Origin: Acidobacteriota bacterium
Lineage (GTDB): Bacteria > Acidobacteriota > Vicinamibacteria > Vicinamibacterales > JAFNAJ01
Assembly (NCBI GenBank): GCA_023384575.1
Contig: JAHDVP010000047.1
Coordinates: 1-38,262 of the forward strand
DNA: 38,262 bases
Direction of reading: 5' to 3'
In this document: piece after piece, positions 1 through 38,262 of the stretch
Layout: each line of letters opens with the position of its first letter
Position numbering within the stretch: position 1 is the first letter of the stretch
The notes under the pieces: generated by a model
Told to the model about the DNA's origin: nothing
The model's database searches: none
Seen by the model: the letters and a program-made list of their open reading frames with translations, nothing else
Program-made: the position numbers and the translations under genes

Positions 1-63
1 CAGGGACAATTTCAGAGACAGGGTCTGCAGCGGTGGATCACGCCGACGCCTCCATGTGATCAG

Positions 64-2442
64 TCAATCTGGGTTCGGTGCGGATTCAGTGGCCAGTCGC
101 AAGCGAACGCTCTGAAAGTCCGGATCCGCCGATAGCAGACGTTGAACGAAGGCCGGCAGGAATCTCCGTGCCTCATTCAAGTATTCGATGCCGCGCTGCT
201 CCTCGCCTCGCACCGTCAGGAGAGCCGCCATCCCGTATGCCACCACAGGATCGAGGACTCGCCCGTGTCGCCAGCCTTCCAATGCCGCCAACGCCTCCTG
301 GAAGTGACGGTCCGACTCCTCTCGTCGTCCCATTCTCCAGAGCACCGCTGAGAACTTCTGCTCCAGTTCTGCCTGTATCCGGTCGCGCTGCGCGTGCTGG
401 CTCGACGTGATCCACGCGCGCTCATGCTCATATTGCCGGAGCGCCGCCTCGTAATCGCCCTGCCAATAGAAGACGAGCCCGAGCGCGAGATGTGCCCCAA
501 CGACGTTCGGTCCACGCACGCTCGTGGCGGCTTCCTGCAGGTCCACCGCGCGGCGTGCCGACACCTCCGCCCAGCCGTGCTGACGCCGCACCAGATAGAG
601 GAGCGCAAGCAGCAAGTGCGCGTAACCAAGCGTCGCGTCGATACGCACCGCTTCCCTGAGCTCGCGGATGGCTTCGTCGACATCGCCGCGACCGAGGGCG
701 AGCCCTCGTCCATGCGCCGCGTGTGCGAGCGCGTTGCCAGGATCGAGCCGAATCGCCGTGCTGGTCGCCTCAATCGCCTCTTCGTACCGGGCGGTATTCA
801 AGTACGCCACCCCGAGCCAGTGATGTGCGGCCGAGAGGTGCGGGTTGATCTCCAGCGCCCGTCGTTCGAGATCCACCGCTCTTGCCGACAGGTGCGAATC
901 ACCAGAGAAAAACGCCTTGAGGTTGTGTGCGGCCCCGAGCGCGGCCCACGCCGAGGCATACAGGCCGTCAAGCTCGATGGCGCGCTCGAAGAGCGTCATC
1001 GCCAGACCGAGTGACGGCTCCTCGGCCCGGCGCAGCTCGACGAGGCCGCGCGAGTAGGCCTCGTAGGCCTCGATGGATCGTGTCTCCGGATCCGCGATCG
1101 CCATCCTCTCGGAGGACTCGAGTTGTAGCTCGAGATCGTCAGAAAGGCCACGGACGATTCGGTCCTGCAGGTCGAAGATCTCGTGGATAACGCCGTCGAC
1201 CCTCAGGGTCTTGGTCACCGTGCCGGTCTCGACATCCACGAATCGCGCCGTGACGCGCAGCGTGTCGACTCGTCGCTGGTACCCGCCCGTGACGAGGCAC
1301 GTGGCGCCGACCCTTCGACCGAGCTCAATCGCGAGACCGTGGTCGTCATGAATCGCGTCTTCCATCTCGATCCGGCGAAGCGTGTCACCCACCTGCTCCG
1401 ACCCGATGACCGTGATCTCATGCAGGTGTTTCAAGTCTGAAGTCAGGGTCTCCGCCAGGCCGACGCCGATCCAGTCGTCCGCGCCGTCCCCGGTGACGTT
1501 GGCGAATCGCAGGACCGCAATCCGGTGCGTCACGCGAGTACCGGACACACCACCGTTCGACGGAAGGCTCAGGGGAGCTCCCAAGTGATCGCCGGCAAAC
1601 TCGTCAGAACTGAGGACGGTCCGTTGGAAGGCCTGCAGATTTGCGCGAAATTCCGTCGCTGTCTGATACCGAGCGTGCGGCTCCTTGGCCAGCGCCCGCC
1701 GCACGATGCGCTCGAGATCGCCCGGCACTGCCCGAAGGGGTGCGGGCGACCGATGGACGATGGCGTCAAGCACATCCGCCGGACTGCTCGCCGGGAAGGG
1801 CAGGGCGCCCGCCAGCATTTCGTACAGCACCACCCCAAGCGAGAAGAGGTCGGAGCGCTGGTCGACTGGCCGGTTTCGCGCCTGCTCGGGAGACATGTAG
1901 GCCAGCGTGCCCAGCAGCACGCCGTCGCCGGTCGCGGGGCCGGTAGGCTGAGTGGCCGTGAGAAGGAAGTCGGGCGTGCGCTTGGCCAGTCCGAAATCGA
2001 GCACCTTGGCCACACCGCGATCGTCGACCATGATGTTGGCGCTCTTGATGTCGCGGTGCACCAGCCCACTGGCGTGGGCTTCCTCGAGCGCCGATGCCAC
2101 CTGCATGGCGATACTGACGGCGTCGGTGATGGAGAGGCGCTCACGCGCCGTCCGGCGGGACAGCGGTTCTCCCCGCACGTACTCCATCACGATGAATAGC
2201 GCGTCCTCGTGCTCCTCGATATCGTAGATGGCCGCGACGTGCGGCGAACGGAGTGCGGCGGCCGCCCGCGCCTCGCCCAGGAGGCGCGCGCGACTCTCCG
2301 GATTGTCCTGTCTGGAGGCGGGCAGGAACTTCAACGCCACGTCGCGATCCAGCCGCAGATCGCGTGCGCGGTACACCTCGCCCATGCCGCCCGCCCCGAG
2401 GCGTTCCTCCACCCGATACTGCAGCACCATACGCCCGATCAT
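64..2442 (-). CDS. Ser/Thr protein kinase with TolB-like domain and TPR repeats
   Basis: Predicted soluble 792-aa eukaryotic-type kinase. Kinase domain at about residues 9-273: glycine loop GAGGMGEVY (16-24), ATP lysine K38, catalytic VHRDIKSAN (D131, N136), DFG (149-151) and SPE at 184-186, so it should be active. A TolB/FlgO-like alpha-beta domain follows at about 307-445 (begins RIAVLRFANVTGD), then TPR-type helical repeats from about 455 to the end. No membrane segment is seen between kinase and TPRs. The start is the ATG at 2442: the stop of the upstream tolC-like gene and this ATG share a base (TGATG), so translation is probably coupled, and the kinase fold begins right there; an upstream in-frame ATG at 2538 would add only low-complexity residues inside tolC. 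The family architecture is common in Acidobacteriota. Its substrates are unknown; the position suggests it is made together with the exporter. Confidence 0.9.
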   Translation of the reverse strand: MIGRMVLQYRVEERLGAGGMGEVYRARDLRLDRDVALKFLPASRQDNPESRARLLGEARAAAALRSPHVAAIYDIEEHEDALFIVMEYVRGEPLSRRTARERLSITDAVSIAMQVASALEEAHASGLVHRDIKSANIMVDDRGVAKVLDFGLAKRTPDFLLTATQPTGPATGDGVLLGTLAYMSPEQARNRPVDQRSDLFSLGVVLYEMLAGALPFPASSPADVLDAIVHRSPAPLRAVPGDLERIVRRALAKEPHARYQTATEFRANLQAFQRTVLSSDEFAGDHLGAPLSLPSNGGVSGTRVTHRIAVLRFANVTGDGADDWIGVGLAETLTSDLKHLHEITVIGSEQVGDTLRRIEMEDAIHDDHGLAIELGRRVGATCLVTGGYQRRVDTLRVTARFVDVETGTVTKTLRVDGVIHEIFDLQDRIVRGLSDDLELQLESSERMAIADPETRSIEAYEAYSRGLVELRRAEEPSLGLAMTLFERAIELDGLYASAWAALGAAHNLKAFFSGDSHLSARAVDLERRALEINPHLSAAHHWLGVAYLNTARYEEAIEATSTAIRLDPGNALAHAAHGRGLALGRGDVDEAIRELREAVRIDATLGYAHLLLALLYLVRRQHGWAEVSARRAVDLQEAATSVRGPNVVGAHLALGLVFYWQGDYEAALRQYEHERAWITSSQHAQRDRIQAELEQKFSAVLWRMGRREESDRHFQEALAALEGWRHGRVLDPVVAYGMAALLTVRGEEQRGIEYLNEARRFLPAFVQRLLSADPDFQSVRLRLATESAPNPD

Positions 2443-3854
2443 CAGAGACCACCGTCCACAGACCCCGGGGGCGCGCCTGCGGGGAGGGCGCGGCCGATCG
2501 TCCAGTCGTACGTGGCGCGAGCTGTTCGATAGTCCCATGCCGCCTGAGCGCGGACGGCGCCCGCGCGCGCCAACGCCGCCTGCGCGTCGAGCAGCTCGTT
2601 CACCGTGCCCGCTCCCACGCGGTACCGCTCGCGCGCGATGCGGACATTCTCATCGGCGTCCCGAATCAGCACGTCGGCGGCCGCGATGGCTTCATGTGTC
2701 TCGCGGAGTGTCGCGTGCGCAGACCACACTTCCGCTTGCACCGTCTGCTTCGTGCGCTCCACCTCCGCTTCGTCACGCGCGTGTGCGGCTCTGGCGCCGG
2801 CGAGGCGGTGCCGTTTCGCAAACCCATCGAACAGCGACCAGGTCACGGTGACTCCGGCTCTCCAGTCTCGCTCGGACGGGAAGAAGTGACTGTCGCGCAA
2901 GCCGACGGACCACTCGGCGGCAATCTTGGGGCCAAACGCACTCTGCGCAGCTGACACGGCCTCGGTCGCCGCCAGGGCGCGCTGCACCGCGGCCGCGATC
3001 GTGGGGCGGTCCGTGAGCGCCTGCGCCAGGCCCCCCGAGACCTCGACGGGATGGGGCGGTGCGACCGGGGCCTCTTGCGAGTCGGCCTCGACCGGCGTCG
3101 CAACCGGAAGTCCCATCGCCGTGTTCAAGGCGCCGCGCGCCTGCTGGACCAGGCTCTCGACGCGGACGCGAGCGAGACGCGCCTCCGCGACGTGCACCTG
3201 GGCCTGCACGACATCGCCACCGGAGACGGCGCCGGCCGCGCGGCGCTCGAGAGCGAGTCTCAGATGTTCTTCGGCTCTGGCGAGGTTCGTGTCGGCGACG
3301 CGTTCGCCGTCGCGCGCGGCGACAAGGGCGTAGAAGGTGCGCCGCACCTCGAGCGCGAGGTCTTGTCGTACGCGCGCCGCCTCGTGCTCCGCCACCCGTT
3401 GCTGCGCCAGGGCTGCGCGCAGGTCGGCCGCGCGCCGGCCGCTGTCATACAGCGTGTAGCGGCCCGTGAACGCGGCGGTCCAGTCATCCGTGGGTCCAAT
3501 CGTCGAGGGAATGGTCGATCCCACGAGTCCCTCCGGCAGGAAGGCGTGGGTCTCCCACCGTCCGTACGAAGCGGCGACGCTGAGCGTCGGGTAGTACGGC
3601 GCCCGCGCTTCGCCCACGGCCTCCTCGGCGACCCGCACCCCTTCAGCTGCAGCCCGCGTGACGGGATTCAGATCGAGCGCAATCCGCACCGCCGCATCGA
3701 CCTTCAGCGGCGGCGACACGGCGACCCGCGTCGCCTGCTGCGCCAGCTCGCCCATCACCGCCCGGGGTGAGGGCTCCTGGGCTGCGGCATGCGAGCCGCC
3801 GAACAGGAGGATCGTTCCCGACACCAGACTACCTGCGACCATCGTTGTCTTCAT
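2442..3854 (-). CDS. TolC-family outer-membrane efflux protein
   Basis: 470-aa outer-membrane factor, the exit duct for the ABC-2 type pump encoded just upstream. A signal peptide covers about residues 1-25 (hydrophobic core, then AAAQ). The mature part shows the two-fold repeated long coiled-coil pattern of TolC proteins, with the typical starts of each half (VDAAVRIALDLNP and the later ALTDRPTIAAAVQRAL) and many Ala/Arg/Glu heptads. Length is normal for the family. The start at 3854 has AAGGG about six bases upstream. It follows the second permease after an 84-bp gap and overlaps the kinase gene at its end. The substrate cannot be read from the sequence. Confidence 0.92.
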   Translation of the reverse strand: MKTTMVAGSLVSGTILLFGGSHAAAQEPSPRAVMGELAQQATRVAVSPPLKVDAAVRIALDLNPVTRAAAEGVRVAEEAVGEARAPYYPTLSVAASYGRWETHAFLPEGLVGSTIPSTIGPTDDWTAAFTGRYTLYDSGRRAADLRAALAQQRVAEHEAARVRQDLALEVRRTFYALVAARDGERVADTNLARAEEHLRLALERRAAGAVSGGDVVQAQVHVAEARLARVRVESLVQQARGALNTAMGLPVATPVEADSQEAPVAPPHPVEVSGGLAQALTDRPTIAAAVQRALAATEAVSAAQSAFGPKIAAEWSVGLRDSHFFPSERDWRAGVTVTWSLFDGFAKRHRLAGARAAHARDEAEVERTKQTVQAEVWSAHATLRETHEAIAAADVLIRDADENVRIARERYRVGAGTVNELLDAQAALARAGAVRAQAAWDYRTARATYDWTIGRALPAGAPPGSVDGGL

Positions 3855-3938
3855 CTGCCCTTAACCGCCTTTACCCGACCTTGAACCGTGCCCCATGACT
3901 TGCGTCGCCGACGTCCCTGACATGTCCAATACAGCTGC

Positions 3939-5069
3939 TCAGGTGAGCGTCTTGCGGAAGCGCCGCGACGCCAGCCCCAGCGTCACCACGCCCATGACGG
4001 CGAGACTCGCCATCTGAGGCCAGAGAATCTCCGGACCGACCCCCTTCAGAAACACGCCCCGCACAATCACGAGGAAGTAGCGCAGAGGGTTCAGATACGT
4101 CAGCCACTGCACGACGGTCGGCATGTTCGCGATCGGAAACATGAACCCGGAGAGCAGCACCGCCGGGAAGTAGAAGAAGAAGCTGCTCATCATCGCCTGC
4201 TGCTGCGTCTGGCTGACCGTCGAGATGAGGAGGCCGATGCCGAGCGTCGTCAGCAGATACAGGGCCGTGGCGCCGAAGAGCACCAGCAGGCTGCCTCGGA
4301 TCGGAATCTCGAACCAGCCGACGCCGATGGTCGTGATGAGCAGGACGTCGGCGAACCCAATCAGCGCGAACGGCACGGTCTTGCCCAGGATGAACTCCAC
4401 GGGTCTGATCGGCGTCACGATGATCTGCTCCATCGTGCCGATTTCCTTCTCCCGCACGACCGCCATGCTCGTGAGCATCAGAGTGATGAGCAGCACGATG
4501 ATCGCAATGACGCCAGGCACGTAGAAATTGCGGCTCTCGAGGTTGTCGTTGAACCAGGCGCGGGATTCCAGCTCCACCCCGCCCGGCCGCGCGATCGGCC
4601 CCGGGAGCGCGGCGATCCGCCTCACGAGGATGTCGGTCGAGTACGCCTGCGTGATCCGCGCCGCATAATCGAGCACCACGGCCGCCGTATTGGAGTCGGT
4701 GCCATCGACGATCACTTGCACGCTGGCCGTGCGACCGGCCGCGAGATCGCCCCCGAACCCCCGGTTGATCTGGAGCACGGCGCGAACGGTGCCGCGGTCC
4801 ATGAGGGCCCGCACGTCCCCCTCGCGGGACACATCCGCCACGAGATCGAAGTACCCCGACCGGACGAACCTGGACGTCAGGTCCCGGCTCGCGACGGTCT
4901 GATCCAGGTCGTAGACCGCGGTCCGCACGTGCCGGACATCGGTGGTGACCGCATAGCCGAAGACCAGCGTCTGGATGATGGGCATCATGAAGATGACGCC
5001 CCGCATCTTCGGGTCGCGGAAGACCTGGATGAACTCCTTGACGAGCATGTGACGGATGCGCTCGGACAC
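3939..5069 (-). CDS. ABC-2 type transporter permease (YbhR-like)
   Basis: 376-aa inner-membrane permease: one N-terminal membrane helix after a cytosolic KEFIQVFRDPK segment, a large extracytoplasmic domain (about residues 45-180), then five hydrophobic helices in the C-terminal half with the VREKEIGTMEQIIVTPI coupling segment typical of ABC-2 membrane proteins. I chose GTG at 5069, two bases after the stop of the upstream permease, because homology to that paralogue begins here; an ATG at 5048 is the alternative, and an in-frame start at 5585 only reads through the other permease out of frame. It probably forms a heterodimer with the product of 5072-6208. Confidence 0.9.
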   Translation of the reverse strand: MSERIRHMLVKEFIQVFRDPKMRGVIFMMPIIQTLVFGYAVTTDVRHVRTAVYDLDQTVASRDLTSRFVRSGYFDLVADVSREGDVRALMDRGTVRAVLQINRGFGGDLAAGRTASVQVIVDGTDSNTAAVVLDYAARITQAYSTDILVRRIAALPGPIARPGGVELESRAWFNDNLESRNFYVPGVIAIIVLLITLMLTSMAVVREKEIGTMEQIIVTPIRPVEFILGKTVPFALIGFADVLLITTIGVGWFEIPIRGSLLVLFGATALYLLTTLGIGLLISTVSQTQQQAMMSSFFFYFPAVLLSGFMFPIANMPTVVQWLTYLNPLRYFLVIVRGVFLKGVGPEILWPQMASLAVMGVVTLGLASRRFRKTLT

Positions 5070-5071
5070 GG

Positions 5072-6208
5072 CTACACCAACGCCTTCTTGAACTTCACGG
5101 TCGCGACCGTCACGACGACGAGGCCAAAGGCCGTGAGCAGGACCGCTTCGAGCGCCAGCGCCTCGAGACCGATCCCCTTGAGGTAGATGCCCTTGAGGGC
5201 CCCGACGAAGTAGCGCGCGGGGACGGCGTAGGTCACCGCCTGAATCGGCGCCGGCATGTTGCTGACGGCGTACATGAAATCCGACAACAGAAACGAGGGT
5301 AGAAACGTCAGCACCATCGCGAGCTGACTCGCAAGGAGTTGGCTCTTGGTCACGATGCTGATCAGCAGGCCCAGCGAGAGCGCTCCCGCGAGGAACACCG
5401 CGGCAAACGAGAAGACCAGGGCTGGGCTGCCCCGCATCGGGACCTGGAAGAGAAACTCCGCCATCAGGACCGCCAGCAGCACGTCGAGCAGGCCGATCGC
5501 GAAGTACGGCAGCAGCTTGCCGAGAATCAGCTCCGGGCCCTTGACCGGTGTCGAAATGAGCTGTTCCATCGTGCCGCGTTCCCATTCGCGGGCGACCGTC
5601 AGTGAGGTGAGCAGCGCGGCAATGACCATCATGATCACGGCGATCAGGCCGGGAATGATGTAGTTGCGGGATTCCATGTCTGCGTTGAACCAGACACGCG
5701 GCCGCACATCGAGGGGCACGGTCAGCTCGGTGGCACCCGCACCCCGCTGCACTGCGGACAGCGCGATCTCCTGGCTGTAGGTTTGTGCGACCGCGTCGGC
5801 ATAGCCCATCGCAATCGTGGCCGTGTTGGAGTCGCTGCCGTCCACGATCAGCTGCACGGGCGTCGCGTGTCCGGATGCCACCCGCGAGGCAAAGTCGCCA
5901 GGGACGATCAGCGCCACGAGCGCACGGCCACTGTCCACGGCCCGTTCCACCTCGCGGTAGTTGCGGACGTCGTCCTGCACGGCGAAGTACCGCGACGCGC
6001 TGAAGCGGCTCACGAAGTCACGGCTCGCCTGCGTCTGGCTCTGGTCCCAGATCACCAGGGGCACGCGGTCCACATCGAGGGTCAAGGCGTACCCGAACAG
6101 CACGAGCAGCAGCATCGGGATGGCGACCGCCATGGCGAGGCTCCGGGGGTCGCGGACGATGTGGAGCACCTCTTTTCGCGCGACGGCCCACGTCCGGCGC
6201 GCGTTCAT
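5072..6208 (-). CDS. ABC-2 type transporter permease (YbhS-like)
   Basis: 378-aa paralogue of the next gene, with the same layout: KEVLHIVRDPRSL amphipathic start, first membrane helix at about 25-45, extracytoplasmic domain with the VDGSDSNTATIA motif, coupling segment AREWERGTMEQLISTPV and five C-terminal helices. The ATG at 6208 overlaps the stop of the ATPase gene (ATGA), so it is translationally coupled. Two different permeases and two different ATPases in one operon match the YbhFSR layout of E. coli, known to export drugs and other small molecules; the substrate here is unknown. Confidence 0.92.
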   Translation of the reverse strand: MNARRTWAVARKEVLHIVRDPRSLAMAVAIPMLLLVLFGYALTLDVDRVPLVIWDQSQTQASRDFVSRFSASRYFAVQDDVRNYREVERAVDSGRALVALIVPGDFASRVASGHATPVQLIVDGSDSNTATIAMGYADAVAQTYSQEIALSAVQRGAGATELTVPLDVRPRVWFNADMESRNYIIPGLIAVIMMVIAALLTSLTVAREWERGTMEQLISTPVKGPELILGKLLPYFAIGLLDVLLAVLMAEFLFQVPMRGSPALVFSFAAVFLAGALSLGLLISIVTKSQLLASQLAMVLTFLPSFLLSDFMYAVSNMPAPIQAVTYAVPARYFVGALKGIYLKGIGLEALALEAVLLTAFGLVVVTVATVKFKKALV

Positions 6209-7176
6209 GGCCGGCCCCCCGTTGGCGGCCGGTCGCGCCGGTCGCGCGCCTCGATGAGGGAGACGAAGACATCCTCGAGCGACGGCACGATCTGCTCGAC
6301 CCTCTCCACCTCGTAGTGCTGCGCCTCGAGGCGCTGGCGAATCGCCCCGGCCAGCGCCGGATCCTCCACGACGGCGTGCAGGCCCGCCCCGAAGAGCGCG
6401 ACCTCGACCACGCCGGGCACCGCTTCGACCTCGCTCATCGCGTCCTGAGGCCGATCGGTCATCACCTCGAGGACCGCCTGCTGCATCACCTCCGTCTTCA
6501 GGCTGGTCGGGCTGCCGCTCGCGATCAGCTCGCCGCGGTAGATGAGCGCCAGCCGATCGCAGTACTCGGCCTCGTCCATGTAGTGGGTCGTGACGAACAC
6601 GGTGATTCCCTGGGCCGACAGCTCGTAGATGAGTTCCCAGAACCGGCGTCGGCTGATGGGATCGACCCCCGACGTGGGTTCATCGAGAAACACGATCGGC
6701 GGCTCGTGCAGAATCGCGCAGCCCAGCGCGAGGCGCTGTTTCCATCCACCCGACAGGATCGCCGTCCGCGAGCGGCGATGGTCCTGGAGTCCGGCCATCT
6801 CGAGCACCCACGCCTTGCGCGCGGCGCGCTTGCGCGAATCGACCCGGTAGATGCCGCTGTAGAAGTCGATGTTCTCCTCGACGGTCAGGTCCTCATACAG
6901 CGAAAACTTCTGGCTCATGTACCCGACCTGGGTCTTGACGAGCTCCGCCTGGGTGCGGATATCGAAGCCCGCCACCGTACCGCGACCGCCGGTGGGCGCC
7001 AGAATGCCGGTCATCATCCGAATCGTCGTGCTCTTGCCGGCGCCGTTGGGGCCGAGAAACCCGAAGATCTCCCCGCGCCGCACCTCGAAGCTGACCTTGT
7101 TCACCGCGACAAAGCTGCCGAAGCGGCGTTCGAGGCCGTCGACGGAGGCGGCGAGCCCGCGCTCATCGCTGTGCAT
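6205..7176 (-). CDS. ABC transporter ATP-binding protein (second NBD)
   Basis: 323-aa nucleotide-binding subunit. Walker A is GPNGAGKST, the signature is LSGGWKQRLALG, Walker B is PIVFLDEPTSGVDP, and the H-loop histidine is present (TTHYMDEAE), so all catalytic elements are intact. The C-terminal third (from about 225) is the usual regulatory extension of ABC-2 ATPases. Start is the ATG at 7176, with GGAGG nine bases upstream; an in-frame start at 7248 adds only Arg/Ser-rich residues. It overlaps the first ATPase by 14 bases and the permease by four. In E. coli YbhF the two ATPases are one fused chain; here they are separate. Confidence 0.93.
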   Translation of the reverse strand: MHSDERGLAASVDGLERRFGSFVAVNKVSFEVRRGEIFGFLGPNGAGKSTTIRMMTGILAPTGGRGTVAGFDIRTQAELVKTQVGYMSQKFSLYEDLTVEENIDFYSGIYRVDSRKRAARKAWVLEMAGLQDHRRSRTAILSGGWKQRLALGCAILHEPPIVFLDEPTSGVDPISRRRFWELIYELSAQGITVFVTTHYMDEAEYCDRLALIYRGELIASGSPTSLKTEVMQQAVLEVMTDRPQDAMSEVEAVPGVVEVALFGAGLHAVVEDPALAGAIRQRLEAQHYEVERVEQIVPSLEDVFVSLIEARDRRDRPPTGGRP

Positions 7177-8161
7177 GGTCCTGTCCCTCCGTGGCGGGCG
7201 TCTGGCCGGCGAGCACCGACACGAACACGTCTTCGAGCGCCGGCTCAATCGGCCGAATGCTCTCGATGCGCCGACCCCCGGCCGTGAGCAGCCGCTCGAT
7301 CTCGTCGCCGCCCTCCGTCGTGCTACCGGTCAACACGTGGACGCGATCGCCGAACAGCGTCACGGCCCCGGGGGGCAGCGACGCGCGCAACACGGCCGCA
7401 ATCTGGCGTGGTTCCTGGCCGCGGATCTCGAGGAGCGCGCCGCGCATCAGGCGCTTGACCTGGCGCGGGGTATCGACCGCGAGCAACTGTCCCTGGTGGA
7501 GCAGGCCGACACGATTGCAGCGCTCGGCCTCGTCCAGATACGCGGTGGACACGAAGATCGTGACGTGCTCGCGGAGGAGCTGATACAAGATGCGCCAGAA
7601 ATCACGCCGCGAGACCGGATCCACGCCGTTGGTCGGCTCGTCGAGCAGGAGGACCCTCGGCGTGTGAATGAGGGCGCAGGCGAGCCCCAGTTTCTGCTTC
7701 ATGCCGCCCGACAGATTGCCGGCGAGGCGCTTGCGAAACGGCGTCAAATTACTGAAGGCGAGCAAGCGATCGACTTTCTCGTCGCGCCCACGTCGGGGCA
7801 CGCCGTAGATGTCGGCGTAGAAGTGGATGTTCTCGATCACCGTCAAATCTGGATAGAGACCGAAACGCTGGCTCATGTACCCGATGTCGTCCTTCAAGCG
7901 CTCCGCGTCCCGCACGATGTGGCGGCCGCTCACCCACGCGTCGCCAGCGCTCGGGGGGAGGATGGCCGCGAGCAGCCGCATCGTGGTGGTCTTGCCGGCG
8001 CCGTCCGGACCCACGAACCCGAAGATCTCGCCTGGCGAGACGCTGAAGGTGAGCCGCTCGACCGCGGTGACGGCGCCAAACGACCGCGTGAGGCCTTCGG
8101 CACGGATGGCACTGCCGAGCGTCGTCTCTCCCGCGGCGGCAAGTGGCTTATCGACTGGCAC
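7163..8161 (-). CDS. ABC transporter ATP-binding protein (first NBD, H-loop His missing)
   Basis: 332-aa nucleotide-binding subunit. Walker A GPDGAGKTT, Q-loop followed by YMSQRFGLYPDLT, signature LSGGMKQKLG and Walker B RVLLLDEPTNGVDP are all present, but the H-loop reads VSTAYLDEAE: the switch histidine is replaced by alanine. One of the two composite ATP sites is therefore probably weak or inactive. The start chosen is GTG at 8161, six bases after a strong GGAGG; an ATG at 8191 is possible but lies deeper in the adaptor gene and has no better ribosome site. Overlaps the HlyD gene by 14 bases and the next ATPase by 14 bases. Confidence 0.9.
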   Translation of the reverse strand: MPVDKPLAAAGETTLGSAIRAEGLTRSFGAVTAVERLTFSVSPGEIFGFVGPDGAGKTTTMRLLAAILPPSAGDAWVSGRHIVRDAERLKDDIGYMSQRFGLYPDLTVIENIHFYADIYGVPRRGRDEKVDRLLAFSNLTPFRKRLAGNLSGGMKQKLGLACALIHTPRVLLLDEPTNGVDPVSRRDFWRILYQLLREHVTIFVSTAYLDEAERCNRVGLLHQGQLLAVDTPRQVKRLMRGALLEIRGQEPRQIAAVLRASLPPGAVTLFGDRVHVLTGSTTEGGDEIERLLTAGGRRIESIRPIEPALEDVFVSVLAGQTPATEGQDHAQR

Positions 8162-9152
8162 GGGGCGCCTCCGCGAGCAGAATCTCGGCATCCGCCGGCA
8201 TGCCCGGCTTCAGTTCAAAGGACGGGTTCGGGACGTCGACCTTGATGCGGTACACGAGCTTCACCCGCTCCTTCTGCGTCTGCACGTTCTTCGGCGTGAA
8301 CTCCGCCTCTGACGCGAGGAACGAGACCACGCCGTCGTAGACCTTGTCAGGATAGGTGTCGGTCGTGAGGCGCGCGCGCTGCCCGACCTTCACCCGACCC
8401 AGATCCGGCTGGTCGATGTAGGCGCGGAGCCAGACGTCGGCGAGCGCCCCAATCGTCACCACCGGTGTACCGGGGCTGACGTATTCACCGGGCTCGACGT
8501 GTTCGGACAGGACGATCCCTGAAATCGGCGCGACGAGCATCGCGTCGTCGAGTCGCGTCTGCGACAGGCCGAGCGCCTGCCTCGCGCGTTCGAGCCGTGC
8601 GCGGGCCTGCGCAATGCGCTCGTGCCGCGGCCCCTTGCGGAGCAGGGTGAGCCGTTCTTCGGCGTCTCGAACGAGCGCCCGCGCCACCTCCAGCGCGGCC
8701 TGCGCGGCCTCCCGCTCCCGTGCCGACACGATGTCCTGTTCGTAGAGGGCCGCCTGGCGCGCTGCCTCGGCGCGCCAGCGTTCCTCTTCGGCTCGGGCCC
8801 GTGCCAGGGCGGCTTCACCTTGGGAGATCTCCTCGGGCCGTGAGCCGGCCTCGAGCTCCGCGAGATCCGCGGCGGCGCCGTGGACCTCCGCTTGCTGCAG
8901 CGCGACCTGCTGGGCCAACTCGACGCGATCGAGGCGCGCGACGGTCTGGCCGGCCTGCACCACGGCGCCTTCCGACACCAGCCTCGCTTCGACCCGGCCG
9001 CCGGTCTTGAAACTGGCACGTGCTTCAGTGACCTCGATGTTGCCCGAGACCACGAGGCGATCGACCGGTGGCGTCGGCTGCCACCTGGCGTAGAACACCG
9101 CGGCCGCTCCGACGACCACCACCGCCACGAGCGCCAACAGCCGTTTCTTCAT
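8148..9152 (-). CDS. HlyD/YbhG-type membrane fusion protein
   Basis: 334-aa periplasmic adaptor that links the ABC-2 inner-membrane complex to TolC. One N-terminal membrane anchor (about residues 4-22), then the half-lipoyl motif (VSGNIEVTEARASFKTGGRV), an Ala/Glu/Arg-rich alpha-helical hairpin at about 75-190, the second half-lipoyl region (LVAPISGIVLSEHVEPGEYV) and a beta-barrel ending in FELKPGMPADAEI. Start at 9152 has GAGGAAGA seven bases upstream. It is 36 bp from the preceding beta-barrel gene, so one transcript is likely. Confidence 0.93.
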   Translation of the reverse strand: MKKRLLALVAVVVVGAAAVFYARWQPTPPVDRLVVSGNIEVTEARASFKTGGRVEARLVSEGAVVQAGQTVARLDRVELAQQVALQQAEVHGAAADLAELEAGSRPEEISQGEAALARARAEEERWRAEAARQAALYEQDIVSAREREAAQAALEVARALVRDAEERLTLLRKGPRHERIAQARARLERARQALGLSQTRLDDAMLVAPISGIVLSEHVEPGEYVSPGTPVVTIGALADVWLRAYIDQPDLGRVKVGQRARLTTDTYPDKVYDGVVSFLASEAEFTPKNVQTQKERVKLVYRIKVDVPNPSFELKPGMPADAEILLAEAPRASR

Positions 9153-9188
9153 GGCTCTTCCTCGTTCCCTCTCAACGGGTCTAACCGT

Positions 9189-9860
9189 CTAGCGATCTGC
9201 GCGGGCACCCTGCTGCCCCCCGGAACCGGGGACGCTGGCGCGTGTGCTGGCGGCGGACCCGAAGTCGATGGTCAAGCCTCCATACACGCGATGGGCATAC
9301 CGCGTATCCGAACCCACGAACGCTGGCGCGTCGCTCGTGCCATCCACCGCGAACAACCGGTAGTCGCCGCGGAGGCCCCACCGCCCGAACGAGACCTTGA
9401 GACCGCCGCCGACATTTCCCGCCAGGTAGTGGCCGTCGTCCACGAGGCCGAAGTCGGCTCGGCTGAAGAGCGTCACGCCGCCGAGGCCACCGGTGACATA
9501 CGGCACAACGGCGCGGTCCCGCCCGCGCAAGTGCGCCACGAGGTTCGCGTTATACAGGACCGTGGACGGCGTCGTCCCTGAATGCTGTGCACCGCTGGCG
9601 AACCGCACCTCCTGGTCGCGGCCGATGCCACCCGACAGCTCGCCTTCAATCGCAAACACACGGCTGAACGCGTAGGAAAACGCGCCACCGAGCGTGTAGT
9701 CATCGAAATCGGCGGTGGCCGCGCCGGTGCCACCGGTCGCAATCAGGCTGCCCGCAGGGAAGAAAGTGACCTCCCACGGACTCTTCTGGGATTGAGCCTC
9801 GGCTGATGTCGCGACGACCAGCCCGGCGAGTGCAAGCACGAACAATGGCACACGTGTCAT
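9189..9860 (-). CDS. Outer-membrane beta-barrel protein
   Basis: 223-aa exported protein with a clear signal peptide (about residues 1-23, ending SAEAQ). The mature part alternates polar and hydrophobic residues, as in a small porin-like barrel of the OmpA/OmpW size class (LGGAFSYAFSRVFAIEGEL; AHRVYGGLTIDFG near the end), followed by about 20 unstructured residues. Start is the ATG at 9860 with GGAGG just before it. It is the first gene after a TetR-type operator (9890-9909), so it probably heads the pump transcript. The exact function is unknown. Confidence 0.82.
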   Translation of the reverse strand: MTRVPLFVLALAGLVVATSAEAQSQKSPWEVTFFPAGSLIATGGTGAATADFDDYTLGGAFSYAFSRVFAIEGELSGGIGRDQEVRFASGAQHSGTTPSTVLYNANLVAHLRGRDRAVVPYVTGGLGGVTLFSRADFGLVDDGHYLAGNVGGGLKVSFGRWGLRGDYRLFAVDGTSDAPAFVGSDTRYAHRVYGGLTIDFGSAASTRASVPGSGGQQGARADR

Positions 9861-9889
9861 GAGACCTCCTCGCGTGCGAACACGCACGC

Positions 9890-9909
9890 ATGTGAACGTT
9901 AATTCACTT
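9890..9909 (-). promoter_or_regulatory. Predicted TetR operator C, before the beta-barrel/efflux genes
   Basis: Palindrome ATGTGAA (9890-9896), six-base spacer, TTCACTT (9903-9909), core GTGAA-N6-TTCAC. The same core occurs before tetR and before the DUF6448 gene. On the coding strand TTGCGA (a -35-like hexamer, 9913-9918) lies six bases upstream of the core, and the start codon is 30 bp downstream, so bound repressor would block the promoter. Seen directly; ownership by the nearby TetR is inferred. Confidence 0.72.
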
Positions 9910-10571
9910 CAATCGCAAAATTTTTTTTGACGCATTGGGGAGACACCCGCCACACTCTCTGCTCCAGCGCCTGACGCGTCCTCCGTCACGCGCATGAACA
10001 CCTGTGTGCGGCGCTTCACACCCAGCGGCGTCGTCAAGATGGTTGTCACCGTCAGCATGCGTCCACCCTCATCGAGTTGCCACCCCTCCTCGAATGGCAC
10101 GCTGCGTGTGAGAAACCCCTGCTTCACGGCCACATGGCCGTTCACCACGAGCACCCCATCCCGCCACTCGGCACGTCCTCTCATCAATCCCCCGCCAGGC
10201 ACCTGATGTTCAACCGTGTCGGCTGAGAACGGCATGGCGCGCAGAAGCACCGGGGGGGTCCCGAGGCGGCGCACGGTCAGGTCCGCGGCCGTGTAGTCCA
10301 CTTGGACCGTGACACTGGCGCCGCCGTCCGCCTTTCCATCAAGCGCGCGTACGGCCTGCTCGGGCATGTCGCCGGCCGTCTCATGCAGTCGCCAGACTCC
10401 CGAGAGCGTTCGCGGTGCCTCTTGCTGTGCGGTATCGGCCGCGATGTTGGCCCCGGCCAGTGTCAGTAGGAGGCCCAGCAGACCCAGACTCGCCTGCCGA
10501 CCTTCCGACCAGGCGGACCACAGCGCCCGACGTTCCTGCGCACATCCCAATCCATTCCTGTTCACTCGCAT
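9909..10571 (-). CDS. Exported hypothetical protein
   Basis: 220-aa protein with an N-terminal Arg-rich stretch and one hydrophobic segment at about residues 29-46 (LGLLGLLLTLAGANIAAD), probably a signal peptide or anchor. The mature part begins LSGVWRLHETAGDMPEQ and consists of predicted beta strands, resembling a lipocalin-like or SRPBCC-free secreted domain; I do not recognise the family. Start is the ATG at 10571 with GAGGGG about ten bases upstream; it overlaps the end of the wHTH gene by ten bases. The in-frame start at 10754 would add 61 residues that overlap that gene. Near its end the codons contain a run of seven A then four T (Lys-Lys-Phe). Confidence 0.7.
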   Translation of the reverse strand: MRVNRNGLGCAQERRALWSAWSEGRQASLGLLGLLLTLAGANIAADTAQQEAPRTLSGVWRLHETAGDMPEQAVRALDGKADGGASVTVQVDYTAADLTVRRLGTPPVLLRAMPFSADTVEHQVPGGGLMRGRAEWRDGVLVVNGHVAVKQGFLTRSVPFEEGWQLDEGGRMLTVTTILTTPLGVKRRTQVFMRVTEDASGAGAESVAGVSPMRQKKFCD

Positions 10572-10822
10572 CGTGGACACGCCCCTCGTCGTACAAATCT
10601 TCCGTCCTGCGTCCGGCCCAGAAAGCCTTCGGTGACGAGTATGGTCAGGACGTCGCAACACACCCGCAGTTCGAGCCCGAGTAGCCGAGCCGCCTGGGCC
10701 TCCGTCAATCGCAACCCGGGCATTTCGCGATACTCCCCCCGCACCCGTTGACATGCCGACGCATGGTCCACCCTGCTCCGTGCTCGTTCGGGGTGCGACG
10801 GGCGGGCGTCCTCCCGTTCCAT
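10562..10822 (-). CDS. Small winged-helix-like protein
   Basis: 86-aa cytosolic protein. After a charged N-terminus, residues about 30-80 read EYREMPGLRLTEAQAARLLGL followed by CCDVLTILVTEGFLGRTQDG, a helix-turn-helix plus wing pattern: 'EMPGL.LT..QAARL.GL....C...L..L...GFL..T..G'. This motif recurs in short proteins of Acidobacteriota and Proteobacteria (family knowledge, no name known to me). The ATG at 10822 lies seven bases after the stop of the DUF6448 gene, and the stop overlaps the start of the next gene, so the three are coupled. The Cys pairs (CC in the recognition region and CPRC at the C-terminus) could sense metal or redox; this is speculation. Confidence 0.72.
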   Translation of the reverse strand: MEREDARPSHPERARSRVDHASACQRVRGEYREMPGLRLTEAQAARLLGLELRVCCDVLTILVTEGFLGRTQDGRFVRRGACPRCE

Positions 10823-10829
10823 GACCCGC

Positions 10830-11441
10830 TCACCGCTGATGACCATGGCCGCCGACCAGGGGCGCTTCGTGTACTGCCGCAGGGGAGCTGCTCGCGCCGA
10901 GCAGCGCTTCGACGTAGTGGAGGTAGTCCACATACGCCGCGACATAGGCTCGCCCGGCGGCGACGTCGTGGTCGGCTCTTGCCTTGGCGTCACGCGCACG
11001 AACGAAGCGGTCGCGAATACCCTGGGTGACATGCGCAGAAACGGAGTCGATGACCTCGTTCGGCGCATCGGTCCTCAGCGACCGATCGACGGCGGCGACA
11101 AACGGCTCGATGTGCCCGGCCGGTTTCAGCCCATCAAACGGCGCGCCTTCGCCAGCGCGGTGCACCCGCACCAACGTCTCGAAGAACCACGTCTCCGCGA
11201 GCGCCTTAGCCTCTCCCCCGTTCGCCCCCACCGCCACCGCACGATCGAACGCAGCCCGAATATCCGCCTCGTGCTCAGCCGGCACCCATCGAAGCACGAG
11301 GGACACGTCATTCCTTTCAAACGCGGTCCTGGCCGCGATGACCACCGGACCATCAAGCGCGTCGCAGTGGGCGGAGGCCACGTACGGGTGCAGAATGACC
11401 ATTGCGAGGACGAATGTCACCGACAGTAGAGACTTGGACAC
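10830..11441 (-). CDS. DUF6448 family exported protein
   Basis: 203-aa exported protein, signal peptide at about residues 1-24 (hydrophobic, ending VASA). The mature start HCDALDGPVV, the segment WVPAEHEADIRAAFDRAVAV, the ETLVRVHRAGEGAPFDGLKPAG stretch and the YVDYLHYVEAL near the end are hallmarks of DUF6448; the function is unknown. Mostly helical, many His and acidic residues, ending GGHGHQR. AAAGGAGGAGGAG precedes the start; GTG at 11441 has the better spacing, TTG at 11447 is the alternative. It sits between TetR and the pump genes, behind its own copy of the TetR-type operator. Confidence 0.85.
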   Translation of the reverse strand: MSKSLLSVTFVLAMVILHPYVASAHCDALDGPVVIAARTAFERNDVSLVLRWVPAEHEADIRAAFDRAVAVGANGGEAKALAETWFFETLVRVHRAGEGAPFDGLKPAGHIEPFVAAVDRSLRTDAPNEVIDSVSAHVTQGIRDRFVRARDAKARADHDVAAGRAYVAAYVDYLHYVEALLGASSSPAAVHEAPLVGGHGHQR

Positions 11442-11492
11442 AGACAACTCCTCCTCCTTTCAATTACGGCCCGCAGTCGCAACCGCGCGGCG

Positions 11493-11512
11493 ATGTGACT
11501 ACACATTCACAT
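11493..11512 (-). promoter_or_regulatory. Predicted TetR operator B, before the DUF6448 gene
   Basis: Inverted repeat ATGTGAC (11493-11499), spacer TACACA, TTCACAT (11506-11512). The core differs by one base from GTGAA-N6-TTCAC. As at operator C, TTGCG (11517-11521 on the coding strand) stands six bases upstream of the core. It lies in the 96-bp gap between tetR and the DUF6448 gene. Confidence 0.72.
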
Positions 11513-11537
11513 ACGACGCAAAAAAAGGGGCCGTGGT

Positions 11538-12134
11538 TCACCGCGCCCGAATCGCTTCCGCGAAGATCTCCCACGCCCGTTCCGCATGAGCCGCCGCGTC
11601 GAACCGTCCGTCGCTCATGTGCGACAGGATGGCCGCAGGCTGAATGAGCCCCAAGAACATCACTGCCACGGTTCCTGGATCGAGGTCCTGCCGGATTCGG
11701 CCCTCGCGTTGGCCCGCTCTGACGATGTCGGCGACCCTGCCGAGATACGCCTCGATGGTCCTGAACACAGCTCGTCGTCGGCCAGGGCGTCCATCGTATA
11801 CCTGCTCCGAGAAGATGATGCGTGGAAGGGCCTGATTCTCGACGATGAACTGGACATGACGCCTGAGGAGCAGCCGCAACTGCTCGAACGGATCGGCAAC
11901 GGTGTCCGTCACCACCCGAACGTTTTCGAGGAGACGCTCTCGCACGAGCCCCATGACCGTGTCCACGATGGCATCTTTGCTCGGGAAATGGCGGTACAGC
12001 GCGGACGGCACGACGCCCACCAGGCGTGCGACCCGCGCGATGTTCAGACGGCTGAGCCCATGCCGCGCCACCGCCGCCAGCGCGGCCTCCGCGATCTGCA
12101 CTCGCCGAATCTCCGTCCCGAGCTTCTGTGACAT
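11538..12134 (-). CDS. TetR/AcrR family transcriptional repressor
   Basis: 198-aa repressor. The N-terminal DNA-binding domain spans about residues 8-55, with the helix-turn-helix LNIARVARLVGVVPSALYRHFPSKDAI typical of TetR proteins; the rest is the all-helical ligand-binding and dimer domain. The only plausible start is the ATG at 12134, and it lies inside the operator/promoter, so the mRNA leader is very short and has no clear Shine-Dalgarno. It is transcribed in the same direction as the exporter genes. By context it represses itself, the DUF6448 group and the efflux pump; the inducer is unknown. Confidence 0.92.
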   Translation of the reverse strand: MSQKLGTEIRRVQIAEAALAAVARHGLSRLNIARVARLVGVVPSALYRHFPSKDAIVDTVMGLVRERLLENVRVVTDTVADPFEQLRLLLRRHVQFIVENQALPRIIFSEQVYDGRPGRRRAVFRTIEAYLGRVADIVRAGQREGRIRQDLDPGTVAVMFLGLIQPAAILSHMSDGRFDAAAHAERAWEIFAEAIRAR

Positions 12135-12156
12135 TGCGAACGACCATTCACAATGT
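12131..12156 (-). promoter_or_regulatory. Predicted TetR operator A (autoregulatory)
   Basis: Long inverted repeat: ACATTGCGAA (12131-12140), spacer CGACCA, TTCACAATGT (12147-12156). The arms match at nine of ten positions. It covers the -10 element and the start codon of tetR, the classic place for autorepression. It is the longest of the three copies of the motif. Confidence 0.78.
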
Positions 12157-12180
12157 AGCGGACGCCATCGGGTGTGTCAA
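12152..12180 (-). promoter_or_regulatory. Sigma-70 type promoter of tetR
   Basis: On the minus strand TTGACA (12175-12180, perfect -35), 17-bp spacer, TACATT (12152-12157, good -10). The -10 overlaps operator A. Predicted start of transcription is about 12145, giving a leader of about ten bases. Confidence 0.75.
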
Positions 12181-12349
12181 GCCCTTCGAGAGTTGGCCCT
12201 CCCAGAGTTGGCATTCACGTGCACGATTTCGTGGCCGCTCGGGGTGACAGTTGCGGGAGTCGGACACAGAGGATGGCCGCGAGCGGGCTGGGTGCGGCGC
12301 ACTCAGCAACGAGTTGGGCTGCCAGAACCCCTTCGCCTGGAGGACGAGT

Positions 12350-12616
12350 TCAGGTCGGCTGACCGACCCCAGCCGCCCGCAGCTCCGCCTCATCTGGTCC
12401 CCGTCCCGAGCAGCAGTCGGCGAGCTTGCCGTCGATCATCACGGCGGGAACCGACCGGACGCCCAGGCTCTTGGCCAGCTTGGCGACGGCGGCATCCCAC
12501 ATGTCGAGTACGCTCACCTCGCAGGACGAACACGCGATGCGACTGACCAGCTGAACGCTCTCCTCGCAGGCGGGGCATCCCGCGGTGAACACCTCGATCT
12601 TCCTCTTAGTAGCCAT
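12350..12616 (-). CDS. Small thioredoxin-like protein (CPAC)
   Basis: 88-aa thioredoxin/glutaredoxin-fold protein: beta strand IEVFTAG, redox motif CPAC (C14, C17), then a second cysteine pair CSSC (29-32), the cis-proline region VRSVPAVMIDGKLA and a C-terminal CC (68-69). AAGG stands seven bases before the ATG at 12616, 12 bp after the MerC-like gene. Such proteins often accompany mercury or arsenic genes, where they may carry the metal or reduce disulfides; that role is inferred from context. Confidence 0.85.
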   Translation of the reverse strand: MATKRKIEVFTAGCPACEESVQLVSRIACSSCEVSVLDMWDAAVAKLAKSLGVRSVPAVMIDGKLADCCSGRGPDEAELRAAGVGQPT

Positions 12617-12628
12617 GTCACACCTTCC

Positions 12629-13393
12629 CTATCGTACGTTCGTTCTTTCCCTGCCGGCTCTTGCTGAACGCATCGCGGTCAGAGGGCCGGCGTTGCTGTT
12701 CGACTTCGGCCACGCGTTCCACACCGACGCGGCGACGAGCAGGCCGATACCGCTGTACATGACGACGTTGGAATCGAAGGCGAACTTCCCGACGAGGACC
12801 AACGTGGCCCCCACCAGCCCCGCGGCACACGGGCCGAATTCCCTTCGCGTCTGCGCGCGGAACGCGAGCGCCCCCACAGCGAGTATCAGGAACGCGGCCG
12901 TCAACGGGAAGAGGTAGGTCGTTGTGATCAGGAAGCCCAGGCCCACCGAAGAGAGCAGACCGGCATATGCAGGCCAGCAGGCCGGACAGGCGAGCTTCGG
13001 GAGAACCGCGACCGCGACCCCTGGGAGGGTCGCCAGGGAACTTCGCGAACCTGAGGACGAACGCGCAGGAGCTGACGGCTCGGCGCTGCTGACGCGCAAG
13101 ACCTGGGCGACCTGCTCGGCGGATGGCGCGCCGTCGAACCCGCCGAAGCCCCTATGGTACAGGCGGCAACTCGATCCTCCATCGCGCGGCACTGCACCTA
13201 CCAGATCCCGCCCATCCACGAGGACCGTCGGTGAACCGTACACGCGCGCGTAGGCCGGGCTCTCGGGCGACGTTCGATCCCACTCCGTCCACGAAGGTTG
13301 GAGTCCGACCAGGTTGAAGCCCTCGAGCAACGCCCTCCTTGCGTGCTGCACGTTTGGACAGTCTGTATCGTAGATCAGCTCGACGCGCGTCAT
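12629..13393 (-). CDS. MerC-like mercury transport protein with N-terminal thioredoxin-like domain
   Basis: 254 aa. Residues about 1-100 form a thioredoxin-like domain with a single N-terminal cysteine (YDTDCPNVQ, C12) and a cis-Pro-like VYGSPTVLVDG. A Ser/Ala linker (100-125) leads to a membrane domain of four hydrophobic helices with CPAC (C136, C139) at the start of the first helix, the mercury-binding position of MerC proteins. This looks like a transporter with its own metal-relay domain. The ATG at 13393 overlaps the merR stop (ATGA). The last 25 residues are basic. It could move another soft metal; mercury is inferred from merR. Confidence 0.8.
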   Translation of the reverse strand: MTRVELIYDTDCPNVQHARRALLEGFNLVGLQPSWTEWDRTSPESPAYARVYGSPTVLVDGRDLVGAVPRDGGSSCRLYHRGFGGFDGAPSAEQVAQVLRVSSAEPSAPARSSSGSRSSLATLPGVAVAVLPKLACPACWPAYAGLLSSVGLGFLITTTYLFPLTAAFLILAVGALAFRAQTRREFGPCAAGLVGATLVLVGKFAFDSNVVMYSGIGLLVAASVWNAWPKSNSNAGPLTAMRSARAGRERTNVR

Positions 13394-13803
13394 CGCTCTT
13401 CACCCTCACAATCGAGGGCCTCCAGAATCGGGCACTCGCCTACAGACCCGCGCCCGGAGCACTCGCGGATGAGCTTTGTGAGAGCTATCCGCATTGCCTG
13501 GAGGGTCCTCATCTTGTCGTCGATGTCCCGCACCTTGGTCGCGGCGCGCTCGCGAACATCGGCGCACGGCGTCAGGGGCGCCGCGCGCAGCGAGAGCAGT
13601 TCCTTGATCTCCTCCAGCGTGAATCCGAGCTCCTGCGCGCGCCTGATGAAGCGCACCCGGAGCACGGCATCCGCCGGGTACGCCCGGTAGTTCGCCTCCG
13701 TGCGGAGGGGCCTGGGCAAGAGCCCTCGGCGCTCGTAGTAATGGATCGTCTGTACGTTCACGCATGCCTGCGTGGCGACTGCACCGACTCTCAGAACTGT
13801 CAT
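13390..13803 (-). CDS. merR: MerR, mercury-responsive regulator
   Basis: 137-aa MerR-family activator. N-terminal winged helix (VNVQTIHYYERRGLL, then NYRAYPADAVLRVRFI), a long dimerisation helix, and the three metal-binding cysteines C80, C115 and C124. The spacings 35 and 9 equal those of Tn501 MerR (C82, C117, C126), which identifies Hg(II) sensing rather than Cu or Zn; ECPILEAL after the third Cys also fits. It leads its own operon instead of being divergent from it, and its stop overlaps the start of the MerC-like gene. Confidence 0.92.
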   Translation of the reverse strand: MTVLRVGAVATQACVNVQTIHYYERRGLLPRPLRTEANYRAYPADAVLRVRFIRRAQELGFTLEEIKELLSLRAAPLTPCADVRERAATKVRDIDDKMRTLQAMRIALTKLIRECSGRGSVGECPILEALDCEGEER

Positions 13804-13821
13804 TACTAATCTCTTCGCATC

Positions 13822-13853
13822 AATCTACAGCCTATACCTAGGTACAGGGTCAA
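13822..13853 (-). promoter_or_regulatory. mer-type operator/promoter
   Basis: On the minus strand TTGACC (-35, 13848-13853) and TAGATT (-10, 13822-13827) are 20 bp apart (19 if GTAGAT is the -10), the over-long spacing typical of MerR-activated promoters. Between them lies the dyad CCTGTAC-CTAG-GTATAGG (13831-13848), whose GTAC-N4-GTAT core is one base from the GTAC-N4-GTAC core of mer operators. It precedes merR by about 20 bp, so MerR probably controls the whole three-gene operon including itself. Confidence 0.85.
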
Positions 13854-14206
13854 CGGCTCGTGCGGGGCGTATTCGTGAGGACCGCCAACGAAGGAACCAG
13901 AATCGGAGGATTGCGCGCACAACATCGACGCCGACCCGAACCCGGGGTAACCTGATGACAGAATCACCGCGGCCTTCTTGACGATCGTCGACGTGAACGC
14001 GACGAATGCGCGCGCGATCGCGGCGACGGCGGCGTTGGGGTGCTGCCCGGCGCGGTTGGTCGACGAAGGCGCTTGCACAAGCAGACCTGCGGCTTCCGCG
14101 CCAGATCTCGAATCAGTGTCGGCAGCGTGCCGGGTGCGGCTCTGAACGTCGGCCGTATCGCAGATCCCGAGTTCATACTGTCCAGGCTGCCATACAGAGT
14201 CCCGCG
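13854..14206. other. Intergenic region without a supported gene
   Basis: About 350 bp between merR and the methyltransferase gene. Open frames exist on both strands but show no family, no good ribosome site and no codon bias I would trust. It must hold the promoter of the methyltransferase gene, which I cannot place with confidence. Confidence 0.5.
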
Positions 14207-14860
14207 ATGAACCCGAACAGCCAGCACGAAGTGCCACACCCCGTCGTGAAGGAGTACTCCCGACTCGCAGAGGTGTACGACGAGAAGTGGTCTTTCTACG
14301 TAGAAGCCACGACACGGGAGACGATGAGACGACTCAGTGTGCGGCCGACAGACCGGCTGCTCGATGTTGGTTGTGGCACCGGCGCTCTGCTTCACCATCT
14401 GTCGTCGACTCACCCAGTCACACAGTTGGCCGGCGTTGATCCCGTGCCGGAGATGCTGACCATTGCGCGTCGTAAGCTCTCGCCATCGATCGAGCTTCGT
14501 CAAGGATGGGCAGAGTACCTCCCATTTGAGGCCGACACGTTCGATGTTGTGGTGTCATGTAACATGTTCCACTACATCCGCGAGCCAATCGCCACGCTGC
14601 ACGAGATGAGACGGGTGCTACGCCCAGGCGGTCAGCTCGTCATCACTGACTGGTGCGATGACTACTGGGCTTGTCGAGTCGTTGATCTGTACTTGCGTCT
14701 GTTCAGTCACGCACACTTCAAGACCTATCGCGAGCGGGAGTGTTTTCAGCTGCTCAGGAAGGCCGGTCACGGCATCGTGGACATCGACCGCTACAGAATT
14801 AATTGGCTGTGGGGAATGATGACAGCCAGAGCGACGAACGACGCAACACAGCGCGCATGA
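14207..14860 (+). CDS. Class I SAM-dependent methyltransferase
   Basis: 217 aa, Rossmann-fold methyltransferase of the Methyltransf_11/UbiE type. Motif I is LLDVGCGTGALL (51-62), followed by the acidic loop GVDPVPEML, motif FDVVVSCNMFHYI, and RRVLRPGGQLVITDWCDD. The C-terminal part (HFKTYRERECFQLLRKAGH and WLWGMMTA) matches a bacterial subgroup of unknown substrate. Start is the ATG at 14207; an in-frame start at 14006 would add Arg-rich sequence. It stands alone, divergent from mer. It lacks the cysteine set and length of arsenite methyltransferases, so no metal role is claimed. Confidence 0.87.
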   Translation: MNPNSQHEVPHPVVKEYSRLAEVYDEKWSFYVEATTRETMRRLSVRPTDRLLDVGCGTGALLHHLSSTHPVTQLAGVDPVPEMLTIARRKLSPSIELRQGWAEYLPFEADTFDVVVSCNMFHYIREPIATLHEMRRVLRPGGQLVITDWCDDYWACRVVDLYLRLFSHAHFKTYRERECFQLLRKAGHGIVDIDRYRINWLWGMMTARATNDATQRA

Positions 14861-15127
14861 CGGGCCGAACGTCTCGGCGATTCTGCGCGACGACTCGTGG
14901 CACACGATCACCCCGGTTCGGTGCGCACAGACTCTGAGAACAGGCCTGTGCACCACGTACACGACGACTCACAGGCCAACTGGCTCTGCCCCTGAGGAAC
15001 GCCGTCAGCTTCGAGCTCGAGGGTCGGTCGAGACACGTCCCTGTCGACGAAGGTCGGCGGGCCGGTCCGACGAGCGTTGCGTGGTCGCACGTTCCTCGGT
15101 GACCGGCACCGGCGCCTCGGGCACCAG

Positions 15128-15463
15128 CTACTTCTTCTTCGGTGCCGGACCGAGCTCGATCGTTACCGCCCGCATCCGGTCTTCGTCCTGTACCTTCTCG
15201 GTGACGGCTGTCACGACTACCCTCATGCCCTTCTGAATGTCTTCAACGGAGACCGGCCTCTTGTTTCGCAGCACCTTCGTACTGGCCGTGATGTACACGG
15301 TCGCTTCGTCGCCCTTCCTGTCCTCGAACATCACGTGATCCGAGGCGACCATGGTGACCGTCCCCATCATCTTGTGTTCATGGCCGGAATGGGCAGACGC
15401 CCGATCGCCACCGACGGCCAAGAGCGACAGCGCGAAGAGCACGACACTGATTGGTCGAGTCAT
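15128..15463 (-). CDS. Exported small OB-like protein (DUF5666-like)
   Basis: 111-aa exported protein. Signal peptide at about residues 1-24; the mature start is HSGHEHKMMGTV, a His/Met cluster that could bind copper, followed by a small beta-rich domain (TVTMVASDHVMFEDRKGDEATVY; then GMRVVVTAV) like DUF5666/OB folds, and a Lys-rich end. AAGGAG stands seven bases before the ATG at 15463. It follows the cytochrome gene by 132 bp on the same strand. Role probably periplasmic metal handling; inferred. Confidence 0.78.
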   Translation of the reverse strand: MTRPISVVLFALSLLAVGGDRASAHSGHEHKMMGTVTMVASDHVMFEDRKGDEATVYITASTKVLRNKRPVSVEDIQKGMRVVVTAVTEKVQDEDRMRAVTIELGPAPKKK

Positions 15464-15595
15464 GTGGATTCTCCTTGAACCTTGGGGAGCGGCACTTCCC
15501 GGCAACTGCCGGTACGGGGCCTGTCGCTCCCTCTGTGACACGCCCCCTCGAGATTGGCGAACAGCCCGCTCGGACTCGTGGAATCCGGTGTCGCG

Positions 15596-16225
15596 TCAGT
15601 CGCGACGTCCGGTGCCTCGGTTGGACGCCGGAGGGTCGGTCGGCAGCTCCTCTCCCTCCAGGAACCGCCGCAGGTCCTCCTCTTCACGGAGCTGTCTGGT
15701 GCTCCTCGGATTGAGATCGTCCATCCGCGCAAGGTCCTCTGGGGTCAGCGAGGCCAGGCGACGAATGAAGTGCACCAGACCCCAACTGGCCTGCGCGCCT
15801 TCCGGCGTCCCCGTGCTCCATGCCGGCATTCCCGTAAGGCGAATGCCGTGCTCGATGATCGAGAACAGCTCGCCGTCGGTGAGCTCCTGTGTGCGCACCC
15901 CACGCATGTCGGGCGCGCGGGGATAGAGGTTTCGACCTATCGGCGTGTTACCACTCCCGTTGTTGGCGTGGCAGACGGCACAATGGTCGGCGAAATGCTC
16001 GAGCGCGTCGTTCGCCACCGCCTCGGTGAACGGCACCGGATTGACCTGATTGCGAACCGTGGCCGGCGTGGCCAACCGGCGCATCCCCATGGCGATGCCT
16101 TGCTCGACTGCGCTGGGCTGGGCGCGCGCGCTGAGTCCGCGCCGGACGATCGAATAGCCCGCGATGGCTCCGATCAGCGCACCCAGCCCGACGAGGATCA
16201 GCAGCGCGCGAAGTACCGCCTTCAT
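15596..16225 (-). CDS. Membrane-anchored c-type cytochrome
   Basis: 209 aa with an N-terminal membrane anchor (about residues 4-26) and one class I cytochrome c domain: heme-binding CAVCH (C82, C85, H86) and a probable axial methionine in GIRLTGMPAW (M133). The C-terminus after 165 is charged and probably disordered. Start is the ATG at 16225; an in-frame start at 16291 is outside the hydrophobic anchor. It faces the periplasm. Together with the neighbouring Met-rich and beta-barrel genes it might take electrons in a metal or thiosulfate reaction; no partner oxidase is seen, so its reaction is unknown. Confidence 0.88.
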   Translation of the reverse strand: MKAVLRALLILVGLGALIGAIAGYSIVRRGLSARAQPSAVEQGIAMGMRRLATPATVRNQVNPVPFTEAVANDALEHFADHCAVCHANNGSGNTPIGRNLYPRAPDMRGVRTQELTDGELFSIIEHGIRLTGMPAWSTGTPEGAQASWGLVHFIRRLASLTPEDLARMDDLNPRSTRQLREEEDLRRFLEGEELPTDPPASNRGTGRRD

Positions 16226-16408
16226 GGGAGACCGCCGATCATTGTCCCAGCCAAGCGTGACCGGGCGGCGGTAACCGCGTGCCGAGGACACGCCGAATCA
16301 GCAGCGCGAGGTCGCCGACGTGGCCGGTCGCACCGAAGGCTCTCGTACGGATACTCCATGGCAACGTCGGCTGATCCGGAAGCGGATCGGGAGGAGGACG
16401 TGAGGAGC

Positions 16409-16451
16409 CGCGAGGGGCGCGAGCCGCCCGTGGGGGCCGGGGCCCCTCGCG
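16409..16451 (-). terminator. Strong hairpin after the beta-barrel gene
   Basis: Perfect 10-bp inverted repeat CGCGAGGGGC (16409-16418) and GCCCCTCGCG (16442-16451) with a 23-base loop, 20 bp beyond the stop of the gene at 16471-17364. There is no T run, so it may be an attenuator or RNA-stabilising stem rather than a true intrinsic terminator. Confidence 0.45.
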
Positions 16452-16470
16452 TCGTCGAGGCCATCGGCAT

Positions 16471-17364
16471 TCACCGTTCGAACAGCCGCCGACTGACACC
16501 GACGGTGAGAGCCACGCGGGGGCTGGCCTCCGTGAGGCCGACCGTGGGGAGGATGGTGAGCGCCAGGCGGTCGCCCGCCCGGACGCCGAGGCCGACGCCA
16601 ACCTCGAGCGGCGCGCCGAACTCACGCAGAATGGCGGTGTTCCCGCTTGCCGATGCCAGCAGCGATGTCCGCCCTGACAGGCGCCGGCCGCCGCCGACAC
16701 TCCAGAGGACTGCGTTCCGCAGGTCGACGCCCGGCGGCTCGCCGACGAACAAATACCCACCCTCGACGTACGTCCATCCACGTGCGAACCGCTTGCGGAC
16801 CGCGGCCAGGGCTCCGACGTCCACCTTGCCGGTGCCGAGACCGCTCATCCGGCTGGCCGTCGGCAGCTTGACGCGCGTGCCCACCACGACCTGAACACCG
16901 CTCAGCACGCTATCCACGACCCGATAGCCGACGGCGCCGACGAGGTCGCCCATCCCTGACTGATGCGCCGGCAGCGACGAGCCGAGGCGACTCGAGCCCG
17001 GCGCGGCAGTTCCGCCCGACATCATGCCCGCGCCACGCGTCATCGACATGCCGACCCCGGGGGCGCCCGTCAGGCTGCCTTGCATCGGGACGAATCCCCC
17101 CTGAGAGAGCGCGACGGTGCCGTCCGTGATACTCACGAAGGGGAAGGCGACCGAGGCTTCCACGCGTCCAACGTCGACGCGCACACTCGTCGGGACATAG
17201 ATGACCGTGGTCGTCTGATCGCTGCCGAACGCACCAGACAGGGCGCGGACGTTGACACCCGCCGTCACGGTGAGCGGTTGTGCGACAGCGCTGGCACCCG
17301 TCAGCGCCACGACGGCAGCGACCACGGCGCACCGCCTTCGCGCGGCGACGCTACTTCGGCTCAT
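16471..17364 (-). CDS. Outer-membrane beta-barrel protein
   Basis: 297 aa with a signal peptide (about 1-28, ending SAVAQ). The rest is made of short amphipathic beta strands with Gly/Ser turns (VGVGLGVRAGDRLALTILPTVGL; VALTVGVSRRLFER), the last strand ending in an Arg/Phe terminus as in outer-membrane barrels. A Gly/Met-rich loop (GVGMSMTRGAGMMSGG, about 105-120) could bind copper. The ATG at 17364 overlaps the end of the Met-rich gene by 14 bases. I take it for a porin-like or transporter-like barrel of unknown substrate. Confidence 0.78.
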   Translation of the reverse strand: MSRSSVAARRRCAVVAAVVALTGASAVAQPLTVTAGVNVRALSGAFGSDQTTTVIYVPTSVRVDVGRVEASVAFPFVSITDGTVALSQGGFVPMQGSLTGAPGVGMSMTRGAGMMSGGTAAPGSSRLGSSLPAHQSGMGDLVGAVGYRVVDSVLSGVQVVVGTRVKLPTASRMSGLGTGKVDVGALAAVRKRFARGWTYVEGGYLFVGEPPGVDLRNAVLWSVGGGRRLSGRTSLLASASGNTAILREFGAPLEVGVGLGVRAGDRLALTILPTVGLTEASPRVALTVGVSRRLFER

Positions 17365-17818
17365 GATGCGGGCCCTTCATGGCCTGGTTCATGTGCTTCG
17401 TCATCGACTCGAAGGCCGAGGCCATCTTCTCGAGCTCGCGGCACGCTGCGTTGAATGCCTTCGTCGCGCTGCCGTCGTGCGTGAACTGTGGGTCCTTCAT
17501 CATGCCGGTCAGGTGGCCATGCAGGCCTCGCATCTGCTCGAGCATGCCCCGCATACCATCGATCATCTGGTCGTGCCGACCGCCTTCCATCGACATGGCC
17601 GATAGGTCGCGCATCATCGATTCGGCCCGCAGCATGGACGAATCGACGTTCCGCATCATCTGCTCGCCGGCCATCATCTGGCCGTGTCCCTGAGCGACGG
17701 GGGCGCCGTGCGTGCCGCGCATCGCGCCGTGCCCAGTGTGCTGGGCAACGGCAGATCCGGCGAGCAGGGCCAGGGAAAGAAGGCTGAGTGAGATACGGAC
17801 GAGGTAAAAGTGTGCCAT
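17351..17818 (-). CDS. Met/His-rich exported protein
   Basis: 155 aa. Signal peptide at about 1-26 (SLALLAGSAVAQ). The mature chain of about 129 residues has roughly 20 methionines and many histidines (HTGHGAM, GQMMAGEQMM, GGRHDQM, HGHLTGMM), in predicted helices: MRGMLEQMRGLHGHL and MASAFESMTKHMNQAM. That composition fits periplasmic Cu(I)/Ag(I) binding. It is analogous in size and setting to ZraP/CpxP-type metal-stress chaperones, but I see no LTxxQ motif. The ATG at 17818 is chosen because the signal peptide begins there; in-frame starts further upstream lack a purpose. A sigma-54-like promoter precedes it. Confidence 0.82.
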   Translation of the reverse strand: MAHFYLVRISLSLLSLALLAGSAVAQHTGHGAMRGTHGAPVAQGHGQMMAGEQMMRNVDSSMLRAESMMRDLSAMSMEGGRHDQMIDGMRGMLEQMRGLHGHLTGMMKDPQFTHDGSATKAFNAACRELEKMASAFESMTKHMNQAMKGPHHEPK

Positions 17819-17890
17819 TGGCTGGTCTCCGGGGGCCAATCTGTGTCGGGTGTCCTGCGCAGCCGCCGTTCTGGCGACACCTCTCGTGCA

Positions 17891-17905
17891 GCAACCCTGG
17901 TACCA
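17891..17905 (-). promoter_or_regulatory. Sigma-54 promoter candidate before the Met-rich gene
   Basis: On the minus strand TGGTAC-N5-TTGC, one base off TGGCAC-N5-TTGC, with GG (17903-17904) and GC (17891-17892) exactly ten bases apart. Predicted start of transcription about 17879, 60 bp before the ATG at 17818. Confidence 0.62.
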
Positions 17906-17974
17906 ACCCTCCGCGCCGGGGCAACGAGTGGCCTGTGGCGTGCTGCCGGGAGATGGGCACGGAGGGGTGGATCC

Positions 17975-17999
17975 TTTCAGACACCCCGGCTGCCTGAAA
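17975..17999. promoter_or_regulatory. Candidate NtrC-type enhancer between divergent genes
   Basis: Perfect inverted repeat TTTCAG (17975-17980), 13-base gap, CTGAAA (17994-17999). The centre is about 108 bp upstream of the sigma-54 start predicted for the Met-rich gene and about 172 bp upstream of the one predicted at 18159, both usual enhancer distances. A similar repeat lies before the Cus-type operon. Confidence 0.5.
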
Positions 18000-18132
18000 T
18001 GAGACACGCCATCTCAACGGCGACATCGACGAACGGCGACAGGGTGCCGGGGTTCCGGCGCCCGTCCCTCAGGGCACAGGGCCCGCCGCGAGTGAACTCC
18101 GATCGGTCTGGCAATTCGGCGAGGGCGGATGC

Positions 18133-18147
18133 TGGCACGAGGCGTGC
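18133..18147 (+). promoter_or_regulatory. Weaker sigma-54 promoter candidate before the Cys-rich gene
   Basis: TGGCAC-N5-GTGC: the -24 half is perfect and GG/GC are ten bases apart, but the -12 half has G instead of T at its first base. Predicted start of transcription about 18159, which is only two to five bases before the GTG codons of the next gene. That would make the mRNA nearly leaderless, a reason for caution. Confidence 0.4.
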
Positions 18148-18163
18148 TTCCCTCGTTTGCGTG

Positions 18164-18514
18164 GTGCGTGAGACGATCCGCCGCCGGGCACTCATCCTCC
18201 TGCTTGCTGCGGTCGTTTCGGCGAACGGCGCCGCGATTCTTGCGGCCCCGCAGGCTGCCTCGTGCGCAGGACCGGAGCACTCCTGTTGTGGGGCCACGGT
18301 CGCGTCGTGTTGCTGCACCACCGGGCCCGTTGAGCCGTTGCCGTCAACATCGCCTGACGGGCGCGCCGACGCCCGCCCGCCGATGCATGCCTGTCCGACC
18401 CTTCCTGCCGTGGTTGCCGTCGAAGCTCGGTCGGCATCCTGTCGCGCGTTCCCTCTCCCTCGTGCCCGTTCCTCGACTCCGCTCATCGTCCTGTTCTCCG
18501 TATTCCTGATCTGA
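18164..18514 (+). CDS. Small Cys-rich exported protein
   Basis: About 116 aa with a good signal peptide (RETIRRR, then ALILLLAAVVSANGAAILA). The mature start is full of cysteines: SCAGPEHSCCG then SCCCTTGP, with more Cys later and a hydrophobic C-terminal end (PLIVLFSVFLI). Such soft-metal ligand clusters appear in small exported proteins beside copper-efflux operons. No named family recognised. The start is uncertain: GTG codons at 18161 and 18164 fit the signal peptide but have no ribosome site; an ATG at 17999 would give 171 aa. Could also be a non-coding frame, since codon support is only moderate. Confidence 0.48.
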   Translation: MRETIRRRALILLLAAVVSANGAAILAAPQAASCAGPEHSCCGATVASCCCTTGPVEPLPSTSPDGRADARPPMHACPTLPAVVAVEARSASCRAFPLPRARSSTPLIVLFSVFLI

Positions 18515-18718
18515 GACGCAGGCCGACGCAGCCGAGGCGTTCTCGGTCGGCGGGGCTCGCGTACTTGAGTCCGGCGCCGGGCCGTGGCTGCTTCGTTCGC
18601 AGATTGGCCCGCGCGAACCGTCCGTCGTGGACGTGCCGGACACGGCGAGCTCGTCGGTGGCGACGAGCGGCGCGTGAACCCGACGTGTGAAATACCTGGC
18701 TTTCGAGAGGAGTTCGAC

Positions 18719-19267
18719 ATGAGCACGCATCGTCACTCGCCCGCACGACCGGACCGGCGGGCGCAGTTTGCGACCCGGCCCGCAGCCCGCGCCGTTCGAA
18801 CGCCGCTCGTCCTGATGATCGGCGCGGCGCTCCTGTTCGTCGGAGCCTTCGTACTGGTCGTCGGAACCGGGCGCGACAGCGGCACGGCAGACGGCCAATC
18901 CTTTGCCGACGCTGGGCTCGCTGGTGCGGACGTCGTGCTGCCCGCATCGACCTTCGACGACGGACTGGCCCGGTTCTATCGGCATCTGACGGCCGCGGGC
19001 CGCGAGGTCCGCTTCTTCGTGATGAAGAGCTCGGACGGCGTCATCCGCGCCGCGTTCGATGCCTGCGACGTCTGCTATCGGGAACGCAAGGGTTACCGGC
19101 AGGCGGGAGACGTGATGGTGTGCAACAACTGCGAGCAGGTCTTCCCCTCGACCCAGATCAACGTGCTGCAGGGCGGCTGCAACCCGGCGCCGATCGAGCG
19201 GTCCGTCTCGGGCGACCAGGTGGTGCTCTCCGCCGCGGCGCTCTCACGGGGCGTTGCGTACTTCTGA
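18719..19267 (+). CDS. DUF2318 Fe-S/metal-binding membrane protein
   Basis: 182 aa. One membrane helix at about 30-50, then the DUF2318 domain on the outer side: RFFVMKSSDGVIRAAFDACDVCYRE (C116, C119), GYRQAGDVMVCNNCEQVF (C135, C138) and a later C154. The four-cysteine set is complete. GAGAGGAG stands just before the ATG at 18719. DUF2318 proteins occur beside ABC permease/ATPase pairs in iron-uptake loci with FTR1 and P19 (Campylobacter Cj1658-Cj1665, E. coli FetMP-type). The same permease/ATPase pair follows here, but FTR1 and P19 are not in this window. Confidence 0.88.
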   Translation: MSTHRHSPARPDRRAQFATRPAARAVRTPLVLMIGAALLFVGAFVLVVGTGRDSGTADGQSFADAGLAGADVVLPASTFDDGLARFYRHLTAAGREVRFFVMKSSDGVIRAAFDACDVCYRERKGYRQAGDVMVCNNCEQVFPSTQINVLQGGCNPAPIERSVSGDQVVLSAAALSRGVAYF

Positions 19268-19298
19268 CGCCATCGCGCCACGAGACGAGGAGAGGTTC

Positions 19299-20456
19299 AT
19301 GCAGCTCCGGAACATCGCCTTAGGCAGCCTCAAGCGGCGGCGATCGCGCGCGGCATTCGTGGTGGCCGCCCTCGCGCTCGGTGTCGGGACGCTCGTCGCG
19401 CTCGTGTCGCTCACGCGCGCCATGCAAGGCGAGATTGGGGACGAACTCGATCGATTCGGCGCCAACATCGTCGTCACGCCCAAGGCGACCACCCTCGACC
19501 TGGCGTACGGCCACGTGGGCATCGGCGGCCTCACTGTCGATGCAGAGGAGCTGACCGAGCAGGACGCCTCGGCAATCCGCACGATTCCCCACCGCCGCAA
19601 CATCAGTGCCGTGGCACCGAAGCTGATCGGCACCACGGAGCTACACGGCGAGGCCGTCCTCCTCGTCGGCGTCAATCTCCATCAGGAGCGCGGGGTCAAG
19701 AGCTGGTGGCGGTTCGACGGACGCTATCCGGAGAGCCCCGGCGATGTCCTGCTGGGCGCCGAGGTGGCGCAGCGTCTCCACACGGCGCCGGACGCTCGTG
19801 TCCGGCTCGACGGTCGAGATCTCTCGGTGGCCGGCGTCCTGCACCCGACGGGAGCCATCGACGACCGCGCCGTGTTCGCCGACCTCGGGCTCGTGCAGCA
19901 GATCTTCGGCCGGCCTGGAGCGCTCACCGTCATCGAGGTGAGCGCACTCTGTCGCGGCTGTCCCATCGAAGACATCGTCGCCCAGATTGGCCAGGTCCTG
20001 CCGCATGCCCGCGTTGCGCCGATTCGCCAAGCCGTGGCGGCTCGCGAGCAGGCCGTGGGACAGATGACGCGCTTCGCCTACCTCGTGTCGGCCATCGTTC
20101 TGCTGGCCGCTGGGTTGGTGATCATGACCACGCTGCTCGCCTCGGTCAGCGAACGAACTCAGGAGATCGGTATCCTCCGCGCGGTGGGCTTCCGCCAGAG
20201 TCATGTCGTGCGGGTGATTCTGATCGAAGTGCTGATCGTGAGTGCACTCGGAGGCCTAGCCGGCTGGCTGGCAGGAGCGGCGGGGGCCCACTTCTTCGGC
20301 CGCACGCTCTGGCAGTTGTCAGCCCCAGTGCCCGTGGACGGCTGGCTCGCGGTATGGGCTGTGGCTCTTTCCGTCGTCCTGGGCCTGGCGAGCGGCGCGT
20401 ATCCGGCCCTGCGGGCTTCGCGCCTCGATCCAGCCCAGGCGTTCCGCCAGGTGTAA
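19299..20456 (+). CDS. MacB/FtsX-type ABC transporter permease
   Basis: 385 aa. First membrane helix at about 20-40, a large periplasmic MacB-like domain (about 45-255; contains GRYPESPGDVLLGAEVAQRL), then three helices in the FtsX region (AYLVSAIVLLAAGLVIMTTLLASVSERTQEIGILRAVGF). Ends with SRLDPAQAFRQV, as usual for this family. GAGGAGAGG precedes the ATG at 19299. Type VII ABC permeases move mechanical force to periplasmic partners rather than carry small solutes; the partner here is probably the DUF2318 protein. Confidence 0.92.
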   Translation: MQLRNIALGSLKRRRSRAAFVVAALALGVGTLVALVSLTRAMQGEIGDELDRFGANIVVTPKATTLDLAYGHVGIGGLTVDAEELTEQDASAIRTIPHRRNISAVAPKLIGTTELHGEAVLLVGVNLHQERGVKSWWRFDGRYPESPGDVLLGAEVAQRLHTAPDARVRLDGRDLSVAGVLHPTGAIDDRAVFADLGLVQQIFGRPGALTVIEVSALCRGCPIEDIVAQIGQVLPHARVAPIRQAVAAREQAVGQMTRFAYLVSAIVLLAAGLVIMTTLLASVSERTQEIGILRAVGFRQSHVVRVILIEVLIVSALGGLAGWLAGAAGAHFFGRTLWQLSAPVPVDGWLAVWAVALSVVLGLASGAYPALRASRLDPAQAFRQV

Positions 20457-20510
20457 CGCCGGGACGAACGCGCGTCTCGAAAGTGCCTGACAGGAAGGGA
20501 TTCGGCAGCG

Positions 20511-21248
20511 ATGGCTCTGATCGAACTGCGACAAGTTGAGAAGATCTACAACGGTCACCAGTCGGCCGTCACCGCGCTGAGTGACATCGACATGACGGTC
20601 CACGAGCGTGAGTTCGTCAGCCTCATGGGGCCGAGCGGCTCGGGCAAGAGCACGCTGCTCGGGATCCTTGGCGCGATGAGCCCGCCGTCGGCCGGCAAAG
20701 CGGTCGTCGACGGCATCGACGTGTATGCGCTCGGCCACGAGCGTCGCGCCGATTTCCGCCGGGAGTATCTGGGCTTCGTGTTTCAGCAGTTGTTTCTCGT
20801 ACCCTACCTGACCGCGGCAGAGAACGTCATGCTGCCGCTCGCCGCGGCCGGCCTCCCGAACCGACGCCAGCGCGAGATGGTCGTCCAGGCGCTCGAGCGT
20901 GTCGGACTGGCCGACAAGGCGAGTCGGCTGCCGCTCGCCCTGTCCGGTGGTGAACAGCAGCGCGTCGCCATCGCGCGCGCCATCGTCAACACCCCTCCCA
21001 TCGTGCTCGCCGACGAGCCCACGGGCTGTCTGGACAGCCAGAACGGCCGCGCGATCATGGAGCTGTTCCTCGAACTGCGGGCGTCAGGACTGACGGTCTT
21101 CATGGTGACACACGACCAGGAGATCGCGGGATTCGCCGACCGCGTCGTGCGACTCCACGATGGGCGCCTTGACGCCAGCGACCAGGAGATCGTGCAGTCG
21201 GATCGCGCGCCCGCGGGAGCGCGGGCGGCGGTCGGACGGCGGGCCTGA
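20511..21248 (+). CDS. MacB/LolD-type ABC transporter ATP-binding protein
   Basis: 245-aa ATPase. Walker A GPSGSGKST (40-48), FQQLFLVPYLTAAENV, signature LSGGEQQRVAIARA (144-157), Walker B IVLADEPTGCLDS and H-loop VTHDQE are all present, typical of the MacB/LolD/FtsE group. It pairs with the FtsX-type permease 54 bp upstream. The Ala/Arg-rich last 25 residues are extra. Its stop is only 13 bp from the stop of the convergent response-regulator gene. Confidence 0.94.
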   Translation: MALIELRQVEKIYNGHQSAVTALSDIDMTVHEREFVSLMGPSGSGKSTLLGILGAMSPPSAGKAVVDGIDVYALGHERRADFRREYLGFVFQQLFLVPYLTAAENVMLPLAAAGLPNRRQREMVVQALERVGLADKASRLPLALSGGEQQRVAIARAIVNTPPIVLADEPTGCLDSQNGRAIMELFLELRASGLTVFMVTHDQEIAGFADRVVRLHDGRLDASDQEIVQSDRAPAGARAAVGRRA

Positions 21249-21260
21249 ACGAGGCAACGC

Positions 21261-22676
21261 TCAGTCGGCGGGCTCGCCTTTCTGAACGTCGCCGACGGCC
21301 GTACGTCTGTCGCGCTCAATCCCGAACTTCTGCATTCGGTACAAGAGGGTGCTCCGCGTGATGTCGAGATACGCCGCAGCCCGCGTCTGGTTCCAGTTGT
21401 GTTTGTCGAGCGCCGCGACGATCAGGTCCCGCTCGAGCTCCTCGAGCGAGATTCCCTCATCCGGCAGTTCCACGCGCAGCCGGCCGATTCGTCCGTCGTG
21501 CGCACGCAGGCGATCGGGCAGGTCGTCGAGGCCGAGCCGGCCATCCTCGTCGAGCACGAGCGCGCGCTCGATGACGTTCTCCAACTCGCGGATGTTTCCA
21601 GGCCAGTTGTAGAGATTGAAGGCCGAGTACACCTCACGCGCCACGAGCGGCACCGGACGCCCGAGCCGGACACTGTGCTTCGTGAGGAAGTGATGAACGA
21701 GCAGCGGCACGTCATCGGCGCGCTCGCGAAGCGGGGGCAGTCGGATCGGGACGACGGCAAGCCGGTAGTAGAGGTCGTCGCGAAACGTGGCGTCGCTGAC
21801 CATCTTGTCGAGATTCCGGTTGGTGGCGGCGATGACCCGTACGTCGACCGCGAGCGGTCGGGCCTCGCCGACCTTGTCGATCTCGCGACTCTGCAGCACT
21901 CTCAGCAGCTTCACCTGCAAGGCCTGCGGCAGCTCGCCCACTTCGTCGAGGAAGATCGTCCCGCGGTTGGCGGCCTCGAACTTGCCCTGTTTGTCGGCGA
22001 TGGCCCCGGTGAACGACCCGCGTCGATGCCCGAACAGCTCCGATTCGAGCAACTGCTCCGGGATGGCGCCGCAGTTGATCGTGACAAACGGCCCGCGCGA
22101 CCGGCTGCTGTGCGCGTGGATGGCCTTGGCCAGGAGCTCCTTGCCCGTTCCGCTCTCGCCCTCGAGCAGAACGGTCGCCTCCGTGGCGGCGACTCGGCCC
22201 GCCATGTCGGTCACGTCGCGCATGGCGCGCGAGCCCGCGATCATGTGCTCGAATGACAGACGTTCCCTGATGACCTCGCGTAGGTGCCGGTTTTCGGCGC
22301 GCAAGGCCGCGAGGTCGAGTGCCTTGGCAACGGTCGCCTTGACCGCTTCACGTGCGAACGGCTTCGTGAGGTAGTCGAACGCGCCGAGCTTCATGGCATC
22401 GACGGCGGAATCGATGGTGCCGTGTGCGGTCAGCAGGATCACCGGCAGCTCCGGATGCATCGCCTTGATGCGGGTCAGCAGCTCGATACCATCCATTCCC
22501 GGCATCCGCACGTCGCTAAGCACGAGGTCGACGCCGGACGACTGCAGGCACTCGAGCCCCGCCTGACCATCAACGGCGGCCAGCACATGGTAGCCCTCCT
22601 CCTGCAGGGTGAACTCGACGACGCGCCGCAGGCTCTCGTCGTCGTCGATGACCAGAATGGTGCGTGAGTCAGGCAT
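21261..22676 (-). CDS. NtrC-family sigma-54 dependent response regulator
   Basis: 471 aa in three domains. Receiver (about 5-120): acidic pocket DDD (11-13), phosphoacceptor D55 in VLSDVRMPG, T83 and K105. AAA+ domain (about 142-380): Walker A GESGTGKE (173-180), sigma-54 contact loop GSFTGA (220-225, Ser for the usual Ala), Walker B GTIFLDEVGE. C-terminal Fis-type helix-turn-helix (about 430-465: NQTRAAAYLDITRSTLLYRMQKFGI). Start is the ATG at 22676, overlapping the end of the kinase gene by eight bases; the longer frame back to 22925 is antisense-free extension without homology. It should activate sigma-54 promoters, good candidates for which lie nearby. Relatives: ZraR/HydG. Confidence 0.95.
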   Translation of the reverse strand: MPDSRTILVIDDDESLRRVVEFTLQEEGYHVLAAVDGQAGLECLQSSGVDLVLSDVRMPGMDGIELLTRIKAMHPELPVILLTAHGTIDSAVDAMKLGAFDYLTKPFAREAVKATVAKALDLAALRAENRHLREVIRERLSFEHMIAGSRAMRDVTDMAGRVAATEATVLLEGESGTGKELLAKAIHAHSSRSRGPFVTINCGAIPEQLLESELFGHRRGSFTGAIADKQGKFEAANRGTIFLDEVGELPQALQVKLLRVLQSREIDKVGEARPLAVDVRVIAATNRNLDKMVSDATFRDDLYYRLAVVPIRLPPLRERADDVPLLVHHFLTKHSVRLGRPVPLVAREVYSAFNLYNWPGNIRELENVIERALVLDEDGRLGLDDLPDRLRAHDGRIGRLRVELPDEGISLEELERDLIVAALDKHNWNQTRAAAYLDITRSTLLYRMQKFGIERDRRTAVGDVQKGEPAD

Positions 22677-23856
22677 GCGCGGCGCTCGCGGGTCCGTAGG
22701 AGGATTCTGCATGAAGCGTACCCAGGGGCAGGTGTACGCGAATCGACGTGCCGGTCGGCACGCGGGGCTCCACCTGGATGGTCCCACCATGGGCACCGAC
22801 GATGCGATGCGAGACGGCGAGCCCCAGCCCGGTGCCACGATGCTTGCTGGTGAAGAACGGCTCGAAGATACGGGACACGTGTTCCACCGGGATGCCGCAG
22901 CCTTCGTCGTCGACGGACAGGACAACGAAGGCTCCGGCCGCGAAGTGGCGGATCAGGACACGTCCGCCATCCGGACTCGCCTGGATCGCGTTCAGGACCA
23001 CGTTGAACACGACCTGCGTGATCTGCTCGGTGTCGATCTCCAACGACACGGCCGGGGCCGAGCCGTCCACGACGAGCTGCACATGCCGTCGTTCGGCTTC
23101 TGTCGCGAGCAGGGCTGTCACGCGGTCGACCACGGGCTGGAGGGCGCTTGCCTGAAGCCGCGGCGGACGCGGTCGCGCGTACGCCAGGAACTCCTCGAGC
23201 AGCCGGCCGAGACGTTCGAGCTCGGTCGTGGCCACACGAGCGAACTCGGCCTCCGGCGTGGCTGGCTGAAGACGTGACGTCACGATGTCCAGCGCCCCTC
23301 GCACGCCCGCGAGGGGATTGCGCAGCTCGTGCGCGAGGCCAGCGGCAATTTCGCCGAGCGCCGACAGACGTTCGGCCCGGCGCAGGTGCTCCTGCGACTC
23401 CTGCAGGTCGCGATGCCGGGCGTCCGAGGTGGTCGCGGCATCGCGGTATCGTGCCGTCAGGCGCTTCTGGCTCGTCATCAGGAGCCCGACGAGTCCCCCG
23501 AGCAGGTGGAACGCCACGACCTGAGCGTACTGACTGGCGGTATAGGCCTCGTTGTCGGCCCACGCCGTTTGGATGTGCGGAATGTACGCCAGCGAGGCGG
23601 CCAGGGCAGTCAGCAGGCCTCCCGATGCGCCGTACCAGTAAGCGGCCGCGACAATCGGCGCATAGTAGAGATACTCATAGAGCGCATGCAGCAACACATG
23701 GCGCGGGCTGGTGAGCACGTGCAGCAGCGACACGGCCGCGACGGCGGCGAGCAGCGCGGCCACTCGCTTCGCGTGGTCTGAGATGACCTGGGGCCGATCC
23801 CGCTCAGACCCGGCACGGTCCGGCTGGCGGGGGCTGCTCGGATCCGCTCCGTCCAT
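22669..23856 (-). CDS. Membrane sensor histidine kinase (partner of the NtrC regulator)
   Basis: 395 aa. Four hydrophobic helices at about 33-130 form the sensor (LYEYLYYAPIVAAAYW, GLLTALAASLAYIPHI), with no large periplasmic loop. Then HisKA with H176 in AHELRNPLAG, and an intact HATPase domain: N-box FNVVLNAIQASPDG (N285, N289), G1 DDEGCGIP, FEPFFTSK and GTGLGLAVSH. The ATG at 23856 has GAGGAG six bases upstream. It is the first gene of the two-component operon and divergent from the CusCBA-type operon. The signal is probably copper or silver, by context only. Confidence 0.94.
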   Translation of the reverse strand: MDGADPSSPRQPDRAGSERDRPQVISDHAKRVAALLAAVAAVSLLHVLTSPRHVLLHALYEYLYYAPIVAAAYWYGASGGLLTALAASLAYIPHIQTAWADNEAYTASQYAQVVAFHLLGGLVGLLMTSQKRLTARYRDAATTSDARHRDLQESQEHLRRAERLSALGEIAAGLAHELRNPLAGVRGALDIVTSRLQPATPEAEFARVATTELERLGRLLEEFLAYARPRPPRLQASALQPVVDRVTALLATEAERRHVQLVVDGSAPAVSLEIDTEQITQVVFNVVLNAIQASPDGGRVLIRHFAAGAFVVLSVDDEGCGIPVEHVSRIFEPFFTSKHRGTGLGLAVSHRIVGAHGGTIQVEPRVPTGTSIRVHLPLGTLHAESSYGPASAAHA

Positions 23857-23883
23857 TTGTTCTCCTCGTCGGCCCTCCCCGAA

Positions 23884-23913
23884 GTCATCGAGAGAGGCGT
23901 CTCGACCGATGAC
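23884..23913. promoter_or_regulatory. Inverted repeat in the kinase/Cus intergenic region
   Basis: Perfect 7-bp arms GTCATCG (23884-23890) and CGATGAC (23907-23913) around a second small dyad (CGAGA...TCTCG). Lies about 180 bp upstream of the predicted sigma-54 start and 30-60 bp before the kinase ATG, so it could serve either direction. Confidence 0.4.
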
Positions 23914-23928
23914 CTCCGATCTGTCCGC

Positions 23929-23958
23929 TTTCAGTCAGCGCCCGCGTTCAGCTGAACG
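23929..23958. promoter_or_regulatory. Candidate NtrC-type enhancer before the Cus operon
   Basis: TTTCAG (23929-23934) and CTGAA (23952-23956) with, inside, a perfect 14-bp palindrome CGTTCAGCTGAACG (23945-23958). The centre is about 135 bp upstream of the predicted sigma-54 start, a usual distance for NtrC-type activators. The TTTCAG...CTGAA arrangement recurs at 17975-17999. Confidence 0.58.
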
Positions 23959-24053
23959 AAATGCCGCACCGTGAGCCGCACGGGCCGTCGACCCTCGACT
24001 CATTCTGCACGCGCCGACGCGACTTCAACGTCACAGGGCCCGAACGTCGTGGG

Positions 24054-24068
24054 TGGCACCGGCTTTGC
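24054..24068 (+). promoter_or_regulatory. Sigma-54 promoter of the Cus-type operon
   Basis: TGGCAC-CGGCT-TTGC, identical to the consensus TGGCAC-N5-TTGC, GG (24055-24056) and GC (24067-24068) ten bases apart. Predicted start of transcription about 24080, giving a 120-base leader before the ATG at 24199. An NtrC-type activator gene is encoded divergently next door. Confidence 0.85.
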
Positions 24069-24198
24069 CTTTGTCACGGGTGTCGTTCTGAAGGCGAGCC
24101 CCACGACGCGATCGATTTCTCCCGTTGGGTGCCGCGCGGCGCGCAGGCTTCGGTCGCCTCGAGCTGCCGATGGCGCCAGTCACCGTTCCAGGTCGCTT

Positions 24199-25521
24199 AT
24201 GAAGCTTCTGCCTGCCCTGTCGAGTGTGATCGTCCTCGTCAGTTTACCCCTGTCGGCGAGAGCGCAGCCACTCGAGGCGCTCTCGGTGCCTGAGGGCGTC
24301 GCGCAGCCCAGCCCGATATCGCCGATGCCAGCAGAGGCGACGCTTGCCAGCCTGGTCGCGGAGCTCGAGCGCAACAACCCGGAACTCGAGGCGGCCCGCC
24401 GGGACGTCGACATGCGCCTCGCCCGCGTCGCGCCGGCGGGCGCGCTGCCCGACCCAACGCTTTCTGCGGGCTCGATGGCCGGCTTCAGCCGACCCCCGTT
24501 CTTTCCTTCATCGGCGACGCCCGACGGGTCCCGGCAGGTCGGGATCACCCAGGAGTTCCCGTTCCCCGGCAAGCGCGCGCTCCGAACCCAGGTGGCCTCG
24601 GCCGAAGTCGAGGCCCAGCGCTGGGAGTACGAGACGCGACGCGTGTTTCTCGTCGCTCAGCTGAAGGAGACCTACCTCGAGTACACCCTCGCCACGCGCA
24701 GTCTCGAACTCGTGGTCGAGAACCTCACCCTCCTCGAGCAGCTCCGGCAGATCGCGGAGACGCAGTTCCGCGTGGGCAGGGGCAACCAGCAGGATGTCGT
24801 GAAGGCGCAGCTCGAGACGTCGTTGCTCATCGAGCGCCGCGAGCTGCTGGCCCGGCAGCGAGACACGCTGGTGGCCCGTCTCAACGCCCTGCTGTATCGC
24901 CCCGCGAACGGTGCCGTGCGCGCCGACCTGGCGTTTACGGTTGAGGCACTACCCGGGGATGTGGTCTCGCTCCAGGCCCTGGCCGAGGCACGTTACCCCG
25001 CGCTCCACCGCGACCGTCGGCTGGTCGAGCGCGGCCAGCACGCCCTGGCCTTCGCGAGGAAGGACGTGCTGCCCGACTTCGCGGTGAACGTCAACGTCCA
25101 GCGGGTGGTCGGCGGGATGCCGTGGATGTACGGCGTCGACTTCATGGTGAAAGTGCCGCTCTACTGGCAGCGGAAGCAGCGGCCGATGATCGCCGAGGCT
25201 GCCGCGGCCCTCGAGAGCACTCGGAAGATGCGCGAGAACACCCAGGCGATGGCCATCGCCGAGGTCGCCGAAGAGTATCTGGCCGCGGTCACCACGCGGC
25301 ATCTGGTCGCGCTCTACAGCGAGAGCGTCCTGCCGCAGGCTCGTCTGGCGCTCCAGTCGTCGCTCGCCGGCTACCAGGTCGGGTCGGTGGACTTCCTGAC
25401 GCTCATCACGAACTTCAGCTCGATCCTGAACGCCGAGATTGCGCATCTGGAGCAACAGACCCGCTATCACCAGGCACTCGCGCGGCTCGAGCCGCTCGTG
25501 GGCGCCGAATTCGTGAAGTGA
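24199..25521 (+). CDS. CusC/CzcC-type outer-membrane efflux protein
   Basis: 440 aa with a signal peptide (about 1-23, ending SARAQ). It shows the outer-membrane-factor duplication: LASLVAELERNNPELEAARRDV opens the first half, and VVSLQALAEARYPALHRDRRLVERG the second. Long coiled-coil helices carry QFRVGRGNQQDVVKAQ and SLAGYQVGSVDFLTLI. PFPGKRALR is typical of the metal-RND subgroup. The start is the ATG at 24199, where the signal peptide begins. It forms the outer duct of the tripartite pump with the next two genes. Confidence 0.93.
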   Translation: MKLLPALSSVIVLVSLPLSARAQPLEALSVPEGVAQPSPISPMPAEATLASLVAELERNNPELEAARRDVDMRLARVAPAGALPDPTLSAGSMAGFSRPPFFPSSATPDGSRQVGITQEFPFPGKRALRTQVASAEVEAQRWEYETRRVFLVAQLKETYLEYTLATRSLELVVENLTLLEQLRQIAETQFRVGRGNQQDVVKAQLETSLLIERRELLARQRDTLVARLNALLYRPANGAVRADLAFTVEALPGDVVSLQALAEARYPALHRDRRLVERGQHALAFARKDVLPDFAVNVNVQRVVGGMPWMYGVDFMVKVPLYWQRKQRPMIAEAAAALESTRKMRENTQAMAIAEVAEEYLAAVTTRHLVALYSESVLPQARLALQSSLAGYQVGSVDFLTLITNFSSILNAEIAHLEQQTRYHQALARLEPLVGAEFVK

Positions 25522-25536
25522 AGGGGACTGGGAATC

Positions 25537-27015
25537 ATGCAGGAGCATTCGACGCCATCCGGGCCGCCGACGCCGGCCGAATCGGCTCGCCGTGAGTGGA
25601 CGCTCGCCGCGGCCCGCCGTCGCGGAGTAGCTGGTTATCTCGTGGGGACGCTTCTCGGGCTCGGCCTGGGTGTCGGCGCGACGCTCTCCATAGTCGAGTA
25701 CACGCGCCATGCCCCGGCATCTCCGTCAGCTGGTTCCCTCGACGAACACGCCGGCCACGGCGGCGGGAGCGCCGAGATGGACCACCCTGCCGGCGAGTCG
25801 CCAGTCGAAGCGGCCGAGAAGATGGTGTACATCCCGCCGGCCCGCCAGCAGCTGATCGGAGTGCGCACGGAGGAAGTCGTGCACAGGGCGCTCGACACGA
25901 CGGTCAGGACCGTGGGCGTCCTGGCGTACGACGAGACGCGCGTCGCGCAGGTTCACACGAAGATCGCCGGCTGGGTCGACCGGCTGTTCGTCGACTTCGT
26001 CGGCAAGCCCGTCAGGCGAGGGCAGCCGCTCTTCACCATCTACAGTCCAGAGCTCGTCTCCACGCAGAGGGAGTACTTGCTCGCGCGGCAGGCGCACGCG
26101 CGGCTCTCGGAGAGCCGGTTCGAGGAGACCCGAGATGGCGCGCTGGGCCTGCTGACGGCGAGCCGCGACCGGCTCAGGCTATGGGACGTCTCCGAGGCCC
26201 AGATCGAGGAGCTCGAACGCACCGGCACGCCACGCAGGACCCTGACGCTCCACTCGCCGTTCACGGGCGTGGTTCTGGAACGCAACGCGTTCGCCGGCCA
26301 ATACGTCACGCCCGAGGTGACGACGTTCAGGATTGCCGACCTCTCACGGATCTGGGCCATCGGGCAGGTCTTCGAGTACGAGAGCGAGCACGTGCGGGTC
26401 GGCCAGCGGGTGACGGTCGAGTTCCCCTATCAGCAGACCACGCGAACGCTCACGGGCACGATCACGTTCATCTACCCGGATGTGGATCCGATGACCCGAC
26501 GCCTGCGCGTGCGTGCCGAATTCGCCAACCCTGGTCTCGAGCTGAAGCCCGATGCCTTCGTGACCCTGGTCATCACGGGAGGCGAGACACACGCACTCGC
26601 CATCCCGGCCGAGGCGGTCATCGACACCGGCGAGACGCGCTACGCCATCCTGGCGCACGCCGACGGCTACTTCGAGCCACGCGAGATCGAGACGGGCGCG
26701 CCGCTCGGCGCCTACTACCCAGTGGTCGCGGGTCTCGAGCACGGCGACCGGGTCGTGACGTCGGCACAGTTCCTGATCGACTCCGAGACCAACCTGCAGG
26801 CCGCGATGCAGTCGATGGCCGGACACGGGCACGGGAGCATGGACACCACTGGAGGCGGCCACGACGGGATGGCCACGCCGGCACCGAAGCCACCGGCGCC
26901 TGTACCAGCCGCGCCCGCTGGTTCGGGAAGTCACGAGGGACACGGTCAGGCGTCGCCAGCGCCGAAGCCGACGCCATCAGGCAAGGCGTCGGCGCACCGT
27001 GACCACAGGCCCTGA
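25537..27015 (+). CDS. cusB: CusB-type membrane fusion protein
   Basis: 492-aa periplasmic adaptor. Membrane anchor at about 32-54, a short His/Asp-rich stretch at 69-83 (DEHAGHGGG), then lipoyl and barrel domains (VHTKIAGWVDRLFVDFVGKPVRRGQPL; LHSPFTGVVLERNAFAGQYV; DVDPMTRRLRVRAEF). The last 66 residues are a His/Met/Pro-rich tail (GHGHGSM, GGGHDGM, SHEGHGQ), probably extra copper ligands that E. coli CusB lacks. Coupled to the preceding gene by 15 bp. In CusB, adaptor methionines hand Cu(I)/Ag(I) to CusA. Confidence 0.92.
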   Translation: MQEHSTPSGPPTPAESARREWTLAAARRRGVAGYLVGTLLGLGLGVGATLSIVEYTRHAPASPSAGSLDEHAGHGGGSAEMDHPAGESPVEAAEKMVYIPPARQQLIGVRTEEVVHRALDTTVRTVGVLAYDETRVAQVHTKIAGWVDRLFVDFVGKPVRRGQPLFTIYSPELVSTQREYLLARQAHARLSESRFEETRDGALGLLTASRDRLRLWDVSEAQIEELERTGTPRRTLTLHSPFTGVVLERNAFAGQYVTPEVTTFRIADLSRIWAIGQVFEYESEHVRVGQRVTVEFPYQQTTRTLTGTITFIYPDVDPMTRRLRVRAEFANPGLELKPDAFVTLVITGGETHALAIPAEAVIDTGETRYAILAHADGYFEPREIETGAPLGAYYPVVAGLEHGDRVVTSAQFLIDSETNLQAAMQSMAGHGHGSMDTTGGGHDGMATPAPKPPAPVPAAPAGSGSHEGHGQASPAPKPTPSGKASAHRDHRP

Positions 27016-27033
27016 GGGCGCAGGAGACCGGTC

Positions 27034-30000
27034 GTGATCGAGAGACTCATCGCCTTCAGCGCCCGGAACGCGTTCGTGGTGCTCCTGCTCGTCGCCGGCA
27101 TTGTCGGTGGTGGGGTCTGGGCCATCAAGAACACGCCCATCGACGCCATTCCCGACCTGTCTGACGTGCAGGTGATCGTCACGACGAACTGGGAGGGCCG
27201 CAGCCCCACCCTCGTCGAGGACCAGGTCACCTACCCGATCGTCACGGCTCTCATCTCGGCACCGCACGTCAAGGTCGTCCGCGGCTTCTCCTACTTCGAC
27301 GTCTCGTTCGTCTACGTCATCTTCGAGGACGGAACCGATCTCTACTGGGCGCGCACGCGGGTGCTGGAGTACCTGAACGGCCTTCAGGGCCGCCTTCCCG
27401 CTGGCGCCCAACCCGTGCTCGGCCCGGACGCGACCGGCGTTGGCTGGGGGTTCCAGTATGCGCTCGTGGACCGCAGCGGCCAGCACGACCTCGCCCGGTT
27501 GCGGAGTCTGAACGACTGGCACGTCCAGTACCTCCTGCGCAGTGTCCCTGGCGTGGCCGAGGTGGCGCCGGTCGGCGGCTACGTGAAGCAGTACCAGGTC
27601 GCCATCGACCCGAACGCCCTCCTGGCGTACGGGGTGTCGATCGACCAGGTGGCGATGGCCGTGCGGGCGAGCAACAACGACGTCGGTGGGCGCGTGGTGG
27701 AGTGGACCGGCCGCGAGTACATGGTGCGCGGGCGCGGCTACATCCAGTCGGTCGCCGACATCGAGCGCATCGGCGTCGGGGCGCGGCAGGACGGTACCCC
27801 GATTCTCGTGAGGGACGTGGGCCGCGTCGGCGTGGGGCCGGAGATGCGGCGCGGAGTCGCCGATCTGAACGGCGAGGGCGACGTTGCCGCGGGTATCGTC
27901 GTCATCCGCTCGGGCGTCGACACCTATGGCGTCATTCAAGACATCAAAGCTGCCGTTGCCGAGAAGGTCCAGCCGTCGCTTCCCGAAGGGGTCGAGTTCG
28001 TCACGACCTATGACCGGTCGGACCTGATCGAGCGGTCGATTGCCACGCTCGTCGAGAAGCTGATCGAAGAGGTGCTCATCGTCTCGCTCGTGTGCGCGAT
28101 CTTCCTGTGGCACTTCCGGAGCGCACTCGTCGCCATCCTGACGCTGCCGCTGGCCATCCTGCTCTCGCTCATGGCGATGCAGTACATCGGGCTCGGATCG
28201 AACATCATGAGCCTGGGCGGGATTGCGATCGCCATCGGCGCGATGGTCGACGCGGCGATCATCATGGTCGAGAACGCCCACAAACACCTCGAGCACGACA
28301 CGGGGGGCAGGCCACGCCGGGAGGTGCTGATCGAGGCGGCCCAGGAAGTCGGGCCGTCGCTCTTCTTCGCGCTCCTCATCATCACCGTCTCGTTCCTGCC
28401 CATCTTCACCCTCGAGGCGCAGGAGGGCCGCCTCTTCCGGCCGCTCGCCTTCACCAAGACGTTCGCGATGGGGTTTGCGGCGATCACCTCCGTGCTCGTC
28501 GTCCCATACCTGATGGTGCTCTTCATCAGGGGGCGCATCGCCCCGGAGGAGAAGAACCCGATCAACCGGTTCCTGATGCGGATCTACCATCCGGCGGTGA
28601 GGCTCGTCCTGCGGCACCGGGCGCTCACCCTCCTGGCGGCGTTCCTGCTCATGCTGAGCACGGTGCCCGTGTACATGAAGCTCGGCAGCGAGTTCATGCC
28701 ACCGCTGAACGAGGGCTCGCTGCTCTACATGCCGATCACGCTGCCGGGGGCCTCCGTGCAGACCGCCCAGCAGATCCTGGCGACTCAGGACAAGCTGATC
28801 CGGCGGGTGCCCGAGGTGGAGTCCGTGTTCGGCAAGGCCGGCCGCGCCCTCTCGGCGACCGACCCGGCGCCGCTCGAGATGATCGAGACCGTCATCAACC
28901 TCAAGCCCGAGTCGGAATGGCGGCCGGGCATGACGACCGAGCGGATCGTGGCCGAACTGGACGGGCTCGTTCGCCTTCCCGGCGTGGCCAACGCCTGGAC
29001 GATGCCGATCAAGGCGCGGACCGACATGCTCTCGACGGGAATTCGTACGCCGGTTGGCGTCAAAGTCTTCGGGCCCTCGCTCGACGGGATCAACGAGATC
29101 GCCGCCGAGGTCGAGAGCGCGCTGCGCATGGTGCAGGGGACCCGCAACGTCTTCGCCGAACGCGTGACTGGCGGCTATTACGTGGACTTCACCGTAAAGC
29201 GCGAGGAGATCGCTCGCTACGGCCTGACCATCCAGGACGTCGAGATGGTCATCGAGTCGGCCATCGGCGGGGCCAACGTCACGACGACCGTCGAAGGCCG
29301 CGAACGTTATCCTGTCAACATCCGCTACCAGCGGGCCTATCGCGCCGACGTGAACGCACTGAGGCGCGCGCTCATCTCGACACCTTCGGGCTCACAGATT
29401 CCCATCGAGCAGGTAGCCGACATCTCGCTGACGACGGGTCCCACGGTCATCCGCACGGAGCAGGCCCAGTTGCTCGGGTACGTCTATGTCGACGTCGCCG
29501 ACCGTGACATCGGCGGATACGTCGAAGATGCCAAGGCTGTCGTCGGCGAACTGGTGTCGCTGCCAGAAGGCTACTACCTCGAGTGGAGCGGGCAGTACGA
29601 ATACATGCTGCGCGCCGAACAGCGGCTGAAGGTGGTCATCCCCGTCACCCTGCTGATTGTCATCGCCCTCCTGTACTTCAGCACGCGTCATGTCGTGAAG
29701 GTGGGCATCGTGCTGCTGGCGGTGCCATTCTCGCTCATTGGGGCGTTCTGGCTTCTGTACCTTCTCGACTACAACATGAGCGTGGCCGTCTGGGTAGGGA
29801 TCATCGCCTTGGCTGGCGTCGACGCCGAGACGGGAACGGTGATGCTCCTCTATCTCGACCGTGCGTACGAGAAGTTCAGACGTCAGGGCCGCATGCGGAG
29901 CCTTGCTGACCTCCAGGAGGCGGTTGAAGAGGGTGCCGTCGGTCGCGTGCGGCCGAAGATGATGACGGTGCTGACCATTCTGGTGGGCCTGCTGCCCATC

Positions 30001-30186
30001 ATGTGGAGTCAAGGAACGGGCGCCGACGTGATGAAGCGCATCGCGGCACCCATGGTCGGCGGCGTGGTCACGTCGTTCGCCCTCGAGCTGCTGGTCTACC
30101 CGGTGATCTTCACGATCTGGAAATGGCACAGCGAGGTGAAGGCGGGAAAGGCGCGTCCACGAGATGAAGGAGCGGTAACGACATGA
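27034..30186 (+). CDS. cusA: CusA-type Cu(I)/Ag(I) RND efflux pump
   Basis: 1050-aa inner-membrane RND pump, the proton-driven core of the tripartite exporter (E. coli CusA: 1047). Twelve membrane helices in the usual 1+5, 1+5 layout. The three methionines that bind Cu(I)/Ag(I) in CusA are all kept, in LLYMPITLPG (M566), APLEMIETVI (M616) and DMLSTGI (M665), with the same spacings of 50 and 49. The proton-relay residue D406 (GAMVDAAII) and the acidic GVDAETGTVM in the second half are present. Start is GTG at 27034. Specificity for monovalent copper or silver is therefore well supported, more than for Co/Zn/Cd. Confidence 0.96.
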   Translation: MIERLIAFSARNAFVVLLLVAGIVGGGVWAIKNTPIDAIPDLSDVQVIVTTNWEGRSPTLVEDQVTYPIVTALISAPHVKVVRGFSYFDVSFVYVIFEDGTDLYWARTRVLEYLNGLQGRLPAGAQPVLGPDATGVGWGFQYALVDRSGQHDLARLRSLNDWHVQYLLRSVPGVAEVAPVGGYVKQYQVAIDPNALLAYGVSIDQVAMAVRASNNDVGGRVVEWTGREYMVRGRGYIQSVADIERIGVGARQDGTPILVRDVGRVGVGPEMRRGVADLNGEGDVAAGIVVIRSGVDTYGVIQDIKAAVAEKVQPSLPEGVEFVTTYDRSDLIERSIATLVEKLIEEVLIVSLVCAIFLWHFRSALVAILTLPLAILLSLMAMQYIGLGSNIMSLGGIAIAIGAMVDAAIIMVENAHKHLEHDTGGRPRREVLIEAAQEVGPSLFFALLIITVSFLPIFTLEAQEGRLFRPLAFTKTFAMGFAAITSVLVVPYLMVLFIRGRIAPEEKNPINRFLMRIYHPAVRLVLRHRALTLLAAFLLMLSTVPVYMKLGSEFMPPLNEGSLLYMPITLPGASVQTAQQILATQDKLIRRVPEVESVFGKAGRALSATDPAPLEMIETVINLKPESEWRPGMTTERIVAELDGLVRLPGVANAWTMPIKARTDMLSTGIRTPVGVKVFGPSLDGINEIAAEVESALRMVQGTRNVFAERVTGGYYVDFTVKREEIARYGLTIQDVEMVIESAIGGANVTTTVEGRERYPVNIRYQRAYRADVNALRRALISTPSGSQIPIEQVADISLTTGPTVIRTEQAQLLGYVYVDVADRDIGGYVEDAKAVVGELVSLPEGYYLEWSGQYEYMLRAEQRLKVVIPVTLLIVIALLYFSTRHVVKVGIVLLAVPFSLIGAFWLLYLLDYNMSVAVWVGIIALAGVDAETGTVMLLYLDRAYEKFRRQGRMRSLADLQEAVEEGAVGRVRPKMMTVLTILVGLLPIMWSQGTGADVMKRIAAPMVGGVVTSFALELLVYPVIFTIWKWHSEVKAGKARPRDEGAVTT

Positions 30187-30887
30187 GGAGAGGGCACATC
30201 GCGAGTCGTGGCGCGGCGACGGTCGTCGGCATCGTGCTGACGGCGGGGGTCGCGATGGCGGGGGATGCCCCGCCCTTCGAGCTGGCGGCCAAGCGCGACC
30301 GGATGTTCGGCGCCACGTCGGGGACGCTGACCTTCGAGACGGACCACGTCGCGTTCACGTCGAGCGACGGGCGCGAGCAACGGTCTTGGCGCTATGAGGA
30401 TCTGCAACAGATCCAGGTTCGGGCGCCCCGACGAATCCACCTGCTGACCTACGAGGACCAGGGGCGGCTCAGGTTCGGGGCTGACCGCGCCTATGAGTTC
30501 GCCCTGCAGGCTGGCGACGTGCCCTCTGAGCTCCTGACATTCCTGCTCCACCGCATCGAGCGACCCCTCCTGCTCGCGGTTCTCCCGCAGGCGTGCTGCG
30601 AGCCGCTCTTCGAAGTAGCTGTGAAGCACGAGCGACAGGGGAAGGGCAGCGAGGGTGTGCTGGCCATCCACCACGGCGCCCTGGTTTACGATACGCCCAG
30701 TGAGGGTCGTGCGAGGTTCTGGCGATTCGGCGACCTCGAGAGCGTGTTGCGACTGGATCGGCACCGCCTGCAGGTGACCGCTCCGGAGGGAGGCGCCCTG
30801 AGACCCTTCGTGTTCCAGTTGAAGGCCGAGCTGCCCGGTGGTTTCTACGATACGCTCTGGGGCGAGATCAACGGACGAACGTGGTGA
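30183..30887 (+). CDS. Exported protein with two repeated PH-like domains
   Basis: 234 aa with a signal peptide (about 1-27, ending AMA). The mature part is an internal duplication: residues about 47-125 and 157-230 share G-x-L...AF or AL, then an Arg-x-x-W-R-[YF]-x-D-L core (W69-L74 and W180-L185), a basic strand and F-x-L-x-A/[KQ]. The pattern resembles bacterial PH or GRAM-like beta domains, but I cannot name the family. A CC pair lies in the linker (138-139). The ATG overlaps the cusA stop (ATGA), so it is made with the pump. Role unknown; a periplasmic partner of the pump is plausible. Confidence 0.8.
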   Translation: MRRGHIASRGAATVVGIVLTAGVAMAGDAPPFELAAKRDRMFGATSGTLTFETDHVAFTSSDGREQRSWRYEDLQQIQVRAPRRIHLLTYEDQGRLRFGADRAYEFALQAGDVPSELLTFLLHRIERPLLLAVLPQACCEPLFEVAVKHERQGKGSEGVLAIHHGALVYDTPSEGRARFWRFGDLESVLRLDRHRLQVTAPEGGALRPFVFQLKAELPGGFYDTLWGEINGRTW

Positions 30888-30903
30888 CGGCAGACGACCG
30901 ACC

Positions 30904-32070
<1,167 letters not shown>

Positions 32071-32159
32071 GGTCCACGCCACGTGACGACGCCGACGTTG
32101 CCTCGCCGGACGCGCAGGCGAACGAATCGCTGCGAGTCGGGATGCGCCGCGAGGAACCC

Positions 32160-34262
32160 ATGACGCACGAACACGACCAGCACCACAGGGCGGCGCACTC
32201 GGGCCCAGGTCGACACGAACCGCCGGCCGAGCGCCCCACGCCATCCGAACGCCACGACGAACATGGAGGCCACGGACGCCACGAGGCCGGCGGGCACGAC
32301 AAACACGCCGGCCACAGTGTGGAGATGTTCCGGAGTCGATTCTGGCTGACGCTCGCGTTGACGGTGCCGACGCTCATCTGGAGCCATGAGCTGCAGGTCT
32401 GGCTCCGCTATACCGCTCCGGCCTTCCCAGGGTCCGACCACATCGCACCCGTCTTCGGTACGGCCGTGTTCGTCTACGGCGGCCGCGCCTTTCTCCAGGG
32501 CGCGGTCCAGGAGCTCCGCCAGCGACTCCCGGGCATGATGACCCTGATCGCCCTGGCGATCACGGTCGCGTTCCTCTTCAGTCTGGCCGTGACGCTCGGC
32601 TACGAGGGCATGGCGCTCTGGTGGGAGCTCTCGACGCTCGTCACCATCATGCTGCTCGGGCACTGGATCGAGATGCGCTCGATCCTCCAGGCCCAGGGCG
32701 CGCTCAAGGAACTGGCCCGCCTGCTGCCGAACACGGCCGTCCGGGTCACGGGCGAGGTCACCGAAGAGGTCCCGATTGGCGATCTTCGTGAGGGCGACCT
32801 GATCCTCGTGCGCCCCGGTGCCGGCATTCCGGCAGACGGCCTCGTCCAGTCCGGCGCGAGCGACGTGAACGAGACGATGATCACCGGCGAATCGCGTCCG
32901 GTGAAGAAGGAGGCCGGCGCGAAGGTGATTGCGGGCACGGTGAACACCGAAGGGTCGCTCCGCATCGAGGTGACGGGCACCGGCGATCGGACCGCGCTTG
33001 CCGGCATCATGCGGCTCGTCGAGCAGGCGCAGACGTCGCGCTCGCGGGCCCAGGCGCTGGCGGACCGCGCAGCCTACCTGCTGACGCTCGTCGCGATGGG
33101 ATCGGGCACCCTCACGCTCGTCGTCTGGAAGGCGATCGGCGCCGAGACGGCGTGGACCATCGAACGGGTGGTCACCGTACTCGTCATCGCCTGCCCTCAC
33201 GCCCTCGGTCTGGCCGTCCCGCTCGTCGTCGCGATCTCCACGACGCTCGGCGCGCGAAGCGGACTGCTCGTACGGGATCGTCGCGGGCTCGAGGAGGCCC
33301 GTCGCCTTACCACCGTCGTCTTCGACAAGACCGGCACGCTGACCCGGGGCGAGTTCCGCGTGGTGGACGTCACGACCGCCGAGGGCCTTGGGCCGCGTGA
33401 GGCGCTTCGGCTGGCCGCAGCCGTCGAGCACGACTCCGAGCACACGATCGCCCAGGGCATCGTCAAGAGCGCGGTGGAGGATGGTCTGGAGGTGCCCGCC
33501 GCGGCGGGCTTCCAGGCCATCCCCGGCCACGGCGTGAGGGCCCAGGTCGAAGGACGCGAGCTGCACATGGGCGGCCCAGCTCTCCTCCGTCGCCTCGACG
33601 CCGAGCCCGACGCACGCCTGCGAGAGGCGGCCGAGCTGGCGGCCGGACGCGGCCAGTCGGCCATCTACCTCCTCGAGGGCCGGCGTGCGCTCGCCGTCTT
33701 CGCCGTGGCCGACGCCGTTCGGCCGGAGTCGGCCGAGGCGGTGGGCCGCCTCCACGCCGATGGCGTCGATGTGGTCATGCTCACCGGCGACTCGCGGGCC
33801 GTGGCGGATGCGGTCGCCCACGAGCTCGAGATCGACACCGTGTTCGCGGAGGTCCTGCCCGACCAGAAGGCGATGAGGATCCAGGAGCTGCAACGACAGG
33901 GAAAGCGCGTCGCCATGGTGGGCGACGGGGTGAACGATGCCCCAGCGCTCCTGACCGCGGATGTCGGCATCGCCATTGGGGCCGGGACCAACGTCGCGGT
34001 TGAGGCCGGCGACGTCGTGCTCGTGCGCAACGATCCGCGGGATGTGCCGCGCATCATCGCGTTGAGCCAGGTCAGCTACCGCAAGATGGTGCAGAACCTG
34101 TGGTGGGCTGCGGGTTACAACATCGTCGCGATTCCGCTGGCTGCAGGCGTGCTGACCGGTCTCGGTCTCGTGCTGCACCCGGCCGTCGGGGCGGTTCTCA
34201 TGTCCGCAAGCACGGTAGTCGTGGCGGTCAACGCGCAGTTGCTCCGACGGGCTTCGTTGTAA
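32160..34262 (+). CDS. copB: CopB-type P1B copper/silver ATPase
   Basis: 700-aa P-type ATPase. The first 55 residues are a His-rich tail (HEHDQHH, HDEHGGHGRHEAGGHDKHAGH). It then shows the P1B membrane layout, TGES actuator (E244), CPH in the metal-binding helix (C345-H347, the P1B-3/CopB signature; CPC would mean CopA), phosphorylated D389 in DKTGT, and GDGVNDAPAL (588-597), all intact. The end MSASTVVVAVNAQLL is typical of CopB. GAGGA stands six bases before the ATG at 32160, preferred to an ATG at 32142. It exports Cu(I)/Ag(I) or Cu(II) from the cytoplasm and complements the RND pump. Confidence 0.95.
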   Translation: MTHEHDQHHRAAHSGPGRHEPPAERPTPSERHDEHGGHGRHEAGGHDKHAGHSVEMFRSRFWLTLALTVPTLIWSHELQVWLRYTAPAFPGSDHIAPVFGTAVFVYGGRAFLQGAVQELRQRLPGMMTLIALAITVAFLFSLAVTLGYEGMALWWELSTLVTIMLLGHWIEMRSILQAQGALKELARLLPNTAVRVTGEVTEEVPIGDLREGDLILVRPGAGIPADGLVQSGASDVNETMITGESRPVKKEAGAKVIAGTVNTEGSLRIEVTGTGDRTALAGIMRLVEQAQTSRSRAQALADRAAYLLTLVAMGSGTLTLVVWKAIGAETAWTIERVVTVLVIACPHALGLAVPLVVAISTTLGARSGLLVRDRRGLEEARRLTTVVFDKTGTLTRGEFRVVDVTTAEGLGPREALRLAAAVEHDSEHTIAQGIVKSAVEDGLEVPAAAGFQAIPGHGVRAQVEGRELHMGGPALLRRLDAEPDARLREAAELAAGRGQSAIYLLEGRRALAVFAVADAVRPESAEAVGRLHADGVDVVMLTGDSRAVADAVAHELEIDTVFAEVLPDQKAMRIQELQRQGKRVAMVGDGVNDAPALLTADVGIAIGAGTNVAVEAGDVVLVRNDPRDVPRIIALSQVSYRKMVQNLWWAAGYNIVAIPLAAGVLTGLGLVLHPAVGAVLMSASTVVVAVNAQLLRRASL

Positions 34263-34474
34263 AGGTCGAGTCGGCTCTCTGGCTCGTTTCCCAGACCCCC
34301 CGTTAGATTCCTCCCCCAACCCGCGTTCATATAGGTACCCAGACGGCTCCGTCCGTCAGTACGCACGCGCTCCCAGGGCCGTGCGTCCCACCCCTGTTCC
34401 GCGGCATCCCCAGGATCCGCGCGAACGTCGCCTGCGCCGTCGGTCTCAGACCCTCGGTGCCCATGGAGGACCCC

Positions 34475-34795
34475 ATGTCGAAAGGCAAGACCGAACCGCT
34501 GTCCGTACGGGTCATTCCCAACCCGACCGGCAATCCCCCAGGGAAGCTGGCCGACGCGGAAGTGATCTTCGAAGCCGAGGCCGGTCCGCTCAGCGGGCTG
34601 AAACTGATCGGCTTCGCCATCTGGGAACGTCGCACCGGAGGGCGCAACGTGACGTTCCCCGCCCGGCAGTACTCCGTGAACGGAGAGCGCCGGAGCTTCG
34701 CGCTGCTGCGTCCCGTCAACGGCGACGTCAGCGCCCAGGAGGCCATCCGCGACGTCATCCTCGCCGCGTACAGCCGCGTCGAGGCCGGCGCCTGA
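34475..34795 (+). CDS. Conserved hypothetical protein of mobile elements
   Basis: 106-aa protein, no signal peptide or membrane helix. The chain is mostly beta (LSVRVIPNPTGNPPGKLADAEVIF, LSGLKLIGFAIWERR, NVTFPARQYSVNGERRSFALLRPV) and ends in a helix (SAQEAIRDVILAAY). The first part looks loosely like the SpoVG fold, without enough identity to claim it. A GGAGG lies six bases before the ATG at 34475. The same kind of short gene is found near DUF932 genes on integrative elements and plasmids (recollection, not checked). Confidence 0.75.
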   Translation: MSKGKTEPLSVRVIPNPTGNPPGKLADAEVIFEAEAGPLSGLKLIGFAIWERRTGGRNVTFPARQYSVNGERRSFALLRPVNGDVSAQEAIRDVILAAYSRVEAGA

Positions 34796-34951
34796 GCGGA
34801 CCTCGCCACCACCCCCGACGCGCGGCCTCAGGCCCACCGCCAGGGACCCCGCTGCACGCCCCTCGACGCCCCCAGGGCCTCGAGGGGGTGCAGCCCCTCG
34901 TTCGCGCCGTGGCGCTCGTCGGACGCACTGCGCCGAGAAAGGACCGAGGAC

Positions 34952-36139
34952 ATGGAGACCGCCGCTCGCCCCATGCCGTTTCGCCCAGAACTCGTGGACG
35001 CGACCTCGTCCGGGTCGCCCGCGCCGAGCTCCGCACGCGCCCTGGTCGTCACCGCCACCTACGCGCTGTCGGAAGCCGGCCGGAAGGCCTCGCTCCTCGC
35101 GGGCGGCGACGGGCACACGGTGCAGCAGCTCGACCTCCACGTGCCCGCCAACCGCTTGCACCTCGTCCACGTCAATGGCCGGGGGCGCGCGCAGCTCAAG
35201 CTCCGTCCCCGTTTCGACTTCACTTCCGAACAGCGCCTCGTCCGCATCGACGCGCTGCCGGTGTACGACAGCCCGCCCGCCGCCGACGACCTGCTTCGAG
35301 ATGCGGCGCGGAACCATCAACTCGAGCAGGCCTACCACGCAGAACGGACCGCCACGCGCGCGAAGCGCGCGGAAGCCGAGCGGGCCCGTCGAACCGAACT
35401 GGCCACGGCCTTCCTGAGCGACGAGACGCAACGGGCCGTCGTGCACCCGGCCCCCTCGCCCACGCGCTGCTACCTGGCTACACGCTTTGGCCGGATGCGA
35501 TTCGACGTCGACACCGACGAAGGGCCCGCCCGTGACGTCCCGCGCGAGGCCCTGCGTCGCTTTCGCGCCGACGTCAACGAGGCGAAGGCCCGCCGGGCCC
35601 GCGAGCGCGCCGAGCACCTCCGGATTCACGACGAGCGCCGGTCCGCCACGGCCGCGTGGGTGGCCGCGCACGGGACCGCCGACCAGCAGGCCCGCCTCGA
35701 GGCGGGGCTGCTGCCGATGGCGGAAGTCGTCGAGGCCATGGCCGACGAGGCGTTTCGCCCCCTGGCCGACCGCCCCCGGTACAGGCGAGACGGCCAGGCC
35801 CTGATGCAGGCACACGTCCAGCAGTGGATCGGGCAACCGGTCGACGTGGCGCCCGCCGACTTCACGGTGATCGGCCACCCGGCCCGGTCGGCCACGAGCC
35901 GACAGTGGGCCATCCTCCAGGCGTTCAAGGCCGTCGTCCCCGATGCCGTCGTTCACCTCCATTGCCGCGAGTTCACCTGGACACGCGACCGCGCCGTGCC
36001 TCGACTCACCCGACTGACGGTCGTCGTCACGAAGAAGGTCGGGGCGATGACGTTGAGACGTGAGTACCTCCTGCCAGACGCGGAGGACCACGTCGCGGAG
36101 GGCGTCGACGCCACAGGAGCCGTCATGACGGACGTGTAG
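34952..36139 (+). CDS. Hypothetical protein of mobile elements
   Basis: 395 aa, cytosolic, no known family. Visible parts: a small beta-rich N-terminal domain (TATYALSEAGRKASLLAGGDGHTVQQL, LHVPANRLHLVHVNGRGRAQLKLRP), a long Arg/Glu/Ala coiled coil at about 110-235 (HNQ...RAKRAEAERARR, NEAKARRARERAEHL), and a C-terminal alpha-beta domain with basic patches (CREFTWTRDRAVPRLTRLTVVVTKKVG). It may bind nucleic acid. ATG at 34952 with AAAGGACCGAGGAC upstream. Runs in the same direction and style as its neighbours. Confidence 0.72.
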   Translation: METAARPMPFRPELVDATSSGSPAPSSARALVVTATYALSEAGRKASLLAGGDGHTVQQLDLHVPANRLHLVHVNGRGRAQLKLRPRFDFTSEQRLVRIDALPVYDSPPAADDLLRDAARNHQLEQAYHAERTATRAKRAEAERARRTELATAFLSDETQRAVVHPAPSPTRCYLATRFGRMRFDVDTDEGPARDVPREALRRFRADVNEAKARRARERAEHLRIHDERRSATAAWVAAHGTADQQARLEAGLLPMAEVVEAMADEAFRPLADRPRYRRDGQALMQAHVQQWIGQPVDVAPADFTVIGHPARSATSRQWAILQAFKAVVPDAVVHLHCREFTWTRDRAVPRLTRLTVVVTKKVGAMTLRREYLLPDAEDHVAEGVDATGAVMTDV

Positions 36140-36255
36140 CGCGCCGACGTCCAGCCTCTCCCTTGTGGCCATCCTGGCCACCCCTCCACGCATCGTTCAG
36201 CGACGTGGAGACGTTCCTCGCGCAGTTGCCCTCAGGGCACGGAAAGGAGCACACG

Positions 36256-37362
36256 ATGCAGAGTACAGGTGTCTCTGCGGTCACGGCGTACACCGCGCAC
36301 CGGGAGTGGGCCACACGGCCGCCCGACGAGCGGTTCGCCAGCGTCTCGGCCCTCTACGACGCGGCGCACCTCCGGCGCGCACGCACCGAAGAGCGCGAGG
36401 TCGAGACGCACCAGTTCCGCACCGAGGCGGAAACCGACCACGCCCTCGTGGTGCGCGAGGCCTCGGGTCGGACCGCCAGGCTGACCCACTGGAGCTTCGA
36501 GCAGCTCGCCGCCATCGCCGGCGCGCCGCCGAAGTACCTCCGGACACTGCCGGCGTCGATCGCGTCGAGCGCGCTCAACGTCGGGCTGCAACGGCAGCGG
36601 CGCGACGGGCATCAGCTCTTCGCCGAGCGCACCGCGCCGTGGACCGTGCACGCGATCACCTCGCAGAGGTACGCGCGGGTCCACCACGACGAGCTCGCCG
36701 CGCAGGTGCTCGACCTCATGGCCGACCGCCCCGCGTGGCATCTTCCGCTCGGCTACAAGGACGGCGTGTATGGCGCCGAGCTGGTTCCCTCCGGCGCCTA
36801 CCTGGGAGACCGAGACATGTTCCTGATGCTGGTGGACGGCCACCGCGATCTCGACGACCCGACCGATCGCTCGCACGCTGGGATGTTCCGCGGGTTCATC
36901 ATCCGGAACAGCGACGTCGGTGCCGCCGCCCTGACCCTGGATCTGTTCCTCTACCGCATGGTGTGCGGCAACAACATCATCTGGGGCTTCCAGCACGTGG
37001 CCGGCTTCCGGCGCCGGCACGTGGGCGCGTCGATTCACGAGGCCTGGGCGGACTCACTCGGGTCGGTGCGACAGGCTCTCGACGCGAGCCTCGCCGACGA
37101 TCGCACCGTGATCCTCCGGGCGACGACCCAGGAGCTCGGTCCGACGCGCGAAGCGGTGCTCGACGCGGTCGGCACGCGACTCGATCTGTCGCGCAAGCAG
37201 GCCGCCGACGCCTACGGACTCGCGGAGCAGTTCGAGGCCAACCCGCGGTCCATCTGGGGCTACGTGCAGGGACTGACGCGGCTCAGTCAGCACACGCCCT
37301 GGCAGGACCATCGCTTCGCCCTCGATCGTGCCGCCAGCCGTCTGCTGACCTCGGTCCACTGA
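36256..37362 (+). CDS. DUF932 domain protein (phage/plasmid-type)
   Basis: 368 aa of the DUF932 family, found on phages, plasmids and integrative elements; function unknown. Typical segments: WSFEQLAAIAGAPPKYLRTLP, TSQRYARVHHDELAAQVLDLM, GAELVPSGAYLGDRDMFLMLVDG, FRGFIIRNSDVGAAALTLDLFLYRMVCGNNIIWG and a C-terminal helical part. GGAAAGGAG precedes the ATG at 36256; an in-frame start at 36163 adds unrelated residues. It is the best marker that this end of the window is mobile DNA. Confidence 0.88.
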   Translation: MQSTGVSAVTAYTAHREWATRPPDERFASVSALYDAAHLRRARTEEREVETHQFRTEAETDHALVVREASGRTARLTHWSFEQLAAIAGAPPKYLRTLPASIASSALNVGLQRQRRDGHQLFAERTAPWTVHAITSQRYARVHHDELAAQVLDLMADRPAWHLPLGYKDGVYGAELVPSGAYLGDRDMFLMLVDGHRDLDDPTDRSHAGMFRGFIIRNSDVGAAALTLDLFLYRMVCGNNIIWGFQHVAGFRRRHVGASIHEAWADSLGSVRQALDASLADDRTVILRATTQELGPTREAVLDAVGTRLDLSRKQAADAYGLAEQFEANPRSIWGYVQGLTRLSQHTPWQDHRFALDRAASRLLTSVH

Positions 37363-37517
37363 CCAGGTCCTGTCGCGCGGGTTCAGCCCCGCGACACCTT
37401 CCCCGGCATTCCGTGCGGGTGTGGGCACAGCCCCTCCCGTTCCATTGCACGACGTGCTCCGCGCGGTCTGCGCCAGCTCCGCTGACGGCAGGGGTAAGCG
37501 ACGTGCGGCACGGACCA

Positions 37518-37551
37518 GGCGCGAGGTTCGCCCGTGGGCGGGCCTCGCGCC
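37518..37551. repeat. Two-tier perfect hairpin
   Basis: Outer stem 9 bp (GGCGCGAGG with CCTCGCGCC), inner stem 5 bp (CGCCC with GGGCG) and a two-base loop. No T run follows on either strand, so it is not a classical intrinsic terminator. Confidence 0.6.
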
Positions 37552-37636
37552 GCTCTCAACGGATAGGGCACCGATGACCGAATCGCCATACCGCCACCGG
37601 GCCATCACGACGGGCATGGTCGGGCTCGCGTCGGGT

Positions 37637-37694
37637 TCGTCAAGGGTCTCCGCTGCGCTTCGACCGCGCGCCGCGCGGCTGGCGCCCTTGACGA
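37637..37694. repeat. Long inverted repeat with inner hairpin
   Basis: Perfect 10-bp arms TCGTCAAGGG and CCCTTGACGA with a 38-base interior that itself folds (CCGCGCG/CGCGCGG, one-base loop). GGGTCTC/GAGACCC extends or offsets the arms on the outer right side. Confidence 0.55.
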
Positions 37695-37799
37695 GACCCT
37701 CCGTCGGGCCCGGTCTCGGCACTTACGTGATGGCCCGGGACGCGAATGGTCCGTCGGGTATCGCCCTCAGGGAACACGGACCAAGGAAGGACACCACCC

Positions 37800-38183
37800 A
37801 TGACCACCACGTCGATCACACCCAGCATCGGGGTGACGATCGGCCGGCAGACGCGCCTCTACTACGCGTTCATCACCACGGCGTCCGCCGCGCTCGATGC
37901 GCCGTCCACCGTGACGCTCTACGCGGCCGCGCTCGCGGACGTGTCGGGCCTCGCGACGGACGAGATCGTGCTCGGCACGCACCGACCCACGGCGCCCGCG
38001 CGGCTCGTCCTCGTGGACGCCACCGAGCTCGCCTGGCAGCGGCGACGCTATCGGGAGAAGAACCACCTCTTCGCCGACGCCGATCCCGTGCTGCTCGGGG
38101 CGAACACCCTGCAGCACTGGCTCTGGCAACGCCTCGGCGCGCCGGCCGCGACGGACGGGCACGCGCACGCGGCGTTCGCCTGA
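37800..38183 (+). CDS. Hypothetical protein of mobile elements
   Basis: 127 aa, soluble. Starts MTTTSITPSIGVTIGRQTRLYYAFITT, continues with a beta-rich middle (VTLYAAALADVSG) and a helical end (NTLQHWLWQRLGAP). No family recognised. AAGGAAGG stands before the ATG at 37800. Same strand and ribosome-site style as the flanking genes, so probably one module. Confidence 0.68.
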   Translation: MTTTSITPSIGVTIGRQTRLYYAFITTASAALDAPSTVTLYAAALADVSGLATDEIVLGTHRPTAPARLVLVDATELAWQRRRYREKNHLFADADPVLLGANTLQHWLWQRLGAPAATDGHAHAAFA

Positions 38184-38221
38184 AGCCCCGTTCGAGACAC
38201 GCGACCATGAAGGAGCACACC

Positions 38222-38262
38222 ATGACGACGACCATCAAGATCATCCGCAACGACCGCGCGGT
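38222..38262 (+). CDS. Start of a gene cut by the window end
   Basis: ATG at 38222 with AAGGAG seven bases upstream, then thirteen codons without a stop (MTTTIKIIRNDRA). Too short to identify. Confidence 0.5.
   Translation, partial: MTTTIKIIRNDRA

Follow-up and report, generated by a model that had tools for sequence, protein, structure and literature searches.

Control of the textbook Cus system rests on sigma-70 and an OmpR-type regulator, which in E. coli is CusR. The classical metal-linked sigma-54 pair is ZraSR, in which ZraS has a periplasmic sensor and whose targets are zraP and its own operon. ZraSR responds to metal (PMC12316311). The sensor of CusS is described as periplasmic (PMC10100754, PMC7763554). 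The CorSR copper two-component system of Myxococcus xanthus works through a regulator of the sigma-54 type, and four putative sigma-54 promoters have been described for it (PMC3707914). We found no sigma-54-controlled cusCBA in the published literature searched, which comprised open-licence text. Here we describe a 38,262-nt stretch of DNA from an Acidobacteriota genome (the window) in which, as judged from sequence, copper/silver pump genes are very probably switched on by an enhancer-driven sigma-54 promoter and a neighboring sensor-regulator pair.

The original prediction placed a sigma-54 promoter before a six-gene plus-strand run, and both the coordinates and the domain and family matches bear out this arrangement. 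All six genes lie on the plus strand, with gaps of at most 71 bp or with overlaps. The first encodes a TolC/CusC-like outer-membrane factor (OMF) with a signal peptide (24199-25521, +; PF02321) and is followed by genes for a CusB-like membrane fusion protein (25537-27015, +; PF16576, with a match to the CusB subfamily model) and a CusA-type RND pump (27034-30186, +; TIGR00914 above cut-off). The alignment of the pump with E. coli CusA covers the full length, and the pump retains a CusA-like transmembrane motif and the methionine triad, that is, the three E. coli methionines that we take to be the copper/silver site residues. Next comes a secreted protein (30183-30887, +) with no Pfam match, for which a confident structural model predicts two tandem PH-like domains; the Foldseek matches of the model are double-PH proteins such as Spt16, Pob3, and Rtt106. 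Genes of this periplasmic tandem-PH family often lie 3' of CusA in Acidobacteriota. A kinase-like protein, discussed below, and a CopB-type copper P-type ATPase (32142-34262, +; TIGR01511 above cut-off, with a His-rich N terminus and a CPH motif in its sequence) complete the run.

The predicted promoter of this operon, the -24/-12 element TGGCACCGGCTTTGC (24054-24068, +), sits 130 bp 5' of the OMF ATG (24199). It carries GG at -24 and GC at -12 with the correct spacing, and the transcription start is predicted at about 24080. The element had been said to match TGGCAC-N5-TTGC at every position; there is indeed no mismatch, and it is the sole exact match on either strand of the window. Scored with an approximate sigma-54 matrix, it ranks first in the window at 15.4 (runners-up 15.0 and 14.5), a value reached by 0 of 100 shuffles; an enhancer dyad lies 115 bp upstream. 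Judged by genome-wide density, about 3-4e-4 chance hits would be expected on the correct strand of the 342-bp intergenic region. The search for rpoN that had been proposed with the prediction returned one match to the RpoN DNA-binding domain in the genome (E 1.4e-64). Counting the motif was abandoned as stand-alone evidence: the whole 5.89-Mb genome holds 9 exact copies of TGGCAC-N5-TTGC and 13 of a reversed control, which is no enrichment, and the motif taken singly is weak evidence. A looser pattern, CTGNCNGNNTTCAGNCAG, was also set aside; its only exact match was the window site, and the remainder were scattered one-mismatch matches. A search of the intergenic DNA against plasmids gave no match. 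Read by themselves, the genome counts would suit a chance string upstream of an operon that uses an ordinary sigma-70-type promoter. We consider this very improbable, given that a scan suited to E. coli-like promoters found no sigma-70-like promoter in 23600-24400, and given the rarity, spacing, and conservation of the enhancer (UAS) described next.

We regard this predicted enhancer site as the decisive evidence for sigma-54 control; the -24/-12 motif alone proves little. The dyad CTGTCCGCTTTCAGTCAG (23921-23938), centered at about -150, follows the consensus of the relatives' loci and is the predicted upstream enhancer for the cognate activator. The consensus derived from those loci, CTGTCTGNTTTCAGACAG, has only two matches with up to three mismatches in the 5.9-Mb genome (23921-23938 and 17990-18007), a count made with the relatives' consensus after the dyad had been noticed first in the related loci L071 and L072 and then in the window, so that the search was partly guided. 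Both matches fall within the window, where shuffling predicts 0.04, and both adjoin sigma-54-like sites. A palindrome at 23947-23958, GTTCAGCTGAAC, was the first candidate for the enhancer; it was abandoned since the element conserved among relatives is the dyad at 23921. The two dyads and the sigma-54-like sites at 17890 and 18133 are additions to the original prediction.

Orthologues of the kinase encoded beside the operon were collected by a protein search over the phylum, the order, and named genomes, and the flanking DNA of the matches was compared. The closest orthologous kinases are 51-58% identical and come, among genomes with known names, from ones named as Acidobacteria, plus one record labeled Cyanobacteria. 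That record, JAIEMQ010000006.1 (L148, titled Cyanobacteria bacterium), is genome G159, which is assigned to the order of the source genome, and its label is probably wrong. Dyads together with -24/-12 elements lie 5' of cus, copB, or HK-activator operons (HK, sensor histidine kinase) in 11 relatives, and close orthologous HK-activator pairs carry a UAS/sigma-54 promoter of their own. In L071 and L072, for example, a DUF2934 gene heads the kinase-activator operon, with TGGCACAGGGCTTGC or TGGCACATTGATTGC 5' of it and a dyad of the form CTGTCTG-N4-CAGGCAG 70 bp farther upstream. The close loci, 237 kb with the window included, contain 14 copies of the dyad at up to two mismatches; scrambled dyads in the same DNA averaged 1.2 matches, with a maximum of 7, and 0 of 60 reached 14. 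The best downstream sigma-54 score averaged 12.5 over 17 UAS-associated promoters (3 in the window and 14 in the 11 relatives), compared with 3.0 for shuffles, 4.2 for the antisense strand, and 4.3 for the highest mean among 100 shuffle sets, a contrast that is partly selected and somewhat inflated since the promoters were picked after the dyads were seen. GG and GC are retained in all 17. This phylogenetic footprinting supports the prediction that the Cus-type operon is transcribed from a sigma-54 promoter and controlled by the NtrC-type activator encoded beside it. The elements, their spacing and conservation, the protein domains, and the presence of RpoN are read directly from the DNA.

No strong dyad was seen at L149 or L172, more distant relatives have a modest sigma-54 enrichment 5' of HK and OMF genes, and aligning the complete DNA of three promoter regions was not informative. 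The HK-activator pair itself adjoins Cus/CopB genes across the Acidobacteriota phylum. A protein of about 71 aa consisting only of a Fis-type HTH is encoded in L072 (8881-9093, -) after the UAS/sigma-54 promoter and ahead of the OMF gene. It also occurs at L125, L170, L172, L175, and L181, is absent from the window, and could compete for the dyad. The Fis-OMF promoters of three relatives have weak -24 elements, with scores of 7.4-8.2. Near-perfect UAS dyads also lie away from cus or HK genes (L071:3770-3787, L150:6352-6369, and L177:6260-6277), which makes a larger regulon probable in relatives.

The second dyad in the window, CTGCCTGAAATGAGACAC (17990-18007), also matches the relatives' consensus, has an extra half-site, TTTCAGACA, directly upstream, and is flanked by a divergent pair of sigma-54-like sites, which rank second and third in the window. 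One, TGGCACGAGGCGTGC (18133-18147, +), lies 125 bp away from the UAS with a score of 15.0 (reached by 1 of 100 shuffles) and faces a Cys-rich secreted ORF, followed by genes for an FtrD-like protein, an FtsX-type permease, and an ABC ATPase (18719-21248, +; PF10080, NCBIfam, and sequence), which are candidate regulon members. The other, TGGTACCAGGGTTGC (17891-17905, -), lies 84 bp away from the UAS with a score of 14.5 (reached by 0 of 100 shuffles) and faces the gene of a secreted Met/His-rich protein (17361-17819, -). This protein, another candidate member, belongs to no Pfam family and, by its composition, is likely to be a periplasmic copper binder. Further along, a minus-strand run close to the copper genes encodes a cytochrome c of the PF13442 type (15596-16291, -) and a small His-rich protein, secreted and without a Pfam match (15128-15541, -), which is possibly a periplasmic copper binder as well.

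A MerR-type regulator and an adjoining MerC-like gene (12629-13803, -) form a possible mercury resistance pair. The MerR-type gene (13390-13803) has a bearing on whether the sigma-54 promoter, even if real, might be secondary, with most of the copper induction coming from another promoter, such as one of the sigma-70 type, or through a different metal regulator. There is precedent for such layering in Myxococcus copA, which has both CorR and CorE promoters (PMC3707914). We judge it quite unlikely here: the MerR gene adjoins a MerC-like gene, not cus, and the E. coli-like scan found no second promoter element in the intergenic region.

Divergent from the copper operon, the original prediction had recognized a complete histidine kinase and a sigma-54 activator, and the expected domains were found in both. 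The activator (21261-22709, -, start codon approximate; Pfam REC, Sigma54_activat, and HTH_8) combines a receiver, an AAA+ domain with a GSFTGA loop (GAFTGA-type), and a Fis-type HTH, the features of an NtrC-type regulator. Its recognition helix, WNQTRAAAxLxITRSTLLYRM, is near-identical among close orthologues, which is what a shared dyad requires. The HK (22669-23856, -; HisKA and HATPase_c) is by sequence criteria a complete sensor kinase, with the phospho-acceptor histidine and the N, G1, and G2 boxes near-invariant in 46-67 homologues. Pfam identified neither a periplasmic sensor domain nor a HAMP domain in it; its N terminus is helical and membrane-embedded. Hydropathy indicates up to four membrane segments, and the AlphaFold helix pattern is ambiguous on topology. 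Within this membrane part H57 is invariant and H46, H94, and W99 are nearly so, which suggests that the kinase probably senses copper through the three conserved histidines. A PDB search with the sensor segment returned only low-scoring designed repeat proteins, which we took as chance matches.

The nearest solved structure to the kinase core is that of ZraS (38% identity), and this bears on the identity of the signal. The main rival to our reading is that the promoter and activator are real and the signal is not copper: another metal such as zinc, or general envelope stress as in ZraSR, would act on the kinase, and the efflux genes would be one branch of the response. ZraS acts in zinc/lead and envelope stress, and the wider kinase family also occurs near other RND pumps, which score far lower against the window CusA. 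The targets in the window are nonetheless of the copper type (the CusA methionine triad, the CopB ATPase, and the Met/His-rich protein), and we consider a different signal unlikely. We infer copper as the metal from these neighboring genes.

The kinase-like protein of the operon (about 30904-32070, +) is a paralogue of the HK that shares its sensor and phospho-acceptor histidine; in the paralogue the N and G1 ATP boxes are lost. The same losses in L128 and L170 indicate a conserved pseudokinase. Its role as a brake or a heterodimer partner is a guess.

The interpretation that we favor, and hold to be likely, is that the whole locus, with both dyads and the adjacent HK-activator pair, is a sigma-54-dependent copper/silver resistance regulon. 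For its operation we infer activator binding, dependence on sigma-54, copper as the signal, and a pseudokinase brake. Excess Cu(I)/Ag(I) would be sensed by the kinase, probably via the three histidines of its membrane segments, and the kinase would phosphorylate the adjacent NtrC-type activator. The phosphorylated activator would bind the dyad at 23921-23938 and hydrolyze ATP, and sigma-54 RNA polymerase would be opened at 24054-24068, leading to transcription of the genes from OMF to CopB. The dyad at 17990-18007 would act likewise on the gene of the Met/His-rich protein (-) and on the Cys-rich/FtrD/ABC operon (+). The pseudokinase made from the operon may then serve as a phosphatase-type or dimerizing brake. 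A broader proposal is more tentative, and we place it a shade below even: that the locus exemplifies an undescribed class of Cu/Ag two-component switch, in which a cus/copB regulon extending over part of the Acidobacteriota would be governed by a membrane sensor lined with histidines, a sigma-54 activator that recognizes CTGTCTG-N4-CAGACAG, and a damping, co-induced pseudokinase, and to which gene sets on a plasmid from another phylum would be related.

Under sigma-54, the pump genes would be kept tightly shut off as long as the activator is unphosphorylated, an arrangement that would suit a costly pump. Such control would tie the detoxification of copper to a sigma factor whose best-known roles are in nitrogen metabolism, flagella, and envelope functions. 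With the enhancer dyad as a search pattern, members of the regulon can be sought in Acidobacteriota that have not been cultured, and the three conserved histidines suggest a specific way in which a kinase that has no periplasmic domain could sense copper. Within the open-licence literature searched, the cus target, the enhancer code, the sensor class, and the pseudokinase look new.

The plasmid is pPRO1 of Pelobacter propionicus (NC_008607; L183), which, like the window, has FtrD-like (DUF2318)/FtsX/ABC genes, a related HK, a sigma-54 regulator, TolC, an adaptor, and CusA in one run. The plasmid comes from another phylum; no clear UAS or good sigma-54 site was found 5' of its TolC gene, and the literature searched yielded no study of its regulation. 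CorSR and the curA operon resemble the window in pairing an HK with a sigma-54-type regulator with the same three Pfam domains (PMC3707914), and among the genes are those for a copper P-type ATPase and a cytochrome of the PF13442 type (MXAN_3414), a type also encoded in the window. The CorSR system has copper-induced genes (PMC3707914); in the window such induction is predicted. CorS has a periplasmic sensor with HAMP (PMC3707914), in contrast to the membrane-embedded sensor with conserved histidines seen here, and CorR is described as acting on copA, a multicopper oxidase, and other genes (PMC3707914), not on CusCBA. A search of that paper's main text found no description of an enhancer dyad (PMC3707914). 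E. coli ZraSR (HydHG) resembles the window in its related kinase core, its sigma-54 partner regulator, and its tie to metal, and differs in its periplasmic sensor and in targeting zraP and its own operon, not Cus/CopB genes. E. coli CusRS-CusCFBA has in common with the window two-component control and a homologous CusCBA pump encoded next door; the window differs in using an AAA+ sigma-54 activator in place of an OmpR-family regulator and in encoding an extra pseudokinase. The original claim of a different regulatory design thus needs dividing: as a principle, sigma-54 control of copper genes is not new, since CorSR was already published (PMC3707914), and relative to E. coli the claim stands.
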